A stretch of DNA of 64,000 bases, taken from NCBI RefSeq assembly GCF_016861655.1, contig NZ_BOLN01000004.1:1-64000 (forward strand). Direction: 5' to 3'. Source of the stretch: Levilactobacillus lanxiensis. Lineage in GTDB: Bacteria; Bacillota; Bacilli; Lactobacillales; Lactobacillaceae. Numbering within the stretch: position 1 is the stretch's first letter; every line of letters begins with the position of its first letter. Below are positions 1-64,000 of the stretch, piece by piece. The notes under the pieces are model-generated. The model made no database searches. It was not told the origin of the DNA and saw only the letters and a program-made list of their open reading frames with translations. The position numbers were made by a program, and so were the translations under genes.

Positions 1-55
1 GCAGCGTTGTGAGACGTGAAGCGGACCAGTACTAATCGGTCGAGGACTTAACCAA
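1..55 (+). rRNA. 23S ribosomal RNA, 3' end (partial)
   Basis: The first 55 bases match the well conserved 3' terminus of bacterial 23S rRNA, ending in the usual GAGGACTTAACCAA. Only the tail is in the window; the rest of the operon lies to the left. 5S and two tRNAs follow in the standard order of a Lactobacillaceae rrn operon. Confidence 0.95.
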
Positions 56-129
56 GTTGAAAAACGTGGTGTTCTCTATAGAAAATAATTTGATGATATC
101 TAGTTTTGAGGGAATAAGTTCTCTTATAG

Positions 130-246
<117 letters not shown>

Positions 247-252
247 GATTAT

Positions 253-325
253 TCCGGCATAGCTCAGTTGGTAGAGCACCTGACTGTTAATCAGGTTGTC
301 GACGGTTCGAGCCCGCCTGCCGGAG
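253..325 (+). tRNA. tRNA-Asn (GTT)
   Basis: Full cloverleaf: acceptor TCCGGCA/TGCCGGA, D-arm AGCTCAGTTGGTAGAGC, anticodon loop with GTT, T-arm with GGTTCGAGCCC. It lies 6 nt after the 5S gene and is probably co-transcribed with the rrn operon. Confidence 0.97.
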
Positions 326-354
326 TCGGGTTAACCTGGTTAGCCAGTTGATAT

Positions 355-427
355 GCCGGCTTAGCTCAGCTGGTAGAGCATCGGTATCGTAAACCGAGGG
401 TCGGGGATTCGAATTCCTCAGCCGGCA
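355..427 (+). tRNA. tRNA-Thr (CGT)
   Basis: Acceptor GCCGGCT/AGCCGGC, standard D-arm, anticodon stem TCGGT/ACCGA around loop ATCGTAA (anticodon CGT, reads ACG), and T-arm loop TTCGAAT. It is the last gene of the rrn-tRNA transcript before the terminator. Confidence 0.95.
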
Positions 428-435
428 TCAAAGTA

Positions 436-466
436 GTCGTTGGTCGTAGACCAGCGGCTTTTTTTG
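436..466 (+). terminator. Intrinsic terminator of the rrn-tRNA operon
   Basis: A 10-bp stem (436-445 with 449-458, two G-U pairs) with a 3-nt loop, followed directly by a run of seven T. Confidence 0.92.
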
Positions 467-524
467 TGCTTTCATAAAATGAATAGCCAATTGAAAGCCA
501 AAATGTCATTAACCTGTATTACAC

Positions 525-558
525 AATTGGTATAGTCATCTGAAAATAATTGGTATAG
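525..558 (+). promoter_or_regulatory. Two direct copies of a NagR/GntR-type operator half (AATTGGTATAG)
   Basis: AATTGGTATAG occurs at 525-535 and again at 548-558, 23 bp apart. It resembles the left half of the known NagR/YvoA 'dre' operator of Bacillus (ATTGGTATAGA...). The copies lie upstream of the EIIB-like gene promoter. A GntR/UTRA regulator is encoded at 19070 in this window, so this gene may be in its regulon; that link is inference. Confidence 0.55.
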
Positions 559-625
559 AACTAAGAATGCCGGTTTGAAGCTGATTAGGATAATAAATTA
601 AATATTGATTTATTTGATAAACCTA

Positions 626-654
626 TTGTGGTCTACTCATGAAAGTGCTATCCT
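626..654 (+). promoter_or_regulatory. Sigma-A promoter for the EIIB-like gene
   Basis: TTGTGG at 626-631 and TATCCT at 649-654 are separated by 17 nt. The predicted start is near 661, about 34 nt ahead of the coding region. Confidence 0.55.
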
Positions 655-694
655 ATATTTATCGAATAGAGATACGAAAAAGGGAGAGGTCATC

Positions 695-1015
695 ATGAAA
701 AACGTCTTATTATTATCCGGAAATGAAAATTCAAGTCATTTATTTTTAGGTGAAGCCAAACGAACTGCAGAAACTCGGCAAGCACCGTTGTGCTTTAAGG
801 CGGCTGTGATGGCTGACTTGACTCCTGAACTGTTGGCAGAGCAAGACTTGATCCTGTTAGCCCCACAAACGGCTAACGCTGCTGATACGGCGGCCATGAA
901 TACCCAGGTCCCAACCGTTGATATTCCTAACGACATCTATGGCTGGTTAAACGGTCAGGCCTTGGTTAAGTTTGCTTGTGGCAAATTAAACTTAGTACCA
1001 GCTGCTGCCATCTAA
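695..1015 (+). CDS. PTS lactose/cellobiose EIIB-like protein lacking the active-site Cys
   Basis: 106 residues, the size of a stand-alone EIIB of the lactose/cellobiose family. The start is ATG 695, just after AGGGAGAGG; an upstream in-frame ATG has no ribosome site. The fold cues are a first beta strand KNVLLLSG, the DLILLAPQ strand, and a C-terminal segment with PTVDIP and YGWLNG that resembles EIIB. In normal EIIB the first loop is C-S-A-G-M-S-T-S and the Cys carries the phosphate; here it reads SGNENSS. The only Cys residues are in the middle and near the C-terminus. No EIIA or EIIC gene is adjacent. It is therefore unlikely to transfer phosphate and may be a regulatory or decayed paralogue. 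A strong terminator follows. Confidence 0.65.
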   Translation: MKNVLLLSGNENSSHLFLGEAKRTAETRQAPLCFKAAVMADLTPELLAEQDLILLAPQTANAADTAAMNTQVPTVDIPNDIYGWLNGQALVKFACGKLNLVPAAAI

Positions 1016-1030
1016 ATTAGAATTCCGCGT

Positions 1031-1065
1031 GGGACGCCTTGTGAATCTGCAGGGCGTCTTTTTTT
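1031..1065 (+). terminator. Intrinsic terminator after the EIIB-like gene
   Basis: GACGCC (1033-1038) pairs with GGCGTC (1053-1058), followed by seven T. Confidence 0.85.
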
Positions 1066-1253
1066 ATGTCGACTGAACACCTTATTAGGGGCACAGAGGG
1101 TAATTAAAACGAATTTTATACATAAATTTCTTAATATTTTGAATGAGGCGGAAATGAATAAAAAATAAGAAGATTGCATGAGACGACTAATAATTTCATC
1201 ATTGTTTTTTGTCGGACGCCAAAGGAATGAAGACGTTTTTATTCGGAAAACCG

Positions 1254-1282
1254 TTGCGTAACGGGAGTTCGTGCAGTATAAT
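1254..1282 (+). promoter_or_regulatory. Sigma-A promoter for the peptide transporter gene
   Basis: TTGCGT (1254-1259), a 17-nt spacer, then TATAAT (1277-1282). This leaves a 5' leader of roughly 108 nt before the TTG start at 1397. The rest of 1066-1253 is AT-rich and shows no gene that I can support. Confidence 0.7.
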
Positions 1283-1396
1283 TACTACTATGTTTTATTA
1301 GAGGTCTATGAGACACCGTCGCCATCAGTTTTTACGATGTGCATTGCGGAAAATAAAATTATTCATTTTCAGAAATGCAATGGAGGTATTATCGTT

Positions 1397-2881
1397 TTGA
1401 ATAACAAACCAGAACCAAGCACCACTACCGACCGAACATTCTTCGGTCAACCGCGTGGGTTATCAACGCTGTTCTTCACTGAAATGTGGGAACGGTTCAG
1501 TTACTACGGTATGCGGGCTATCCTGATCTACTACATGTACTACTCAGTGACTAAGGGTGGGTTAGGCTTTAGCCAAGCAACCGCTGCGTCCGTGATGTCT
1601 ATTTACGGATCCATGGTTTACTTGTCCTCAGTTCTTGGGGGCTACATGAGTGACCGTGTCTGGGGAAGTCGGAAGACCGTCTTCATCGGTGGTGTCCTGA
1701 TTATGTTCGGGCACATTGCCTTGTCTGTGCCGGCCGGTTCCATGGCGCTCTTCATCTCAATCCTCTTGATTGTCTTGGGGACTGGGCTGTTGAAGCCTAA
1801 CGTTTCCGAAATGGTTGGGGGACTTTACGATGAGGGCGATACGCGGCGTGATGCTGGGTTCACCATCTTCGTCTTCGGGATTAACCTGGGGTCCTTGGTC
1901 GCACCGCTCTTAGTTGGGTGGTTAGGCCTGAAATACAACTTCCATTTAGGGTTCTCCTTGGCCGCTATTGGGATGTTCTTGGGTCTGGTTCAATACTGGA
2001 TCGGTGGGAAGAAGTACTTGAGTAAGGATAGCCTTTACCCAACCGACCCACTGGAACCCGGTGACATGAAGAAGCTGACCGTTCGTGGGACCATTGGTTT
2101 GGTTGCTTTCGCATTGGTCATCATCTTGATGTACCTCTTAGGTTCACTGAACTTAAACAACTTCGTGCTCTTATTATCCGTTATCGCGATTGCTGCACCA
2201 GTCGTTTACTTCACTATTTTCTTAACGAGTAAAAAAGTTACCAGCACTGAACGGAAGCACGTGTGGGCTTACTTAGGCCTGTTCATCGCTGCCATGATCT
2301 TCTGGGCAATTGAAGAACAAGGGTCATCTGTGTTGGCCTTATTCGCTGCCAACCAGACGAACAACCATTTCTTAGGCATCCACATTTTGCCATCTTGGTA
2401 CCAAATGTTAAACCCATTGTTCATCTTGATCTACACGCCATTCTTCGCTGCAATGTGGAACCGTTGGGGTAAGAAACAACCTAGCTCACCAGCCAAGTTT
2501 GCAACTGGGATGCTGTTCGCTGGGGCTTCTTACCTGATCATGGTGATTCCCGTTGTCATGTTCGGGACGGACGCCCGGGTCAGTCCGCTTTGGTTAGTTG
2601 GTAGCTGGGCAGTTGTTGAAATTGCCGAACTGTTGATTTCACCAATCGGATTGTCCGTGACGACCAAGTTAGCACCAAAGGCGTTCCAATCTCAAATGAT
2701 GAGTATGTGGTTCTTAGCCGATGCTGCTGGACAAGCCGTTAACGCGCAAATCGTTAAGTTATACACGCCAGAAAACGAAGCAGCTTACTTCATGGGCGTG
2801 GCCATCGTGGCCATCGTCGCTGGGCTGATTATGTTTGCCCTGGTTAAACCAATTAAGAACTTAATGGCCGGAATTAAATAA
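1397..2881 (+). CDS. dtpT: POT/PTR family proton-coupled di-/tripeptide transporter (DtpT-like)
   Basis: 494 residues, typical for bacterial POT carriers. The N-terminus has the family signature FFTEMWERFSYYGMRAILIYY (helix 1, with the E-x-x-E-R-F-x-Y-Y proton-coupling motif), then further membrane helices including a GTGLLKPNVSEMVG segment matching the second POT signature. It imports small peptides with protons. The start is TTG 1397, because GGAGGT lies 9 nt upstream and the product then begins like known lactobacillar DtpT (MNNKPE...); the longer reading frame from 1271 has no ribosome site. It is monocistronic between a promoter and a terminator. Very confident on family; the symbol is by homology. 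Confidence 0.93.
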   Translation: MNNKPEPSTTTDRTFFGQPRGLSTLFFTEMWERFSYYGMRAILIYYMYYSVTKGGLGFSQATAASVMSIYGSMVYLSSVLGGYMSDRVWGSRKTVFIGGVLIMFGHIALSVPAGSMALFISILLIVLGTGLLKPNVSEMVGGLYDEGDTRRDAGFTIFVFGINLGSLVAPLLVGWLGLKYNFHLGFSLAAIGMFLGLVQYWIGGKKYLSKDSLYPTDPLEPGDMKKLTVRGTIGLVAFALVIILMYLLGSLNLNNFVLLLSVIAIAAPVVYFTIFLTSKKVTSTERKHVWAYLGLFIAAMIFWAIEEQGSSVLALFAANQTNNHFLGIHILPSWYQMLNPLFILIYTPFFAAMWNRWGKKQPSSPAKFATGMLFAGASYLIMVIPVVMFGTDARVSPLWLVGSWAVVEIAELLISPIGLSVTTKLAPKAFQSQMMSMWFLADAAGQAVNAQIVKLYTPENEAAYFMGVAIVAIVAGLIMFALVKPIKNLMAGIK

Positions 2882-2898
2882 TTTGTTTCTGGCGAAAA

Positions 2899-2929
2899 AG
2901 TGCTACTCTATGATGGAGTGGCATTTTTT
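2899..2929 (+). terminator. Intrinsic terminator after dtpT
   Basis: TGCTACTC (2901-2908) pairs with GAGTGGCA (with one G-U), followed by six T. Confidence 0.85.
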
Positions 2930-2959
2930 GTGCGGCTATATTTGAAAGGGGGCGACGAC

Positions 2960-3775
2960 GTGGTTAAGGTGGCCATGATCAGTGACTTACATTTAGACAT
3001 CAACCAGCAGGACGCAGAGGCCGTTGCCCAACAGCAGGCGGCGTACCTGACCCAACGGAACGTGGGACTGTATTTAATCGCCGGTGACGTGACCAATTAC
3101 TTTAGCCAGTCGCTAGCCTTCGTCACCCGGCTACAGGCGTTGTTGGCGCCAGCCAAGGTGCGATTTATTGCGGGGAACCATGACATGTTACACGACATCA
3201 CGTACGCGGGCTTAGAATCGTCGCAGACGCCCGTTTACTTCCATCGTGGGTCTTTAGACCTTCCGGGGACTAACTGGCGGGTAATCGGCAATAATGGCTG
3301 GTATGATTATCAATTTGCTAATAACTTGGTCGGACGGAATTTCTTGAGCTGGAAGCGAGCCTTTTGGATCGACAGTACCATTGTGCAGCCTCAAAGTGAC
3401 CCGGAACGGCTGAATCAGGTCGTGGAACAGATGACCGAGCAATTGATACAGGCACAGGTCGCCGGCAAACGGGTCCTGTTTATGACCCACTTTGTCCCGC
3501 GCCAGGACTATATCCGGTATACGGATGACAATCGTTTCTGGAACATGGCCAACGCCATGCTAGGGAGTCCGCGGATTGGGGCCGTTTTGGAAAAATATTC
3601 AGTGGCTGATACTTTATTCGGTCACGTCCACAGCCGCTTCGCCCCCGCAACCTTTGGGCCCACCACGTATTACAATCAAGCGGTGGGGTACCACAATCGG
3701 CGACTCAACGAGTGGTCCCAGCCCGATTTTTTTGTCGAATGGCAGCGTCAATTAAGGATTTTGAATTTAAAATAA
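2960..3775 (+). CDS. Calcineurin-like metallophosphoesterase
   Basis: 271 residues from GTG 2960, which is preceded by GAAAGGGGG. All metal-binding motifs of the family appear in order: DLH near the N-terminus (ISDLHLD), GDVTNY, GNHDM, a histidine in THFVP and GHVHSR near the C-terminus. The enzyme is expected to be a cytoplasmic dinuclear-metal phosphodiesterase or phosphatase; the substrate cannot be read from the sequence. It begins shortly after the dtpT terminator and ends at a terminator whose loop holds the next promoter. Confidence 0.88.
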   Translation: MVKVAMISDLHLDINQQDAEAVAQQQAAYLTQRNVGLYLIAGDVTNYFSQSLAFVTRLQALLAPAKVRFIAGNHDMLHDITYAGLESSQTPVYFHRGSLDLPGTNWRVIGNNGWYDYQFANNLVGRNFLSWKRAFWIDSTIVQPQSDPERLNQVVEQMTEQLIQAQVAGKRVLFMTHFVPRQDYIRYTDDNRFWNMANAMLGSPRIGAVLEKYSVADTLFGHVHSRFAPATFGPTTYYNQAVGYHNRRLNEWSQPDFFVEWQRQLRILNLK

Positions 3776-3778
3776 AAA

Positions 3779-3816
3779 AAACTGCAAAAAAGTCTTGACG
3801 ATTTATGCAGTTTTTT
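3779..3816 (+). terminator. Terminator hairpin after the metallophosphoesterase
   Basis: AAACTGCA (3779-3786) pairs with TGCAGTTT (3806-3813) with a 19-nt loop and a run of T. The loop contains the -35 box of the tRNA promoter. Confidence 0.7.
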
Positions 3817-3823
3817 GTATGAT
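3795..3823 (+). promoter_or_regulatory. Strong promoter for tRNA-Tyr and tRNA-Gln
   Basis: TTGACG (3795-3800), exactly 17 nt, TATGAT (3818-3823). It lies inside and just after the terminator hairpin of the upstream gene, and the predicted start is about 28 nt before tRNA-Tyr. Confidence 0.85.
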
Positions 3824-3857
3824 AGTGTAGTTGATTCGTTACGACGATTCACGTTTT

Positions 3858-3940
3858 GGTGGGGTAGCGAAGTCTGGCTAAACGCGGCGGACTGTAAATC
3901 CGCTCCTTCGGGTTCGGTGGTTCGAATCCACTCCCCACCA
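3858..3940 (+). tRNA. tRNA-Tyr (GTA)
   Basis: Class II cloverleaf with acceptor GGTGGGG/CCCCACC, anticodon loop containing GTA, a long variable arm (CTCCTTCGGGT region) and T-arm GGTTCGAATCC. Confidence 0.96.
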
Positions 3941-3950
3941 TTTTTATTAT

Positions 3951-4022
3951 TGGGCTATAGCCAAGTGGTAAGGCAACAGGTTTTGATCCTGTCATGCGCT
4001 GGTTCGAACCCAGCTAGCCCAA
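3951..4022 (+). tRNA. tRNA-Gln (TTG)
   Basis: Acceptor TGGGCTA/TAGCCCA, anticodon stem ACAGG/CCTGT around loop TTTTGAT (anticodon TTG), T-arm GGTTCGAACCC. It is 10 nt after tRNA-Tyr and co-transcribed. Confidence 0.96.
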
Positions 4023-4029
4023 CTAAGGA

Positions 4030-4057
4030 ACAGTCACGGTGTGTGACTGTTTTTTTT
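4030..4057 (+). terminator. Terminator of the tRNA-Tyr/Gln unit
   Basis: ACAGTCAC (4030-4037) pairs perfectly with GTGACTGT (4043-4050), followed by a long T run. Confidence 0.92.
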
Positions 4058-4084
4058 ATACCTTCATTTATAATTCTAGATTAG

Positions 4085-4115
4085 GGCGCCCGAGGAATTT
4101 CTCGAGCGCCTTTTT
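4085..4115 (+). terminator. Second terminator-like hairpin
   Basis: GGCGC...GAG pairs with CTCGAGCGCC, then TTTTT. It backs up the preceding terminator. Confidence 0.75.
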
Positions 4116-4378
4116 GTGTATCCCGCGAAAATATTTTAAAATTGGACATTTTTGGGCGGTCGTCCTGTAAATGAATCAGTGGCTAGACAAAAACGTGAGA
4201 AAACCGGTGCACTAATCCGGGTTCTGGCGGCGCCAACTGGGTATAGAACATGGCACCAGCAAATTATAGGGACAATCGTTACCCCAGTTTTCAATTTATC
4301 AGCGCTGACAAATAGTTCGTGGGGTGTTAGGATAATCTTAAAAGGGGCAGTCGGTGCTCGTGAAAGGGGTGGCAGTTG
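4116..4378 (+). other. Upstream region of the first adhesin gene, no gene seen
   Basis: AT/GC-mixed intergenic DNA. Short reading frames on both strands overlap one another and lack ribosome sites. AATCGTTACCCC at 4274-4285 recurs almost unchanged at 8336-8348 upstream of the second adhesin and may be a shared control site. Confidence 0.4.
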
Positions 4379-7300
4379 ATGTTTAAGGAAAAATGGCAAC
4401 ATCGTAGTCAAGTTCAGCGGCCTAGTTGTCGGTGGATCTATGCCGGTGTCACCCTAGTGAGCCTAGGGGCAGGGGTCATGCTTGTCACGACGCCGGTCTT
4501 TGCGGATACTCGTGAGACGGCTACCGGCGATGGCACGCCCCAAACGGAGAACGTGATGTCCACCCAAACAACGAGTTCGGTCACGCCGGCTGATGTGTCG
4601 CAGTCTGGACAACTGGAGACCGGTACTAGTACTGGTTCCACTCAGAAAGGCACTGGGACGTCAGACGAGAAGGCGACACCGGAAGATCCGGCTAAACCCG
4701 TGACACCGAGTCCTGAACCGACAACGAAAACGGCACCAACGACTGGGACGATACCAGAGACGCCCGCGACAACTGATACGCCGACGCGGACGACGGTGAC
4801 CTCCAAGCTAACAGTTTCGACTGAGAAAACAACCACGGCAATCAAGCCATCGTTTCGAGCGGCTCGTTATTTACTAGCGAGAGGCGCGGCGCAACCAACG
4901 GGGCAAGACGAGCCGGCGACTGAAGATTCAGCGACCACGACACCCAATAGCACACCTGCGGGCGATGTGCCGACAGCGCCAGCCACAACGGCAGCGGTGA
5001 CCACGACTTCTGACGCCGACACGCAGTCTGCCTTGGCCTACACGTTAAATGACGGCAAGGACGGCTATGTGGTGACGGGCTTTGCCAATCAGACGCACGG
5101 CACGCAGATTACGATTCCGGATACCTATTTAAACTTGCCGGTCACAGAGATTGCTGCGAATGCCTTTAATGGGGCCGGACTGACGGATGTGACGTTGGGG
5201 CAGAACCTACAGGTCATTTGGGACCATGCATTTGCGAATAACCAATTAAAAACGATTAAATTTACGAGTGGCATCTGGTCCGTGGGGGCCGGAGCGTTTG
5301 CCAATAACGACTTGGTGACGGTTGATCTGGGGAACCTGCAGCAGATCAACACTGGCGCCTTTCAGAGTAATCAGCTTCAGCAGTTAGTTCTTCCCGATTC
5401 GGTGACTAGTATTGCGGATGATGCCTTTGAAAATAATACGATTCAGTCTTTGACATTGAGTCAAAAGGTCGTCTCGATTGGGACGGCGGCATTTGCGAAT
5501 AACCAGATTCAGGGACACCTGGTGTTACCTGAGACGCTGACCGCGCTGGGGGTTCAAGCCTTTGCCAATAATCAACTGACTGGGCTGACCTTAGACGCCG
5601 GTCTGAACCTATTGAACACCGGCGTTTTTGCCAATAACCAACTGACCGGTACGTTAACGATTCCCGCGACCATCACCAGTATTGGGGATGACGCCTTCGA
5701 TATGAATCAACTGACTGGATTGAAGCTGGATGACAGCGTGACGTCGATTGGGACGGCCGCGTTTGCCCATAATCGAATAGCTGGGTCACTTAACTTACCA
5801 GCCAGCCTGACGTACCTGGGGGACCAAGCCTTCTGGGATAATCAGCTGGGTAGCGTGACGTTGAATGACAAATTGACGGAGATTGGGCCACAAACGTTTG
5901 CCGATAATCAGCTGACGGGTACCCTGAATCTCCCCGACAGCATCTTAAACGTGGGGACGGCGGCCTTTGCCAATAACCAACTGACCGGTTTGACCGGTGG
6001 GACCAAGCTAAACACGATTGAAAAATATGCTTTTTATGGGAATAAATTGACCGGGACGCTGGCGTTATCGGATGAGCTAACGAGTATTGCCGAGTCTGCC
6101 TTTGCCGGTGGGAACCAACTGACCGGTTTGACCGGTGGGACCAAGCTAAAAACGATTGAAAAGTATGCCTTCTATGGGAATAAATTGACCAGGACGCTGG
6201 CGTTATCGGATGAGCTAACGAGTATTGGCGAGTCTGCCTTTGCCGGCGGGAACCAACTGACCGGTTTGACCGGTGGGACCAAGCTAAAAACGATTGAAAA
6301 GTATGCCTTCTATGGGAATAAATTGACCAGGACGCTGGCGTTATCGGATGAGCTAACGAGTATTGGCGAGTCTGCCTTTGCCGGCGGGAACCAACTGACC
6401 GGTTTGACCGGTGGGACCAAGCTAAAAACGATTGAAAAGTATGCCTTCTATGGGAATAAATTGACTGGGACACTGACGTTGTCGGATGAGCTGACGAGTA
6501 TTGCCGAGTCTGCCTTTGCCGGTGGGAACCAATTGACGCGCCTTGAGCTGGGGACGGCCCCGTTGTCAACGATTGAAACCAATGCGTTTGCCAATAATAA
6601 CTTAACGGGTGTTCTGAATTTTCCAGATACGCTGACCAACATCGGAGCTGATGCATTCGTGAATAACCAATTGACCGGTTTGACCTTTGGAACCGGCTTG
6701 GTGACCGTTGATGATGAAGCGTTTGAACATAATCAACTAAGTGGGACCCTGACGCTGGGCGATAACGTTCATGATGTTGGGAAATATGCGTTTGCTTATA
6801 ACAAGCTGGCTGACCTCGAAATGGGGTCGGACATGAACAGTCTGGAAAATTATTCGTTTGCTTATAATAGCTTGCAGAAAATCAATGCTAGCCGTCAGAT
6901 TGGGACGATTGGCGACTATGCCTTTGCTGGTCAGAAACTGTTGAAGGCGGGAGTCACTGAGGCTACGGTTATGAATCAAGCTGGTCAGATGACAACGGTT
7001 GTTTCTGGCGTAAAAAAGGCTATCCGGGACGAATTGGGGATGGCCAACCTTGATATCGCGGGGCTCACGTTTATTTTCACCGATAATCAACAAAAATTAG
7101 TGTACGATGTAGGGACAGATACGCTGACCCTGCCAATCGTTCCAGATAAGGCAGATACAAGCGAGGTACCAGACTGGATGCAGAGCGGAAATATTGTGTT
7201 GAGTCTGACCACTGAGAGTGTAGATACTGGTAGCTACGGGGTCGAAAACCTCATGCTGAGCCTGGACCGGTGGGTGACGGCGGCCGTCGACATTCCTAGT

Positions 7301-8110
7301 AACCTGAAGGATGAAGGCATGAGAGACCTGGTAGTCTACTATCACGCAGATAAAGTGGCTGATCAGACGGCGGAGATTGGTGGACAGGAGATTCAGGTTA
7401 AGGTGCCTAATATCCCGGATTATACCGCTGACAAACAGACGATTCGCGCAATTGCTAATGTTGATGGGACAATTAGTCCACTGGAATCCGTTATCTATAC
7501 CAACCAGAAAAGCGGATCCGGTAAGGATAGTGAGCCGACAACCGGTAATCAGCCAAGTACGCCAGGCGGCACTGACAAGCCAACCACCCCTGTAACGCCA
7601 GTTAACCCGGGAAATACGCCCGGTGGTGATTCGGCCGTGACGCCAACGACGCCCGTTATCACGCCGACAACGGGTGGCGATAAGGCCATTCCTTATCCAC
7701 ATAACTTTGACGGTGGAAAATCGCAGACAAAGAAGGGTTCGGACACACATCAGACTGGTGTCGTTTCACCGAAGTTGGCCATTGACGGGCCAAACTGGCA
7801 ACTGAAACGCGTCGTGCCGCAACGCTTGACGACAACCGCTATCCGGCAACGGGGCACCATGCGGACAACAGTCGCTACGCCAGGGTATCGGGTTAACTCG
7901 CAGTTTGAGGTTGACCAGGTTACCCGGACAGAGCAGCAGTCTTCAGCTGACTTGCAAGCCACAAATCCAGCACGGACGTCGGCGTCAGCTGATAACCAAC
8001 AGGCGTTGCCACAAACCAATGAACACGCAACCGGTTGGCAGTGGCTAGGGACGATGTTGCTGGTCGGATTGAGTTGGTTAGGGTTAGCTCACAAGCGAAA
8101 TCACAATTAA
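4379..8110 (+). CDS. LPQT-anchored BspA-type leucine-rich-repeat surface protein 1
   Basis: About 1243 residues. ATG 4379 follows AAAGGGGTGG; a TTG directly before it is also possible. Order: signal peptide with a hydrophobic core (VTLVSLGAGVMLVTTPVFA), a long Thr/Ser/Pro-rich stalk to about residue 215, then roughly 25 BspA/LRR_5 repeats with the recurring pattern AFANNQLTGL, a non-repetitive domain at about residues 860-1040, a Thr/Pro-rich wall-spanning region, and the sorting signal LPQTN followed by a hydrophobic helix and KRNHN tail. Sortase A would link it to peptidoglycan. BspA repeats are generally found in adhesins. Four near-identical 46-residue units sit at 5983-6534. It is the first of three related tandem genes. 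Confidence 0.9.
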   Translation: MFKEKWQHRSQVQRPSCRWIYAGVTLVSLGAGVMLVTTPVFADTRETATGDGTPQTENVMSTQTTSSVTPADVSQSGQLETGTSTGSTQKGTGTSDEKATPEDPAKPVTPSPEPTTKTAPTTGTIPETPATTDTPTRTTVTSKLTVSTEKTTTAIKPSFRAARYLLARGAAQPTGQDEPATEDSATTTPNSTPAGDVPTAPATTAAVTTTSDADTQSALAYTLNDGKDGYVVTGFANQTHGTQITIPDTYLNLPVTEIAANAFNGAGLTDVTLGQNLQVIWDHAFANNQLKTIKFTSGIWSVGAGAFANNDLVTVDLGNLQQINTGAFQSNQLQQLVLPDSVTSIADDAFENNTIQSLTLSQKVVSIGTAAFANNQIQGHLVLPETLTALGVQAFANNQLTGLTLDAGLNLLNTGVFANNQLTGTLTIPATITSIGDDAFDMNQLTGLKLDDSVTSIGTAAFAHNRIAGSLNLPASLTYLGDQAFWDNQLGSVTLNDKLTEIGPQTFADNQLTGTLNLPDSILNVGTAAFANNQLTGLTGGTKLNTIEKYAFYGNKLTGTLALSDELTSIAESAFAGGNQLTGLTGGTKLKTIEKYAFYGNKLTRTLALSDELTSIGESAFAGGNQLTGLTGGTKLKTIEKYAFYGNKLTRTLALSDELTSIGESAFAGGNQLTGLTGGTKLKTIEKYAFYGNKLTGTLTLSDELTSIAESAFAGGNQLTRLELGTAPLSTIETNAFANNNLTGVLNFPDTLTNIGADAFVNNQLTGLTFGTGLVTVDDEAFEHNQLSGTLTLGDNVHDVGKYAFAYNKLADLEMGSDMNSLENYSFAYNSLQKINASRQIGTIGDYAFAGQKLLKAGVTEATVMNQAGQMTTVVSGVKKAIRDELGMANLDIAGLTFIFTDNQQKLVYDVGTDTLTLPIVPDKADTSEVPDWMQSGNIVLSLTTESVDTGSYGVENLMLSLDRWVTAAVDIPSNLKDEGMRDLVVYYHADKVADQTAEIGGQEIQVKVPNIPDYTADKQTIRAIANVDGTISPLESVIYTNQKSGSGKDSEPTTGNQPSTPGGTDKPTTPVTPVNPGNTPGGDSAVTPTTPVITPTTGGDKAIPYPHNFDGGKSQTKKGSDTHQTGVVSPKLAIDGPNWQLKRVVPQRLTTTAIRQRGTMRTTVATPGYRVNSQFEVDQVTRTEQQSSADLQATNPARTSASADNQQALPQTNEHATGWQWLGTMLLVGLSWLGLAHKRNHN
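5983..6534 (+). repeat. Four tandem 138-bp repeats inside adhesin 1
   Basis: GACCGGTTTGACCGGTGGGA starts at 5983, 6121, 6259 and 6397, so the unit is exactly 138 bp (46 residues) and in frame. Copies 2 and 3 are almost identical, including a shared AGG that turns a G codon to R; the fourth drifts at its end. This is typical of slippage or unequal recombination. Confidence 0.93.
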
Positions 8111-8125
8111 ATTTAACGTTATACC

Positions 8126-8168
8126 AGTACGATTGACACGCTTTCTGTGTGTTGACCGTACTTTTTTG
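8126..8168 (+). terminator. Terminator after adhesin 1
   Basis: AGTACG (8126-8131) pairs with CGTACT (8157-8162), with an inner ACACG/TGTGT helix, followed by TTTTTT. Confidence 0.7.
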
Positions 8169-8487
8169 TGAATTTTTTTAATTTTCAGAAAAAAGTTTTT
8201 TCACCACACTTCTCTGGTTGTGTCACGAGATTGCTCTGAAGTGATTCGGTTGTGCTCAAGTAAATAAGCAAAGTCACTAATTGTGGTAGGTGTGGGGAAA
8301 AATTGTTTTGATAATAAATATCTGCATATAGCGGTAATCGTTATCCCCCTTGGCAATTAAGTCACACTGGTGTTTTGGTTAAGTCGTGATAGTATGAATA
8401 TCATAGAATATTTTGCATAAGCAACTAATGCGAAACGGAACGGTCTATAAACTAATCACTCAAGGACACCAGCGAAGGGAAGATAGT
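8169..8487 (+). other. Intergenic region between adhesins 1 and 2
   Basis: AT-rich, no convincing gene. It holds AATCGTTATCCCC (8336-8348), a near copy of a motif upstream of adhesin 1, and the ribosome site GAAGGGA shortly before the ATG at 8488. No clear -35/-10 pair. Confidence 0.4.
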
Positions 8488-11349
8488 ATGCGGAACAATA
8501 AGGATAGGGGAGAACAACTTACTCCTACACACAGTAAGTGGCTGTTCGTTAGTCTGACGATTGCGGCACTAAGTACAGGAATCGCAATTGGCAGTGAGAC
8601 GGCTAACGCTGATACAGAACCCGCGACTTCCCAAATTAGTGAGGAATCGGCTCAGAATGATGTTGATTCAGCTGTGAAGACACCAAAAGTAGAAGTTGCC
8701 GATACAGCGAAAGGTGAAAGTTCTGACGCTGGTTCGGATAATCAGTTAGATGTTGAAAAAGATGAGACTAGTTCCAACCAGTTAGACAATGAAGAAAGTA
8801 ACGGTGAAGACACGATTGATGAGGATGAAGAAAAGTCTGAGGATGAGACCGAAGATGAGACTGCAGAACCTGTCAGTCCAGCAGATACGCCTGATGAAAC
8901 GGTGACACCCGCTCCAACGAATGAGCAAACCGAAAAATCTGATTTTACCTTTCACCAAACTAGTGAGAACACAGTTGAAGTGACCGGGTATACGGGTGCG
9001 GCACAGCAACAGGCTGATGGATCAGCACCAGTTTCAGGTTATAGTACCGAGATTACGATTCCAGATATGTATGAGGGTAAGTATGTTTCTGGTATTGCAG
9101 ATAATGCGTTTAACAATGATGGCTCGGCTAATGATCACCTAACGATTGTTCCTGCATTGACCAAGGTGACCCTGGGGAAGAACTTAAATTACATTGGTCA
9201 GAATGCCTTTGCCAACAATGCGTTAACATCTTTGACGTTGCAGGGAGCCACCTGGATCAACATCAAGGCAGGTGCCTTTAAAAATAATGAATTGACTAAC
9301 GTTGAATTGAACGGTGCCGTTCAAATTGAACAGGACGCGTTTAAGGGAAACCAGTTGACGACGTTAGTCTTGCCAGATACGGTGAACGCTATCGGCGCAT
9401 CAGCATTTGAAAATAACCAGCTGACTGAATTGACGTTGAGTGCAGCACTGGAAAGTATTGGGACTTCAGCCTTTGCCAATAACAAAATTGCTGGGGCGCT
9501 GATTTTACCAGCAAAATTAACGACGTTAGGCGAGTATGCATTTGCGGATAATCGCTTAACGTCAGTGACCCTTAATCAGGTGTTAACTGATTTGAACACG
9601 GGAACTTTTGCCAATAATCAGTTAACCGGACTATTAACCATTCCAGACAATATTGTTCGGATTGGGGATAGTGCTTTTAGCAACGACAAAAAGCAGGGGG
9701 CTGGCTTGACCGCGCTCCATTTGGGAACCGGCGTCCAGTACATTGGGAATCGGGCGTTCACTGATAATGCACTGACAAACTTAGAAATTCCTGATACGAC
9801 AGATAAAGTTAGTGTTGGGGATGAGGCGTTCAGCGGTAATCAGCTACAGACGCTCAAGCTGGGGAAAAATGTCAGCACAATTGGAAATTCTGCGTTTGCG
9901 GACAATCAGTTAACGGGGACGCTTAGTGTTCCTGATGCGGTTGAGAAAATTGGCAATCGTGCTTTCATTGGTAATCAGTTGACCGGGCTGAAGTTAGGTA
10001 GTCAGATTACCTCGATTGGTGATTTTGCCTTTGCGAATAATCAGTTGGGTGGTACGCTTATCTTGCCTGAAAAGGTTAGTCTAGTGGGCGAATCAGCTTT
10101 CGAAAACAATTTATTGACGGGACTACAGGTAGTCAATAAAGAGGCCTCTATCGGTGCGAATGCCTTTGCCCAAAATGCGTTGGAAAAAATTAATTCAGCG
10201 GACATGACCTGGTCAAACGCAGTTAATGCCTTCAGTAATCAGAAAGCATTAACACTAGCAAATGTGCCAATGTCAACAACGTCAGCCCACAATGTTAAGG
10301 CACTTTTAGTTAAACAACTTAACATGAAGCCTAGTGATATTGGGGAGTTAACGTTTACCCTGAGTGACGGAACTAGTTTGAAATATGATGAAACGACTGA
10401 TAGTTTGTTGCTGCCCCAAGGGTTTGACACCAGTCATGATGGTAATTTGACGGTTACGCTCACAACGAACGCGGCATTTACTGGTCAGCTGGGCTTTCAG
10501 GCCCTGACGCTGGATCTACGGGTATGGACTTTTTCGGGCCAGGTTGACATACCAGTTGCTATCAAAAATATTAATAGCAAGTACATCTTTAAGAGTATTT
10601 GGTCTGCTGTGATTAGCGGTCAGGTAGGCTCAACGCAATTGGTTGATGCGCCAGTGATGGCTGGCTATCGGATTCTTAATCCGGATACGCAGCAGGACAT
10701 AACCACTTTTACCGCCATCTTTGGTCCCGACAAGGTAACGACGCGAGATACAATCGAGTATTTGCAAGTTGCACCTGATGACAACAATTCAGGGGAGACG
10801 ACATCCACAAAGGAAACGGAACCGGTTGACCCTGAAACGGGCGAGACTGTAACGCCGCACCCGGGGGGCGAGGCTGAAACGACAACGTCGAATACAACTG
10901 GCAATACGCCAGATAAGTTATCCGACAAAACAGTGACTGATGGAACAACTAACACGTTAGGTGAATCAGCCAATTATCAAATTAACCAGGAGCAGGAAAA
11001 ACAAGTACAGGCACAAAAAGCGTGGGTGCAAGTTCAATATCGGTTAGCAAACGCACCGGTGGGACAACCGGGCAAGCGGACACATGCCGCTTATATTTCT
11101 GTTCAACCGAAGATACAACACCCAGATTGGACAAGTCGCCAGGCAGGGGTACCGGCTGACTCAGTTGTTGGCAACGGCTCAATGACTGAACCGGCATCGA
11201 CCCAACACATGGGGCAAGCTAAGATGGTCATGACGGCAACATCACTGCCTCAAACGAACGAGCAAACCAGTCAGTGGCACTGGCTAGGGGCCATTGGATT
11301 GCTGGCTGCCAGCTGGCTGGGATTCACGAAGAAAAAACAAGATGATTAA
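8488..11349 (+). CDS. LPQT-anchored BspA-type leucine-rich-repeat surface protein 2
   Basis: 953 residues from ATG 8488, chosen because GAAGGGA lies just upstream and the product then starts with a normal signal peptide (WLFVSLTIAALSTGIAIG...ANA). Next comes a very acidic Asp/Glu/Ser-rich segment to about residue 165, then BspA/LRR_5 repeats of the AFANNQLT type, a shorter non-repeat domain like that of adhesin 1, a Thr-rich linker and the sorting signal LPQTN with hydrophobic helix and KKKQDD tail. The same architecture as its neighbours suggests gene duplication. The acidic stalk differs from the Thr/Pro stalk of adhesin 1. Confidence 0.9.
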   Translation: MRNNKDRGEQLTPTHSKWLFVSLTIAALSTGIAIGSETANADTEPATSQISEESAQNDVDSAVKTPKVEVADTAKGESSDAGSDNQLDVEKDETSSNQLDNEESNGEDTIDEDEEKSEDETEDETAEPVSPADTPDETVTPAPTNEQTEKSDFTFHQTSENTVEVTGYTGAAQQQADGSAPVSGYSTEITIPDMYEGKYVSGIADNAFNNDGSANDHLTIVPALTKVTLGKNLNYIGQNAFANNALTSLTLQGATWINIKAGAFKNNELTNVELNGAVQIEQDAFKGNQLTTLVLPDTVNAIGASAFENNQLTELTLSAALESIGTSAFANNKIAGALILPAKLTTLGEYAFADNRLTSVTLNQVLTDLNTGTFANNQLTGLLTIPDNIVRIGDSAFSNDKKQGAGLTALHLGTGVQYIGNRAFTDNALTNLEIPDTTDKVSVGDEAFSGNQLQTLKLGKNVSTIGNSAFADNQLTGTLSVPDAVEKIGNRAFIGNQLTGLKLGSQITSIGDFAFANNQLGGTLILPEKVSLVGESAFENNLLTGLQVVNKEASIGANAFAQNALEKINSADMTWSNAVNAFSNQKALTLANVPMSTTSAHNVKALLVKQLNMKPSDIGELTFTLSDGTSLKYDETTDSLLLPQGFDTSHDGNLTVTLTTNAAFTGQLGFQALTLDLRVWTFSGQVDIPVAIKNINSKYIFKSIWSAVISGQVGSTQLVDAPVMAGYRILNPDTQQDITTFTAIFGPDKVTTRDTIEYLQVAPDDNNSGETTSTKETEPVDPETGETVTPHPGGEAETTTSNTTGNTPDKLSDKTVTDGTTNTLGESANYQINQEQEKQVQAQKAWVQVQYRLANAPVGQPGKRTHAAYISVQPKIQHPDWTSRQAGVPADSVVGNGSMTEPASTQHMGQAKMVMTATSLPQTNEQTSQWHWLGAIGLLAASWLGFTKKKQDD

Positions 11350-11360
11350 TAGCAACGCTG

Positions 11361-11398
11361 AAATGGGACAGATTCCAACGAATTTGACCCATTTTTTT
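11361..11398 (+). terminator. Terminator between adhesins 2 and 3
   Basis: AAATGGG (11361-11367) pairs with CCCATTT (11388-11394), followed by TTTTT. The AGGAGAGG ribosome site follows immediately. Confidence 0.7.
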
Positions 11399-11407
11399 CA
11401 GGAGAGG

Positions 11408-11431
11408 ATGGGGTTCCAACGACAAAATTAA
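11408..11431 (+). other. Seven-codon mini-cistron overlapping the adhesin 3 start
   Basis: ATG 11408 lies directly after AGGAGAGG and opens a 7-codon frame whose TAA overlaps the ATG of adhesin 3 as TAATG. The adhesin start itself has no close ribosome site, so it may be translated by coupling. It could instead be chance, with the distant GGAG used directly. Confidence 0.4.
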
Positions 11432-14166
11432 TGACGGAAAACCGGCCGTTGACGGCTGGACAGAAGAAATGGTTGTCAACCGGTCTAACGGTGATCAGTT
11501 TAAGTGCAGGGTTGGCGTTGAATGCCAACATCCTCAAGGCACAGGCGGCAGACCAACCGACAACGGCCGCCAGCAGCAGTTCGGTGACCGCGGTTACCTC
11601 TAGTGAGCCGACGACCGCTGACACAGCGGATAAGACTAAGGAATCTACAGCAACAGAAACGGACGACACCAAGACCACCGAGAAGCAGTCAGTGGGGGAT
11701 GAAGACGCCGAAAAGGACCAGTCGACGGGGACTGATGAACAGTCTGATGACAAAGTGCAGGTGGATACGGAATCACAGACCGATGGGAAAGAAAAGACGC
11801 CGGCTGAACCTGTAGCGCCACAGAATCAGGGGTCATCGTCATCTGAACTAAACGATGATGAGAAGACGACCGGGAGTGGTGAGAAAATTTCGGAACAGCC
11901 CGACCAGTCTGAGGTGGTCAAGCCCACTCAACCGTACCAGGTGAAGACGGCAGATAACGATAAAAAGCAGACGGTACCACCCGTAGAAACGACGGATGAG
12001 AAGACTGACCAGCGGAAGTTTGTAGTGGCTGACAGCCAATTGTTTAGTTCGCGGTTGTTTTTGTCACGCATGAATGTACCTATGGCTGCGAGTCTGATGG
12101 CTGATACAGTCGATACACCGAGTGAGACGCCGACTACTGAGACGGATGATAATGGATTAGTTTATCAGAAAGCCGCAAATGGTGATTCGTATACTATTAT
12201 CGGTTATACAGGAAGTAGTTCAGAGGTTACCATTCCAGATACTTTTGGTAGTGGATGGACATGGGTGACGGCGATTGGTGATAATGCTTTTGCCGGTAAA
12301 GGATTAACGAGTGTGACTTTTGGTGCGCATATTACCTCAATTGGTAATGGTGCGTTTCAAGACAACAGTCTCACTAGTGTTACTTTGCCTGACAAATTAG
12401 GTGTGCTAGGAAAACAAGCATTTGAGCGTAACATGTTAAAGAGCATTACATTTGGGGAAAATACTACTGCTTGGGATATTAGTGACGAGGCTTTTGCTGA
12501 TAACTGGTTAACGAGTATAAAGTTACCTGAGTCAATTACAACGATTGGTCAAGGGGCATTTATTGGTAATAAGATAGCTGACGTTTCATTTGATACCCAG
12601 CTTACGACTATTGGGGAAAATGCTTTTGCAAAAGAATCATTGACAAACTTAAATTTATTCAGTGATAACCCTAAGGGACTAGCTATTAAAACGTCGGCCT
12701 TTGCTGATAACCCGACCTTAACAAACTTAACTATAGGTACTGGTGTTATAAGCATTGGTGATAGAGCTTTTAGTAACGATTATATTAGCAATAAGTTAGA
12801 GCTTCCGGACTCGTTGCAGGCAATTGGTGAGTCGTCTTTCCAAGGAAACCAAATAACTGATGTGAAATTTGGTAGTAGGATTACTTCAATCGGAGACTAT
12901 GCATTTGCCGATAATCCATTTAATGTAACGGATGATAATGAGAATGCCTTGATTATCCCCGATAGTGTAACTAACATTGGAGCATATGCATTTAGTCGTA
13001 GTAATGACAACAATCCTAAGGAACAAATACCTAAAGTGAAATTAGGCAAGTCAGTGAAAACTATTGGAGTTTCGGCATTTAAGGGTGTCGGATTGGCTGA
13101 TACGCTTTCAATTCCTGATAGTGTCACTACAATAGGTGAAAGTGCCTTTGCAGACAATGACCTAACTAACCTAGAGTTAGGCTCAGGGGTCGGTCAAGGT
13201 GTTGACGAAAATAGCATTGGTGATTGGGCGTTCTCTGGGAATGATTTGCAAACAATCGTAACAGCCGGTGAGTTGACTAAAAAATCGTTAGGGGACAATG
13301 CTTTTGCGCAGCAACAACATCTGGGCCCCATCGCTGTTGAAGTCAATGGTAACAAGTTAATTGGAATCAGAGCAGCTATTGAAAGTCAATTGAATTCTGA
13401 AAATTCTAATCCTGATCAGTATATCAAGTTGCTTAAGCTCATGAGTTTTACGTTTAACAATAAACCAGTGACGTATGATTTTCTTACGGACACATTAACA
13501 TTGCCCACAGAATCAAGTACATTAACATTGCCGCAAAAATACACAGAATCAAGTATTGAATTGACCCTTACTTCTGGGCAAACAGGAACTAGTACGGATC
13601 ATTCTGGAAATTATGGCGTGGAGAATCTGACATTAACCTGGACGCCACAATCCAGCGGCTCTGGTACCAGCACCACCACGCCAGATACACCAACGACCCC
13701 AACAGATTCTGAAACTCCGGTAACCCCAGGCACATCGACGCCAACGACGTCCACGACGCCCAAGAACAAGAAGTCTAAATCCAAGTCGCCAAAGACGAAG
13801 CACCCAAAGACCAAGTCCAACAAAACAACGTCCAAGCAGCCTGTAGGGAAGCCAACGCGGCGAACAGCCACGCAGTATCCTGCCCAGGCGCAAGGACACC
13901 AGGTAACCGCAACCACTCGGCGGCCACAATCGCTGAGCTGGCATCAGCTCACAACGACGCGTGCAAACGGGACTTCGACCCCCACAACCGGCTGGCACTA
14001 CAGCCAAGCTCAAGGTATCTGGGTGCGGTCCGCTGGCACGCTATCGCGAGCCACCTCGGCGACGTTGCCGCAAACTCGGGAACAACCCGCTACCGGCTGG
14101 CAACTGGTCGGCCTAGCCCTCTTATCTGGTCTCAGCTGGTTCGGGTTACGGCGGAGACATAACTAA
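11431..14166 (+). CDS. LPQT-anchored BspA-type leucine-rich-repeat surface protein 3
   Basis: 911 residues. Signal peptide with core LTVISLSAGLALNA, an Asp/Glu/Thr/Lys-rich stalk to about residue 230, BspA/LRR_5 repeats (IGDNAFAGKGL, IGESAFADNDL and similar), a linker rich in Thr/Pro and then Lys/Ser (KNKKSKSKSPKTKHPKTK), and the signal LPQTR with hydrophobic helix and RRRHN tail. The very basic wall-spanning segment is unlike the other two. The repeat part (about 12130-13610) is much richer in A/T than both ends of the same gene, which suggests mosaic origin. The start is the only sensible ATG but lacks its own close ribosome site (see the mini-cistron). Confidence 0.88.
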   Translation: MTENRPLTAGQKKWLSTGLTVISLSAGLALNANILKAQAADQPTTAASSSSVTAVTSSEPTTADTADKTKESTATETDDTKTTEKQSVGDEDAEKDQSTGTDEQSDDKVQVDTESQTDGKEKTPAEPVAPQNQGSSSSELNDDEKTTGSGEKISEQPDQSEVVKPTQPYQVKTADNDKKQTVPPVETTDEKTDQRKFVVADSQLFSSRLFLSRMNVPMAASLMADTVDTPSETPTTETDDNGLVYQKAANGDSYTIIGYTGSSSEVTIPDTFGSGWTWVTAIGDNAFAGKGLTSVTFGAHITSIGNGAFQDNSLTSVTLPDKLGVLGKQAFERNMLKSITFGENTTAWDISDEAFADNWLTSIKLPESITTIGQGAFIGNKIADVSFDTQLTTIGENAFAKESLTNLNLFSDNPKGLAIKTSAFADNPTLTNLTIGTGVISIGDRAFSNDYISNKLELPDSLQAIGESSFQGNQITDVKFGSRITSIGDYAFADNPFNVTDDNENALIIPDSVTNIGAYAFSRSNDNNPKEQIPKVKLGKSVKTIGVSAFKGVGLADTLSIPDSVTTIGESAFADNDLTNLELGSGVGQGVDENSIGDWAFSGNDLQTIVTAGELTKKSLGDNAFAQQQHLGPIAVEVNGNKLIGIRAAIESQLNSENSNPDQYIKLLKLMSFTFNNKPVTYDFLTDTLTLPTESSTLTLPQKYTESSIELTLTSGQTGTSTDHSGNYGVENLTLTWTPQSSGSGTSTTTPDTPTTPTDSETPVTPGTSTPTTSTTPKNKKSKSKSPKTKHPKTKSNKTTSKQPVGKPTRRTATQYPAQAQGHQVTATTRRPQSLSWHQLTTTRANGTSTPTTGWHYSQAQGIWVRSAGTLSRATSATLPQTREQPATGWQLVGLALLSGLSWFGLRRRHN

Positions 14167-14177
14167 ATACGCAATTC

Positions 14178-14212
14178 AAATAGGACTGTGATTCTCGTTG
14201 CAGTCCTATTTC
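14178..14212 (+). terminator. Terminator hairpin after adhesin 3
   Basis: AAATAGGACTG (14178-14188) pairs perfectly with CAGTCCTATTT (14201-14211). The T tract is short, so termination strength is uncertain; on the minus strand an A/T tract also flanks it. Confidence 0.65.
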
Positions 14213-14396
14213 GTGTACCAGTAATTACTTAGCTAACCAACCTGAATGAGCGATCATTTGGCAGTCAAACGGTTCACCCCAGCAATATCTCTGGAATCAC
14301 CCGAAAAAATTGACATTCACCCCTAACTTCGCTAAAGTCAAACTAATAATTGCTCCAGACCATTTGTGTATTTGATAGAGAAAGTGGGGTCTTATG

Positions 14397-16361
14397 ATGG
14401 CAACAATCGTGAAACCGGAAGACCTGTTCGCCTTGCGTCCGCTGGCTCAACCAGTGAGTGATGGGCAGCGGGTGTACTACGTGGAGAGTCAACTAGACCA
14501 GCAGAAGAATGCCAGTCAAGCCGCCATTTATTCCGTCCAACTGGCGGATGGCAGTGATCGCCGGCGGTGGAGTCCGGCCGATGTGAGCGTCAACGAACTG
14601 GCACTAAGTCCGAGTCACCGCTATTTATCCTTCAGTGGCGTGGTCAATGAGCACGCCCAATTGTTCCTGGTCCCGCTCAACGGTGGGGCGCCGGAACAGA
14701 TCACGCGCGGGGATGCCGACATCAGCCAGCTGACCTGGGAAGCCAACACCGACGTGCTCTACTTTCAAACGACGACCGGCGCCAAGCAACCGGCAAAGGA
14801 TGCGCTCCCTAGCGTCCAGGTCGTCGACAAATTACAATACAAAATGAACGGCCGCGGCCTCTTACCACAAGGCCTGACGTATCAATGTATTCGCTACCAG
14901 TGTGCCAGCCGCGACCAATCCGTCGTGCTCGAACGCACGGACCCCTTTACCGTGACCGCAGCCAACGACCAGGGCCTCTTATTCTCAACGGAACGCCTGC
15001 CCGAAGACGAACACGATTTCAGCGAGGGCGTTTACTGGCATCCCTTCGATGGGACGGCCGACCGGCTCTTAAATGAAAAGCTGCCCGCGGGGTCTTTCGG
15101 CCAGGGACAGCTAGATGAAGACGGCCAACACGTGTTGATGTGGGGCCAGGACAATCACATCCCCAACGTCTCGCAATTTCACGCGTGGCTGGGCAACCTC
15201 ACGACCGGCGAATTGACCGACCTGACTGCACCGCGCGACGTGGAGGTCGGTGACATGCTGGCCATCGACAGCCAACAGCGACAATCCGGCCAGTTTGTGG
15301 CTTGGCTGACGCACAACACCTTTTTAACTTTGGAAAATGAACACGGGCGGTTAAGCCTGGTCAGTCAAAGCCTTGACGGCGATGCGCAACCGCGGACGTT
15401 GTTGGGTGGCGACCGGGCTATCACGGACTTTAGCGTGGTCGACCCGCAGACCATCGTCTTCACCGAGTCGACCATGACCAGTGTGAGCCGGTTAAAGGCC
15501 CTTAACGTCGCCACAGGCGAGGAACGGGAGCTGATTAACCCCAATGCCGTCTACGAGGCCAAACACGCTCTGGTGGCCGGTCAACGCTTCACCTTCAAGG
15601 GGGCGGCCGACTGGGACATCGAGGGCTGGTATTTCCCACCCGTTACGCCAGCGCCCCAACATCCCGCCGTGCTCTACGTTCATGGGGGACCGCAAGTCGA
15701 CTTCGGCTACGGCTTCTACCATGAGCTACAATTTCTCGCGGGCCAAGGGTATGGCGTCATCACCATCAATCCGCGTGGTGGCAACAGTTACGGCCAGGAC
15801 TTTGAGACGGCCGTCATCGGCCATTATGGCGAGGGCGACTTCGAGGACCTGATGCTGGGGACCGACGCGGCGCTGAAATTAGACCCGACGATTGACCCCA
15901 AGCAACTGTGCGTCACCGGTGGGTCTTACGGTGGCTTCATGACCAACTGGATTGAGACCCACACCAACCGCTTCGCCGCGGCCGTTACGCAACGCTCCAT
16001 TTCCAATTGGATCAGTTTCTACGGCACCAGCGATATCGGCTACTTTTTCACGCCATGGGAGCTCAAGCAGGACATGCACAACATCGACGTGCTCTGGAAA
16101 TTCTCGCCACTGGCCTACGTGCAAGACGCCACGACACCTATTCTGGTGCTCCACGGCGAGGAAGACCTGCGTTGTCCGACCACGCAAGGTGAGGAGTTCT
16201 TCGTCGGCCTAAAGGAAGCCGGGGTGGAAACACAATTGGTCCTGTTCCCGAAATCTAATCACGAACTATCCCGTTCTGGTCTGCCCAACCTGCGGATCGA
16301 ACGGTTGAATCGCATCAATCAGTGGTTCCAAGACCACTTACCAGCTAAGGAGGAAGGTTAA
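14397..16361 (+). CDS. S9 family serine peptidase (prolyl oligopeptidase/acylaminoacyl-peptidase type)
   Basis: About 654 residues; ATGs at 14394 and 14397 are both possible and AAAGTGGGGT favours the second. The N-terminal two thirds shows beta-propeller-like repeats (WSPADVSVNELALSPSHRYL and similar), followed by the alpha/beta hydrolase domain. The nucleophile is in GGSYGG (Ser near residue 510), the acid in HGEEDLRCP and the His in SNHELSRSG. No signal peptide, so it is cytoplasmic and expected to trim peptides, perhaps supplied by transporters such as DtpT. It forms an operon with proC, three bases downstream. Confidence 0.92.
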   Translation: MATIVKPEDLFALRPLAQPVSDGQRVYYVESQLDQQKNASQAAIYSVQLADGSDRRRWSPADVSVNELALSPSHRYLSFSGVVNEHAQLFLVPLNGGAPEQITRGDADISQLTWEANTDVLYFQTTTGAKQPAKDALPSVQVVDKLQYKMNGRGLLPQGLTYQCIRYQCASRDQSVVLERTDPFTVTAANDQGLLFSTERLPEDEHDFSEGVYWHPFDGTADRLLNEKLPAGSFGQGQLDEDGQHVLMWGQDNHIPNVSQFHAWLGNLTTGELTDLTAPRDVEVGDMLAIDSQQRQSGQFVAWLTHNTFLTLENEHGRLSLVSQSLDGDAQPRTLLGGDRAITDFSVVDPQTIVFTESTMTSVSRLKALNVATGEERELINPNAVYEAKHALVAGQRFTFKGAADWDIEGWYFPPVTPAPQHPAVLYVHGGPQVDFGYGFYHELQFLAGQGYGVITINPRGGNSYGQDFETAVIGHYGEGDFEDLMLGTDAALKLDPTIDPKQLCVTGGSYGGFMTNWIETHTNRFAAAVTQRSISNWISFYGTSDIGYFFTPWELKQDMHNIDVLWKFSPLAYVQDATTPILVLHGEEDLRCPTTQGEEFFVGLKEAGVETQLVLFPKSNHELSRSGLPNLRIERLNRINQWFQDHLPAKEEG

Positions 16362-16364
16362 GTT

Positions 16365-17168
16365 ATGAAAATTGGATTTATCGGCGTCGGCGGCATGGCC
16401 CAAGCCATTATCGGCGGACTGCTCAAGGCGAAAACGTTTGCCCCTAGCGACATCATCGTGCACAGTCATCGGCTTGAAAGCTATGGCCCTTATGCAAAAG
16501 CCCACGGCCTCCAAACAGCGGCCAGCAACGCGGATGTTGCGGCGGCTAGCGACCTGGTCGTCTTAGCCGTAACTCCCAACGTGGCCAGCGACGTGCTCCA
16601 GGAAATCGAAGCACAACTGGTTGACGGCCAAAAGACGTTGATCTCCATCGTTGCCGGGCTATCCCTGGCGAATATGGCCAACGTAGTGGGCGAGAACGTG
16701 CCAATTTTACGGACGCTGCCCAATGTGAACGTTGAGGTGGGTGCGGGGATGACCGCGGTGGCCGCCAACGCGCATTTGACCGGGGATGACCTGGCCGCAG
16801 CGTTACGCGTGTTCAACACGATTGGCTCCACGACGACGTTAGCCGAAGACCAATTCGGCGTCTTCAGCGCGCTGGCCGGGAGTTCACCAGCCTACATCGA
16901 CTTCTTCATCGACAGCCTGAGCCGCGCCGGAGTCAAGTATGGCTTAAGCAAGGACCAGGCCACAAAGATTGCGGCTCAAGCGACTTTAGGCTCCGCTAAA
17001 ATGGTTTTGGAAAGCGACAAAATTCCATTTGCCCTGATCGACCAAGTCGCCTCACCAGGTGGCAGTACGGTGGCCGGGTTACTGGCGATGGAAGAGGCTG
17101 GGCTGATGACGGCGGTGGTCAAGGGAATCGACGCCACCATCAAGCGCGACGCCGGCGGTCCAGCTTAA
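16365..17168 (+). CDS. proC: Pyrroline-5-carboxylate reductase
   Basis: 267 residues, the usual length. N-terminal Rossmann motif GFIGVGGMAQAIIGGL binds NADPH; the C-terminal domain carries the family signature around PGGSTVAGLLAMEEAG. It makes the last step of proline synthesis from P5C. ATG 16365 follows GGAGGAAGG that overlaps the end of the peptidase gene, so the two genes are co-transcribed; a peptidase linked to proline metabolism makes sense if the peptidase releases proline-containing peptides, but that is inference. Confidence 0.95.
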   Translation: MKIGFIGVGGMAQAIIGGLLKAKTFAPSDIIVHSHRLESYGPYAKAHGLQTAASNADVAAASDLVVLAVTPNVASDVLQEIEAQLVDGQKTLISIVAGLSLANMANVVGENVPILRTLPNVNVEVGAGMTAVAANAHLTGDDLAAALRVFNTIGSTTTLAEDQFGVFSALAGSSPAYIDFFIDSLSRAGVKYGLSKDQATKIAAQATLGSAKMVLESDKIPFALIDQVASPGGSTVAGLLAMEEAGLMTAVVKGIDATIKRDAGGPA

Positions 17169-17190
17169 AGCACCTTTGCGTGTTGTGTTG

Positions 17191-17393
17191 GTCGTTCGTT
17201 CCCGGCGGCGGGCTCAAGGCGCCCTGCTGTGGGGCCGGTTCCAGCCTGAAGGGCGGGCTTCCACCTCGACTTTGAGCCTGAGAAGCGGTCTCAAAGGTCG
17301 TCCTATGCTCTAAGCTGAGTGAGAAACCTCAGCTAAGACCATCGACACAGCTGGGCACCTTGGCCCGCCTCTGGTCACTTAGACGGGTTTGGT
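17191..17393 (+). repeat. Structured intergenic repeat, copy 1 (forward)
   Basis: GC-rich element downstream of proC. It contains hairpins TTTGAG...CTCAAA and AGCTGAG...CTCAGCT. Its skeleton (GCTGTGGGG, CCAGCCTGA, GGGCGG, CTCGACTTTGAGCC, TCTCAAAGGTCGTCC, GACACAGC) recurs in copy 2 on the other strand and partly in copy 3 at 26 kb. The stretch 17169-17821 has no supported gene. Confidence 0.75.
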
Positions 17394-17564
17394 GCTTTGT
17401 GCGTGGCCGATTAGCTGGTGTGTTTTGAGTGAATCAACAACGTTGATAGATGAATTAGCTGCAAGTGTTCTTAGTCACTATCAGATAGCGCCGTTAGTTT
17501 GTGGTAAGAATCATGCATGCCACCAAGGACCCAGACGACGGCAATACACGATGTTAGTCGGTTA

Positions 17565-17783
17565 GTTTGGCTGGGGTTCGGAGCCGGAGACAGACAAAAT
17601 GGGACCCGCTGTGTCAGTGGTGTTAGACCGGGGGACTTTTCCCGGCCTTACAGCACGGGACGAGCTTGGAGACGCTGGTTTTTGCGGCTTCAAGTCGAGC
17701 CGTAGGACCGCTCCTCAGGCCGAAGGCGGTCCCCATAGCGGGTCACGTTTTGGCGGTCGCAGGCGGAGAACCCCAGCCAAAAC
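17565..17783 (-). repeat. Structured intergenic repeat, copy 2 (reverse)
   Basis: Imperfect inverted repeat whose outer arms pair over about 45 bp (17565-17611 with 17737-17783; GGCTGGGGTTC against GAACCCCAGCC, GGGACCCGCT against AGCGGGTCAC). Inside are hairpins CCGGG/CCCGG and GGACCGC/GCGGTCC. Read on the minus strand it follows copy 1 closely (CTCGACTTGAAGCC, GTCTCCAAGCTCGTCC, GACACAGCGGG). Short reading frames across it are by-products of the high GC. Confidence 0.75.
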
Positions 17784-17821
17784 CATAACAGAATAAATAT
17801 CGCGTTTTGCAGTCTGGTGAG

Positions 17822-17850
17822 TTGCCTTTTTGGTCTATACCGATTATAAT
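17822..17850 (+). promoter_or_regulatory. nagA promoter with NagR-type operator in the spacer
   Basis: TTGCCT (17822-17827), 17 nt, TATAAT (17845-17850). The spacer holds the near-palindrome TTGGTCTATACCGATT (17830-17845), which matches the NagR/GntR dre consensus. Binding there would block RNA polymerase. The regulator is encoded two genes down. Confidence 0.8.
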
Positions 17851-17891
17851 AACAGTGTTGACTGAAGGTATAATTGATGAGGAGGAGACTC

Positions 17892-19034
17892 ATGAGTATT
17901 GTTTTAAAGCACGCGAAGATTTACACCGGTGACGAGGTTATTCCAGACGGGTTTATTCGTTTTGATCGTGAAATTGAAGCGGTTGGTCCCGTGGCTGATT
18001 TTCGACCATTGCCTGCCGATGAAATCCACGTGGTGACTGGCAAGACGATTGTTCCCGGATTTATTGACGTTCATAGCCATGGGGGCTACGGATATGATAG
18101 TATGGATGGGGACCCCGACCAAATTGATAAGATGGTTAACTTGATGTCCTTAGAAGGAATCACGTCCATCTTCCCAACCACGATGACCCAGTCTAACGAA
18201 GCCATTGACCACGCCATGCAAGGGATTGCGGTAGCCGCTGAACGGAATCCGTTGATTCAAGGCGTCCATTTGGAAGGGCCATTTATTGCGGCCATTTTCA
18301 AAGGAGCTCAGCCAGAAAAGTACATCAAGGATCCCGACGTTGCGCTGTTAGACCGCTGGAACAAGCTGTCCGGTGGTCGGGTCAAACTGATTACCTACGC
18401 GCCAGAAGACGACGGGGCCAAGAAGTTTGAAACCTACTGCTTAGCCAACGGCATCGTGCCATCTGTGGGGCATTCTAACGCCACGCGGGAACAATTATTG
18501 GAAAGCCGGGCCACCCATGTGACCCACTTGTACAACGCACAACGGGGCTTGCGGCACCGTGAACCCGGGGTTACCGGTCACGCCATGCTGGAAGACAGCC
18601 TGTTCTGTGAAATTATTTGTGATGGGTTCCACATCGTGCCCGACATGATCAAGTTGGCTTACGAGCAAAAGGGCCAACACCGGTTGGAACTAGTGACCGA
18701 TTCCATGCGGGCCAAGGGTATGCCAGAAGGCGTCAGTGAACTGGGTGGCCAAAAGGTGATCGTCAAGGACCGTCAAGCGCGGCTCGAGAGCGGTAACCTG
18801 GCTGGCTCCGTGCTCCGTTACGATGAAGCCTTCCGCAACGTCATTGCCTTCACCGGCTGTGACGTCAACGAAGCCGTGCAAATGAGTGCTGTGAACCAGG
18901 CCGAAGAGTTCGGCTTGACACAGAAGGGTAAACTGGAAGTAGGCCGCGATGCCGACTTAAACCTGTTGACTCGTGACCTGCACGTGGACACGACCTTCAG
19001 TTTGGGCCGGAATATGCAGGAATTAGTTAAATAA
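17892..19034 (+). CDS. nagA: N-acetylglucosamine-6-phosphate deacetylase
   Basis: 380 residues from ATG 17892, preceded by GAGGAGGAG. Amidohydrolase features: DVHSHGGYG (H-x-H metal site), the LEGPFI strand, GHSNAT and THLYNA histidines, and TDSMRAKG with the catalytic Asp near the C-terminal third. It converts GlcNAc-6-P to glucosamine-6-P and acetate, feeding amino sugars to glycolysis or wall synthesis. It is the first gene of a two-gene operon with its regulator and carries a NagR-type operator in its promoter. Confidence 0.95.
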   Translation: MSIVLKHAKIYTGDEVIPDGFIRFDREIEAVGPVADFRPLPADEIHVVTGKTIVPGFIDVHSHGGYGYDSMDGDPDQIDKMVNLMSLEGITSIFPTTMTQSNEAIDHAMQGIAVAAERNPLIQGVHLEGPFIAAIFKGAQPEKYIKDPDVALLDRWNKLSGGRVKLITYAPEDDGAKKFETYCLANGIVPSVGHSNATREQLLESRATHVTHLYNAQRGLRHREPGVTGHAMLEDSLFCEIICDGFHIVPDMIKLAYEQKGQHRLELVTDSMRAKGMPEGVSELGGQKVIVKDRQARLESGNLAGSVLRYDEAFRNVIAFTGCDVNEAVQMSAVNQAEEFGLTQKGKLEVGRDADLNLLTRDLHVDTTFSLGRNMQELVK

Positions 19035-19069
19035 AAATGTAGTTATTTTGAGAAGGGACGTTGGGTGCT

Positions 19070-19771
19070 GTGAGTTCACCGATTTATATTCAAATTCATA
19101 ATGACATTAAACGTGCAATTGAAGCCGGAAAATGGGCGGTAGGCGATCGAATTCCGTCCGAACGGGAGCTGTCTCGTGATTTTGATGTGAGTCGGATGAC
19201 GCTCCGTCAGGCCATTCAAACACTGGTGGATGAAGGAATCTTGGAACGCCAAGTGGGTTCTGGAACTTACGTGGCCAATCAAAAGGTTCAAGAAAAGATG
19301 TCCGGGGTGACCAGTTTTACCGATCTAATGTTGACCCAGGGCAAGCAACCCACCAGCAAGACCATTTCGTATCACGTGATGAATCCATCCTTGAGTGAGG
19401 CCGAAAAGCTGAAGCTCAACGAGGATGATCAGGTGCTGCGGATGGAACGGATTCGCTACGGCGACGATGTCCCAATTTGTTTTGAAGTGGCCACCGTACC
19501 AGAAAAATTGGTCGACGGCTTGAACAAGAAGGAAGTCACGAGCTCACTGTACCGGGCCTTGGAAGATAAGAAAAAGTTGAATCCAGGTAAGGCCCAACAG
19601 ACCGTCTCGGCCATGTCCGCCTCAGAACGGATTGCGGAATACCTGAATATCAAGCGGGGCGACGCTATTTTACGGTTGCGTCAGGTGACCTATCTGCAGG
19701 ATGGCACACCGTTTGAATATGTTCGGACGCAATACGTCGGCGAACGCTTTGAATTTTATTTGGAAAAATAA
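19070..19771 (+). CDS. nagR: GntR family regulator with UTRA domain (NagR-like)
   Basis: About 233 residues. N-terminal winged helix typical of GntR (GDRIPSERELSRDFDVSRMTLRQAI, then VGSGTYVA), and a C-terminal UTRA effector domain (RYGDDVPICFEVATVP, TYLQDGTPFEYVRTQY). This matches NagR/YvoA, which senses glucosamine- or GlcNAc-6-phosphate. GTG 19070 is preferred because AGAAGGGA lies 11 nt upstream; a TTG at 19061 is too near it. Located 35 nt after nagA. Likely targets: the nagA promoter site and perhaps the half-sites at 525-558. Confidence 0.9.
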   Translation: MSSPIYIQIHNDIKRAIEAGKWAVGDRIPSERELSRDFDVSRMTLRQAIQTLVDEGILERQVGSGTYVANQKVQEKMSGVTSFTDLMLTQGKQPTSKTISYHVMNPSLSEAEKLKLNEDDQVLRMERIRYGDDVPICFEVATVPEKLVDGLNKKEVTSSLYRALEDKKKLNPGKAQQTVSAMSASERIAEYLNIKRGDAILRLRQVTYLQDGTPFEYVRTQYVGERFEFYLEK

Positions 19772-19785
19772 GCTAGGAATGCGAA

Positions 19786-19835
19786 AAGTGCCTCACAAAG
19801 GTTAGCTGGAATGCTAACGCGTTTGTGAGGCACTT
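19786..19835 (-). terminator. Strong stem-loop after nagR, T tract on the minus strand
   Basis: AAGTGCCTCACAAA (19786-19799) pairs with TTTGTGAGGCACTT (19822-19835), with an inner GTTAGC/GCTAAC helix. The better U tract (after the stem in the minus direction) suggests it stops reverse transcripts coming from the glycosyltransferase; it may act both ways. Confidence 0.7.
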
Positions 19836-19855
19836 GTTGTAAGCGGGGTGATGTG

Positions 19856-20362
19856 ATGGTCACAATTCGATTGGCCCGAGCCGATGATGATTTTCAGGCG
19901 GTCGCCCAACTTTACTGGACCGTTTGGCAGGACACCTATCGTGGTCTGTTGCCGGCAGAATTCTTGGCCGAGCTAACACCGGCGACTTGGCATCCCGAAC
20001 GGCACTGGCGTCGTCAGTTACTAGCGTTTGATGACCAACACCAGTTAGTGGGGACCTGTGCCTTTGGTCCGGCCCGCGATGCCCAGTTTGCTGGGTGGGG
20101 CGAGATCAATTCCATCTATCTGTTGCCAACGGTGCAGCACCAGGGGCTTGGCCGCCAATTGATGCAGCGAGCCATGACCGCCCTGCAGGCGCAAGCGTTT
20201 GACCGCCTCGTCCTGTGGGTGCTGGTGACTAATGAGCCGGCGCGTCAGTTTTACCAGCGCTGTGGCTTCGTGGCCACGGCCCGCGTGAAGACCCAGGGGC
20301 CTATCCGCGAGGTAGCGTACGTTTGGCCTGCTGCCGCACGAGGTGCAGGTAGCGGGGAATGA
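19856..20362 (+). CDS. GNAT family N-acetyltransferase
   Basis: 168 residues from ATG 19856, about 7 nt after AAGCGGGG. The acetyl-CoA site is VQHQGLGRQLM (Q-x-x-G-x-G) after the typical beta-4 strand INSIYLLP, and the C-terminal half has NEPARQFYQRCGFV, characteristic of GNAT. The substrate is unknown. Its last 62 nt overlap, on the opposite strand, the 3' end of the glycosyltransferase gene. Confidence 0.88.
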   Translation: MVTIRLARADDDFQAVAQLYWTVWQDTYRGLLPAEFLAELTPATWHPERHWRRQLLAFDDQHQLVGTCAFGPARDAQFAGWGEINSIYLLPTVQHQGLGRQLMQRAMTALQAQAFDRLVLWVLVTNEPARQFYQRCGFVATARVKTQGPIREVAYVWPAAARGAGSGE

Positions 20363-21044
20363 CCGCGATCCGCTTGAGACGCTTGGGTTCCTTCAGGGTC
20401 CGGTAGAACCATTCCAAATGGTGGTCTTGCCAGAACTTGGGTGCCCGAATCACGGCGCCGGCCAGAACGTCAAAACTACCGCCGACCCCCATCCAGAGGC
20501 CCTTGGTCGTGTGCCGGTACTGGTGAATGAACTGTTCTTGCTTGGGAAAACCCAACGCAGCGAAGACCATGTCCGGTTGTTTGGCCGTGATGTCGGCGAC
20601 GATGGGGGCTTCGTCCTGGAAGTAGCCATCGTGAATGCCGGCAACCTCTAAGCCCGGGTAGTCCCGCGCCAGAATCGGTTTGAGCTGGGCGATGACCTCG
20701 GGCTTGGCGCCTAGGAAATAGGCGGAGCGGTGCTGGTCACTGCCCCAGGTGAGCAGATCCTGTAAGGTATCGAACCCAGTGATGCGTTCGGGAAGGGGCT
20801 GCTTTAAAATTTTAGCCCCGTCCAGGATGCCGACCCCGTCCGGTGTGATGAAGTCTGCGCCTAAGATCAGGTCGCGGTAAGCCGCGTGTTCATGGGCGTA
20901 CATCGCAATTTCCGGATTGGCGGTCACCACGAAGGTATTTTGCTGCTGGGTGATGCGCTGCTGTAAGACGGGTAGTAAGTCCGCCGCAGTGGTCTTGACG
21001 AAGGGTAAGTCAAGCACGGTGACGGTGGGAAATGTGGTTTGCAT
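20301..21044 (-). CDS. tagA: WecG/TagA/CpsF family glycosyltransferase (GT26)
   Basis: 247 residues; the start at 21044 has AGAGGAG upstream, while an upstream in-frame ATG lacks one. Motifs: VTANPEIAMYA near the N-terminus, TPDGVGI (family D-G-x-G), LGFPKQE and GVGGSFDVLAG with RAP, and a basic C-terminal tail that in TagA contacts the membrane. TagA adds ManNAc to lipid-linked GlcNAc at the start of wall teichoic acid synthesis. It stands alone here, convergent with the GNAT gene. Confidence 0.9.
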   Translation of the reverse strand: MQTTFPTVTVLDLPFVKTTAADLLPVLQQRITQQQNTFVVTANPEIAMYAHEHAAYRDLILGADFITPDGVGILDGAKILKQPLPERITGFDTLQDLLTWGSDQHRSAYFLGAKPEVIAQLKPILARDYPGLEVAGIHDGYFQDEAPIVADITAKQPDMVFAALGFPKQEQFIHQYRHTTKGLWMGVGGSFDVLAGAVIRAPKFWQDHHLEWFYRTLKEPKRLKRIAVIPRYLHLVRQQAKRTLPRG

Positions 21045-21119
21045 AGGGGGACTCCTCTCAAGATTGGTACGAGAGCGAATTAAGCCCCCGTTACCGCAGT
21101 CAACCACGCCCGTTTAAAA

Positions 21120-21300
21120 ACGGACGCTTGTGAGAACCACACCCCATGGTATGGCGACCACAATTTGCTTAGATACAGCGCTAGCCTACGAATAGGACTT
21201 ATCCGCTAATTACCAAAGCCTTTTAGGTCCGCAGGTTGCCAGACGGACTTGTTTCTTATAGGGTTGCTAACCCCTTGGCTAGAATATTTTTAGCCGCGTT
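21120..21300 (-). ncRNA. Probable omega RNA (reRNA) region at the tnpB 3' end
   Basis: TnpB proteins use an RNA made from the 3' end of tnpB and the element's right end. The 140-nt non-coding tail here folds (for example GTCCG...CGGAC around 21220-21246 and CCGTTT...AAACGG at 21110-21123). Exact ends and guide cannot be read from sequence alone. Confidence 0.45.
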
Positions 21301-22509
21301 ATGGTCACGCACATGAAACGTCCCACAACTAGGACACGTCCATTCGCGGTCAGCTAACGTCAACTTATTCTTGCCGACCATGACATGTCCACAATGGCTA
21401 CAAGTTTGTGTCGTATTACGGGGATTGATAGTCAAGAATTTTCTGCCATATAAGTCAGCTTTATAAGCCAACATACTCAGTAAAGTTCGCCAACCAACGT
21501 CTGAGATACTCATCGCCAAGGCGTGATTCCGCAACATATTTTTACTTCGCAGTTCTTCAGCTACGACTAAATCGTGGTTTTTGATCAAGGTCGTAGAGAC
21601 GTGGTGTAGAAAGTTTTTACGTTGATTGGCAACTTTAAGTTGTAGCTTGGCTATTTGTAGCCGTTGCTTTTGATAATTCTTTGATTCCGATAACCGTCGT
21701 TGGCTCTTTTTAGCTCGTCTGGCCCGTCGTGACAGTTTCCGCTGAGCTTTAGCCAGCTTTCCTTTAATCATCCGGTAATAGCGCGGATTATCAATCACCT
21801 GTCCATTGGAATCTGTCAGGAAATTATCAAGATTCAAATCAATGCCGACTTTAGATTCAATCTCAGGCTGCTTAGCAACAAATGGATGTTCCGAGCCAAT
21901 CTGCATGGACACAAAATAATGACCCACAGCGTCCATTGAAACCGTTGTCGTCCCGATTCTAATGTCATTAGCTCGGTTTAAAATCTTCGATGGAAGTCCT
22001 CTGAAACGGAGACGTCCCAGCTTGGGTAACCACAGATGGTGGGTATCAGTTAATCTGACGCTTCCATTACTCATAGTTGGTTCCAATACCTTGGCCCCAT
22101 AGAGGCAGGACGTTTGATAAGTCTGCGTATAACCACGCTTATGAAACTTAGGCGTCCCCGCCTGATGAACCTGGCGGAATAGTTTCCAAGCAGTTTTGTA
22201 ATTCTTGATAGCGTTGGCTTTCATCAAACTGTCAAAGTCTGGGTGATTGAGCCATCCATGAATATTGGAGATAGCAGTTGATGGCTTCTTCAGACGCTCA
22301 GTCAAATCAGCAATTCGCTTCAAAACAAGCGTGATTGGCGTTTTAACTTTTTTCAGCCAGAATAAATCGTTGTTCATCCCGTTCATTTCGTTATAAATGA
22401 AGCGACTCGCATCGCTGTTACGTTTGATCAGACGCTTCTGTTCGGTTGAAGGAAAAACACGGACCTTAACCCCATAATGATAAGGTAATTGTGCCATCGT
22501 TTTTGTCAT
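21256..22509 (-). CDS. tnpB: RNA-guided endonuclease TnpB of IS605 family
   Basis: 417 residues. The start at 22509 follows AAAAGGAGG; an earlier ATG is not supported. RuvC-like active residues are present: D224 in VGIDLNLDNF, E318/E319 in VVAEEL and D402 in RDHNAAKNI, with a zinc ribbon C370-x2-C373 ... C392-x2-C395. The catalytic set and length are intact, so it may be an active nuclease guided by the adjacent omega RNA. The N-terminal OrfB-type domain is also complete (FPSTEQKRLIKRN). Confidence 0.93.
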   Translation of the reverse strand: MTKTMAQLPYHYGVKVRVFPSTEQKRLIKRNSDASRFIYNEMNGMNNDLFWLKKVKTPITLVLKRIADLTERLKKPSTAISNIHGWLNHPDFDSLMKANAIKNYKTAWKLFRQVHQAGTPKFHKRGYTQTYQTSCLYGAKVLEPTMSNGSVRLTDTHHLWLPKLGRLRFRGLPSKILNRANDIRIGTTTVSMDAVGHYFVSMQIGSEHPFVAKQPEIESKVGIDLNLDNFLTDSNGQVIDNPRYYRMIKGKLAKAQRKLSRRARRAKKSQRRLSESKNYQKQRLQIAKLQLKVANQRKNFLHHVSTTLIKNHDLVVAEELRSKNMLRNHALAMSISDVGWRTLLSMLAYKADLYGRKFLTINPRNTTQTCSHCGHVMVGKNKLTLADREWTCPSCGTFHVRDHNAAKNILAKGLATL

Positions 22510-22605
22510 AAACTGCCACCTCCTTTTGCTTGATAGTAAGCATATCATATGAGTATACTGTATCCATAGTAAGTTGTCTTATAATAATATTTATGGAGGT
22601 AACGT

Positions 22606-23025
22606 ATGAGTAAAAGTAATGGCGGAGAAATCCACGAACGAGGCTATGTTTACAACTTTCATTTTCACCTGGTCTGGGTTACCAAGTATCGGCATGAAGC
22701 ATTTACAACACCTAAGCTGGTCGCTGAAATGACCGACATTCTAACGAAGATAGCCCGACTGAACGAAGTGACCATTGAGCAGATGGAGGTAATGCCTGAT
22801 TATATCCACTTACTACTAAGCTTTAAGCCCAAGTACGCGCCAACCAATGTTGTCAAAGCCTTCAAGGGCGGTTCGGCTCGCTTATTCTTTGAATTGCATC
22901 CAGAGCTAAAAGCTCAAAAGTCCTGGGGTGGGCATCTCTGGTCACCTAGTTACTTCATGAGTACCCTGGGTGATATGAGCAAGACGACCATGGAAAACTA
23001 TATTGCTAATCAGCGAAAGGAATAG
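22606..23025 (+). CDS. tnpA: IS200/IS605 Y1 transposase TnpA (HUH motif altered)
   Basis: 139 residues, normal size, starting at ATG 22606 after TGGAGG. N-terminal YNFHFHLVWVTKYR and catalytic Tyr in MENYIANQ are as in IS200-like TnpA. The metal-binding HUH motif usually reads P-D-H-h-H-L-L; here it is PDYIHLLL, so the first His is Tyr (a TAT codon, one base from CAT). This may impair single-strand transposition. The gene is otherwise full length and divergent from tnpB. Confidence 0.9.
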   Translation: MSKSNGGEIHERGYVYNFHFHLVWVTKYRHEAFTTPKLVAEMTDILTKIARLNEVTIEQMEVMPDYIHLLLSFKPKYAPTNVVKAFKGGSARLFFELHPELKAQKSWGGHLWSPSYFMSTLGDMSKTTMENYIANQRKE

Positions 23026-23177
23026 TAGCATTCATCTCTTGTTTGAAAGCAAGGGGATTCTGCCTAACTCATATTAAATAGTATGACGCTCTGTTTGTTT
23101 CATGCTAAAATAAACGTATTGAAATTAAAAATGAAACGTGATAATTCAGTTCGAAAACCAGCTAAGGAGTAGCTATT

Positions 23178-24644
23178 ATGACGAATTTGTATCCTGACGA
23201 CAGTATGACTCTGCATACGGATGCCTATCAGATCAATATGATTCAGACTTATTACGAACAAGGCATCGCTGACAAGCGCGCCGTCTTTGAAGTCTTTTTC
23301 CGAGACATGCCGTTTAAAAACGGTTACGCGGTATTTGCTGGCTTGGAACACATTGTTCATTATATCCAAAATCTACATTTTTCCCAAACAGATATTGATT
23401 ACTTACGGGAAGCTGAAGATTATTCCGAAGATTTTCTAAACTATCTCGCCAATTTTAAATTCCGTGGCTCGATTCGTTCGGCCGTTGAAGGGGAACTGGT
23501 TTATGCCCACGAACCCTTGTTACAGGTCGAAGGGCCATTAGCTGATTGCCAATTGGTTGAAACGGCCATTTTGAACATCATCAATTATCAAACGCTGATT
23601 GCCACCAAGGCCGCGCGGATTCGTTCCGTGGCCGGCGATGACGCCCTGATGGAATTTGGGACGCGGCGGGCTCAGGAATTTGATGCCGCTATCTGGGGTA
23701 CCCGGGCGGCCTTTATCGGTGGTTTCGATGCCACGTCTAACGTCCGTGCTGGCAAGATTTTTGGTATCCCGATTAGCGGGACCCACGCGCACGCCCTGGT
23801 CCAGACCTACGGCAACGATTACGATGCCTTCATGGCCTACGCCAAGACCCACCGCGACTGTGTCTTCCTGGTCGATACCTACGATACGTTACGCAGTGGG
23901 GTGCCCAACGCCATTAAGGTGGCCAAGGAACTCGGCGACCAGATCAATTTCCAAGGGGTCCGCATCGATTCCGGGGATATGGCCTACCTGTCCAAACGGG
24001 TTCGGCAAAAACTGGATGAAGCGGGCTTCCCGAACGCTAAGATTTACGCATCCAACGATCTGGATGAAAAGACGATTCAAAGTCTCAAGATGCAGGACGC
24101 CAAGATTGACGTCTGGGGGATTGGGACCAAGCTGATCACGGCCTTTGACCAACCCGCTCTGGGTGCCGTTTACAAGATGGTTGCCATCGAAGACGAGACT
24201 GGCAAGATGAAGGGAACCATCAAGCTGTCGAACAACGCTGAAAAGGTTACGACGCCGGGCAAGAAGCAGGTTTGGCGAATCACCAAGAAGGCGGATGGCA
24301 AGACCGAAGGGGATTACGTGGCCTTGGTCAACGAAGATCCGCGGAATGAAGACTCGCTGTTCATGTTCCATCCCAGCTTTACCTACATTAACAAGACCGT
24401 GAACGACTTTAATGCGCGACCCATTTTGCAAGATATCTTTGATCAGGGTGAACTGGTTTACAAGTTGCCGACCTTGTCGGCGGTGCGGGACCGGTGTCGT
24501 GGTGCCTTAGCGAACCTGTGGCCAGAGTACAAGCGGGACCTGAATCCACAAAAGTATCCCGTGGACCTGTCGCAAGATTGCTGGGACCACAAGATGGCCA
24601 TCATCAAAGACATTCACAGTTACGTTCAAACCATGCCCGAGTAA
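23178..24644 (+). CDS. pncB: Nicotinate phosphoribosyltransferase
   Basis: 488 residues. ATG 23178 follows AAGGAG. Family marks: LHTDAYQINMIQTYYEQG at the N-terminus, MEFGTRRAQ, SGTHAHALVQ with the phosphorylated-His region, and the phosphate-binding RIDSGDMAYLSK. It forms nicotinate mononucleotide from nicotinate and PRPP (ATP-assisted), the first step of the salvage route to NAD. It is followed 30 nt later by nadE, so the pair forms a salvage operon. Confidence 0.95.
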   Translation: MTNLYPDDSMTLHTDAYQINMIQTYYEQGIADKRAVFEVFFRDMPFKNGYAVFAGLEHIVHYIQNLHFSQTDIDYLREAEDYSEDFLNYLANFKFRGSIRSAVEGELVYAHEPLLQVEGPLADCQLVETAILNIINYQTLIATKAARIRSVAGDDALMEFGTRRAQEFDAAIWGTRAAFIGGFDATSNVRAGKIFGIPISGTHAHALVQTYGNDYDAFMAYAKTHRDCVFLVDTYDTLRSGVPNAIKVAKELGDQINFQGVRIDSGDMAYLSKRVRQKLDEAGFPNAKIYASNDLDEKTIQSLKMQDAKIDVWGIGTKLITAFDQPALGAVYKMVAIEDETGKMKGTIKLSNNAEKVTTPGKKQVWRITKKADGKTEGDYVALVNEDPRNEDSLFMFHPSFTYINKTVNDFNARPILQDIFDQGELVYKLPTLSAVRDRCRGALANLWPEYKRDLNPQKYPVDLSQDCWDHKMAIIKDIHSYVQTMPE

Positions 24645-24674
24645 GCCCGAGCAAATAAATTAGGGGGCAGAGTT

Positions 24675-25505
24675 ATGCGTGCCATGCAAAAAGAAATTAT
24701 TGCGGCGTTGAAGGTACAGCCCACCATTGATCCGGCGACTGAAGTTCGGCGGAGCGTGGACTTTTTAAAGAGCTACCTCCAACACTATGATTTTATGAAG
24801 ACCTTAGTGTTAGGGATTTCTGGCGGCCAGGATTCAACCTTGGCCGGCATCCTGTGTGAACAGGCGGTCACGGAGCTACGCCAAGAGACCGGCGACAGCG
24901 ACTACCGCTTCATTGCGGTGCGGTTGCCTTACGGCGAACAGGCCGATGAGGATGATGCCATGATGGCCATCGACTTCATGGGTGCCGACGAGGTGGAACG
25001 GGTAAACATTCAACCGGCTACCGACGCGATGGTGGCGGCCGTTTCAGCCAACCACGAAAACGTGAGTGACTTTAACAAAGGCAACATCAAGGCGCGGCAA
25101 CGGATGATTGCCCAGTACGCGATTGCCGGGGTCCGCTCCGGTGCTGTTGTCGGGACGGATCACGCCGCGGAAGCCGTGACAGGGTTCTACACCAAATATG
25201 GGGATGGCGCCACGGATATTTGCCCAATTTGGCGGCTGGATAAGCGTCAGGGGGCGGCCATGTTGACCTACCTTGGTGCGCCGGAACACCTGTACAAGAA
25301 GATTCCAACGGCTGATTTGGAAGAAGACCGGCCAGCCTTGCCCGATGAGGCAGCGCTGGGCGTGCGTTACGAAGACATTGACGACTACCTGGAAGGCCGG
25401 ACCGTCAGTGACACTGCGGCAGAACGCATCGAGAACTGGTACCGGAAGACCGCGCACAAGCGCCACTTACCGGTCAACGTTTACGATACATTCTGGCAAG
25501 ACTAA
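24675..25505 (+). CDS. nadE: NH3-dependent NAD synthetase
   Basis: 276 residues, the ammonia-dependent short form without a glutaminase domain. The ATP-pyrophosphatase P-loop is SGGQDS, followed by [27 protein letters not shown] and [12 protein letters not shown]. It amidates deamido-NAD to NAD. ATG 24675 has AGGGGGCAG upstream. Co-transcribed with pncB. Confidence 0.96.
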
Positions 25506-25523
25506 TTTGGAGGCACCAAGACT

Positions 25524-25958
25524 ATGCAAAAAAATAATATGAACGGCTACATCAAGATTCTCTCGGGCGTGTTACAAACGACCGAAGAGGGTGCTGGCAC
25601 CATGAATGATGATTTTGAAAAAATGCGCAACGCCATCGACAACGACACGGTCGGTGAGTTAAGCCAAGTCGACCTGCAAAAGGTTGCCGATAATTTCCAA
25701 CGGGGAACCGACGCCTACGAAGACAACTTGAACAAGCTTGAACAGGCCAGTGTGCCCGTTCGCGTTTTGGGCAAGCACAAGTCCTTGGTGGCCGCTTACC
25801 GGACCTACACGGACGCTTGCCAATCCATGACGGACAGCATTGACGTGGAACACCAAGCAGTCAATGCTGACGCCTTCAACGCGGCAGAGTCCACGCAAGA
25901 AAATGCCATGGAAAAAGTCACGGCCGCAACACAACGGATCATGACGAGTCCCATGTAA
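25524..25958 (+). CDS. Hypothetical protein, helical
   Basis: 144 residues, not recognised. It is mostly predicted helix, rich in Asp, Asn, Gln and Ala, with no membrane segment or signal. ATG 25524 has TTGGAGGC upstream; an internal ATG at 25602 has a weaker site and would give a 118-residue form. It follows nadE by 18 nt and ends at a terminator, so it belongs to the pncB-nadE transcript, without showing that it acts in NAD metabolism. Confidence 0.75.
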   Translation: MQKNNMNGYIKILSGVLQTTEEGAGTMNDDFEKMRNAIDNDTVGELSQVDLQKVADNFQRGTDAYEDNLNKLEQASVPVRVLGKHKSLVAAYRTYTDACQSMTDSIDVEHQAVNADAFNAAESTQENAMEKVTAATQRIMTSPM

Positions 25959-25970
25959 TGGCATTAAATG

Positions 25971-26006
25971 AAAGGGTCGCTTCACAGCTTGTGGGGTGAC
26001 CTTTTT
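25971..26006 (+). terminator. Terminator of the pncB-nadE operon
   Basis: AAGGGTC (25972-25978) pairs with GACCTTT around an inner CACAG...TGTGG helix, followed by TTTTT. Confidence 0.8.
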
Positions 26007-26040
26007 GCTTGCGGTAATTCATCGTGGCCGCTGGCTAGCA

Positions 26041-26049
26041 TGGTATAAT
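26041..26049 (+). promoter_or_regulatory. Extended -10 promoter in front of repeat copy 3
   Basis: TGGTATAAT is a perfect extended -10 element (TGnTATAAT). The -35 region is weak. Transcription would start near 26056, at the left edge of the structured repeat. Confidence 0.6.
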
Positions 26050-26055
26050 GGTGCA

Positions 26056-26345
26056 AGACAATGTCGTTCCCGACGGCGGATTCAAGGTGTCCCGCTGTGG
26101 GGAACGGCTCCAGCCGGGTTAAGCCATCGTTGACAGTGCCTCCGGGATGGTGAAAATGAGACCGGTTCGCTGTGGGCGCCCGCCTGGAGCCAAAGGGCGG
26201 TCTCCAGGCTTACTTTGAGCCGCTGAGAAACGCATCTCAAAGATAGCAATGACCTTAGTGGTTTCACCACTAAGGTCATTCCCACGGCTGAGCTCATTTT
26301 CACCATCCCTGTGGCTAACGCTGGTTTAGCCGCGGCATCGTCGGA
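26056..26345 (+). ncRNA. Structured repeat copy 3, candidate non-coding RNA or tex leader
   Basis: GC-rich non-coding DNA between nadE operon and tex. A 16-bp perfect helix (26145-26160 with 26293-26308) encloses three hairpins: GCCTGGAG...CTCCAGGC, TTTGAG...CTCAAA, and a 14-bp hairpin 26248-26261/26267-26280. The skeleton matches copies 1 and 2 at 17 kb. No T-box or known riboswitch core is visible. It could be a free ncRNA, a leader of tex, or a DNA-level repeat. Confidence 0.55.
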
Positions 26346-26461
26346 TTCCTATGGTTTGGTATTAGCTGTTTTATCTGGAAACACCACTTTTCTAGGAACT
26401 TACAAAACTGAATACAAAATAACTTAGAGACACGTACAAAAAATTAGAACGGAGGGGTTGC

Positions 26462-28654
26462 ATGGCAACTACCCACGAAACAGTGTTAAGCGACCTGGCT
26501 AAGCCGGTTCAGCAACAACTGAGCCAGTACCGGGTCCAACAGATTCAAGCCGTGTTGACACTGTTAGACGAGGGCAATACGGTGCCCTTCATTGCGCGGT
26601 ATCGGAAGGAACGGACGGGCTCACTGGATGAAGTGGCCATTCGCGACATTGAAGACGAAGCACACCGCCTGCTGAAGTTGAATCAGCGGCGGCAAGAAGT
26701 TTTAAAGATTATTGCTGAGCAAGGAAAATTGACGCCTGCACTGAAACAAAATCTGGCCCACGCCACGGTTCTGCAACAGGTTGAGGATCTTTACCTGCCT
26801 TACAAGCAGAAGCGTCGGACCAAGGCCACGGTTGCCCGGGAGGCCGGGTTGGCGCCGTTAGCACAATGGCTATTGACCTTTCCGGCGTCTGGCTTAACCG
26901 CTAAGGCCCAACAGTTTGTGGCGCCCACCAAGGAATTGCCGGATGTCGCAGCCGTTTGGGCCGGGGTTCACGAAATATTGGCCGAAACGTTTAGTGAGCA
27001 GGCGGCGTTTCGGGAATGGATTCGCAAGTATACTTGGCAACATGGTGAATTGACCAGCAAGCTCAAGCGGGGCGCGGCTGACGACGATGAACAGCAGGTT
27101 TACGCCACCTACTATGACTTCAGTCAGAGCTTGAAGCAATTGCCACCATACCGGGTTTTGGCCATCAACCGGGGCGAACGGGAGAAAATCTTGTCCGTTG
27201 GCATCTCAATCGACCCAGCGTCCATCTTGCAGTACGGGCATTTTCGCCTGGTTGGCCAGCACCAGGGTCCAGCCGTGGCCAAGGTTAAGGACGCCTTTGC
27301 GGACGCCTACAAGCGATTCTTGGGTCCGGCCATTGAGCGGGAACTCCGCCGGCAATTGACGGACAAGGCGGATGAACATGCCATTCAGGTCTTTGGCAAT
27401 AACCTGTATCACTTGTTGATGCAGGCCCCACTGAAGGGGAAGGTCGTCATGGGCTTTGATCCCGCGTACCGGACGGGCTGCAAGCTGGCCATCATGGATC
27501 CCAACGGGCGTTTTCTCGCCAAGCAAGTGATTTATCCGCACAAGCCAGCGAAGGCCAAGGACCGGGCAGCCGCGGGTCCCGCGTTTAAGAAATTGCTCGA
27601 GGACTATCACGTTGAAATGATTGCCATCGGGAATGGGACTGCCAGCCGGGAATCCGAAGAGTTTGTGAGTGGCATCTTAAAGACGCTGGATCATCCGGTC
27701 TACTATGTGCTGGTCAACGAGGCCGGTGCATCGGTCTACTCGGCCAGTGCCAATGCCCGCGCAGAGTTTGCGGACTTTCACGTCGAGGAACGGTCGGCCG
27801 TCAGCATTGGCCGGCGCCTGCAGGACCCTCTGGCCGAATTGATCAAAATTGACCCCAAGGCAGTCGGGGTTGGCCAGTACCAACACGATGTGCCCGAGAA
27901 GTCCTTGGATGAACAACTGGACCGGGTCGTCGAAACGGCGGTCAACCAGGTCGGGGTCAACGTGAATACGGCGAGTCCGGAGTTGTTGACCCATATTTCT
28001 GGGCTGACGGCGACCACCGCGCAAAACATTGTGACCTATCGCAATGACAACGGGAGCTTTGCGGCCCGACAAGAGTTGAAGAAGGTCCCACGGCTAGGGC
28101 CGAAAGCCTACCAACAGGCGGTTGGCTTCCTGCGAATCATTGATGGTCGCGAACCACTGGACAACACGGATATTCACCCGGAAAGTTATCCAGTGGCCCG
28201 ACAATTGTTACAGGAAATGGGCACGGACCAAGCCATTGGTCAGCCGAAGTTGCAACAACAGTTGGCCCAACTCAATCAAACCCAGTGGGCAGACAAGTTA
28301 GACGTTGGCGCGGCAACCCTGAGTGACATCGTTGCCAGCCTACGGAAACCTGGTCGGGACCTGCGGGATAGTATGCCAGCGCCACTGCTACGCCAAGATG
28401 TGTTGACCATGGCAGATTTGAAACCGGGGATGGAGCTGCAAGGCACCGTCCGCAACGTGGTCGACTTCGGGGCGTTCGTAGATATTGGGGTCAAGCAGGA
28501 TGGGTTGGTCCACATTTCCCAGTTGGCCGACCATTACGTGAGTGATCCCAGCACGGTCGTGACGATTGGGGATGTGGTCACGGTCTGGGTGCTGAGCGTC
28601 GATGAGAACCGGCAACGGATTCAACTGACGATGCGAGCTGACAATCATGACTAA
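26462..28654 (+). CDS. tex: Tex family transcription accessory RNA-binding protein
   Basis: 730 residues, full length. ATG 26462 follows GGAGGGG. Order of domains: Tex N-terminal helical part (VPFIARYRKERTG), a YqgF/RuvC-like fold (GFDPAYRTGCKLA), a helix-hairpin-helix (GLTATTAQNIVTYR and VPRLGPKAYQQ), and a C-terminal S1 domain (GTVRNVVDFGAFVDIGVKQ). It binds nucleic acids and is a general transcription/stress factor. Its end overlaps the next gene by 8 nt. Confidence 0.95.
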   Translation: MATTHETVLSDLAKPVQQQLSQYRVQQIQAVLTLLDEGNTVPFIARYRKERTGSLDEVAIRDIEDEAHRLLKLNQRRQEVLKIIAEQGKLTPALKQNLAHATVLQQVEDLYLPYKQKRRTKATVAREAGLAPLAQWLLTFPASGLTAKAQQFVAPTKELPDVAAVWAGVHEILAETFSEQAAFREWIRKYTWQHGELTSKLKRGAADDDEQQVYATYYDFSQSLKQLPPYRVLAINRGEREKILSVGISIDPASILQYGHFRLVGQHQGPAVAKVKDAFADAYKRFLGPAIERELRRQLTDKADEHAIQVFGNNLYHLLMQAPLKGKVVMGFDPAYRTGCKLAIMDPNGRFLAKQVIYPHKPAKAKDRAAAGPAFKKLLEDYHVEMIAIGNGTASRESEEFVSGILKTLDHPVYYVLVNEAGASVYSASANARAEFADFHVEERSAVSIGRRLQDPLAELIKIDPKAVGVGQYQHDVPEKSLDEQLDRVVETAVNQVGVNVNTASPELLTHISGLTATTAQNIVTYRNDNGSFAARQELKKVPRLGPKAYQQAVGFLRIIDGREPLDNTDIHPESYPVARQLLQEMGTDQAIGQPKLQQQLAQLNQTQWADKLDVGAATLSDIVASLRKPGRDLRDSMPAPLLRQDVLTMADLKPGMELQGTVRNVVDFGAFVDIGVKQDGLVHISQLADHYVSDPSTVVTIGDVVTVWVLSVDENRQRIQLTMRADNHD

Positions 28655-29126
28655 TGACGACTTGCAACGGTTGGTTGAACAGATTTCGCTGGCCAGTTTC
28701 GGCAAACCCTTTCGGCACCACGCCACGTTTAACGCGCGGCTACGGACGACAGGGGGGCGCTACCGACTGACGGATCATGATATTGAAATCAACCCCAAAA
28801 TGTTGACGGAACACGGCGAGGCCGTTCTGATTGGCGTGATCAAGCATGAGTTGTGTCACTATCACTTGCACTTGGCGGGCCAATCCGGGCAGCACCGGAC
28901 CGTGGCATTTAAAAAATTATTACAACAGGTGGGTGGTCTCCGGTTCGCGCCGGCACCGCTACACCGCCAACCCCGGATGCGCCGCTGGATGCTGTATGAA
29001 TGTGTTCAGTGTCACCAGCGGTATTACCGGGCACGACGTATTGATGTTTCCAAGATGGTTTGCGGACGGTGTCATGGGCATTTGCGTTGGCAAAAGACCG
29101 TGATTGCCGAGGAGCGACCACAATAA
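28647..29126 (+). CDS. SprT-like zinc metalloprotein
   Basis: 159 residues. The zinc-protease motif HELCHYHLH lies near residue 68, and a C-terminal zinc ribbon CVQC...CGRCHGH follows. This is the SprT/YdcK arrangement often found directly after tex in Firmicutes. ATG 28647 overlaps the end of tex (ATGACTAA), so it is translationally coupled. Its substrate is unknown; the eukaryotic relative SPRTN is a DNA-protein crosslink protease. Confidence 0.9.
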   Translation: MTNDDLQRLVEQISLASFGKPFRHHATFNARLRTTGGRYRLTDHDIEINPKMLTEHGEAVLIGVIKHELCHYHLHLAGQSGQHRTVAFKKLLQQVGGLRFAPAPLHRQPRMRRWMLYECVQCHQRYYRARRIDVSKMVCGRCHGHLRWQKTVIAEERPQ

Positions 29127-29145
29127 CGTAAGGAGGTCATCACTG

Positions 29146-30027
29146 ATGGGTAAAACCATTATTCGGGTTCCCGCTACGGCGGCTAACCTGGGCCCCGGAA
29201 TCGATTCGATTGGGGCGGCATTACATTTATATTTAACGGTTATCATTGAAGAAAAAACGGAAGCTTGGCGGGTCAACCATGCGTTGGGCACCGAGATTCC
29301 CCGTGATGAGCACAACCTGATGGTGGAAACGGCCTTGAAGGTCAACCCGGATTTGCCAGCGCACCAGTTAACGGTGATGTCCGATATTCCCGTCTCACGG
29401 GGGTTGGGGAGCTCGACCAGTGCCATTATCGCCGGGATTAAGATTGCCAATGAATTGGGCGATATGAAATTGACGATTCCCCAACAGTTGAACTGGGCCG
29501 TCAAATTAGGTGGGACACTGGATAACGTGGCACCCGCTTTGATGGGCCAAGCCACGGTTGCCACGGCGGAGGGCGATGAGGCCCACGCCATTAAGCTGCC
29601 ATTGCCTGACTTGCAGGTGCTGGTCTTCATTCCAGGACAAAAGCTGTTGGCCCGCAAGAGTCGCGCGGTCTTACCGGAAAAGTTGCCCCTGCAGACGGCG
29701 GTTCATGCCAGCAGTGTGGCCAATGTGTTGGTTGCCGCCTTACTCAAGGGCGACTGGAACCTGGCCTCAACCATGATTGAACGTGATGAGTTCCACGAAC
29801 AAGCACGTTCCCAACTGGTGCCGGAGCTTAATCAGATTCGGGAAGCCGCTCATGAGTTAAATATTACCGGGACCTACCTCAGTGGGGCCGGTCCAACCGT
29901 TGTGACCTTCGGAACTTCACCACAATTAACAATTTTGCGGGCGAAGCTGGCAAAGCTCGATATGGCCGGTAGCTTGCGGATTATCGACCTTGATCAGGAC
30001 GGTGCGACCGTCTTAACCGATGCATAA
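29146..30027 (+). CDS. thrB: Homoserine kinase
   Basis: 293 residues from ATG 29146 after AAGGAGG. GHMP kinase features: VPATAANLGPGIDSIG, the ATP loop PVSRGLGSSTSA and the C-terminal LSGAGPTVV. It phosphorylates homoserine on the way to threonine. The partner genes hom and thrC are not next to it; it is 19 nt after the SprT-like gene. Confidence 0.93.
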   Translation: MGKTIIRVPATAANLGPGIDSIGAALHLYLTVIIEEKTEAWRVNHALGTEIPRDEHNLMVETALKVNPDLPAHQLTVMSDIPVSRGLGSSTSAIIAGIKIANELGDMKLTIPQQLNWAVKLGGTLDNVAPALMGQATVATAEGDEAHAIKLPLPDLQVLVFIPGQKLLARKSRAVLPEKLPLQTAVHASSVANVLVAALLKGDWNLASTMIERDEFHEQARSQLVPELNQIREAAHELNITGTYLSGAGPTVVTFGTSPQLTILRAKLAKLDMAGSLRIIDLDQDGATVLTDA

Positions 30028-30060
30028 ATAAATTTTTTTTGAATTAACTTGCAAAAAATA

Positions 30061-30089
30061 TTGTCAGGTGCGGAATCATTTGTTATACT
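30061..30089 (+). promoter_or_regulatory. tRNA-Leu promoter
   Basis: TTGTCA (30061-30066), exactly 17 nt, TATACT (30084-30089), ending 17 nt before the tRNA. Confidence 0.85.
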
Positions 30090-30106
30090 ATTTCTTGTGA
30101 GTTAAT

Positions 30107-30191
30107 GCGGCCATGGCGGAATTGGCAGACGCGCAAGATTAAGGATCTTGTCCGGGTAATCCGGGTGGAAGTTCGAATCTTCTTGGCCGCA
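30107..30191 (+). tRNA. tRNA-Leu (AAG), phage integration site
   Basis: Class II tRNA with acceptor GCGGCCA/TGGCCGC, anticodon stem CAAGA/TCTTG around loop TTAAGGA (anticodon AAG), a long variable arm and T-arm GTTCGAATC. The integrase gene starts the next module, so the 3' part of this tRNA is the attachment site. The tRNA remains intact. Confidence 0.95.
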
Positions 30192-30195
30192 TATT
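30165..30195. other. Putative attL core in the tRNA-Leu 3' end
   Basis: Inferred from position: tyrosine-integrase phages recombine in the T-arm/3' end of tRNA genes, and int lies 125 nt away. The matching attR copy is beyond the right edge of the window, so the exact core cannot be defined. Confidence 0.55.
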
Positions 30196-30206
30196 GAGTT
30201 ATCATC

Positions 30207-30250
30207 GGTCGTCATTGATGGGCAAAAGCCTTGATATGACGGCCTTTTTG
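30207..30250 (+). terminator. Terminator after tRNA-Leu, phage side
   Basis: GGTCGTCAT (30207-30215) pairs with ATGACGGCC (30236-30244), followed by TTTTT. Since it lies after the att core, the phage supplies the terminator of the host tRNA. Confidence 0.8.
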
Positions 30251-30262
30251 TTTTTCCTAATT

Positions 30263-30312
30263 GTCATTGAGTGTCATAGAACGTCATATATTTCTAACCA
30301 CTTTCTAACCAC
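30263..30312. repeat. Short direct repeats, possible integrase arm sites
   Basis: GTCAT occurs at 30263, 30273 and 30283 with a 10-bp period, and TTTCTAACCAC is repeated in tandem at 30291 and 30302. Both lie between attL and the integrase stop, where arm-type sites are expected. Confidence 0.5.
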
Positions 30313-30315
30313 TTA

Positions 30316-31494
30316 CTAAATGATATCGGAAATCCGGTATACATTTTCTGCAATTTTATGCGCTGACATGTGAGCGTAAATGTTGAGGGTGATCTTAATG
30401 TCGCTATGACCGAGCTGCAGCTGGAGTGCTTTGACATTGATTTGATGCTGAACCTGAATGGATGCGAAAGTATGGCGGAGACCATGGACAGTGATTCGTC
30501 TTAGTGGCGTCTCATGCGTCTTAGACCGTTCACTGTTGATTTGTTCGATGATTCGGTCCATCCAGTGATTGGGTGTCATTAGCGACATAGCTTTTCCAGT
30601 GCGGCTGCTCAGAAAAATTCGGTGACTGGCTAAGGGAATGACTGCTAAGCTGCTACGGTACTTCTTGAGGTGATTGATAGTAACCGGGTCGAGAGCAAGA
30701 GTTCTGTAGGCATTGCGTGTCTTAGGCGTGCCAATGGTTTGAGTACCATGTTCAGTTCGAGTGGTCGTCTTATCGATAGTTACGAAGCCTTCTCTTAGAT
30801 TCAAATCACCCCATGTAAGGGCCAGAGCCTCACCCTTACGCATACCAGTAGTGGCGATAAGGTAGAAGAGCGCACCTCTATCAAAACGAGCTTCTTTCTG
30901 ATCGTTACGGTCCACTTTGCGTAGAAAAGTGGCTAGCTCACTTGAACTCCAATAATTAAGAGGTTCATCGTCATTGGCAAGAGAATTAACTGGTTCAGGA
31001 ACATCGACCAGTTTCATTGGATTAGACACAATGACGCCCATCTTTTGGGCTGTTCGAAAAACGAGAGCAGCGTACTGGGCTAGCTTATTGAACTGTTTAA
31101 CGACGTTTCGCCAATCAAGTACTGCCTTCTGGCACATTTGCCACGTGATTTCGTCCATATACTTGTTCCCGAGCGATGGTAGGATATGGTGCTTAAAGAT
31201 ACCTTCGACTCGATTCAAAGTACTCTCCTTGACGCCTAAGCGGTACGTTTCGAACCACATAGTGTAGACGTCGGTAAACTTAGGCCGTTCCTTAACCTGA
31301 ATGCCCTTCTTCTTGTCTCTATCGAACGCGGATTGGGCATGGGAGAAGGCGAGTAAGGCCTCCTTACGACTCTCGAAGCCACGACGGTGAAATGTCTTAC
31401 TTTGTTCTTGACCGTAAACATCGGTATAGGTTCCAAGGTAACCGACCAGGTCAAAAACAGTCTTTCCTTTAGTTTTTCTAGATGTAATCTTCAT
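30316..31494 (-). CDS. int: Phage tyrosine integrase
   Basis: 392 residues. N-terminal AP2-like arm-binding domain (DVYGQEQSKTFHRRGF), SAM-like core-binding domain, then the catalytic domain with Arg in TTGMRKGEALAL, HGLRHTFAS (H-x-x-R), LGHSDIKITLNIYAH with the active Tyr. The start at 31494 has TTAGGAGGAA upstream. It catalyses integration at the tRNA-Leu site. Confidence 0.97.
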   Translation of the reverse strand: MKITSRKTKGKTVFDLVGYLGTYTDVYGQEQSKTFHRRGFESRKEALLAFSHAQSAFDRDKKKGIQVKERPKFTDVYTMWFETYRLGVKESTLNRVEGIFKHHILPSLGNKYMDEITWQMCQKAVLDWRNVVKQFNKLAQYAALVFRTAQKMGVIVSNPMKLVDVPEPVNSLANDDEPLNYWSSSELATFLRKVDRNDQKEARFDRGALFYLIATTGMRKGEALALTWGDLNLREGFVTIDKTTTRTEHGTQTIGTPKTRNAYRTLALDPVTINHLKKYRSSLAVIPLASHRIFLSSRTGKAMSLMTPNHWMDRIIEQINSERSKTHETPLRRITVHGLRHTFASIQVQHQINVKALQLQLGHSDIKITLNIYAHMSAHKIAENVYRISDII

Positions 31495-31547
31495 TGATAA
31501 TTCCTCCTAACAAATTCAACCCGTGCGAGGACGATTTTTGTTAGAGG

Positions 31548-31576
31548 TTGTGGCACCACCACCTTTCATTTATAAT
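31548..31576 (+). promoter_or_regulatory. Promoter reading away from int
   Basis: TTGTGG (31548-31553), 17 nt, TATAAT (31571-31576). It drives a short transcript into a terminator and possibly the small membrane protein gene. Confidence 0.65.
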
Positions 31577-31582
31577 GGTCTA

Positions 31583-31660
31583 TGTAAAAAGGGGTAGAGT
31601 TATCCCTTTGAGCGGTTAGCGTATCCCACTTTACTTTGGTCGGTGAGGGGATACGCTTTT
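31583..31660 (+). ncRNA. Candidate small RNA (about 75 nt)
   Basis: From the predicted start after the promoter at 31548-31576 to the terminator AGCGTATCCC/GGGATACGCT (31618-31627 with 31648-31657, then TTTT). The first half can form AAAGGGG...CCCTTT. No reading frame with a ribosome site lies in it. Confidence 0.45.
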
Positions 31661-31721
31661 CTCATGAAGTTTATTCGCAAGTTGTGTTAGACTAACAGAT
31701 GAATAGGAAGGGGTGGTGTAC

Positions 31722-31913
31722 ATGCGTAAGAGGATAGATGTTGTAGTGGCGTATATTAGTATTACGCTTTTGCTACTTGCTCCGCTTTACTATCTGTTAG
31801 CAGGATTTAGTGCCTTTGTCCAGTTACACCCAGGTTCAATTGAGCTGTTGGTACTTTCCACAATACTTGACATTTTATTGGTTCGTAAAACATTCAAAAT
31901 ACATTATGAGTAG
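31722..31913 (+). CDS. Small membrane protein
   Basis: 63 residues from ATG 31722, 8 nt after GGAAGGGG. Two hydrophobic segments (about residues 8-30 and 40-55) with a basic start MRKR. Not recognised. It lies between int and the accessory genes, on the opposite strand to both, downstream of a candidate small RNA. It could be a holin-like, exclusion or toxin peptide; none is shown. Confidence 0.6.
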   Translation: MRKRIDVVVAYISITLLLLAPLYYLLAGFSAFVQLHPGSIELLVLSTILDILLVRKTFKIHYE

Positions 31914-31915
31914 AG

Positions 31916-33070
31916 TTACTCTTCCTGGTCATCATGATCAGTGGGAAGAGTAGCTTTTTTTATGGCCTCTCTTAGTTCTGAAGGAACCTCTGCCTTAATT
32001 TTTTCCATGGAATCTCCAGAGTCACTTATGATTTCAGCCATCTTTGCCATCCTTTTAAGATGAGCATCATTAGCCTCTTGTTTCTTTATATCCATGTCTA
32101 ATTGTGCAGATTGCTCTTTAAGGTCTCGAGCACTCTGAGCATCCTTGATCCTTTGAACTACGATTCGTTCGTCCTCTTTCTTTAATTTGAATTTACCCTT
32201 TAGAAGATTAACATCAATTTGAAATCCTGTCTTGGACTTAAACAATACCCAGGCCAATCCAAACATTCCTGCAGCAACTGATACGGTTAATATTAACTGT
32301 ACTATTCCTGCCGACTGTACGTTACTCTTGATGATTGCTTCCGAATTTTCATCGATTGCAGCATATGATTCCGCAAGGTGATACGTGAAAGAGGTGTATG
32401 GTAACGCCTTAATATCCTTTTTTTCTGTTACAGGGAAAGTCAAGTACATCTTGTTTCCAGAGATATAGGCGTCAAACACAGCCCGCAGAATGTAGGGAGC
32501 ATACTTATCTATCTTACTAACTGTCGTTTGCGTATAAATCATTTTGTATAGCGCAGGGTCTGCTTCAGAACGATTAAAGCTCTTTAAAAACTGTACCTTA
32601 AGGCGCTTCTTGTACGGAGATCTGGTTCGGCCTTCAATCTTTTCCGAATTTATTTCTTCGAGTTCTTTGGCTGATAGTTCATATGGAAGTCCCAAAACAA
32701 CACCTAAGGAAAAGCGGTTTGAAGAGGTTCCTGGTATTAAGACATAATCGCCAGCTTTGATTTCGTTTCCAAATCGTTTTAGTTGTCCAACCCATGTTGT
32801 GTAGGTTGCATCGGGAATTTTACGATGGTCCTTGTCTTCTGGTTTACTATCATGAAACAAGGCTGAAAGTTGGTCATTTGTTTTCTCTTGAGTTTCTTTC
32901 AGTGAAATTTCATCATAACCAATACCAACGTATTGTCCGGTGATGAAATCTGTGTAATAATCTCCTTGGTTTGTTCTAATCATCCAAAAGGTGGCATTTT
33001 CGTCTACGTTTGGCAGTGCCGTAATAATGTCATTGATATCAGTTATTTGAATGGAATCGTTATCGCTCAT
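31916..33070 (-). CDS. Phage accessory protein: PUA/EVE-like soluble domain plus membrane helix
   Basis: 384 residues. The N-terminal part (about 25-215) has the pattern FWMIRTNQGDYYTDF ... GQYVGIGYDEI ... IKAGDYVLIPG ... SLGVVLGL ... RLKVQFLKSF, which resembles the PUA/EVE-like domain found at the N-terminus of Mrr/McrB-type restriction proteins. One membrane helix follows at about 255-277 and then a charged coiled-coil tail. GAGG precedes the start. It sits in the lysogeny module, where phages carry exclusion and defence genes. The fold assignment is mine by pattern and unverified. Confidence 0.6.
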   Translation of the reverse strand: MSDNDSIQITDINDIITALPNVDENATFWMIRTNQGDYYTDFITGQYVGIGYDEISLKETQEKTNDQLSALFHDSKPEDKDHRKIPDATYTTWVGQLKRFGNEIKAGDYVLIPGTSSNRFSLGVVLGLPYELSAKELEEINSEKIEGRTRSPYKKRLKVQFLKSFNRSEADPALYKMIYTQTTVSKIDKYAPYILRAVFDAYISGNKMYLTFPVTEKKDIKALPYTSFTYHLAESYAAIDENSEAIIKSNVQSAGIVQLILTVSVAAGMFGLAWVLFKSKTGFQIDVNLLKGKFKLKKEDERIVVQRIKDAQSARDLKEQSAQLDMDIKKQEANDAHLKRMAKMAEIISDSGDSMEKIKAEVPSELREAIKKATLPTDHDDQEE

Positions 33071-33160
33071 ATTCTCGCCTCATTTTGAAATATTTAACGC
33101 TTGAAAGCTTAATTGGTTACAACGCCATTTGCTATTGTTCAATATTTTCTTGCATTAATT

Positions 33161-33910
33161 CTATTCTGAAATATCGCTTTTCCAGTAGTAATTTGCAACT
33201 GAAGTTAAGCTCTGCATATTATCAGGATTGATTTCGCTGATGCGTTTACTTGTAAAACGATACTTTACGAGTGGCGTATTCGAATTTTTGTTCCCCGTTT
33301 TATCAACAGTATCTCCAGTGAAGATTATTCCAATTTTAGAGAAATCCTGATAGTTAGCTTTTTTAATACCCTTCATAATGGTCACAGCATCTGACTTTGC
33401 GTAGCCATACTTAAAACCAGCGGCATCTTTATCCTGCAGAAAGATATTTGCTGTGTAAGGCTTACTGGAATCGACACCCATAACTTTTACTTTGTACGTC
33501 AAGATGGCATTACCCTTCATGGCCTTGTTGACCTGGTACTTCAAACCGTATAGGCCGGTCTTTTGTTTCTTTAGTTCTTGTTTTCGCTGATGTGCTTGAC
33601 GTGATGACTCACGGGCTTCTTCAAGAGATTTCGTTTCAGCTTCTTTTGCCTTTTCTGTGCTATGGCTGTGTGCTGCAGCTTTTTGGTCGGCAGTTAAATG
33701 ATGCTTGAAGGTTAATCGGCTGGCCGGCGTATAACTGGAAGGAATAAATATATTAACAGTCACAGCAATTGCCAAGATACCAATTAACGTTCCAAGAATT
33801 GGATGGGAGCTTTTCATACCTCTAAAGAGATAGTAGGCTCCTACAAGGCATAGAGCTAATATTAATAATCTGACCAATATTTCAAAAATAATGATAAAGA
33901 AAGTAGACAT
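33161..33910 (-). CDS. Membrane protein, possible superinfection exclusion factor
   Basis: 249 residues. Two membrane helices near the N-terminus (about 4-29 and 37-56), a charged helical stretch (about 75-115), and a C-terminal beta-rich domain (KGNAILTYKVKVMGVD...). The start follows CTGGAGGA. Not recognised. Such anchored proteins in the lysogeny block of lactic acid bacteria phages often block DNA entry of related phages, but this is inference. Confidence 0.6.
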   Translation of the reverse strand: MSTFFIIIFEILVRLLILALCLVGAYYLFRGMKSSHPILGTLIGILAIAVTVNIFIPSSYTPASRLTFKHHLTADQKAAAHSHSTEKAKEAETKSLEEARESSRQAHQRKQELKKQKTGLYGLKYQVNKAMKGNAILTYKVKVMGVDSSKPYTANIFLQDKDAAGFKYGYAKSDAVTIMKGIKKANYQDFSKIGIIFTGDTVDKTGNKNSNTPLVKYRFTSKRISEINPDNMQSLTSVANYYWKSDISE

Positions 33911-34011
33911 TTGAAGTTCCTCCAGTATGTATTCTTCTATTTGATAAATAATTCATCCAATAATAGAATACTGCTAATAGTGGCTAAAAGTATATGTCCA
34001 ACCGGAGGCAA

Positions 34012-34185
34012 CTATTCGTTTTCCTTAAATATCTGTTTAAGAATTTTTAAGTTATTCAGATATTCCTCTTCAGAATCAGGAGCCTTTCCCTCCATAGCTG
34101 AAAAATCAGGGGCGTTCAAATCCTTGCGCAATCGGTTCAAGTATTCATAAAAAGTCATGTAGTCGCTGTCGCGTGAGTCTTTCAC
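34012..34185 (-). CDS. Small acidic protein, paralogue 2
   Basis: 57 residues with GTG start (GGAGGAACTCTAAA upstream). The frame reads MKDSRDSDYMTFYEYLNRLR..., alike to the next gene. GTGA overlaps the stop of paralogue 1, so the two are coupled. Not recognised. Confidence 0.65.
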   Translation of the reverse strand: MKDSRDSDYMTFYEYLNRLRKDLNAPDFSAMEGKAPDSEEEYLNNLKILKQIFKENE

Positions 34186-34352
34186 TTTAGAGTTCCTCCT
34201 AACAGTCCAAGCATGACCTGATACTCATCTTCGTTCTGTGGGGCTGCGCCATCGTAAATGGTCATATCAGGATCATTTAAGTCTACGCGTAAACGTTCAA
34301 TGAATTCTTGGTAGGTCATGAAGTCGGAATCCTTCCCAATTTGGTCAAACAT
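34182..34352 (-). CDS. Small acidic protein, paralogue 1
   Basis: 56 residues; ATG at 34352 with GAAAGGA upstream. The frame reads MFDQIGKDSDFMTYQEFIER.... Paralogue 2 shares the pattern D-S-D-aromatic-M-T-aromatic, then R-L-R-x-D-L-N-x-P-D, and E-E/D-E-Y near the end. Downstream of ImmA/IrrE on the same strand. Function unknown. Confidence 0.65.
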   Translation of the reverse strand: MFDQIGKDSDFMTYQEFIERLRVDLNDPDMTIYDGAAPQNEDEYQVMLGLLGGTLK

Positions 34353-34395
34353 AGTAATTGCGTCCTTTCAACAGAATGTATGTTCTTTTTCATGC

Positions 34396-34875
34396 CTAAA
34401 TATTGCTGCTGGTCTGATTGACTAGCAGCTTTTTTACATAGGGCCAATCTACATAGTTGGCAGCCCAAGTGGGAATTGATACAGAGCGCAGGATGCCTTC
34501 TTGAGTATCTACGGATTCATCGATGTCATTTCTGGCGAGCATTAACTCAACCATAAAGCAGTTTGCCTCATATTCCGTACCATAAACACGAGTATATAGG
34601 GATGATCGCTGAAGAAAATCAGTGTTGTCATCGTGGTTACAGCGGTCGTGACCAAGTTCATGACCACAAGTAATGCGCTGAGTTTGACTATCGCTTGCAG
34701 AGTTTAGAACAATAGATGAGACACCATAAAGGTTTGTCCTAAAACCTAAAATATTGTCACCCAGTTCGTGATAGTAAACGGGAATATCAAGGTATTTACA
34801 TAGTTTTATCGGATCGTTAGTATTGAATTTTTTAACTAGCGACCATGCTGTTTTTCTAATTAATTCTCTTTTCAA
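34396..34875 (-). CDS. ImmA/IrrE family metallo-endopeptidase
   Basis: 159 residues. The zinc motif HELGH is near residue 72 with the third ligand region YEANCFMVELM. ImmA in ICEBs1 cleaves the cognate repressor, so here it probably acts on the CI-like protein encoded 12 nt upstream. The frame opens at a TTG (34875) with a modest GGTGA site; tight linkage suggests coupling to the repressor. Confidence 0.9.
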   Translation of the reverse strand: MKRELIRKTAWSLVKKFNTNDPIKLCKYLDIPVYYHELGDNILGFRTNLYGVSSIVLNSASDSQTQRITCGHELGHDRCNHDDNTDFLQRSSLYTRVYGTEYEANCFMVELMLARNDIDESVDTQEGILRSVSIPTWAANYVDWPYVKKLLVNQTSSNI

Positions 34876-34887
34876 AAGGTCACCGGC

Positions 34888-35295
34888 TCACTCGTTATTT
34901 TTTTCAGCACGTTGTCTAGATAGAATCAGAGATTCTCTGGCAACAACTTCGAGTGAGGACCTAAGTAGTTCGGCTTCAGTTTCATCCATTTCTTCACCAC
35001 CGTTTTTCATAAATGCCAGTGCACCCTTATTTGATAATCCAGCAATCATGTTCTTCACAGTAGCCTGAATGTCTAGTTCGTCAGCTGCTGTAAAGGATCT
35101 AGTTTTAGTACGTCCCAGTAAAAAGTCTACCGAAACATTAAAGTAGTCGGCAATTTTTTGTAGGTTTTCAACTTTAGGCGAACGAGAATTCCATTTTCTG
35201 ATTTGCCCATTTGATATACCCGTAGCTCTTTCCAGCTCGGCAATAGTGATGTGGTTCTCATCAGCGAGTTGTTTTATTTGAGTATAAAGATTCAT
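34888..35295 (-). CDS. CI-like phage repressor, HTH Xre family
   Basis: 135 residues. HTH at about residues 8-62 (ITIAELERATGISNGQIRKWNS...VSVDFLLGR). The C-terminal half lacks a self-cleaving peptidase domain, consistent with an ImmA partner. AAAGAGGA lies before the ATG. It should bind the palindromes at 35326-35365 and 35501-35518 and hold lysogeny. Confidence 0.92.
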   Translation of the reverse strand: MNLYTQIKQLADENHITIAELERATGISNGQIRKWNSRSPKVENLQKIADYFNVSVDFLLGRTKTRSFTAADELDIQATVKNMIAGLSNKGALAFMKNGGEEMDETEAELLRSSLEVVARESLILSRQRAEKNNE

Positions 35296-35325
35296 GTTGT
35301 CCTCTTTCCAGCATTAACAAGAAAG

Positions 35326-35370
35326 AATAGTCTAAAGACTATTGACAAATAGCCAAATGGCTATTATAGT
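35326..35370 (+). promoter_or_regulatory. Early promoter with two palindromic repressor operators
   Basis: TTGACA (35342-35347), 17 nt, TATAGT (35365-35370). O1 35326-35343 is AATAGTC-TAAA-GACTATT and O2 35348-35365 is AATAGCC-AAAT-GGCTATT. O2 fills the spacer and O1 touches the -35. A reverse TATAAT (35363-35368) overlaps O2 and may serve the repressor gene. Confidence 0.88.
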
Positions 35371-35500
35371 GTTCTTGTAAGCTAATTCATAAACACAAGG
35401 TTATCAGCAACTTGTTTATACAAGCCTAGAATAAAGGCCTTTAATATATCCTTTGCGAGGGGATAGGGGTTTACGTGTAGGCTTTAAACTATGCCTTTAT
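35371..35500 (+). other. Leader of the early transcript, several hairpins
   Basis: About 190 nt separate the early promoter from the Cro-like gene. CTTGTTTATACAAG, TATCCTTTGCGAGGGGATA and AGGC...TGCCT can fold. No gene seen. Confidence 0.4.
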
Positions 35501-35518
35501 AATAGTCTAAAAACTATT
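35498..35518 (+). promoter_or_regulatory. Third operator overlapping a TATAAT box
   Basis: O3 35501-35518 is AATAGTC-TAAA-AACTATT, one mismatch from O1. It overlaps TATAAT at 35498-35503. The -35 of this second promoter is poor. Confidence 0.7.
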
Positions 35519-35563
35519 TAGTGTCAATGAAATTAGCCATAATTATTGGAAAGGAGAATAGTT

Positions 35564-35773
35564 ATGTCAGACACTTTAACAACACTGGAACGTGTAACGA
35601 TTCAATTGGGCCGTAACCGGCGTGCTGGTATTAAACCTGCAAGTCAGCGAGATCTTGCCCAATATATGGAAAAGTCACCGACATATATTGGGGATTTACT
35701 ACGAGGAAACAAATTGGGACCCAGTGGGCGAGAACATCTTAAAAAGATTCTTAGCTATGTAGGTGTGGAATAG
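35564..35773 (+). CDS. Cro-like HTH protein
   Basis: 69 residues from ATG 35564 after AAAGGAG. HTH of the Xre type (SQRDLAQYMEKSPTYIGDLLRGN). First gene of the early transcript and divergent from the CI-like gene, so probably the lytic-side regulator. Confidence 0.8.
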   Translation: MSDTLTTLERVTIQLGRNRRAGIKPASQRDLAQYMEKSPTYIGDLLRGNKLGPSGREHLKKILSYVGVE

Positions 35774-35785
35774 GAGGACTAACCG

Positions 35786-36550
35786 ATGAACACGATTACG
35801 CCATTTAATTTTGATGGGAATGCGGTACGAACGATTAATAACGAGGGAGACATCTGGTTCGCAATGCCGGACGTATCCAAATCACTGAACCTCTCTAATT
35901 CAACTGTTTCAGTTAGAGCATTGGATGATGATGAGGTGACTAAGTTTAACTTAGGGGGCTTATCAGGAAATACTAATTTTATCAGTGAGCCCGGGCTTTA
36001 CAAGCTCATTGGTGCAAGCCGTAAGCCAGAGGCTAAACGATTTAATCGCTGGGTAACTCATGAAGTTCTGCCATCGATTCGTAAAGACGGCGCATATTTA
36101 ACCGCACAGACAGCTAGTGATTGGCTTAATAATCCGGATGTAATGATTGACGTTCTTCAACGTTACAAACGAGAGATCAAAGAAAATCAGCGACTACATG
36201 ACTTGAATCAGAAGATGAAGCCTAAAGCAGACTACACAGATACAATGCTCGCCAATCCAGGATTGGAAACGACATCCATGATTGCTAAAAATTATGGGTA
36301 CTCAGCTGTCAGCTTTAATCGATTGCTACATGAACTTGGTATCCAGTATAAGCAAGGCCAAACCTGGTTGTTATATTCCCAGTATCAAAATAAAGGATAT
36401 ACGCATATTGAAGTTTATGGCTACCAGTATGGAAGCTCGCGGAAGCAGATTAGAAATGTCATGAAGTGGACTCAACGTGGGGTCAAGTTCTTGTACGATT
36501 TCTTAAAGCAGCATGACATTCTTCCAATGGTTGAACAGTTGAGTTTTTAA
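35786..36550 (+). CDS. Phage antirepressor (Bro-N plus ANT domain)
   Basis: 254 residues. N-terminal Bro domain (IWFAMPDVSKSLNLSN ... ISEPGLYKLIGASRKPEAKRFNRWVTHEVLPSIRK) and C-terminal ANT domain (TSMIAKNYGYSAVSFNRLLHELGIQYK). It probably promotes the lytic switch by binding repressor. It follows the Cro-like gene by 12 nt. Confidence 0.93.
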   Translation: MNTITPFNFDGNAVRTINNEGDIWFAMPDVSKSLNLSNSTVSVRALDDDEVTKFNLGGLSGNTNFISEPGLYKLIGASRKPEAKRFNRWVTHEVLPSIRKDGAYLTAQTASDWLNNPDVMIDVLQRYKREIKENQRLHDLNQKMKPKADYTDTMLANPGLETTSMIAKNYGYSAVSFNRLLHELGIQYKQGQTWLLYSQYQNKGYTHIEVYGYQYGSSRKQIRNVMKWTQRGVKFLYDFLKQHDILPMVEQLSF

Positions 36551-36574
36551 AAATTGAGTTAAGGGGGATTGGGA

Positions 36575-36739
36575 ATGGCAAGTGATAAAAATGGACACCC
36601 ACTAGATATGCGGGAATGGACGAAAGTAGTTGTTGAAACTACAGAAAAACACCCGAAAGTAGTTGCCGAAATTACTGCAAATAATTTCGATGTTGCTAAG
36701 GGCTTTCGGGTGAGATTGACACCTAAATACGATGATTAA
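36575..36739 (+). CDS. Small hypothetical phage protein
   Basis: 54 residues from ATG 36575 after AAGGGGGATTGGGA, starting MASDKNGHPLDMREWTKVVV and ending KYDD. Not recognised. Its stop overlaps by 4 nt the end of the convergent gene. Confidence 0.6.
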   Translation: MASDKNGHPLDMREWTKVVVETTEKHPKVVAEITANNFDVAKGFRVRLTPKYDD

Positions 36740-36966
36740 TCCTTGTCCTTTGGAGGGAACGGATCATTACCGTAGCTGTTCTTCAAATTAATTCGTCCAT
36801 GCTTATCTTGGCCAATTAATTCAGAATGTTGGTTTTTAGCAATTTGTTTACCAAAGTCCATAGCTTCCGACTTTTTGCTAAAAAGCTTAGTTGCTTTCGA
36901 ATTGCCAGCGCCTTTAACGGCCCACTTGTCATCGTGTGGCGTCACCCATTGATTCTTCCCGGTCAT
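36736..36966 (-). CDS. DUF2188-like small protein
   Basis: 76 residues. The pattern WVTPHDDKWAVKGAGNSKATKLFSKKSEAMDFGKQIAKN and GRI is that of DUF2188 proteins, whose role is unknown. AGGTGATACACG precedes the start. On the strand opposite the early genes, with a promoter leader shared with the gene at 38305, so probably expressed in the lysogen. Confidence 0.75.
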   Translation of the reverse strand: MTGKNQWVTPHDDKWAVKGAGNSKATKLFSKKSEAMDFGKQIAKNQHSELIGQDKHGRINLKNSYGNDPFPPKDKD

Positions 36967-36972
36967 CGTGTA

Positions 36973-37006
36973 TCACCTCGATTAGTTGAATTACCTAATT
37001 ATACCT
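36973..37006 (-). promoter_or_regulatory. Promoter/RBS leader shared with the gene at 38305
   Basis: Reading on minus: GGTATAAT followed by an AACTAATCGAGGTGA leader. The same block is at 38312-38345. Confidence 0.65.
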
Positions 37007-37030
37007 TAAGTGTTCAGAAGAAAGAGGGTG

Positions 37031-37198
37031 ATGATTATAAAAGGAATTCAAAAAAATCACAGTAAAAATAGTGGTCCGAGCAAATCAGATAGGATTGAAA
37101 TGTTTTGTCGACACCACGAAAAGACTATTTCAATATTCTTAGTAGTCTTAGTATCATTGGCCACCAATTTGGTGTGTTGGCTAATATCGAAACTATGA
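37031..37198 (+). CDS. Small one-helix membrane protein
   Basis: 55 residues from ATG 37031 with AAAGAGGG close upstream. A basic N-terminus and one hydrophobic segment (ISIFLVVLVSLATNLVCWLI). It overlaps the 3' end of the convergent gene by 74 nt, and both overlapping ends encode hydrophobic helices. Not recognised. Confidence 0.45.
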   Translation: MIIKGIQKNHSKNSGPSKSDRIEMFCRHHEKTISIFLVVLVSLATNLVCWLISKL

Positions 37199-37496
37199 GA
37201 GGAATTAAAGCACTTTTGAACAGCCAGTGTATTTGTTGCTCATGATATTCCTCAAAAAAGTGATGGCCTTCATCGGTTATTGCAATACCGTATGCAACTG
37301 GTTCACCCATACCATCGTATTCGTTGGCGTATGCGTAAGCTGTAATCAACCCATCAGAGTACAACTTTTTCCAATAATAGTTGTTTTCCATATCAGATGA
37401 ATTTTTAATCTTTAATTGATTATTGGGATCATGTTGGCAGAGGTGCATTAAACTTCTTAATTCTTTACGCTCACTGCGAGTGGTTTCAGGAAGCAT
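37125..37496 (-). CDS. Hypothetical protein with C-terminal membrane segment
   Basis: 123 residues; GAAAGGAGGGA precedes the start, so it is real on the minus strand. The middle (YYWKKLYSDGLITAYAY ... YGIAITDEGHHFFEE) resembles short winged-helix-like phage proteins of the YjcQ sort; the C-terminus is hydrophobic. An accessory gene of unknown role. Confidence 0.65.
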   Translation of the reverse strand: MLPETTRSERKELRSLMHLCQHDPNNQLKIKNSSDMENNYYWKKLYSDGLITAYAYANEYDGMGEPVAYGIAITDEGHHFFEEYHEQQIHWLFKSALIPLIVSILANTPNWWPMILRLLRILK

Positions 37497-37599
37497 ATAT
37501 CTCCCTCCTTTCTACCCAATTGTACCAGAGCTTAACTTCGGGAGAATCAGAAAATAGCAAGCTGTGTTCTAACAAAAATAGTGATAAGGAAGTGGCAAT

Positions 37600-37827
37600 A
37601 TGAGTGGCAATATCAGTCATGAGGATACGGATAAACAAATGTATCTAAATAATTTCAGGCGTGAGAATAACCCTGAGAGAATGGGATTCCCACAATTATC
37701 GAAGAAAGTTGGAGAGAATTTGGTCAACATCATGAAAAAAGAAGACTTGTCATACGATGAGGCGTACGCAAGTCTTCAATATGCTTATAACCTTCTAAAG
37801 TTTGAGTCTAACTTTTTGAAGATCTAG
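37600..37827 (+). CDS. Small hypothetical phage protein
   Basis: 75 residues, ATG 37600 after AAGGAAGTGG. Hydrophilic and helical (FPQLSKKVGENLVNIMKKEDLSYDEAYASL), not recognised. Its end overlaps the convergent gene by 20 nt. Confidence 0.6.
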   Translation: MSGNISHEDTDKQMYLNNFRRENNPERMGFPQLSKKVGENLVNIMKKEDLSYDEAYASLQYAYNLLKFESNFLKI

Positions 37828-38305
37828 TTATCAGTGACACCGGTGTGATTGGTTCATCAGCTGAAGTCTCGATGAATGGTAGTGTAGTTCCACTATCTAG
37901 GTTCCTTACATCGTAAATAAAGGGTGACGTAGCAATACCCGTGTTCAGATCCGAAACAAAGCCGCTAATTAATTGAAATATTAATTCCGGTCGTTGCATA
38001 TTGGCAACACCCAGAAACTTGTTGTGAAAGTCAGACAGTTCTTCTTCATTTTCAAATTTATAAAGAAGATGTTTTTCACGAACAGGAGTTTCCTTGAATG
38101 AATGAAAACCTTGATCATTAATGGTTTCCTTTAAAAATGAAACCATGGGCGAGTTAGGTAGGAGCTTATAGAAATTACCGACAAGTAACTTTTTCTGGTA
38201 GGAAAATACTAATTGGTAATCAAGGGTTTCAATGGGTTCGAACTCAGTTGTGGCCTTAATATCGTTTAAAATCCATTGAAAAGCTTCCATTTGGGCCATG
38301 TTCAT
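37808..38305 (-). CDS. Hypothetical phage accessory protein
   Basis: 165 residues, soluble, no membrane segment. AGGTGA before the start. Not recognised. It shares its promoter and leader with the DUF2188-like gene, so both are probably co-regulated prophage cargo. Confidence 0.65.
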   Translation of the reverse strand: MNMAQMEAFQWILNDIKATTEFEPIETLDYQLVFSYQKKLLVGNFYKLLPNSPMVSFLKETINDQGFHSFKETPVREKHLLYKFENEEELSDFHNKFLGVANMQRPELIFQLISGFVSDLNTGIATSPFIYDVRNLDSGTTLPFIETSADEPITPVSLITRSSKS

Positions 38306-38311
38306 AATAAT

Positions 38312-38345
38312 TCACCTCGATTAGTTGGATTACTTAAATTATACC
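38312..38345 (-). promoter_or_regulatory. Promoter/RBS leader shared with the gene at 36966
   Basis: Same GGTATAAT and CTAATCGAGGTGA block as at 36973-37006. Confidence 0.65.
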
Positions 38346-38373
38346 GTAATCCCGTAAAAGGAGGGAAATCAAA

Positions 38374-38640
38374 ATGATTCAGTTTGAGCTCCCAGAGGAA
38401 GTGATGAATCAGGTATACAAGAAAATGCTGCAGAGTGCTACACAAGCGTATGAGCTTGCATCCAAGAGAGAAGCGTTACCCTTCTGGATGAAAAAGAGCG
38501 AGGCGGCAGAATATGCCAATGTGTCTCCCAACACCCTGAAGAAGTTCATCAAAGATGGATTACGAGTATCCATCAAAGGTGGAATTGAACGTATTTCTAA
38601 GAAAGCAATTGACGACTACTACTTAGACAGTGAAATCTAA
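38374..38640 (+). CDS. Excisionase-like HTH protein (DUF771-like)
   Basis: 88 residues from ATG 38374 after AAAGGAGG. A helix-turn-helix KKSEAAEYANVSPNTLKKFIKDGL is followed by a wing. This is the MerR/excisionase type often placed in early phage operons; it may act as excisionase or regulator. Confidence 0.8.
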   Translation: MIQFELPEEVMNQVYKKMLQSATQAYELASKREALPFWMKKSEAAEYANVSPNTLKKFIKDGLRVSIKGGIERISKKAIDDYYLDSEI

Positions 38641-38693
38641 ATCCCGTGCGAGGGCGATGTAGTAGTTGAAGGTTGAATGAAAGGAAAATGCAT

Positions 38694-38810
38694 ATGAATT
38701 GGCTTGAGTTTTGGAACGTCGTTGGTTGGATTCTCTTTTGGCTAATTGGATTTGGAATTGGCTGGTTGGCTAAGACCATCAAGGATAATCCTGATGAATG
38801 GTTTGAATAG
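38694..38810 (+). CDS. Tiny membrane protein
   Basis: 38 residues (MNWLEFWNVVGWILFWLIGF... ending DEWFE) from ATG 38694 after AAAGGA; an ATG six bases earlier is also in frame. One Trp-rich membrane helix. Similar tiny proteins are common in phage early operons; function unknown. Confidence 0.6.
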   Translation: MNWLEFWNVVGWILFWLIGFGIGWLAKTIKDNPDEWFE

Positions 38811-38824
38811 AAAGGATGGTTACA

Positions 38825-38947
38825 TTGAAATTCTGGCATAAAAAAACAGCTCTGGCCTGGCCGCCGGAGCTGAAGGGTGGAAGACTTAACTTCCTTATGC
38901 ATATCGTTGACACTAATTCTACCCCGAAACGGTGGTGGTTGCAATGA
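38825..38947 (+). CDS. Tiny phage protein, TTG start
   Basis: 40 residues from TTG 38825 after AAAGGATGG; the stop overlaps the next ATG (ATGA). Basic and aromatic, not recognised. It could instead be leader sequence. Confidence 0.4.
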   Translation: MKFWHKKTALAWPPELKGGRLNFLMHIVDTNSTPKRWWLQ

Positions 38948-39198
38948 GTCTAGGTGGAACATCAGCAGAGTATGACCGGCTGTTCGGTCGGCAACAGACT
39001 GCAAACATTAAGGATCCTTTTGGGGACGCGTATCTAGATTCAGTTAAGCATAGTGCACTGGTAGCGGCCTACAAGACAATGGCTGTTCACTTACGCCACC
39101 GAATGCAAGCCCCACAGGCTAGTCCTAAGCAACTAGAACGTGATTACCTACAGTTGCTTAGAACTAAGGCAAAACTAAAAGAATTGGGGGAACTGTAA
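38944..39198 (+). CDS. Hypothetical phage protein
   Basis: 84 residues from ATG 38944. Mostly helical (ALVAAYKTMAVHLRHRMQAP, then QLERDYLQLLRTKAKLKEL). Not recognised. It overlaps both neighbours by a few bases, so it is in the same translation-coupled operon as the Gam-like gene. Confidence 0.65.
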   Translation: MSLGGTSAEYDRLFGRQQTANIKDPFGDAYLDSVKHSALVAAYKTMAVHLRHRMQAPQASPKQLERDYLQLLRTKAKLKELGEL

Positions 39199-39746
39199 TG
39201 GACGCACTGGAAAAGTTCGATTTAGAAAATAGCAGTGAGGTTGAGAAACCAAAGTTTGAGGTTAACGACTTAAGTTCAGCAACCTGGGTAATGCGTAAGT
39301 ATCGGGCGCTCGAAGCTAATGATGGCGAACTGAAACAAGTTGCCAAAGAACAAATCGATGCCATTCAAAAATGGCTTGATGATCAGCTACAGGCTAATGC
39401 AGATAGCAAGGCCTTCTTCGAAGAAAAGCTGGCTGATTATCTCGCTAAGCTGCGAGTTGATGATCCTAAGGCCCGCATCAAGACGCCGTATGGGACAGTA
39501 TCCACTAGAAAGAGCCAATCCGGGGTCATTTGGTCGGATGAGGCGGTTGTCAAAAGCCTCGAAGACCAAGGACTTACTGATTTGATTCGGGTTAAGAAGG
39601 AACCGGAGAAAAAAGAAATTACCAAGCAGTTCCACTTTGTCGGTAACCGGTATGTCAACGATGATGGTCAAGTATTGCTTGGCGCGTCGCCTAAGGAAGC
39701 GACAGAGTCACTAACAATCAAGTCAACAAAGGAGAGCCTGCTATGA
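39198..39746 (+). CDS. Gam-like host nuclease inhibitor family protein
   Basis: 182 residues. A coiled-coil N-terminal half and the conserved block IKTPYGTVSTRKSQ, then DLIRVKKEPEKKEI and DGQVLLGASP, as in Mu Gam-like proteins. Gam binds DNA ends and blocks exonucleases. It stands directly before the ERF recombinase, a usual pairing. Confidence 0.78.
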   Translation: MDALEKFDLENSSEVEKPKFEVNDLSSATWVMRKYRALEANDGELKQVAKEQIDAIQKWLDDQLQANADSKAFFEEKLADYLAKLRVDDPKARIKTPYGTVSTRKSQSGVIWSDEAVVKSLEDQGLTDLIRVKKEPEKKEITKQFHFVGNRYVNDDGQVLLGASPKEATESLTIKSTKESLL

Positions 39747-40510
39747 ACATGAGCGAATCCATTAAGGAAATTGCGGCGGCCATTGCTCAAGTTCAGAAAG
39801 AGCTACCAGCTGTACCAAAAGATATTACCAATCCGATTACTCATAGCAAGTATGCAAACCTTGATTCTATCAACAAGGCGTTACTTCCGGTGACCAGTAA
39901 GAACGGGATTGCAGTAACACAGTACCCGGTGTCGAGTGGTGGACAAATTGGTTGTGGCACGCTGCTCATGCACATCAGTGGTGAGTTCATTGACTATGGG
40001 CCTTACATGATCAACGTAGACAAAAATAAGCGGATGTCTGCAGCGCAGGAGGGTGGTTCCACCATCACCTATGCTAAACGATATCAGTTATCGGCTATCT
40101 TTGGGATTGTTAGCGATAACGATGATGACGGCGTTCAACCGCAACCGCAAAATGGCCAGAACAACCAATATCAAGGTAACCAGCAGAATAGAGGACAGCA
40201 ACAGCAAGGTGACCCGCGACAAGGCCGGCCAAATCAATATGGCAGTAACCAGAGTCAACAGGGAAATGAAGCAATTACAGACAAGCAAATTGCAACATTA
40301 GTTTCATTGTTTCAAGCAATCGCAAAAGTTAGCGGCAAGGACCTTCCAACAGTTCAGAATGGCTACTTTAATCAATTGCAAATCAACAATCTAAAACAGC
40401 TTAATCATACCGAAGCTAGTCAATTGACTGAGCGGGTAATTGGGAAGCTGACAAACATGGGAGGAAATACGAATGATCAATCGAGTGGTACTAACGGGCC
40501 GACTCACTAA
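39743..40510 (+). CDS. ERF family single-strand annealing protein
   Basis: 255 residues. ATG 39743 overlaps the previous stop (ATGA). The ERF core has [37 protein letters not shown] and [20 protein letters not shown]; a Gln/Asn-rich linker and a small C-terminal domain follow. It anneals single strands during phage recombination. Confidence 0.93.
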
Positions 40511-40976
40511 GGACCCAGACTTACGGTATACGCAAAGTGGGGTGGCAGCGGCTACCTTTAACCTAGCTGTAGACCGACGTTATAAGGGGCAAACCGGCGA
40601 GCGTGAAGCAGACTTCGTTAGCTGTGTAATCTGGCGTAAGTCAGCGGAAACCTTTGCAAACTATTTCCACAAGGGTTCCCTAGTTGGAATCGAAGGGCGT
40701 ATCCAGACACGGAACTACGAAAATCAGCAGGGCCAACGTGTCTACGTCACTGAAGTAGTCGTTGAGGATTTCTCGTTCTTGGAACCAATGAACCGTAACA
40801 ATCAGCAACAGAACGGATACCAGCCACGGACTCAGGGACAGCAAGGCCGTCCGCAAAATTATCAGCAACCTCAACCACCACAGCAAGGACAATACGGCCA
40901 ACAAAATCAGGGATACAGCAACACTGATAACGGAACCGGTGGCATTCAAATTTCTGATAAGGATTTACCTTTTTAG
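40473..40976 (+). CDS. ssb: Single-stranded DNA-binding protein
   Basis: 167 residues. OB-fold N-terminus ([20 protein letters not shown] ... [17 protein letters not shown]), a Gln/Asn/Pro-rich linker, and the acidic tip ISDKDLPF that recruits partners. It overlaps the ERF gene by 38 nt. Confidence 0.96.
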
Positions 40977-40988
40977 GAGGTGAGCTAG

Positions 40989-41726
40989 ATGGCAATTATC
41001 AGAAGCCGACGAGAAAAGAATTACACAGTCCTCTTGAACGATGGGCTGCGTGATCAGCGGCTATCTTTTAAGGCACGAGGATTGATGGCTTACATGCTGT
41101 CAATGCCTGATGACTGGAAGTTCTATACCAGAGAATTGGTTAAGCATAGTGATAAGGATGGACGCGACTCAGTTCGAGTTGGTCTGAAAGAGCTCGAAGA
41201 TTGCGGCTATCTTAAACGGCAAAAAAAACGTAGTGAATCTGGCCAATTTGACTCGCAAGACCTGCTACTTGTTGATACACCAACGTTTTCACCAGGAACG
41301 GATTATCCGGCGCCGGGAAAACCGGCTACGGAAAACCCGGCGCCGGCAAATCCGACACTACTAAGTACTAACGGTACTAAGGACTTACCTGAACTAAGTA
41401 CTGAAGGTACAGAACATAGTCCGGCTGTCGCCGAACCGTCCGTGTCATTCGAAGATGAGTTTGATGTGGTCTGGAAAGAGTACCCCAATAAGCAAGGGAA
41501 AAAACAGGCGTTCAATCATTACAAAGCTTGGCGTAAGAAGAGCGTCAAGCATATCAATGGGTATTTGCTAGAGCGTCTACGTCTGTACAAGGCGGACTTA
41601 GCGGCTAATTCCTGGAAGCATCCAATGAACGGGTCCACCTGGTTCAATGGACGTTTCGAAGATGATTACTCGATTCCAGCTGACTCAGTTCAAGGAGGTG
41701 TGTCATATGGAGGCATTGACTTCTAA
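40989..41726 (+). CDS. Phage replisome organiser / DnaD-like replication initiator
   Basis: 245 residues from ATG 40989 after AGGAGGTG. An N-terminal winged helix (LSFKARGLMAYMLSMPDDWKFY) is typical of phage replisome organisers; the middle is a Pro/Thr linker with short repeats at the DNA level; the C-terminal part (FDVVWKEYPNKQGKKQAFNHYKAW) resembles the domain that contacts the helicase loader. It probably binds the origin within its own gene. Confidence 0.85.
   Translation: MAIIRSRREKNYTVLLNDGLRDQRLSFKARGLMAYMLSMPDDWKFYTRELVKHSDKDGRDSVRVGLKELEDCGYLKRQKKRSESGQFDSQDLLLVDTPTFSPGTDYPAPGKPATENPAPANPTLLSTNGTKDLPELSTEGTEHSPAVAEPSVSFEDEFDVVWKEYPNKQGKKQAFNHYKAWRKKSVKHINGYLLERLRLYKADLAANSWKHPMNGSTWFNGRFEDDYSIPADSVQGGVSYGGIDF
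41305..41410 (+). repeat. Short repeats inside the initiator gene, candidate origin
   Basis: ACTAAGTACT followed by GGTAC occurs at 41360-41377 and 41393-41410 (33-bp spacing), preceded by GGCGCCGG/AACCGGC-type repeats from about 41309. Origins inside the initiator gene are known in lactococcal phages; here it is inference. Confidence 0.45.
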
Positions 41727-42528
41727 CGATAAGTTTGAACTTCTAAAGCGAGTCCAGAAGACGACAGATATCTGTCCCATCCATGGGATTCCTAAAATCA
41801 GAATGCCTGGTCAACCGGCTTTCTGTACTGAGTGCCAGAAGCAGAAAATTGCTGAGCGGGAGAAAAAGACCGTTCTAGATGCGGAATTGTATTGGCAGAA
41901 GCGAAAGACTACTGATGTTTTAAACCGGGATTCAATCTTTGATGATTCTGATTTGAAAAAAGCTACATTCCAGAACTTTGAGGCACCCGGGCAGGAGGCC
42001 AAAGATAACTGGAATGCAGCACGCGAAATAGCTTACCAATATTTGGAAGCTGATACTCATTTTAACACACTGTTCACGGGGCTTCCGGGCCGTGGCAAGT
42101 CACACCTAGCTTTGTCGATGCTGAAGGCTGTTAATGAAAATGCCAAGCAACCGATGTCATGTCTGTTCGTTAGTGTCAATGAGCTGATGAGACTGATTAA
42201 AGACAGCTTCAATTACAGCGGTGACAGTCGATATAGCGAGAAAAATATGATTGATTTGCTTGGTAATGTGGATTTGCTAGTGCTGGATGACCTAGGCTCA
42301 GAGTCCTCGTTTAAGCGAGAAAATCGCGAGGCCAGCGAGTTCGTTCAGAACGTTCTGTTCGGTATTTTGAATCACCGTAACCGAACTATCGTCACAACAA
42401 ACCTCAATAGCGTTGAGTTGTCAGCTATCTACAATCCGAAACTTATTTCTCGAATCTACAAAGGAATCAAGGACCATATCATCAAGTTTACTGATAAGAC
42501 CCCTGATCGGCGTGGAATCGAGTTCTAG
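41707..42528 (+). CDS. DnaC-like helicase loader ATPase
   Basis: 273 residues from ATG 41707 after AAGGAGGTG. N-terminal zinc cluster (CPIHGIP...FCTECQ), Walker A GLPGRGKSH, Walker B LLVLDDLG and a sensor arginine region (LISRIYKG). It loads the replicative helicase. It overlaps the initiator gene by 20 nt. Confidence 0.93.
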   Translation: MEALTSNDKFELLKRVQKTTDICPIHGIPKIRMPGQPAFCTECQKQKIAEREKKTVLDAELYWQKRKTTDVLNRDSIFDDSDLKKATFQNFEAPGQEAKDNWNAAREIAYQYLEADTHFNTLFTGLPGRGKSHLALSMLKAVNENAKQPMSCLFVSVNELMRLIKDSFNYSGDSRYSEKNMIDLLGNVDLLVLDDLGSESSFKRENREASEFVQNVLFGILNHRNRTIVTTNLNSVELSAIYNPKLISRIYKGIKDHIIKFTDKTPDRRGIEF

Positions 42529-42547
42529 TAAGGGAGACTAATGACAA

Positions 42548-42787
42548 ATGAAAATCATAAACAAAAAGAAGGCTCACATCTATGAGATTGGTGACGTGAT
42601 AGATGAATGTGGGACTTACTACATGGTGATGGGCAGTAGAATTGATGACAAATATGCACTGATTGATTTGTCAACTGGATTGGCAGAGACAGATTTGTAT
42701 AGCTCTCTAGAAGAACTTTTTGACGCCACGGATCACAAGAATGAAGTCGCTGTTTATGCAGAATTAGTCATCAAGGGGGATTCGTAA
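42548..42787 (+). CDS. Small hypothetical phage protein (pair with 42924)
   Basis: 79 residues, ATG 42548. The pattern YEIGDVI ... YYMVMGSRIDDKYALIDLSTG resembles the gene at 42924 (YQLGDVL ... WYLVIKIFNKYALLNIQT), so these are distant paralogues. Function unknown; early operon. Confidence 0.65.
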   Translation: MKIINKKKAHIYEIGDVIDECGTYYMVMGSRIDDKYALIDLSTGLAETDLYSSLEELFDATDHKNEVAVYAELVIKGDS

Positions 42788-42961
42788 ATGTGTAATTTAT
42801 GTCATGGAACTCACATTATTCATACGGCCGTAATGCCAGGGGTTGTTGTGGCGGAACCCTGCCCTAACTGCAATGAAGCTTTGAAGGAGAAGCGGCATGA
42901 AGAGTTTAAGCAGCTCCTACTGAATGGGGGCCAAACCATTGGAAATTCAGGGACCCGATAA
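42788..42961 (+). CDS. Small zinc-ribbon phage protein
   Basis: 57 residues from ATG 42788 after AAGGGGGA. CNLCHGTH and CPNCNE form a four-Cys zinc ribbon. It overlaps the next gene by 38 nt. Role unknown. Confidence 0.65.
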   Translation: MCNLCHGTHIIHTAVMPGVVVAEPCPNCNEALKEKRHEEFKQLLLNGGQTIGNSGTR

Positions 42962-43157
42962 GTATCAACTTGGGGATGTGCTGCTATACCCGAGCAACTA
43001 TCCCGAATGGTATCTGGTGATAAAGATTTTCAACAAGTATGCGTTATTAAACATTCAGACCAGTGAAGTAGAGGTTAGGAGAGACACACTAGCTGAGTTA
43101 TACGAATGGGGGCACGACGATGAAGTCAAAGTTGATGCTCACATCAAAATAAGATAA
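42924..43157 (+). CDS. Small hypothetical phage protein (pair with 42548)
   Basis: 77 residues. ATG 42924 lies inside the preceding gene without a strong ribosome site, so a slightly later start is possible. Similar in pattern to the 42548 product. Not recognised. Confidence 0.6.
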   Translation: MGAKPLEIQGPDKYQLGDVLLYPSNYPEWYLVIKIFNKYALLNIQTSEVEVRRDTLAELYEWGHDDEVKVDAHIKIR

Positions 43158-43171
43158 AGGGAGATAAGACC

Positions 43172-43603
43172 ATGTCTAAAAAGTTAATCAATGTCGATTT
43201 GAAAGAACTGGCTGAAGGGGCAGTTCAAGAAAAGCTTGATCATGTCATGGAAGAGGTTCTAGAAAACGTGATGAATCCCAACACCGAGGCAAAGAAGAAA
43301 CGTAAGGTGACCATCAACTTGACGATGACGCCGAGTGAGAATCGGGATACCGTCACAGTGGACGCCCAAGTTAAGGCAACACTGACACCAGAGAACTCAG
43401 CTACAGCTACTCTGTTGGTTGGAGTGAATGGTGATGGTGCTGTTGAGGCTAATGAACTTAAGAGCGGCGCCAAAGGGCAAACCTACTTTGATCCTGATGA
43501 TGCCAAGCTTAAGGACGACAAAGGCCAAGAGATTGACAAGGTTGAGGCTAAGACGTCTTCAAAGATTATCGACTTACAAAAACAACAGAAAGAGGCTAAC
43601 TAA
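43172..43603 (+). CDS. Phage protein of the so-called replication terminator family
   Basis: 143 residues from ATG 43172. The pattern LKELAEGAVQEKLDHVMEEVLENVMNPNT, KKKRKVTINL and GAKGQTYFD is seen in phage proteins annotated as 'replication terminator'; that label is not well founded. It is followed by the DUF2303-like gene. Confidence 0.7.
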   Translation: MSKKLINVDLKELAEGAVQEKLDHVMEEVLENVMNPNTEAKKKRKVTINLTMTPSENRDTVTVDAQVKATLTPENSATATLLVGVNGDGAVEANELKSGAKGQTYFDPDDAKLKDDKGQEIDKVEAKTSSKIIDLQKQQKEAN

Positions 43604-43605
43604 TC

Positions 43606-44340
43606 ATGGAAAAAGATGCATTTGAATTTCTAGCAAATCAAGCAACCGTTGCAGCAGGGAAGAGCGTGGCAACTGATAAAGAAGGACACACATTTACAAT
43701 CGGTGGAGAGGTTCGTGAATTTATCCCTGATGACCAACCAGAAACGTTAAAGGTCAGCACTTTAAGCAGTGTCGTTGATTTCATGACGGAAGCGGCCGAT
43801 GCAGCAGTAGGCAAGAACACGCAACTGTTAGTGGAAGTCGTTAGTCCTAGTCGGGTTGTATTAGAGTCAGCACTCGATAAATATGGTCGTCGAAAGCAAT
43901 TAATGGTAGCTCGGGTTTCAAACGATCCGTTTGAATTTGGACGTTGGACTGACCGGGAACAAATGAATATTGCTCTGCAATCGCAGTTCGTTTCTAATGC
44001 TGACCAGGCTACGCTACTGAAGTTTATTGGGAACTACAAGGAGTCGACTGAGCAAGTTGCAACTGATGATGGTGTTACCCAAGTTGCTTCGGTTCGTACT
44101 GGTGCAGCTAGTGTTGGCAACGTCAAGGTTCCTAACCCCGTGCTGCTGGCACCATATCGGACATTTGCTGAAGTTGAGCAACCAGAAAGCCAATTCATTT
44201 TCCGGATGAGGGACCATATGACTAGCGCCTTGTTTGAAGCTGATGGCGGTGCTTGGAAGAATAAAGCAATCTCCAACATCAAGGATTATTTTGTTGAGAA
44301 TCTGGATATTGAAGACGATATCTTCGTGGTATTGGGCTAA
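43606..44340 (+). CDS. DUF2303-like phage protein
   Basis: 244 residues. It matches the DUF2303/YfdQ type by length and by DREQMNIALQSQFV and the C-terminal ...IKDYFVENLDIEDDIFVVLG pattern. Role unknown; in recombination/replication regions of phages. Confidence 0.72.
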   Translation: MEKDAFEFLANQATVAAGKSVATDKEGHTFTIGGEVREFIPDDQPETLKVSTLSSVVDFMTEAADAAVGKNTQLLVEVVSPSRVVLESALDKYGRRKQLMVARVSNDPFEFGRWTDREQMNIALQSQFVSNADQATLLKFIGNYKESTEQVATDDGVTQVASVRTGAASVGNVKVPNPVLLAPYRTFAEVEQPESQFIFRMRDHMTSALFEADGGAWKNKAISNIKDYFVENLDIEDDIFVVLG

Positions 44341-45038
44341 TGCAAATCTTTGGAAATATTCGTAAGCTGTTTAATCACTACCTGATTATTGATTTAAATG
44401 ACGTCGATCCGCCAGATCGGCGGTTAATTGAGGAAAACGCCAACCAATTGGTAGAAGTCCGCTTTGATGATGGTCGGCATATCACAAGGGACCAACGTCG
44501 TAAGATCTACGCGATGCTGGGGGAGATTGACAGCTGGTGTGGTAACTATATCCCAGACCTAACAAAGTCGCAGATGAAGCGAATGTATGCCGTTGACAAG
44601 GGTCTGTACGAAGATTTCTCTCTTAGTGATTGCAGCATTACAATGGCTAGTCGTTTCATTGAGTACTTATTGGCCTTTTGCTTTGCTAACGATGTGCCGT
44701 TTGCTAGTAAGACGGTTGATGTTATTCGGGAGCAATACGGCTGGGACCTGCAATGCCTCAAGTATCACCGTTGCATGATTTGTGGCCGGCATGCAGACAT
44801 TGCCCACGTTCACGCGGTGGGCATCGGCCGTAACCGTAACAAGATTAGTCATGTCGGCAACAACGTTATGGCGTTGTGTAGAGAACACCATCAGGAACAA
44901 CACCGCATCGGTATTGCAACGTTTATGCAACAGAATCAGTTGAAAGGTGTCCGGGTAACGCAAGAGATTGCCGAGATGTTACGACTAGGCAATTGGCGTT
45001 CGGAACGTGGCGAAGAAATTATTTCGACAGAAGAATAG
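44340..45038 (+). CDS. Putative HNH-type nuclease
   Basis: 232 residues; the start overlaps the preceding stop (TAATG). The C-terminal part has CMICGRHADIAHVHAVG, NNVMALCREHHQEQH, an HNH-like zinc/nuclease fold with C-x2-C and C-x2-HH. Such proteins lie near the recombination genes of lactobacillus phages and may be Holliday-junction or nicking nucleases. Confidence 0.8.
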   Translation: MQIFGNIRKLFNHYLIIDLNDVDPPDRRLIEENANQLVEVRFDDGRHITRDQRRKIYAMLGEIDSWCGNYIPDLTKSQMKRMYAVDKGLYEDFSLSDCSITMASRFIEYLLAFCFANDVPFASKTVDVIREQYGWDLQCLKYHRCMICGRHADIAHVHAVGIGRNRNKISHVGNNVMALCREHHQEQHRIGIATFMQQNQLKGVRVTQEIAEMLRLGNWRSERGEEIISTEE

Positions 45039-45051
45039 AGGAGAGGGTTGG

Positions 45052-45285
45052 ATGCTGTTACTCAATGAGAAGACTGGTGCTGTGGTCTTCAAAGGCAAAA
45101 ACCGAGCGGAGTGTAATCGTTGGCGACTTCAGCATTATCGTCGCTGGCGATTACAGAACGCACGCTGGATTAGGCTTCATCCTAGGGTGGAAATGCCCTA
45201 TGCATTAGTGATTATTGACGAAACTAAGCCAATTAGGCCGCTGATATCGGATGCGGAGCTGGATGCACACATGGATTGGAGATGA
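45052..45285 (+). CDS. Small basic phage protein
   Basis: 77 residues from ATG 45052 after GAGGAGAGGG. Rich in Arg and Trp (NRWRLQHYRRWRLQNARWIRL). Not recognised. Confidence 0.6.
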   Translation: MLLLNEKTGAVVFKGKNRAECNRWRLQHYRRWRLQNARWIRLHPRVEMPYALVIIDETKPIRPLISDAELDAHMDWR

Positions 45286-45291
45286 ACCGAG

Positions 45292-45465
45292 TTGGCATCG
45301 GCAACGGAGGAACAAGAGTCGTTTATTCGTACGATTGCGCTGGAACTCAGAGTTTACGAGCCAATGCATCTTAGCAAGTCTGAGGCTAGTCGTTGGATTA
45401 GTGACCATATTGAACAGTACAACGAAATACGAGAGACTCAGTGGAATCAGCTCGATGACTCCTAA
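45292..45465 (+). CDS. Small hypothetical phage protein, TTG start
   Basis: 57 residues from TTG 45292, with GGAG about 14 nt upstream. Acidic and helical (SKSEASRWISDHIEQYNEIR). This pattern (SKSEAS...W) is common in short phage proteins of unknown role. Confidence 0.55.
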   Translation: MASATEEQESFIRTIALELRVYEPMHLSKSEASRWISDHIEQYNEIRETQWNQLDDS

Positions 45466-45515
45466 TCAGTAAGTAAATGATCAGATAGTGGAACGAACGA
45501 AAGGGGCAAAAGGTA

Positions 45516-45719
45516 ATGTACAGCTACAGCAGTGAGCCCAGTTGGGTCATGGTAGACGATAGTAACGGTAATCACGTTTGGATAAACCTCAAGATGATTG
45601 ATTACGTATCCGAGAATAATCCCGGATGGTCAATGGTTTCCATAAATGGAGAAAAATTGTTGGTAAAAATCGATTTTGACAAGTTTGGCAATATCTTGGC
45701 AGGAGGCGAGGCCAAGTGA
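45516..45719 (+). CDS. Small hypothetical phage protein
   Basis: 67 residues, ATG 45516 after AAAGGGGCAAAAGG. Beta-rich, not recognised. It overlaps the next gene (GTGA). Confidence 0.6.
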   Translation: MYSYSSEPSWVMVDDSNGNHVWINLKMIDYVSENNPGWSMVSINGEKLLVKIDFDKFGNILAGGEAK

Positions 45720-46141
45720 TTAAGATGTATCACAAGACGGCGACCATTCAAGCTGAGCAGTTAGACGGTAGCCGAGAGCTTGCAAAGAAGTATGGTATTC
45801 GGATGATGCCGCGGGCCACTGAATCGGGCATGATTGACACACTGGAGGGAACAGTGGTTGCCCATTATGGTGATTGGATTGCCACTGGCGTTGATGGTGA
45901 GCACTGGCCCATTGCTGATGATATTTTCAAAAAGACATATGCCGAACTGCCAACGATTCCTAAGTCAGTCGCTGATTGGATTGAGAAGCGAAAGCATAAT
46001 AATCCACATGACTTGCGGTCAACCTTTGTTTTTTCACCTTATGCTGATTGTAGTAAGTGGTGTGGTGAATGGATTGAATTTCATTCTGAGATATTTGCTC
46101 GTGCGTGGCTAGACGGATATCAAGTTGAGGAAGGTAAATAA
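45716..46141 (+). CDS. PGDYG/DUF1642-like phage protein
   Basis: 141 residues, GTG start overlapping the previous stop. Middle: GTVVAHYGDWIATGVDGEHWPIADDIFKKTY (a PGDYG-type segment); C-terminus: PKSVADWIEK ... ARAWLDGYQVEE, as in DUF1642 proteins. Function unknown. Confidence 0.68.
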   Translation: MIKMYHKTATIQAEQLDGSRELAKKYGIRMMPRATESGMIDTLEGTVVAHYGDWIATGVDGEHWPIADDIFKKTYAELPTIPKSVADWIEKRKHNNPHDLRSTFVFSPYADCSKWCGEWIEFHSEIFARAWLDGYQVEEGK

Positions 46142-46437
46142 TGGGACAACATGAACGGATTCTTGATGCTATTCAGGAAGGCTCTGAAATAGGATTAAGC
46201 AAAGGTTTTGATTATGATGGATCCTTGTATCTCTTTGTTGATAGTGTTGCACAAGTGGCAGGTCTTATAGTCAGACAAATGCTAGTGGAATTTCCTGAGT
46301 TAATCAAACGTAAGATTAAAATCAGTTATACAGAAAGTGATGTTTTTCCCTCAAACGACAATATTAAGTATCCACATAGCCATGTTGAAGTTACGGTTAC
46401 TTGGATGATTGGCGAAGTGAAGGAGGGGCAGAAATGA
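46141..46437 (+). CDS. Hypothetical phage protein
   Basis: 98 residues; TAATG overlap with the previous gene. No recognised domain. Confidence 0.6.
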   Translation: MGQHERILDAIQEGSEIGLSKGFDYDGSLYLFVDSVAQVAGLIVRQMLVEFPELIKRKIKISYTESDVFPSNDNIKYPHSHVEVTVTWMIGEVKEGQK

Positions 46438-46745
46438 ATAATCGATGGCGACGGGTGGCGCGTTTGAAAACGCAACAACAGTATCACGAGCATAGTAAGC
46501 GGCGTCAAGAGTACGCTGGGAATCTCAGTAAACGGACACAGGTGCTAATTGATCAGTTGCCAGAAGCAGCGAATAAGAATCAAAGTATTTCAGCAAATAT
46601 GGTTAAGCTAGGCGAGGCACTAGCGAGACAAGATGAAGTCAATAAGGAGTGTTATGAATTTGAAGAACATCCGGCAATGGGGAAGATTCGGCGTTGGGCG
46701 AAACGCGTCAGAGAATTGTTACCCTGGGGGCATAAACATGCTTGA
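46434..46745 (+). CDS. Hypothetical phage protein, basic, coiled
   Basis: 103 residues from ATG 46434 after GGAGGGGCAGAA; overlaps the previous stop (ATGA). Very basic and helical. Not recognised. Confidence 0.6.
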   Translation: MNNRWRRVARLKTQQQYHEHSKRRQEYAGNLSKRTQVLIDQLPEAANKNQSISANMVKLGEALARQDEVNKECYEFEEHPAMGKIRRWAKRVRELLPWGHKHA

Positions 46746-47076
46746 TATTGGATTGCAAGAGGTCCCAGTTGGGGTATTCACAAGGTCGCTTGACCATCCA
46801 CCAATTAGAGCGTGGATGGTATCGGTGACTGAGTTCAGTTACGAGAAGGAATGGCTTACGGTTAGTCATGAGTATTTAGGGCTCCCAATGGGACTAAACA
46901 GCCAAAAGACAATGTTGAATTTGCTGAAATTTGGATATCAGGGGCTTGGCTTCCGGGTCACCACTTACCGCGATGAACCATTATTCAGGCAGTACGACGT
47001 ATTGAGGGATGATGGATTGAATGCTGCTTTATTACGGCTGTTGGGGCTCCTAGTAAAAAATAAAAAGGGAAGGTGA
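46738..47076 (+). CDS. Hypothetical phage protein
   Basis: 112 residues from ATG 46738 after CTGGGGGCA. The longer frame from 46633 is an overlap of the preceding gene. Not recognised. Confidence 0.6.
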   Translation: MLDIGLQEVPVGVFTRSLDHPPIRAWMVSVTEFSYEKEWLTVSHEYLGLPMGLNSQKTMLNLLKFGYQGLGFRVTTYRDEPLFRQYDVLRDDGLNAALLRLLGLLVKNKKGR

Positions 47077-47080
47077 TCGA

Positions 47081-47467
47081 ATGGATAAAGCAATTTCACA
47101 ATTAATTGACACGTTGAATGGTCAAGTTAGCACCTTGCCACGGCTGGCGAAGGAAGTTTTGCATCAATGGATTGTGAGTCATTATGTATTGGCTGCAATT
47201 TGGCTATTGGTTGGTGTTGGATTAGCGATGGTTGCATTTGCTGTGATTAAAAAAGGATTTGTCACTTATACTGAAAATGTTGTGAAATGGCAGCACCGAG
47301 GCTATGATAATTTCGGCAAGCCAAGCATTTGGGATATGCCAGGGTTTGCTTTTGCCGGAGGACTGGTTACTGCAGCTACGGTGTTGGCTATGGCAGCGGC
47401 AGGAGACAGCTTGTACTCAGCACTAAACCCAATCGTAACTTTGATTAGTAGTTTCACAGATAAGTAG
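47081..47467 (+). CDS. Phage membrane protein with two helices
   Basis: 128 residues, ATG 47081 after AAGGGAAGGTGA. Membrane helices at about 34-56 and 90-108. Not recognised. It lies before the late regulator. Confidence 0.65.
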   Translation: MDKAISQLIDTLNGQVSTLPRLAKEVLHQWIVSHYVLAAIWLLVGVGLAMVAFAVIKKGFVTYTENVVKWQHRGYDNFGKPSIWDMPGFAFAGGLVTAATVLAMAAAGDSLYSALNPIVTLISSFTDK

Positions 47468-47495
47468 TGATATTGTGATAGGAGGGGATGAATTC

Positions 47496-47951
47496 GTGGA
47501 GGAACAATTGTCAGTCAGTGAGAAGATTCATCGAAAGGAAATCAGAAAGTCAGTCAAGCGGTACTTTAGTCAGGACTTTGAGCGATTAGCCCTTCTATCG
47601 GGAACACAGATTTCAGCCTTACAATCACCGCAGTATGACGGCATGCCTAAGGCACCAGGAGTTACGAAGAATTTTGACGATGATATATCTGAACAAGCTG
47701 ATCAGCAGGTTATCTTTGATTGCACCTTGAAGGCCCTTCGAATGATCACTGGTGTTAGCTGTTATATTATTTGGCATTCACTGGTCCAGCATGAGTTGGA
47801 AGGTCAGGTACGGAGACAAATCCATTACCAGCATGCAAGATACATCGAACGAAAGAACGCAGCACTAGAGGAATTTTACTATGCGTTTGTTGGTCAGTTG
47901 AGTAGTCGTGGAATTACGATTCATGATTTGAAATTTAGCAGTTATTTGTAA
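47496..47951 (+). CDS. ArpU family late transcription regulator
   Basis: 151 residues from GTG 47496, preceded by AGGAGGGG; the frame upstream has no ribosome site. The middle (KRYFSQDFERLALLSGTQ) and length match ArpU/RinA-type activators that switch on packaging and structural genes and are typically last before terS. Confidence 0.8.
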   Translation: MEEQLSVSEKIHRKEIRKSVKRYFSQDFERLALLSGTQISALQSPQYDGMPKAPGVTKNFDDDISEQADQQVIFDCTLKALRMITGVSCYIIWHSLVQHELEGQVRRQIHYQHARYIERKNAALEEFYYAFVGQLSSRGITIHDLKFSSYL

Positions 47952-48091
47952 ACGGTATGAATGACCATACTTTTACCGTACTTTTTTACAGTCAAAACGG
48001 TGTATTCTAGTAGTGTGGTCAAGAGGATAATTCTTGCATTTCCATAAGTGTCTCCTTTCAATTGCGCATGCTCTAGCGGTGTGCGTTTTAT
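47952..48091 (+). other. Intergenic start of the tRNA/ncRNA island, no gene seen
   Basis: AT-rich, T-rich stretch between the ArpU-like gene and the first phage tRNA. No promoter pair or reading frame is convincing. Confidence 0.4.
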
Positions 48092-48163
48092 GGCGGGGCA
48101 AAGCGGTGGTCGCTTGCTAGGGTCATATCCTAGATAGTAGTGGTTCAATTCCACTCTCCGCAA
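48092..48163 (+). tRNA. Phage tRNA with anticodon CAT (Met or Ile2)
   Basis: D-arm AAGC/GCTT, anticodon stem CTAGG/CCTAG around loop GTCATAT (anticodon CAT), T-arm AGTGG/CCACT with loop TTCAATT. Acceptor GGCGGGG pairs at six of seven positions with CTCCGCA; the outermost pair is G-A. Confidence 0.75.
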
Positions 48164-48677
48164 TTAAACATTTAAGCTGGTGTATAAGGGACTGATACTC
48201 CCGCCCAGTTGCGTGGCTGTAAGATGGACGATAAGCCGTCTGCTAGGGATACCTGGTGGATTGTTAAGCCCCAGTGGCTGGCCTGAAAGAAAGGGCTTCG
48301 CATGTCACGTAGGTAACAAGTTGGAAGACAAATGCATTGACGGATTCGTGCTCACAATACCTCATCTTCAGTCAACGATAGTGTAGTAACTATTGGAACC
48401 ACGGAGAAGAACTAATAAGAGCATTGGTAGTTGAACTGGCAACACCGGGTATAAGAATTCAGTCAAGTACAAGTAGGGGTAATCTACGTTACAAAATATG
48501 CAGACTATTTGAAAATGCCTATATTCCCTGAAAGTTGCCGGTATCATTCCGGCTCGGACCATTAAAAGCGTTGACAGCGTGTGGGTCGCTCCTACACGTA
48601 GGCGTTAACGCTCGTTCGGTTGCACAAAATGTCTGAAACTAAAGTGATCTACGCAAACCAATGCGGAATGTTTATGT
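48164..48677 (+). other. Unexplained structured non-coding stretch in the prophage
   Basis: 514 nt with no gene of credible length. Many stable hairpins: GGGACTGATACTCCC, GACG...CGTC, AAGCCC...GGGCTT with nested CCAG/CTGG, GCCGG TATCATT CCGGC (a T-arm-like fold at 48537-48553) and AGCGTT...AACGCT. It may hold degenerate tRNAs or a distinct RNA. Confidence 0.5.
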
Positions 48678-48753
48678 TGGATTCTTAGCTCAGTAGGGTA
48701 GAGCACCTGACTTTTAATCAGGGAGTCGCTGGTTCAATTCCAGCAGAATCCAT
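48678..48753 (+). tRNA. Phage tRNA-Lys (TTT)
   Basis: Acceptor TGGATTC/GAATCCA, D-arm AGCTCAGTAGGGTAGAGC, anticodon stem CCTGA/TCAGG around loop CTTTTAA (anticodon TTT), T-arm CTGGTTCAATTCCAG. A clean tRNA. Confidence 0.93.
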
Positions 48754-48777
48754 TAATTTGCGTTATGGGAGGCTACA

Positions 48778-48984
48778 ATGCGAGACGAAAGTGTTTTGAT
48801 TAGTGAGTTGGAGTCTGAGAAGAAAAACGTGAATGATAAGTACAACCGATTAGATGAATTTATCGACAAGCATGGTGATGAGATTAAAAAGCCACAGCTT
48901 GAAGCGATGAAGCTCCAACGTACTGCGATGCTAATCTATGTATACTCACTAGCATTGCGAATGGAATTGTTAAAACAGTCATAG
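48778..48984 (+). CDS. Small helical phage protein
   Basis: 68 residues from ATG 48778 after GGGAGG. Two helices (SELESEKKNVNDKYNRLDEFI and LEAMKLQRTAMLIYVYSLALRM). It resembles short phage proteins with a coiled pair of helices; no function can be given. It lies between tRNA genes. Confidence 0.65.
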   Translation: MRDESVLISELESEKKNVNDKYNRLDEFIDKHGDEIKKPQLEAMKLQRTAMLIYVYSLALRMELLKQS

Positions 48985-48996
48985 GTTATTATCTAT

Positions 48997-49129
48997 ATTA
49001 CGGTGGCGGAATAGGTAGACGTACTGAAGTAAAGCAGACTATGGCGGAGTTGCTCTATTGACTCACCTGAGTCACCATGTAACTTTTCTTCGGATAGAGT
49101 ATGTAAGGTGCAAATCCTTACCCGTAATG
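48997..49129 (+). other. Degenerate or interrupted class II tRNA-like gene
   Basis: ATTACGG (48997-49003) pairs with CCGTAAT (49122-49128). The D-arm GGCGGAATAGGTAGACG is of Leu/Ser class and a T-arm is present (49103-49121). Between D- and T-arms are about 80 nt that form CTCTAT...ATAGAG with an inner GACTC/GAGTC hairpin instead of a normal anticodon arm. Confidence 0.55.
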
Positions 49130-49169
49130 TTGCTGTAGTCAGCAAACTTGATTCTGATCTGTATTCTTC

Positions 49170-49224
49170 CTTTCTGGCTACCGTCGCTGGTGCTTGGTTG
49201 TGGGTTCGATTCCCATAGGCGGTA
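49170..49224 (+). other. tRNA remnant: T-arm and 3' acceptor only
   Basis: GTGGG TTCGATT CCCAT is a perfect T-arm (49200-49216) followed by AGGCGGTA. A matching 5' strand (ACCGTC) is only about 20 nt upstream, so D- and anticodon arms are missing. Confidence 0.5.
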
Positions 49225-49309
49225 TTAGCAATTCAAGTTGAGAAGGTCTGGGGACGCCCTATGAACCAGAAATACCGTGACGACGAGAATTAAGGCTTAG
49301 ATTGTTAGT

Positions 49310-49390
49310 GTGACTGCAGTCCAATTGGTAGGGCAACTAGCTACTTAAAAGAGTAGTCAGTATGTTGAAGGTTCGAGTCCTTCCAGTCAT
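49310..49390 (+). tRNA. Phage tRNA-like gene, anticodon unclear
   Basis: Acceptor GTGACTG (49310-49316) pairs with CAGTCAT, D-arm GTCC AATTGGTA GGGC, T-arm GAAGG TTCGAGT CCTTC. The anticodon arm (CTACT...AGTAG) has an abnormal loop and preceding bases, so the anticodon cannot be assigned. Confidence 0.5.
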
Positions 49391-49521
49391 GTAGAATCAG
49401 GAAAAATAAAATACTATTGCTTAACGCTGATTCTAGGCTCGGATGATTCCGGGTCTATTTTTGTATAACTAAGGCGCTCAGAGGTGTTTATGAGAATTAA
49501 GCGGGCACAGGAGGGATGGAC

Positions 49522-49725
49522 ATGCATCATATGATTTATCCAACTGTTGTGGACGGTGTCATTTATGGTGGAAGCTGGGGAAACATACACTTGAGCTTAT
49601 CGACCGGTAAAATACATTTAAGAATTAAGTGTTGGTCCAAGTCGGAGCTAAAAACAGGCGGCTTACTTTGGACGATACGTTATCGATTATTATGCAATGA
49701 ACAAAGTACCAAAGGAACACGTTAA
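49522..49725 (+). CDS. Small hypothetical phage protein
   Basis: 67 residues from ATG 49522, 6 nt after AGGAGGG. Beta-rich N-terminus. Not recognised. Confidence 0.55.
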   Translation: MHHMIYPTVVDGVIYGGSWGNIHLSLSTGKIHLRIKCWSKSELKTGGLLWTIRYRLLCNEQSTKGTR

Positions 49726-49740
49726 GCAGTCAGAAATGGA

Positions 49741-49830
49741 ATGATTGCAATGAAGAAGTATGAATATGGCAATTGTGCGCTATTGTTTTTGATGGTCCTG
49801 ACAGTTGTTCTAATTGGGCTATTACCATGA
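49741..49830 (+). CDS. Tiny membrane peptide
   Basis: 29 residues (MIAMKKYEYGNCALLFLMVL..., one helix). The stop overlaps the ATG at 49827 (ATGA). The ribosome site is weak, so it is tentative. Confidence 0.4.
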   Translation: MIAMKKYEYGNCALLFLMVLTVVLIGLLP

Positions 49831-50000
49831 AGCACACAGAGTATGGCTATGTAAGCCCAGCTGAGGATAAGTGTTTTAGAGACCTAGAACATTGGTTGAG
49901 TGAGGTAAAGCGTGAGGGGAGGTCTGGTGGTCATGATGTGGTACCCAAGCACGAAAGAAATGAAGGACGAATTCCGAGAGCAGTACAGAGAAGCGATTAG
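49827..50000 (+). CDS. Small hypothetical phage protein, overlaps the next gene
   Basis: 57 residues from ATG 49827 (coupled to the tiny peptide). Its last 68 nt overlap the gene at 49933 in another frame. Only the first half looks protein-like. Confidence 0.35.
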   Translation: MKHTEYGYVSPAEDKCFRDLEHWLSEVKREGRSGGHDVVPKHERNEGRIPRAVQRSD

Positions 50001-50223
50001 TGATATTTGTTGTCAATGTCAGGATGGAACACCGACTAAGCTTACGGTTTCTTCAGATAATCAGTGGTATAGCATTTTTGTTAAGGCATCAATGGACTAT
50101 CTTAACCTGCGTGATGAGTGTAATGCCTATGCAAGGGAACATGGCGTTTTTCAAAAGAATGCTCCAACTGTGTATATCAGTAAAAACACGCAGTATGGTG
50201 ACATTGTTTTTATGGTGATGTGA
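49933..50223 (+). CDS. Hypothetical phage protein
   Basis: 96 residues from ATG 49933, after GAGGGGAGG. Contains CCQCQDG. Not recognised. Before the packaging genes. Confidence 0.6.
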   Translation: MMWYPSTKEMKDEFREQYREAISDICCQCQDGTPTKLTVSSDNQWYSIFVKASMDYLNLRDECNAYAREHGVFQKNAPTVYISKNTQYGDIVFMVM

Positions 50224-50256
50224 AGGAGAACTTGTTTTTAAGAAGGAGATGCCAAT

Positions 50257-50511
50257 ATGGATAAAGAGAAATTTTTAGCCTTGTTTGACGACAAGATTAA
50301 AGAAGTAGCTAATCAGGATTCTGTTCGGGCCGCAACGCTTGAGCAGGAAATCAAGGATGGAACCATGGATGCGACGGTGAACAACGCAGTTACGGTTATG
50401 AGATATACGCTTGATCAAAGCTTAAAGGCAGGATTCAATGATAATCAATCGTTCTTCATGGCTTGCAAGATGGCGGGAATCGAGATTGAAGCCCCCTACG
50501 CTCAAGACTAG
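50257..50511 (+). CDS. Hypothetical phage protein
   Basis: 84 residues from ATG 50257 after AAGAAGGAGA. Helical and acidic. Not recognised. It directly precedes terS. Confidence 0.65.
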   Translation: MDKEKFLALFDDKIKEVANQDSVRAATLEQEIKDGTMDATVNNAVTVMRYTLDQSLKAGFNDNQSFFMACKMAGIEIEAPYAQD

Positions 50512-50529
50512 TTTGGTGCGTGATATGTA

Positions 50530-51345
50530 ATGGAGTTATGGGATAAAATCAGAGAGGACTTCGAGACGTCCGTTGCAACGCCGAAGGAGCTTGCCGAAAA
50601 GTATGGCGTTAAGGTAACTACCTTACGTAGCCGTAAGAGTCGCGAACATTGGCAGCGTTCAGGGGATTCACCTCCCGCAGCGAAAAAGAAGCGCAACGTT
50701 GCAACTCGCAACGAAAGTGTTGCACTGCAACGCAATGCCGTTGCAGCTGCTGATATGGTTGAGTCTAGTGACTTGAATGATAGACAAAAGCTATTTTGTC
50801 TTTACTATCTGCAGAGATACAACGCTAGTTGGGCATATCAGAAAGTTTATGGTTGTGACTATGATACGGCGCGCACTAACGGAAGTCGCTTACTCACTAA
50901 CACTAACGTTAAAAAAGTTTTGGCGGAACTGAAGAAGCGACAACAGGTTGACCTGTATTTAACGGCCGATGATATTCTTGCCGGTTATGCCAAGCAGGCG
51001 TTCTCCAGCATGGGAGACGTACTGGATTATAACGTTCAGAAAGAGCTCGTTACCGACAACGAGGGTAACGTTGAGCTTGATACAGATGACAATCCGATTA
51101 GCCGTCATATTGCAGACATTTACTTGAAGCCAAGTGAAGAGATTGACTGGTCACTAGTTCAGGAGATTCATCGCGGACGTGAGGGACTCGTTGTTAAGCT
51201 TTACGATAAGCAGAAGGCCATGCGTGAATTAATTGATCGGCTGCCTGAAGCTAAACATGGTGACGGTGTTCGTGATGGATTCTTAGGAGCAATTGTTAAC
51301 CGTTCGAAAAAAAGTGATGAGGCTGACGGCAAGAAAAAAGAGTAG
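50530..51345 (+). CDS. terS: Terminase small subunit
   Basis: 271 residues. An HTH at the N-terminus (TPKELAEKYGVKVTTLRSRK), then the terminase-2 pattern LNDRQKLFCLYYLQRYNASWAYQKVYG and LLTNTNVKKVLAEL. It recognises the packaging site. Unusually, the next gene on the same strand, terL, is separated from it by an opposite-strand recombinase gene. Confidence 0.92.
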   Translation: MELWDKIREDFETSVATPKELAEKYGVKVTTLRSRKSREHWQRSGDSPPAAKKKRNVATRNESVALQRNAVAAADMVESSDLNDRQKLFCLYYLQRYNASWAYQKVYGCDYDTARTNGSRLLTNTNVKKVLAELKKRQQVDLYLTADDILAGYAKQAFSSMGDVLDYNVQKELVTDNEGNVELDTDDNPISRHIADIYLKPSEEIDWSLVQEIHRGREGLVVKLYDKQKAMRELIDRLPEAKHGDGVRDGFLGAIVNRSKKSDEADGKKKE

Positions 51346-51351
51346 CCGTAG

Positions 51352-51939
51352 CTACCCAAAGTCAATTGTATCTAGAATGTTTTCGCGGCTCGCTTGTTCT
51401 AATCCAAGATATTCAAGCGTCATAGCCTCTGTCGAATGGTTTAACAGTTTCATGACCAACCCGATATTGTAGTTACTCTGAACGTAGACGCGGTAGGCGC
51501 CGGTCTTACGCATGGTGTGTGTACCAAGATAACCAATTCCCAGAAGGTCGCCAGCCTTGGCCATCACTTTATAAAACTGTTTTTCGGTGATGTGTCGGTT
51601 TGGATTTCTATCCGACGGGAAGAGCCATTGCTTAGGGTAACCTTTGTTCTCAAACCATTCACGGTAAGTTACCAAGTCTTTAGACACTGGCCGCAAGTAC
51701 AATGTGTTCGGCTTGCCGGTCTTTTTATCGTGAATGAAGGCATTTGCCTTAACGTTGCCGCTATCGTCAAACACATCATCATACTTCAGCCGCATAACAT
51801 CGCTGATTCTTAATAGCGTTGCTTTCCCGACTTGGAAGATGGTGTAATTGCGGCGGCCAACCTTAAAATTGTTGAGTAGGGTATCTTGGACGTTTTTTAG
51901 TACGTTGGTATCTTTGATTGGCAATACATTATTTTCCAT
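51352..51939 (-). CDS. Small tyrosine recombinase in the packaging module
   Basis: 195 residues, only a catalytic domain: Arg in LLRISDVMRLKYDD, HTMRKTGAYRVY (H-x-x-R), LLNHSTEAMTLEYLGL with the likely active Tyr. There is no arm-binding domain, as in Xer-like resolvases. It is on minus, between terS and terL, with its own promoter. Near-identical core-like inverted repeats lie by its promoter and about 4.4 kb away. Its role is unknown; resolving multimers, switching, or being a mobile cargo are all possible. Confidence 0.88.
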   Translation of the reverse strand: MENNVLPIKDTNVLKNVQDTLLNNFKVGRRNYTIFQVGKATLLRISDVMRLKYDDVFDDSGNVKANAFIHDKKTGKPNTLYLRPVSKDLVTYREWFENKGYPKQWLFPSDRNPNRHITEKQFYKVMAKAGDLLGIGYLGTHTMRKTGAYRVYVQSNYNIGLVMKLLNHSTEAMTLEYLGLEQASRENILDTIDFG

Positions 51940-51955
51940 GGTTACGCCTCTTTTT

Positions 51956-51993
51956 AGGGGCTATTTATATATATTTCTAACTTAATACCCCTT
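51956..51993. repeat. Inverted AGGGG(C/T)ATT repeat in the recombinase leader
   Basis: AGGGGCTATT (51956-51965) faces AATACCCCTT (51984-51993) across 18 nt. Related to the core-like sites at 52039 and 56443. Confidence 0.5.
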
Positions 51994-52001
51994 ATATAAC
52001 G

Positions 52002-52030
52002 ATTATAAAACACCGATGCTGATATTTCAA
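52002..52030 (-). promoter_or_regulatory. Promoter of the packaging-module recombinase
   Basis: On minus: TTGAAA (52030-52025), exactly 17 nt, TATAAT (52007-52002). Confidence 0.8.
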
Positions 52031-52038
52031 CGTTTTAA

Positions 52039-52065
52039 AGGGTCTATTACCTAGAAATAACCCCT
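52039..52065. repeat. Candidate recombinase core site 1
   Basis: AGGGTCTATT (52039-52048), 7-nt spacer, AATAACCCCT (52056-52065). Arms and 7-nt spacer match site 2 at 56443-56469. It is beyond the -35 box of the recombinase promoter, so it could also be its operator. Confidence 0.5.
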
Positions 52066-52083
52066 AAAGTGTGGTGACTACTA

Positions 52084-53397
52084 ATGCAGACAACTCAAGT
52101 TGAATACGCACCGTTTTCAGACAAGCAGCTAGATGTGCTGGACTGGTGGATTGACCCTCATATAAAGGACGCTGATAATCCGCAGGAAACAATGGATGAG
52201 CATCCTGAGTGGCTAAACCGTCGTGACAAGGAAGCAATTATCTGCGATGGGTCCGTTCGTGCTGGTAAGACGATGATCATGTCGATGTCGTATGTCCTGT
52301 GGGCCATGACTAACTACCAGGGACAACAGTTTGGCATTGCAGGTAAAACTATAGGTTCCCTTCGGAGAAACGTTGTGCGACCGCTTAAACGGATGCTAGA
52401 GGCACGACAATATCGCGTTAAGGATTCACGTTCAGAAAATTTGCTAACCATCACTTATGGGAGCAATACTAATTATTTCTTTCTGTTTGGTGGAAAGGAT
52501 GAAGGGAGCCAAGACCTAGTCCAAGGGATTACGGTTGCCGGCTTCTTTTTTGATGAAGTTGCGTTGATGCCGCAATCTTTTGTGAATCAGGCTACGGCTC
52601 GGGGTTCAGTTGACGGTGCGAAATTTTGGTTCAATTGTAATCCCAGCGGGCCGTATCACTGGTTTAAGTTAGAGTGGCTGGATCAGCTTGATAAGCACAA
52701 AGCGATTCACATTCACTTTACGATGAATGATAATCCTTCTTTGTCTGTAGAGACGATAGACCGTTATGAACGGATGTACTCCGGAGTTTTCTATGAGCGC
52801 TACATCTTAGGACTGTGGGTTCTTAGCGATGGTATCGTGTATGACAATTTTAGTAAGAGTCAGATGGTTGAGGAGCCACCGAGCACAGTTGCGTCAAAGT
52901 ATAAGGTATCGTGTGATTACGGGACTAAGAACCCTACGGCATTCTTGCTGTGGGGCCTTTTTAATGGAACGTGGTACGCGATGAAAGAGTATTACTATGA
53001 TGGTCGTCACCATAGCCGTCAGAAGACTGATAAAGAGTATTCGAATGACCTTGATGCTTTTGAGGGAAGTATTCGACCAGCTGAAATTGTTGATCCGTCT
53101 GCTGCTTCATTTATTACTGAACGGCGTCAACAAGGACGTCGAGTGATTAAGGCCAATAACGATGTTCTTGATGGCATCAGGCTAACACAGACTGTTATGA
53201 ATACAGGGGAAATTAAATTTGCACCAGGATTGGATAACTTGTTTAAAGAGTTCTCCAGTTATGTTTGGGATGATAAGGCCGCAGAACACGGCGAAGACAA
53301 GGTAGTTAAGCAGCATGACCACGCGTTAGATGCTATGCGGTATTTCGTAATGGATACCTTTGGTGAACGACCAAGAATTCAAACTTTTCGTTTGTAG
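52084..53397 (+). CDS. terL: Terminase large subunit (PBSX/terminase-3 type)
   Basis: 437 residues. Walker A variant GSVRAGKT, Walker B FFFDEV, and the nuclease domain with SCDYGTKNPTAF, VDPSAASF and KQHDHALDAMRY. It is the motor ATPase and nuclease of DNA packaging. ATG 52084 follows GTGGTGAC. Confidence 0.96.
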   Translation: MQTTQVEYAPFSDKQLDVLDWWIDPHIKDADNPQETMDEHPEWLNRRDKEAIICDGSVRAGKTMIMSMSYVLWAMTNYQGQQFGIAGKTIGSLRRNVVRPLKRMLEARQYRVKDSRSENLLTITYGSNTNYFFLFGGKDEGSQDLVQGITVAGFFFDEVALMPQSFVNQATARGSVDGAKFWFNCNPSGPYHWFKLEWLDQLDKHKAIHIHFTMNDNPSLSVETIDRYERMYSGVFYERYILGLWVLSDGIVYDNFSKSQMVEEPPSTVASKYKVSCDYGTKNPTAFLLWGLFNGTWYAMKEYYYDGRHHSRQKTDKEYSNDLDAFEGSIRPAEIVDPSAASFITERRQQGRRVIKANNDVLDGIRLTQTVMNTGEIKFAPGLDNLFKEFSSYVWDDKAAEHGEDKVVKQHDHALDAMRYFVMDTFGERPRIQTFRL

Positions 53398-53408
53398 GAG
53401 GTGATAGA

Positions 53409-54887
53409 TTGCCATTAGAAGTTGAAGCACCCGATTTGGAGAATAAGATTTTAGATCATGTCCAGATTACGCACAATAACATGTTCCTTTTCCCGGCGGA
53501 TGAAGAGATTAGCATGGGAGACCTACTTGCACTAGTTGATTACCATCGTCTGCACATTCGGCCTAATTATCTAAGAGACCGTAAGTACTACGAGGGTGAT
53601 CATGATATCAATTACCGCTATCCTAAGCCAAACTACAAGCCTGACAATCGGCTGGTCATTAATTTTCCACGAAAAGCTATTACATCATTTAACGGTTTCT
53701 TTATTGGGACACCAGTTAAGATTGACAGCAAGGACAAAGATGCTGATGAATTTATTACAAAGTGGTCCAATGCGAATAGTTTTGAGGACGTTAATGCAGA
53801 AGTTGCCAAAGAGACGTCTATGTATGGACGCTCCTATTACTACGTCTACCAAGACGAGTCAGGTGTTCCATGTGTAGTTCCTGCAAGTCCAATTGATACG
53901 TTCATTGTCTATGATGACACGCTGGCTAGAAAGGTCAAATATGGCGTTCACTACCGCTATAATACGCAGGGACAATTAGTTGTTTCGTTGCTGAGCGTTG
54001 GCCGACAGCGTGAATTTATCGTAAATGGGTTGTCAGGAAGCTACATGGACCAGGTTGCTATATATGCTTTGCCATACCCAATTGTTCCAATTATTGAGGC
54101 CGTAGAGAATGAAGAAAGGCTTTCGCTTTGCCATGACATTGTTTCATTGATTGATGCGCTAGATAAGGCGATGAGTGAAAAGGCCAATGATGTGGACTAC
54201 TTCGCTGATGCCTACTTAAAAATAATTAATGCGTACTTTGATGATGACGAGGTTGAAAAATTTCAGCAGCATCTACGAGATGAGCGTTCGATAGTTGTTA
54301 ATGGTGGAAAATCGGATGAAGGTGAAACCCAAGTTGAGTTTATGCAAAAGCCTAACGCTGACACTACTCAAGAGAACTTAGTAAATCGGTTGGTTGATTA
54401 CATTTACCAGATTGCCAACGTTACTAACATGAACGATGAGGCTTTCTCGGGCAATCCATCGGGCGTTACGCTCAAGCTGAAGTATCAACCAATGAAGGAT
54501 ATGGCTGATGTTAAAGCAATCAAGTTTAAGCGTTCGCTGCGAGACGTCTTTAAATGTGTTTTCTCTGTTGTGCAGGGAATTGATGATGCTGCTTGGCAAG
54601 ACCTGCAGTTTAGGTTCACTCAGTCAGTGCCACAAAATTTGCTGGAGTTATCGCAAGCGTTCGATAACTTTTATGGCAAGCTTAGCAACAATACGCTATT
54701 TAAGCAGATGCCATTCATCGATGATCCCGACAAGGAACAAGAACAAATTAAGAAGGAAGCTGCCGAAGGGCAACAACAGGTTGCTCAACTCACACAACAA
54801 TACCTAACCGACCAGCAGAAGAAGGGCGGTGTAGGGGATGCCACTGACAATTCAGCAGGAACGGCAAAGAATTCAGCAACTAATTGA
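53409..54887 (+). CDS. Portal protein (SPP1 gp6 type)
   Basis: 492 residues from TTG 53409 after AGGAGGTGA. Pattern of the SPP1-like portal family: YYEGDHDINYRYP, FPRKAITSFNGFFIGTPV, and the C-terminal SGNPSGVTLKLKYQPM. It overlaps the next gene by 50 nt. Confidence 0.93.
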   Translation: MPLEVEAPDLENKILDHVQITHNNMFLFPADEEISMGDLLALVDYHRLHIRPNYLRDRKYYEGDHDINYRYPKPNYKPDNRLVINFPRKAITSFNGFFIGTPVKIDSKDKDADEFITKWSNANSFEDVNAEVAKETSMYGRSYYYVYQDESGVPCVVPASPIDTFIVYDDTLARKVKYGVHYRYNTQGQLVVSLLSVGRQREFIVNGLSGSYMDQVAIYALPYPIVPIIEAVENEERLSLCHDIVSLIDALDKAMSEKANDVDYFADAYLKIINAYFDDDEVEKFQQHLRDERSIVVNGGKSDEGETQVEFMQKPNADTTQENLVNRLVDYIYQIANVTNMNDEAFSGNPSGVTLKLKYQPMKDMADVKAIKFKRSLRDVFKCVFSVVQGIDDAAWQDLQFRFTQSVPQNLLELSQAFDNFYGKLSNNTLFKQMPFIDDPDKEQEQIKKEAAEGQQQVAQLTQQYLTDQQKKGGVGDATDNSAGTAKNSATN

Positions 54888-56244
54888 GCTTGATAATCAA
54901 AGTGATCAGGACGGTAGCGCGTATTATAGCGAATATTTGGCCTACGTTAGAGAACATTTAACAGCCTTTTACCAAAAATATGCTGACGAAAATGGATTAA
55001 CTCTGAGCCAAGCGGCTACTCGAATATCTAAGTGGGATTTGGCCGAGTGGAAGCAAGCACTCAGCGGATTAGGAGATATTAGCAGTTGGCCTCAGGAAGC
55101 TGTTAACCGAGTTAAGGAACAGACCTACGCTGCAGGAATCGATAAAGGCCACTTATTAGGAGCTATTTTAATTTTAGGTATAATTGCCCTAACAGTTAGG
55201 CAACAACGGCATATCGCAAGTAGGGTAAATACTGATGGCAAGTATGAGGTTAAGAGAATGCTTCAGGCGTTCAAGCTTACCAGTAAACAAAAGAAACGTG
55301 TGACAAGTATCATTACCCAGCCAGAGACTCGAAAGATTTGGAGCCGAAATCTATGGGTGGACAGCGATAAGCTTGCTGGGGATGTACAGTTTTTAGTCAA
55401 TCGACACCTTAAACACGGAATGTCGCTTAATGATTTGACGAGTATCCTTGATGAACACGCAAATATGAGCCAATTCAAGCCTAGTCAATCGGTAGCAGAT
55501 CGAATCAAGCAAATGGAATTTAATACACGTAGAATTGTTCGGACAGAATCGGCGCGGCTAATCGATGAAGTGAACATGACTACGTATCAGATGAATGGCG
55601 TTAAAGAGGTTGATTGGATTACGGAACCTGGAGCATGTATTAAGTGCCAAGCAATTGCCGGTGATAGTCCATATAGTCTTGATGAGGCACCATTAATTCC
55701 TAGAGACACGCATCCTAATTGCCGATGTATAAAAATGCCGCATCTTTCCGTTATGGATAAACGACAACTAGCAGCCAAAACCCTAGGCTTAACAGCTGAA
55801 GAACAGGCCGGATTATTGCGTTGGGTGAGCGGTGACTCGTATAAATTGAATTCGGCTCTGTACAGCAGTCAGAAGCCAACAGGATTGTTGAAGACGACGA
55901 TGGATGAATTAGATACAGGTCTAGCGAAATTGCCAAAGTTTGAGGGTGAATTGTGGCGTTCAGTAGAACTAAGCGGCAAGGAGCTTTCAAATTATTTATG
56001 GAAATTTGAACCGGGATCCAATTATGTTCCGTCAGAGTATCTGGCTTTTACAAAGGCATCGAGTCTTTATAATGGCAACGCAAAGGTGCAAATTGTCATT
56101 AAGCACGCAACTAGTGGTCGTAATTTAGGTGCTTTTAATCTATCTGAAGGTGAAGTATTATATGAGCGAGGCAGTAACTTTAAAGTTGCGGACACTTATA
56201 TGGATGATGCCAACAGATTTATTATTGAACTGGAGGATCACTAA
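54838..56244 (+). CDS. Head morphogenesis protein fused to an ADP-ribosyltransferase-like domain
   Basis: 468 residues. N-terminal 300: SPP1 gp7/Mu F-type minor head protein, with CIKCQAIAG...HPNCRC. C-terminal part (about 330-468): a toxin-type ADP-ribosyltransferase pattern with the R of LWRSVEL (R374), the central F-T-K-A-S-S (404-409) and E-G-E-V-L-Y-E-R-G-S-N-F-K-V, that is E437-x-E439, the expected ExE. If this reading is right, the virion could inject a NAD-using effector. Overlaps the portal gene, 50 nt. Confidence 0.8.
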   Translation: MPLTIQQERQRIQQLIELDNQSDQDGSAYYSEYLAYVREHLTAFYQKYADENGLTLSQAATRISKWDLAEWKQALSGLGDISSWPQEAVNRVKEQTYAAGIDKGHLLGAILILGIIALTVRQQRHIASRVNTDGKYEVKRMLQAFKLTSKQKKRVTSIITQPETRKIWSRNLWVDSDKLAGDVQFLVNRHLKHGMSLNDLTSILDEHANMSQFKPSQSVADRIKQMEFNTRRIVRTESARLIDEVNMTTYQMNGVKEVDWITEPGACIKCQAIAGDSPYSLDEAPLIPRDTHPNCRCIKMPHLSVMDKRQLAAKTLGLTAEEQAGLLRWVSGDSYKLNSALYSSQKPTGLLKTTMDELDTGLAKLPKFEGELWRSVELSGKELSNYLWKFEPGSNYVPSEYLAFTKASSLYNGNAKVQIVIKHATSGRNLGAFNLSEGEVLYERGSNFKVADTYMDDANRFIIELEDH

Positions 56245-56444
56245 TGACTGAGAATGAATCTGAGAACATTAAAAAGATGCTCGCCGGTGAAGCTTATAGT
56301 CACGATGGAATGACGGAATATGGTGGATTACCACCGATGTCGCCACATCCTAACGTAAAACCTGGGAGTAAAATGGATTCGCAAAAGGTCAAGAGGCATC
56401 AGGAACTGGTTAAAAAGTTCCTTGAGAGCCAAAAGGGTAAATAG
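56244..56444 (+). CDS. Small hypothetical phage protein
   Basis: 66 residues; TAATG overlap with the head gene. Charged, not recognised. It is the last gene before a terminator region. Confidence 0.6.
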   Translation: MTENESENIKKMLAGEAYSHDGMTEYGGLPPMSPHPNVKPGSKMDSQKVKRHQELVKKFLESQKGK

Positions 56445-56471
56445 GGGCTATTTATTACTAATAGCCCCTAT
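56441..56471. repeat. Candidate recombinase core site 2 / stem-loop
   Basis: ATAGGGGCTATT (56441-56452), 7 nt, AATAGCCCCTAT (56460-56471): a perfect 12-bp inverted repeat. Not followed by a T run, so a poor terminator. Matches site 1 in arms and spacer length. Confidence 0.55.
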
Positions 56472-56511
56472 AGAATGCTTATTTAACAATAACAAAATAA
56501 GATATGCTAAA

Positions 56512-56560
56512 TAACAGGAGCTTTTATTCGATATATCCGAATAATAACCCCTGTTTTTGT
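56512..56560 (+). terminator. Terminator before the scaffold gene
   Basis: AACAGG...CCTGTT around an inner ATTCG...CGAAT stem, then TTTTTG. One arm includes another AATAACCCCT copy (56543-56552). Confidence 0.65.
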
Positions 56561-56647
56561 GTACTTTCGACCAGGCGTGGATGTCAATAAAAGCTACGGA
56601 CGTGCAAGCATTGAATCACTCTAAAAGCTATGGATGGAGGATTTACC

Positions 56648-57268
56648 ATGAAATACTTGAATTTAATGTCTATGAAGTTACAGTATTTTTCCAATCCGGA
56701 TGGCGATGATGGGAAGCTGACGCCACCTGCTGACAATGAAGGTAGCGATGGGACCAACGATGATTCAGACAACCAAGCCGGTGAGGCATCTGATGGCAAG
56801 AAGTATAACGACAAGGATGTCAATGAGATCGTTGCTAAAAAACTGGCCAGATGGAAGTCTGAACAAGCCGAAAAGGATAAAGAGGCTAAGAAACTGGCTG
56901 AAATGAATGCCAATCAGAAAAAGGACTACGAAATCAAGAAGGCAAATGAGGCAGCTGCCACAGCAAAGGCACAGGTAGCACGATACGAAATGACTGATAC
57001 AGCTCGTAAAATGGCCGCAGATGCAGATATTAATTTGACGGACGAGGATCTAAATCATTTAGTTACGGAAGATGCTGATACCACCAAGACAAACATGGAT
57101 TGGTTGGCTGGTCTTAAAGACCGAATTGCAAAGGATGTTAAGTCGGAATACCTTAAAGGTAATCCTCCCAAAGCTGGCGGCAATAAGCTAGAAAAGAAGA
57201 GTGGCAGTTATGGTGCCAATTTAGCCCAACAGACTATCACCCGTAAAAATCCGTATTTTAAGAGTTAA
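56648..57268 (+). CDS. Phage scaffolding protein (DUF4355-like)
   Basis: 206 residues from ATG 56648 after TGGAGG. Acidic N-terminus, long coiled-coil with KYNDKDVNEIVAKKLARWKSE, as in Gram-positive phage scaffolds, and a basic end. It precedes the capsid gene as expected. Confidence 0.88.
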   Translation: MKYLNLMSMKLQYFSNPDGDDGKLTPPADNEGSDGTNDDSDNQAGEASDGKKYNDKDVNEIVAKKLARWKSEQAEKDKEAKKLAEMNANQKKDYEIKKANEAAATAKAQVARYEMTDTARKMAADADINLTDEDLNHLVTEDADTTKTNMDWLAGLKDRIAKDVKSEYLKGNPPKAGGNKLEKKSGSYGANLAQQTITRKNPYFKS

Positions 57269-57282
57269 TAGGAGGTTAAATA

Positions 57283-57660
57283 ATGACTGAACATAAAACA
57301 TATCTGGGCCCCAAGCAGGTCCTAGGTTTTATTGCTAATAAGGTGGCTTTAGGCGCCATTGTTAGTGATACAGGAGTTACTGCAGATAGTAACGGTAAGA
57401 AGATTATTCCAGCCGGCTCCCCTGTAGGTGGGGACGATTCAACGTTGGAAAATGAACAAGCCGTTCTGAGTGTTGTTAGTGATGCAACGGCGCAAGGAAT
57501 TTTAGAGTTTCCCGTCGACGTCACCGGTGGTCCATCTGATGGCACGCTAATTATTAATGGATACGTGAATGAGAATCGTTTGCCTGACAGCGTCAAGATT
57601 ACAGACGAAGTCAAGAGTGCATTGAACGGCAAAGTTACGTTCTTTAAGCGGAATAAGTAG
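57283..57660 (+). CDS. Putative head decoration protein
   Basis: 125 residues, ATG 57283 after AGGAGG. Small, beta-rich, between scaffold and capsid where decoration or head-fibre proteins lie; no motif proves it. Confidence 0.65.
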   Translation: MTEHKTYLGPKQVLGFIANKVALGAIVSDTGVTADSNGKKIIPAGSPVGGDDSTLENEQAVLSVVSDATAQGILEFPVDVTGGPSDGTLIINGYVNENRLPDSVKITDEVKSALNGKVTFFKRNK

Positions 57661-57675
57661 GGGAGGGAAAAACGT

Positions 57676-58788
57676 ATGAGTAGCATTTTTGATGATATTA
57701 CAGCAACCGATTTAGGTGCGTTCTGGACAGAGAAATCTAAGGACCGACCACCTTACATTTGGGACACGCTGTTCCCAGCAAAGAAGCAAGTAGGTTCAAA
57801 TTTCGAATTTTATCGTGGACAATCCAATGCGCCTAAACCATTGGTACCATCTGCATTTGGGGCACAAGCGATTATGCGTGAACGTCAAGGATTTGAAAAA
57901 ATCAGCGATAAGACGCGTTACTTTAAAGAAGGCTTGCAGATTGATGAAGACTTACGTCAGCAGCTTCTTAATCTTCAACAAAATGGTAATAGCTCCCAAA
58001 AGGACCTGATTATCAACAAGATTTTTGACGATCAACAACGATTACTTACTGGGGCTGAATTGACACGTGAAATTGTCCGTAACCAATTGATGCAAACGGG
58101 TAAAGTTAACATCTTTGGTAATGGGCAACACATTCAAGCTGATTATGGGATGAAAGAAACTCACAAAGTCGTTGTTAAGAATGCGTGGGGGTCTACAGAA
58201 TCGACACCATTCGATGATATTCGAGCCGCGAAGAACGTTGTTGGGGATGATTCAGATCAGACTATCACTCGTGTGGTTATGAATGACAACACGTTGCAAA
58301 GTATGCTTCGGGATACCAATGTTAAGTCGACCATGCTGTATGATAGTGGCAAATTAGCTAATGTTACAATCCCACAATCTGAGCTGTTTAGTTTCTTGTC
58401 ACTTAACTATGGGCTGACTATCCAGGTCTATGACAAGCAGTACAACGATATCGATGGGACCAAGAAATACTGGATTCCCGACGGCCGGGTAATCTTCCTG
58501 CCCGAAGGTAACCTTGGCAATACCATTATGTCAACCACGCCAGAAGAAGCTGATTTACTGGGTAGCCAGGCTGCCGATGTCTCAATTGTAGATAACGGTG
58601 TGGCCATCAGTACAATGATGACGGCAGACCCTGTGAATAAGAAGACCAACGTTTCTCAACAGTTTATGCCAACGTTTGAGATGATTGATGGGATTTACAT
58701 TCTGGATACTGCTGCTGTAGCGGCTCCGGATCCTGTTGATTTAAATGTGACACCAACGGCTGATGGCGCTCAGGTAACTGGTAAGTAG
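57676..58788 (+). CDS. Major capsid protein
   Basis: 370 residues from ATG 57676 after GGGAGGG. Phage major-capsid-E-like features: N-terminal DLGAFWTEKSKDRPPYIWDTLFP, SEGxQIDED helix (FKEGLQIDEDLRQQL), and late NTIMSTTPEEADLLGS. The last 18 residues (PVDLNVTPTADGAQVTGK) resemble the starts of Ig/FN3-like domains also met in two downstream genes. Confidence 0.92.
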   Translation: MSSIFDDITATDLGAFWTEKSKDRPPYIWDTLFPAKKQVGSNFEFYRGQSNAPKPLVPSAFGAQAIMRERQGFEKISDKTRYFKEGLQIDEDLRQQLLNLQQNGNSSQKDLIINKIFDDQQRLLTGAELTREIVRNQLMQTGKVNIFGNGQHIQADYGMKETHKVVVKNAWGSTESTPFDDIRAAKNVVGDDSDQTITRVVMNDNTLQSMLRDTNVKSTMLYDSGKLANVTIPQSELFSFLSLNYGLTIQVYDKQYNDIDGTKKYWIPDGRVIFLPEGNLGNTIMSTTPEEADLLGSQAADVSIVDNGVAISTMMTADPVNKKTNVSQQFMPTFEMIDGIYILDTAAVAAPDPVDLNVTPTADGAQVTGK

Positions 58789-58803
58789 AAAGGGGAACAA
58801 TAA

Positions 58804-59079
58804 ATGGCTGAATTAACTTTAAATGTTTATAAGAAAGGCGAGGAAACGCCTGCCTTTACTGGTGATGATACTAATGGTGTTCAAATTACTGGATTGGCAG
58901 CGGGGACCGTTGTTGCAAAGGGCGACTATCAAGCGAGTCACACAGACCCAACCGGTAAATTGACTGAATCAGATAAGGTAGATGTTGATGGATTTACGGT
59001 AAAACAAGCACAAGCCGCAGCGCCATCTAACGTAGAGGCCACGGCAACGGATGATGGGGCTAATGTCACTGCTGGTTAG
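58804..59079 (+). CDS. Small structural protein with truncated Ig-like end
   Basis: 91 residues from ATG 58804. The first part (LTLNVYKKGEETPAFTG) forms a short beta domain; the end is APSNVEATATDDGANVTAG, the same motif as at the capsid C-terminus and in the sheath. Possibly a decoration or fibre protein. Confidence 0.65.
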   Translation: MAELTLNVYKKGEETPAFTGDDTNGVQITGLAAGTVVAKGDYQASHTDPTGKLTESDKVDVDGFTVKQAQAAAPSNVEATATDDGANVTAG

Positions 59080-59091
59080 GATGTGATGTAG

Positions 59092-59427
59092 TTGTTATCT
59101 AGTACGAATATTTTAGATAGAGTTAAGACTGATCCTACGAGTAAGGGTATTGATGAAGCGGTCATCAACTATGCTGTGTCTGATGCTACTGAGGCGGTTA
59201 AAACCTATCGCTTGAATAAAGATATTGTAGAGTATGCTACTTACCTTTACGCGCGACATTTACTGTTTATTCGGGTGTTGAAGCACAGAGAACGGTTCAA
59301 GGTGGTAAAAGCTGAAAATGGTGAATATACCAAGTTCGATGATGCCAACGGGGATGATGCTTGGGATGAGTTTCAGAGATTACTCAAAGAACAGAAGTAT
59401 GGTCAAAAGACAGTACACTTTTACTAA
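59092..59427 (+). CDS. Head-tail connector protein
   Basis: 111 residues from TTG 59092. Helical, with AVINYAVSDATEAVKTY, typical of gp15/YqbG-type adaptors that sit under the portal. Ribosome site is weak (GGATGTGA). Confidence 0.75.
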   Translation: MLSSTNILDRVKTDPTSKGIDEAVINYAVSDATEAVKTYRLNKDIVEYATYLYARHLLFIRVLKHRERFKVVKAENGEYTKFDDANGDDAWDEFQRLLKEQKYGQKTVHFY

Positions 59428-59438
59428 GGAGGGATACT

Positions 59439-59657
59439 ATGGCTAACAATGAAGCACTAAAGTTAGTAGGAACTACAGTGGTTAATGGACGCTCAGTTCC
59501 ATTTGCTATTTATCGTGTAGCCAAGGGTGATACCGTATACAGCTTGTGGTTAAAGTTTCGGGACAAGACGACTGTTGGTGCTATTAAAGCTGCTAATGGA
59601 TTTGAAACCAATGTGTTGTCTGCTGGTAAACAAATTAAGATTCCCTTAGTACTATGA
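59439..59657 (+). CDS. LysM-domain phage protein
   Basis: 72 residues from ATG 59439 after AAGGAGGGA. The C-terminal half is a LysM (YRVAKGDTVYSLWLKF ... IKAANGFETNVLSAGKQIKIP). Myophage baseplates use LysM proteins, but here it stands among connectors. It overlaps the next gene by 4 nt. Confidence 0.8.
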   Translation: MANNEALKLVGTTVVNGRSVPFAIYRVAKGDTVYSLWLKFRDKTTVGAIKAANGFETNVLSAGKQIKIPLVL

Positions 59658-60106
59658 GTTCTGGAGCAGAAGAAGTTCTTAAGCGTCTAGCCTTGCAGAA
59701 GCGACGACTTAAACAGCTGAATCAGTCTGAGGTTAGCGTCGGGGCTATTAAAAGTGTCCCAGAGCACACGCCGGAGGAACTACAAAAGATTGTTCGGTAT
59801 AACGAGTTTGGGACCAACAAAATCCCAGCGCGTTCTTTTTTGCGTGGTTCTGTCTACCGAAACAGCAAATATGGTTGGCGCTACGTTAGTCGTGAAGCGG
59901 TGAAGGGCGTGCTTTCTGGTCAGCTGACCAGTGGAAAGGCCTACAAGCTGATTGGCGAACGTATGGTTGAAGACGTTCGCCATCAAATTGATATTGTCAG
60001 TCCACATAACGCACCTAGCACTATCAAGAAAAAAGGACGAGACCAACCACTGGTCGACACTGGTGGCTTGTATCGTTCGATTGATAAGGAGGTACGGCCA
60101 CGGTGA
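59654..60106 (+). CDS. HK97 gp10-like neck/tail completion protein
   Basis: 150 residues. Pattern NEFGTNKIPARSFLRGSV and LVDTGGLYRSI is typical of gp10/Mu gpG-like virion morphogenesis proteins. ATG 59654. Confidence 0.82.
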   Translation: MSSGAEEVLKRLALQKRRLKQLNQSEVSVGAIKSVPEHTPEELQKIVRYNEFGTNKIPARSFLRGSVYRNSKYGWRYVSREAVKGVLSGQLTSGKAYKLIGERMVEDVRHQIDIVSPHNAPSTIKKKGRDQPLVDTGGLYRSIDKEVRPR

Positions 60107-60507
60107 GTGTGATTAGTGACCTATATGAAGCTTTGAGTATATTTGGCGTCCCAATTCGCGTTCACCCTATGTTAAATGTTATGGATGGCGGGAGAATCAA
60201 CGCTATGAATGAGGTAGTTCCATTCACTAAGGCTGATTTGGACGGGGATGTCGATGCTGAATCACTGGTGGATCCAGTAGTGCCACAGTCATCTAACATT
60301 ACTGCTAACTTGTCTGAGTCGTTATCTGGCGGTGGGAATACCGTACCACGCCGATACGCTTGGTACTCAGAGAATAAGTATCGTGTAGGAACCTTGGTGG
60401 AGTGCCTGGACCATGTTTTTCAAATTGACCAGCTAGCCGACTATGACAATGTAGCCGGTATTTTTGTGTACTACCTTAAAGGGGATGACGCGCTTGAGTC
60501 CATTTGA
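60103..60507 (+). CDS. Neck / tail completion protein
   Basis: 134 residues from GTG 60103, overlapping the previous stop. Not clearly recognised; position and size fit a head-tail joining protein. Overlaps the next gene by 14 nt. Confidence 0.65.
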   Translation: MSVISDLYEALSIFGVPIRVHPMLNVMDGGRINAMNEVVPFTKADLDGDVDAESLVDPVVPQSSNITANLSESLSGGGNTVPRRYAWYSENKYRVGTLVECLDHVFQIDQLADYDNVAGIFVYYLKGDDALESI

Positions 60508-60994
60508 TAAGAAAACAGTGAGTTTCGAGGAAACAGTGGGTCCTTTGCTAAAGGTAGTTTCACAAATCACGGATTGCAAGGTTGTTCCTAATGAACAGGT
60601 TGCACAGATTAGCAAGCTACCATTCGTGACCTACTATCCGCTGACCTTTGATGACCCAGTATTCAGTGACGCCACAGCAAACGATGGGCTATTTGAGGCT
60701 GTCATTTCGCTAGACGTGTTTGCTGACACGTTATCAGTGGGGATGCAGAAATGTGGGGACCTTCGCACGTATCTGTTGGATCTATATACGCGTCAGCTGT
60801 TGCGACGCGATGCACGAATCACGGTACGTTCAGCTACCACGCCGCAATCACGATCGGTGACCGATTTACCGTTTAAAGCTGTCCACCATCACGGATTCGA
60901 CCTTACCATCCAGTACCACAGACAGTACACAAGTCCGATTGACACCATCTCAGGTGTCTCGGATATTTCGATTTCAAATAAGGAGGATGAATAA
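60494..60994 (+). CDS. Phage neck terminator-like protein (gp12-like)
   Basis: 166 residues. TTG 60494 is 9 nt after AAAGGGG and is preferred; an ATG at 60485 is too near it. The FVTYYPLTFDDPVF and YLLDLYTRQLLR segments suit a tail terminator. Confidence 0.7.
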   Translation: MSPFDKKTVSFEETVGPLLKVVSQITDCKVVPNEQVAQISKLPFVTYYPLTFDDPVFSDATANDGLFEAVISLDVFADTLSVGMQKCGDLRTYLLDLYTRQLLRRDARITVRSATTPQSRSVTDLPFKAVHHHGFDLTIQYHRQYTSPIDTISGVSDISISNKEDE

Positions 60995-62178
60995 TGGCTA
61001 CTACGCTTTTTAGCACATTGAACCGGATTAGCCCGGCTCACATCTCTAACCAGTACACCACCGCGGCAAAGAACGTTTTTGCTGGTGGCTTGGTTAAGGG
61101 AGACAAGCAAGGTATCAAGGTTTATGACGACCTAGATGCCGTTGCCGAAGATTTTGATATGTACACACCATTCTGGAAGAAGGCGCGGGCATACTTCGCA
61201 GGGAATAGCGAAGCTGCTAGTTTACTGGCTCTGACGTTTGTTCCTGGGGATGTAGCAGCGAGTGATCCAACTAATGTCCAAGCAACGCCGACTGGTGATG
61301 GCGCAAAAGTCACCGCTGATGTGGCTGGCACGACTAGCACCCTTTCAGCAGACGCCATTGGGGCCGTTACAGCTCTGAAGAAGTACTACTATGCAGGACC
61401 GCAGTTCTGGTTTCTGACAGAGTTCGACGAGGACGTCGCACAAGCGATTTCTAACTTTGTCGAACTGCAAAACACAGGTATTTTCTTGCTGTACGCCAAC
61501 GATGCTACGAAGTTGCAGGGGTATACCGATAACAAACGTACAATGAAGCTTACCTTACCAGCAGTTGATGATTCCACTGCAGAAATGCAAGACACCTATA
61601 ATAATGTCCTGGACGCAGCATTTGCTGGTGTTGAGTATGGGCGCAATCCTCACTCGGCTGTGAAGTATGCATTGGGTGGCTTGCCATATACGCAACCACA
61701 AGATCAGTACAACTTCACGCCTGATGACCAGGCGGAGCTTGATAAGTACAACATCGTGACGTACGCCTATGTGCTGGTCAATCCGCAGATTACTAGTTCA
61801 CGTATGTCCGCTGATGATGTTCATATTGACACGATTCTTGGTTGGGACTGGATTCAGAATCAGATCAGTTCTCGAGTTACAAACCTGTTTGTGCAAAACG
61901 CTAAACAAGGCATTCCTTATAACGAGGTTGGGTTCGACTCAATCGCAACCGTTATTCGGGGTGCCTTTATTGACGCCGGCGATTTGGACATTATTGCGCC
62001 AGAGGTTGACGCAACTGGTTCTGAAACCGGGAAACCAGACTATTCCGTAGACTACGCAAAGCCTGGCGAATTGCCTAAGAGTTATGAAACTAAACGCGAG
62101 ATGCGTGGCGTTAAGACCAAGTATCACCCAATGGGAATGGTCGAAGACGTCTACATCGAAAACACAATCGTAATGTAG
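60994..62178 (+). CDS. Tail sheath protein (DUF3383-type)
   Basis: 394 residues; TAATG overlap. Pattern YYYAGPQFWFLTEFD, the middle domain and the C-terminal ...PMGMVEDVYIENTIVM belong to contractile tail sheaths of the DUF3383 group. An insertion ASDPTNVQATPTGDGAKVTAD at about residue 89 repeats the Ig-like motif of capsid and 58804 products. It defines a myovirus. Confidence 0.9.
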   Translation: MATTLFSTLNRISPAHISNQYTTAAKNVFAGGLVKGDKQGIKVYDDLDAVAEDFDMYTPFWKKARAYFAGNSEAASLLALTFVPGDVAASDPTNVQATPTGDGAKVTADVAGTTSTLSADAIGAVTALKKYYYAGPQFWFLTEFDEDVAQAISNFVELQNTGIFLLYANDATKLQGYTDNKRTMKLTLPAVDDSTAEMQDTYNNVLDAAFAGVEYGRNPHSAVKYALGGLPYTQPQDQYNFTPDDQAELDKYNIVTYAYVLVNPQITSSRMSADDVHIDTILGWDWIQNQISSRVTNLFVQNAKQGIPYNEVGFDSIATVIRGAFIDAGDLDIIAPEVDATGSETGKPDYSVDYAKPGELPKSYETKREMRGVKTKYHPMGMVEDVYIENTIVM

Positions 62179-62191
62179 AGGAGGGAAATAA

Positions 62192-62629
62192 ATGGCTGGA
62201 GAAAATTTAGCGGCTTCATTGGAAGATGACGAACCGTTGTTTGATGCCGGGGATGTTGCCATTTACTTGGACGACAAGTTAGTCAAGTACTTCAACGGCA
62301 ACGATATGGCTTCCGTTTCGTGGACGACTGATAACGTGACATTGGAAATTGATGCGCAAGGTGCCGGGACCGCCGTTAAGAATCATGATGGCCGTGGGAC
62401 AATCACGCTTCACTTGAACCGTGCATCCGACACTTGGCAAGACATCATGGGCTTTGGTGCTTCAACGGGGTATCACAAGATTAACATCGTGACACCATAC
62501 GAACACGTTTACGCTGGTAAGGCGCTGTTGACTAAGAACCCTGATATCAACATTGGTGGTACCGCACAAACTGTTGATACTGCATTCTCATGCAACAAAA
62601 TCACTTTGGAAGGCAACAAAGCCGCTTAG
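62192..62629 (+). CDS. Tail tube protein (DUF3277-like)
   Basis: 145 residues from ATG 62192 after GGAGGG. Small beta protein directly after the sheath, with DVAIYLDDKLVKYFNGNDMASV and a STGYHKINIV segment, matching tail tube subunits. Confidence 0.85.
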   Translation: MAGENLAASLEDDEPLFDAGDVAIYLDDKLVKYFNGNDMASVSWTTDNVTLEIDAQGAGTAVKNHDGRGTITLHLNRASDTWQDIMGFGASTGYHKINIVTPYEHVYAGKALLTKNPDINIGGTAQTVDTAFSCNKITLEGNKAA

Positions 62630-62647
62630 GCATAGGAGGATTAATTA

Positions 62648-63172
62648 ATGTCAGAAGAATTGAACGATATTTTAACGGAAGATGATTCAGCCGCTTCAAC
62701 TGGAGCACCAACTAGTGCTCCTAGTAATGTGGGGGATGCCCCCACGGTTAGTGAGCCAGTAGCTCAGACGCCCCAACCAACTCAGGACAAGCCACAAGTA
62801 TTGACTGCGGCGCCAACGGTTATGCGCGATGAATCGGATAAAGTTGCCGTAGATAGTAATTTTAATCTGGTTTACGTATTGAAGAATGGGAAGTCTCTCA
62901 AGCTGTCAGTGATCAAGCCAGACCTGGGTGTCAGCACGCAACTTTCTGACATGCAAGTTCGAATTGAAGAAACGTCTACTGGTGACCGTTACCTAATGGT
63001 TAACAATGCTGGCGTTTATCAAAAGCTTATGACCGACTTCATCCGAGTTATTTTGGTGGATGGTGCTCCTCTGCATACGGTGACATTTGATAGTCTGTCT
63101 AAGATTGGCATGACTAAGAGTGAGCTGGATGACTTGATGAGCATCATCGTCACGTTTTATCTCTCAGAGTAA
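62648..63172 (+). CDS. Tail assembly chaperone, upstream frame
   Basis: 174 residues from ATG 62648 after AGGAGG. Low-complexity Pro/Thr N-terminus and an alpha/beta part. It is followed in the next frame by an open region without a start, as in gpG/gpGT pairs where a frameshift adds a second part. It precedes the tape measure gene. Confidence 0.82.
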   Translation: MSEELNDILTEDDSAASTGAPTSAPSNVGDAPTVSEPVAQTPQPTQDKPQVLTAAPTVMRDESDKVAVDSNFNLVYVLKNGKSLKLSVIKPDLGVSTQLSDMQVRIEETSTGDRYLMVNNAGVYQKLMTDFIRVILVDGAPLHTVTFDSLSKIGMTKSELDDLMSIIVTFYLSE

Positions 63173-63407
63173 TATTTTTTTCAACAAGCGTCAGATCGAA
63201 AAGATTTTCTCTAAGAATCCCGGATTGGCAATGGAATGGTCGGCCTATATTCAAGGAACGGTCAACGTCACCCGTGAGGAAATTCGGGGGATGTCAGGTA
63301 ATGAGCTGAGTATCTTGCAATACGCGACCGAGCAACGTACCAAGGCGAACCGCTACAACCAAGCTGCTGCCATTGCCCTCGCATTTGGAGGGAAGGAGGG
63401 GTCTTAA
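63141..63407 (+). CDS. Tail assembly chaperone, frameshifted extension
   Basis: The frame +1 relative to the upstream gene is open from 63141 to 63407; coding sense begins before its first ATG (63231), with NKRQIEKIFSKNPGLAMEWS, and no ribosome site exists. The overlap 63141-63172 contains TTTT (63155-63158), where a Phe tRNA could slip forward by one, followed by a T7 run after the stop. Confidence 0.65.
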   Translation, partial: ASSSRFISQSNIFFNKRQIEKIFSKNPGLAMEWSAYIQGTVNVTREEIRGMSGNELSILQYATEQRTKANRYNQAAAIALAFGGKEGS

Positions 63408-64000
63408 TTGCCAGATATTGCTGGTGACCGGATATCATACAGAATTGATATCAATGGCCTCTCCCAACTTGATGGGATGAAGCGAACGATTGAACAGATG
63501 GAAAAGCTCGTTCCTGGATTAAATAAATCTGTCAAAAATACGCAACAATCCATTAAGAAAATGAATGACGAAGCTTCACACAGTCGCGTCACAGATAGCT
63601 TGAATCAAGAGAAACGTGGCTTTGATGGACTAACGAGTTCTGTTGGTAGAACCGGTAGTAAGATTGATTGGGCAAACATGAAGACGACCAATCTCACGCG
63701 ATCCATGAAAAAGGCCGGTGGGACTTCTTACTTCAAGAAACAGTCACGTGATTTGGACGCTTTAGGTAACAAGATGCAGTCATTTGGTCGTAAAGCTACT
63801 GTTGCCACGGCTGCTATTGCTGCAGGGGCTGGATTTGCCTTAAAGACGGCAACAGACCTTCAGAATCGATATAAAACAATCACTAACTTGGCTGAAACTG
63901 GTGGTGAAAAGCAGTCCGAGGCAACTAAGAACGTTGCTAAGATGCAGCGGGATGCTACCAAGTATTCAGATACGTACGGCGTTTCCCAGAAGAAGATTGC
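63408..64000 (+). CDS. Tape measure protein (5' part)
   Basis: The frame opens with TTG 63408, after GGAAGGAGGGG, and stays open to the window end (about 197 residues). Helical N-terminus, then SFGRKATVATAAIAAGAGFALK, the usual hydrophobic stretch of tape measure proteins. It sets tail length. Truncated by the window edge, not broken. Confidence 0.9.
   Translation, partial: MPDIAGDRISYRIDINGLSQLDGMKRTIEQMEKLVPGLNKSVKNTQQSIKKMNDEASHSRVTDSLNQEKRGFDGLTSSVGRTGSKIDWANMKTTNLTRSMKKAGGTSYFKKQSRDLDALGNKMQSFGRKATVATAAIAAGAGFALKTATDLQNRYKTITNLAETGGEKQSEATKNVAKMQRDATKYSDTYGVSQKKI

What the first reader, a model, noticed from the sequence alone, without database searches (positions are those of the whole stretch)
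17191..26345. A family of structured intergenic repeats, three copies in 9 kb
Copies at 17191-17393 (+), 17565-17783 (-) and 26056-26345 (+) share an ordered skeleton: GCTGTGGGG, CCAGCCTGA, GGGCGG, an ACTTTGAGCC...TCTCAAAG hairpin, a TCGTCC stretch, a variable second hairpin, and GACACAGC. Loop sequences differ while pairing is kept (for example AGCTGAG/CTCAGCT, CCGGG/CCCGG and a 14-bp hairpin in the same place). This suggests selection on structure. Copies 1 and 2 face each other. I know no named family for it.
Basis: partly seen in the sequence, partly recalled or inferred. Interest (0 to 1): 0.85.

Follow-up and report, generated by a model that had tools for sequence, protein, structure and literature searches.

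The report
Polarised palindromic repeats that copy flanks
Levilactobacillus chromosomes carry a dense family of structured palindromic repeats, for which no name was found, that point away from the neighbouring gene and often carry a backwards copy of that gene's edge on their far side, which suggests an unusual fold-back way of inserting or growing.

Summary
The three copies belong to three related subfamilies (II, III, I); copy 3 is a type I element nested in a type II remnant. The genome is a Levilactobacillus (closest L. wangkuiensis). The first 400 kb of contig C1 holds 90 copies longer than 120 nt; 500-700 per genome is an extrapolation. 33 of 34 other genus members match, weaker relatives occur in three other Lactobacillaceae genera; none was found in plasmid or phage searches. 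Covariation is extreme (0 of 500 shuffles), but G.U pairs are scarce and lack the sense-strand bias of tRNA, so the structure looks DNA-level. Polarity is nearly absolute: a gene end lies within 75 nt of the 5' side in 45 of 93 copies, of the 3' side in 0 of 93. The 5' flank, in some copies including the gene's last codons, recurs inverted beyond the 3' side. In sister species the compared sites keep their orientation (66 of 66 pairs), sometimes with another subfamily's core (10 of 66 pairs, 6 sites). Best reading: chromosomal palindromic elements that insert or grow by self-primed fold-back synthesis and swap cores. The enzyme is unknown.

The parts
17191..17393 (+). copy 1: type II element (model match 17198-17378), 30 nt after the stop codon of the pyrroline-5-carboxylate reductase gene (16365-17168)
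17565..17783 (-). copy 2: type III element (model match 17584-17766), its 5' side towards the nagA-like gene (17892-19034)
17767..17854 (.). original 5' flank of copy 2: upstream region of the nagA-like gene including TATAAT; most of it is present in L. cerevisiae, which has no element at this site
   Evidence: row L061
17500..17580 (.). degenerate inverted copy of 17767-17854 on the 3' side of copy 2 (88 alignment columns, 69% identity)
   Evidence: row L061; 43-47 nt stretch also
17394..17564 (.). spacer between the facing copies 1 and 2; 17400-17562 occurs once in the genome; absent at this site from species without elements there
26066..26116 (+). 5' remnant of a type II element (model 1-50), left part of the reported copy 3
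26113..26336 (+). type I element nested against the type II remnant (model match 26138-26315; outer arms GGGTTAAGCC / GGTTTAGCC), upstream of the tex-like gene (26462-28654)

Best explanation
It is a family of non-coding, chromosomal palindromic DNA elements (core about 115-140 nt with three hairpins on a basal stem, 180-240 nt with arms), in three subfamilies. SHOWN: high copy number, shared core, covariation, strong polarity (5' side towards a gene boundary, 3' side towards the interior of the intergenic region), an inverted copy of the 5' flank on the 3' side in a part of the copies, stable orientation with exchange of cores between sister species, loss of the core with arms left behind, tandem copy-number differences, one clean lineage-specific insertion. 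INFERRED: the element enters or grows as a single strand that folds on itself; its 3' arm pairs with its 5' arm and primes DNA synthesis back into the target strand, giving flank - element - inverted flank. Decay of the inverted flank leaves the 'spacers'. Later events (recombination between shared arms, or opening of the hairpin) swap cores within the arms, so the orientation set by the first insertion persists. The same copying between arms would keep Watson-Crick pairing without wobble. The protein that handles the element is not identified.
For: Polarity: gene end <=75 nt on the 5' side in 45 of 93 copies, on the 3' side 0 of 93; gene start 25 vs 2. Inverted flank: last 45 nt of the adjacent gene (stop included) against the reverse complement of the 3' flank, 95 distinct gene ends: mean 15.99 vs permutation mean 12.81, sd 0.24, largest of 5000 permutations 13.68; score >=20 in 23 of 95 vs 1.3 expected, direct-strand control 1 of 95. 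Stricter, without the last 12 nt and without ends holding element arms: 10 of 94 vs 1.2 expected at >=20, mean 13.81 vs 12.97, above all 5000 permutations. With 150-nt flanks 65 of 248 copies exceed the 99% point of same-type mismatched flanks, 2.5 expected. Core exchange: 66 pairwise orthologous comparisons, 66 same orientation, 10 different type, 6 distinct sites; two more cases aligned. A 338-nt insertion in G000 absent from both sisters. Spacer absent from species without elements at that site. No RNA-like strand bias of wobble pairs.
Against: With element ends masked by 50 nt and strict scoring no inverted excess remains (own mean 18.4 vs 18.1; 0 of 93 at >=32, mismatched 8 of 8452), so the inverted copy is shown only near the element. 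The purely coding test weakens with longer ORFs: 66 ends with ORF >=200 codons give mean 13.67 vs 12.96, sd 0.27, and some of 5000 permutations exceed it (7 vs 0.8 expected at >=20). 183 of 248 copies do not exceed the same-type control; window copy 1 is weak (score 16, 8 nt). In the one clean insertion the inverted flank is badly decayed and a 14-18 nt imperfect direct repeat, like a target-site duplication, is seen (by eye). No fresh insertion with a near-perfect inverted flank was found. No enzyme is linked: Y1 transposase and reverse transcriptase are patchy in the genus.
Confidence: 0.45

Rival explanations
1. A conventional non-autonomous transposon (MITE- or REP-like) moved in trans by a transposase, which prefers gene borders; inverted flanks are a by-product.
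For: High copy number, terminal inverted arms (type I GGGTTAAAC...GTTTAACCC), nesting of one type in another, recent amplification of type II (86-93% identity to the window copy among the listed full-length matches), one insertion with a 14-18 nt imperfect direct repeat.
Against: No copy in 72,556 plasmids (types I and II) or 50,697 phages (type I) at blastn sensitivity; Y1_Tnp absent from G012, whose 1174 first-look candidates are among the highest of the genus; no fixed target duplication seen; inverted copies reaching into coding ends.
Confidence: 0.27
2. The elements insert into palindromes that were already there (terminators, older elements), so flanks pair because the target was a hairpin.
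For: Type II and III cores sit inside type I arms; some flanks contain terminator-like hairpins (by eye); insertion sequences are reported to target REP palindromes (PMC1525189, seen in the search listing only).
Against: Paired flanks run into the last codons of some genes; L. cerevisiae has a 19-nt joint without the palindrome at the copy 1/2 site; the clean insertion lies beside, not inside, a terminator-like palindrome (by eye).
Confidence: 0.13
3. Palindromes grow after insertion: replication stalls at the hairpin and the new strand copies the opposite arm outwards into the flank (quasi-palindrome template switching), independent of how the element arrived.
For: Strict Watson-Crick covariation with few wobble or A.C pairs; gapped, decayed inverted flanks of varied length.
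Against: Growth should add copies of either flank; polarity is 45 vs 0 for gene ends. Elements lie on both strands in each 100 kb of C1 (15/8, 14/10, 13/16, 9/5 minus/plus), so replication direction alone cannot set it.
Confidence: 0.2
4. A structured RNA element (3' UTR stabiliser, terminator or riboregulator) kept by selection on the transcript.
For: Cloverleaf-like fold and covariation; about half of the copies lie within 75 nt after a stop codon.
Against: Low wobble with no sense bias, unlike tRNA; equal sense and antisense placement; copies before start codons (25 of 93 within 75 nt); core exchange at the same site; no Rfam match at the copies. Transcription was not testable.
Confidence: 0.08

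Closest known systems
REP / BIME / REPIN sequences with TnpA-REP (RAYT)
   Same: Hundreds of palindromic chromosomal copies just after stop codons, facing pairs, possible single-strand recognition (family features partly recalled; starts of abstracts in listing).
   Different: REPs are 20-40 bp (abstract start of PMC3733652 in listing); these are 180-240 nt branched elements with private inverted flanks; the Y1 transposase family is missing from G012 and 11 other of the 35 genus genomes.
Bacterial MITEs (RUP, BOX, Correia, ERIC/RU, bcr1; recalled)
   Same: Small, non-coding, terminal inverted arms, high copy, intergenic.
   Different: Branched covarying core shared between subfamilies, core exchange within arms, inverted rather than only direct copy of the flank. 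A term search in the review PMC10969869 found no Lactobacill*, hairpin or inverted duplication in its text.
Integron attC sites (recalled, not tested)
   Same: Imperfect palindromes with conserved unpaired bases, acting as folded single strands.
   Different: No array or cassette context noticed (not searched for); larger branched fold; scattered at gene borders.
Fold-back inversions in yeast and human (PMC7467729, PMC10622511, PMC3907307: starts of abstracts in listing only)
   Same: Inverted duplication of sequence next to a hairpin or break through fold-back priming.
   Different: Those are rearrangements; here the product is a dispersed repeat family.

Membership tests
REP/REPIN | short (20-60 nt) single hairpin | tested here: not met
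   180-240 nt branched elements
REP/REPIN | associated Y1 (TnpA-REP) transposase in bearing genomes | tested here: not met
   PF01797 hits in 23 of 35 genus genomes; none in G012, which is rich in elements
REP/REPIN | GTAG/CGTC foot motif | not tested
   not searched for
MITE | terminal inverted repeats | tested here: met
   type I ends GGGTTAAAC/GTTTAACCC, read by eye in many high-scoring copies, degenerate in others
MITE | direct target-site duplication of fixed length | tested here: inconclusive
   one clean insertion with an imperfect 14-18 nt direct repeat; direct-strand flank scores show no general excess (mean 19.1 vs 18.1, 2 of 93 high)
MITE | related autonomous transposon with the same ends | not tested
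   only Y1_Tnp and RVT_1 were surveyed, without looking at ends
Rfam RNA families | score above a curated threshold | tested here: not met
   no hit at the copies at gathering; 17100-17850 only two low hits at E<=5; copy 3 was not searched at the lax threshold
Selected RNA structure | G.U pairs frequent on the sense strand | tested here: not met
   4.5% given strand, 6.2% other; tRNA 8.5% sense, 2.5% antisense
Integron attC | integrase and cassette context | not tested
   no search made

The most novel reading that the evidence does not exclude
A new class of bacterial mobile DNA that inserts with near-absolute polarity by single-strand joining to a target 3' end followed by self-primed fold-back synthesis, so that each insertion carries an inverted copy of its 5' flank, and whose copies keep evolving by swapping cores within fixed arms.
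Probability: 0.33. Interest if true: 0.9.

Novelty: new variant of a known kind. Interest (0 to 1): 0.75.

Why it matters
It would be among the densest repeat families in a bacterial chromosome (about one copy per 4-5 kb in the 400 kb sampled on C1), in food bacteria of the L. brevis group, with no name found. The near-absolute polarity and the inverted copy of the neighbouring gene's edge are not what ordinary cut-and-paste or copy-and-paste transposition leaves. It also warns that strong covariation without wobble can arise at DNA level and be mistaken for a selected RNA.

Tried and rejected
IS200/IS605 (Y1) as the mover: an IS605-type pair lies in the window between the copies (21256-23025), but Y1 is absent from element-rich G012. 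Reverse transcription: RVT_1 is patchy, 10 of 35 genus genomes. Facing pair plus spacer as one mobile unit: rejected, because pairs mix subfamilies, the one spacer searched is unique in the genome and flank-to-flank matches found were short (154 rows, the 59 printed being 25-73 nt, many in type I arm sequence). Inverted flank running hundreds of bases: not supported under strict scoring with masking. Replication-strand bias: none clear in C1. A first tRNA wobble yardstick failed on parsing (one search ended in an error after the element counts; one search used 2 tRNAs) and was replaced by minimum-energy folds (48 tRNAs). Autonomous version with a gene inside: none noticed among the C1 hits; no dedicated search made. 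A first indel search on joined stretches missed gaps bridged by BLAST and was replaced by anchor mapping.

Rows dropped and limits: 5 of 55 type II/III and 1 of 35 type I sequences were left out of the model alignments because the core start or end looked misplaced. The doubtful first hairpin (6 of 31 pairs) was left out of the G.T/A.C count. For type I one covariation measure, further pair types, is reached by 50 of 500 shuffles. 104 gene ends were thinned to 95 distinct; one top row there (C1 75002) is a false gene end made of a type I arm, and others include element ends, hence the stricter rerun. (77 of 248) used mismatched flanks of mixed types, which favours own pairs; the same-type control gives 65 of 248. 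The 66 pairs come from three pairwise comparisons of the same region, so sites are counted up to three times; clusters with unequal numbers (26, of which 10 have none in the other genome) or failed mapping (6) are outside them, and one of the six exchange sites (C1 about 208.5 kb) did not map back in the reverse direction. Of the sites with presence/absence differences I aligned four (C1 about 238.1, 317.9 and 348.0 kb, and one G026 site). The 248 copies are enriched for copies resembling the window's; the 93 copies come from C1 (90) and the window (3), contiguous regions, not a random draw. Confidence was lowered from 0.5 to 0.45 (novel case 0.35 to 0.33).
Full report
WHAT WAS CHECKED. The three reported copies exist. 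They fall into three alignable subfamilies: type I (copy 3), type II (copy 1), type III (copy 2). Rfam has nothing at these places at its gathering scores, and only two low hits over copies 1-2 at E<=5. In the first 400 kb of contig C1, nhmmer profiles of the three types found 101 hits (43 II, 39 I, 19 III); 90 are longer than 120 nt. The first 120 kb of C4 has only 5 hits, so 500-700 copies per genome is an extrapolation from two contiguous regions.

WHERE IT OCCURS. A scan with the NagA protein named the genus Levilactobacillus, nearest L. wangkuiensis (100% of 380 residues) and L. mulengensis (99%). Model R2 (type I) over 295 genomes of the order matched 10: 3 Levilactobacillus, 6 genomes in three other genera of the same family (best 3e-9; more than one match in five of them) and one genome of another family at 4e-4 that may be chance. 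One of these genera is Lapidilactobacillus, judged by a contig of the same length, 120,336. Distant blastn found no copy in 72,556 plasmid records (types I and II) or 50,697 phage records (type I); type II in phages and type III in either were not searched.

STRUCTURE. The core is a basal stem closing three hairpins; two of them share a GAGCC...GGTCTC motif with a conserved bulged base (read by eye). Compensatory double changes occur at 21 of 31 and 21 of 38 predicted pairs; no shuffle of 500 reaches the covariation score. The structures were predicted from these same alignments, which favours them over the slid controls, and for type I one measure (further pair types) is reached by 50 of 500 shuffles. 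The changes are almost purely Watson-Crick: G.T 0.40% and A.C 1.28% in II/III, G.T 1.11% and A.C 1.66% in I. In minimum-energy folds, wobble is 4.5% on the given strand, 6.2% on the other and 10.3% in shuffled sequence, against 8.5% sense and 2.5% antisense for 48 tRNAs. This is not the signature of an RNA selected on the given strand; a weak preference for the opposite strand is possible.

POLARITY. With a simple ORF caller, in 93 copies a gene end lies within 75 nt of the element's 5' side 45 times and of its 3' side never; a gene start 25 times against 2. The adjacent gene is equally often sense or antisense (46 vs 47). Neighbours within 600 bp in C1 face each other in 15 of 21 cases and are never back-to-back. 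The window pair follows this rule.

INVERTED FLANKS. In a part of the copies the unique sequence on the 5' side is repeated, inverted and decayed, on the 3' side. With 100-nt flanks, own pairs outscore other pairs of the same type (means 20.1 vs 14.4, 23.0 vs 16.0, 25.4 vs 14.0 for I, II, III; own best of its row in 12 of 35, 9 of 39, 12 of 19). With 150-nt flanks and a same-type control, 65 of 248 copies exceed the 99% point, 2.5 expected (20 of 94 I, 19 of 94 II, 26 of 60 III); in the earlier mixed-type comparison (77 of 248) the median outer extent was 75 nt and identity 74%, arms included. Using only the last 45 nt of the neighbouring gene, 95 distinct gene ends give a mean of 15.99 against 12.81 (sd 0.24) in 5000 permutations, maximum 13.68; 23 of 95 score at least 20 against 1.3 expected and 1 for the direct strand. 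Some of those ends include element arms. A stricter rerun leaves out the last 12 nt and such ends: 94 ends, mean 13.81 vs 12.97 (sd 0.22, above all 5000 permutations), 10 vs 1.2 expected at 20 or more; with ORFs of at least 200 codons 66 ends, mean 13.67 vs 12.96 (sd 0.27, exceeded by some permutations), 7 vs 0.8 expected. So copies of true coding ends are shown for a minority of copies. Masking 50 nt around elements with strict scoring leaves no excess, so long inverted copies are not shown. In the window, copy 2 shows it well: 17767-17854 next to the nagA-like gene, including its TATAAT, has a degenerate inverted copy at 17500-17580 (row L061). Copy 1 shows only an 8-nt match, score 16 against a median of 14 for others. 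In L. cerevisiae the same site is a 19-nt joint without elements or palindrome.

DYNAMICS. L. wangkuiensis (G012) and L. mulengensis (G026) are 92% and 91% identical to G000 in the tex gene. Over about 160 kb the three pairwise comparisons give 66 comparable element pairs: 66 in the same orientation, 10 with different subfamilies, which are 6 distinct sites, one of them mapping in one direction only. Two further cases aligned base by base show type II or II/III cores sitting between the same type I arms that hold a type I core in a sister species. Other differences are loss of the core with arms left, and a tandem array of 3, 2 and 1 copies. One clean lineage-specific insertion was found among the four presence/absence sites that I aligned: 338 nt in G000 absent from both sisters, a type II element with extra flanking DNA and an imperfect 14-18 nt direct repeat. 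At the tex site the ancestor apparently had type I and type II together; G000 and G012 lost most of type II, G026 lost most of type I (inference).

MECHANISM. The facts that need explaining together are near-absolute polarity, the inverted flank, arms that differ between copies yet pair, and wobble-free covariation. Fold-back synthesis explains all four: the element's 3' arm pairs with its 5' arm and primes copying of the target strand. That step is inferred. Core exchange is most simply recombination between shared arms; it also explains why different subfamilies occupy the same site in the same orientation. I put this at 0.45 (0.5 before the stricter coding test). A conventional transposon with unusual side effects, later palindrome growth, insertion into existing hairpins and an RNA function follow in that order. 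Y1 transposases and reverse transcriptases do not track the elements.

KNOWN OR NEW. Paper searches listed no description of such a family in Levilactobacillus. In the stem-loop survey PMC2267715, passages found by term search mention one Lactobacillus, L. johnsonii. Most subscription papers are not held, so absence from print is not shown. By kind it is a small palindromic repeat, a variant of the REP/MITE world; the insertion signature, if confirmed by fresh insertions, would be new.

Noticed in passing
window 21256-22548 (-) and 22606-23025 (+): An IS605-type TnpB (OrfB, Cas12f1-like domain) and an IS200-like TnpA lie in the window between copies 2 and 3; Y1 genes are patchy in the genus.
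   Followed up: partly
window 19843-20319: A GNAT acetyltransferase gene region of 477 nt present in G000 and L. wangkuiensis is replaced by 13 nt in L. mulengensis.
   Followed up: no
window 48152-48683: A ROOL RNA (RF03087, 130.7 bits) ends directly at a tRNA gene at 48679-48752.
   Followed up: no
G000:C4:76966-77523: A reverse-transcriptase domain in a 360-aa open frame; such genes are sporadic in the genus.
   Followed up: no
G012:C3 about 114037-114703 (joined-stretch position 14037-14703): Three head-to-tail type II elements, period about 245 nt, against two in L. mulengensis and one in G000.
   Followed up: partly
L241 (G280:C5): In another Lactobacillaceae genus a weak R2 match (32.7 bits) sits in a very long palindrome with a repeated hairpin unit.
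   Followed up: no
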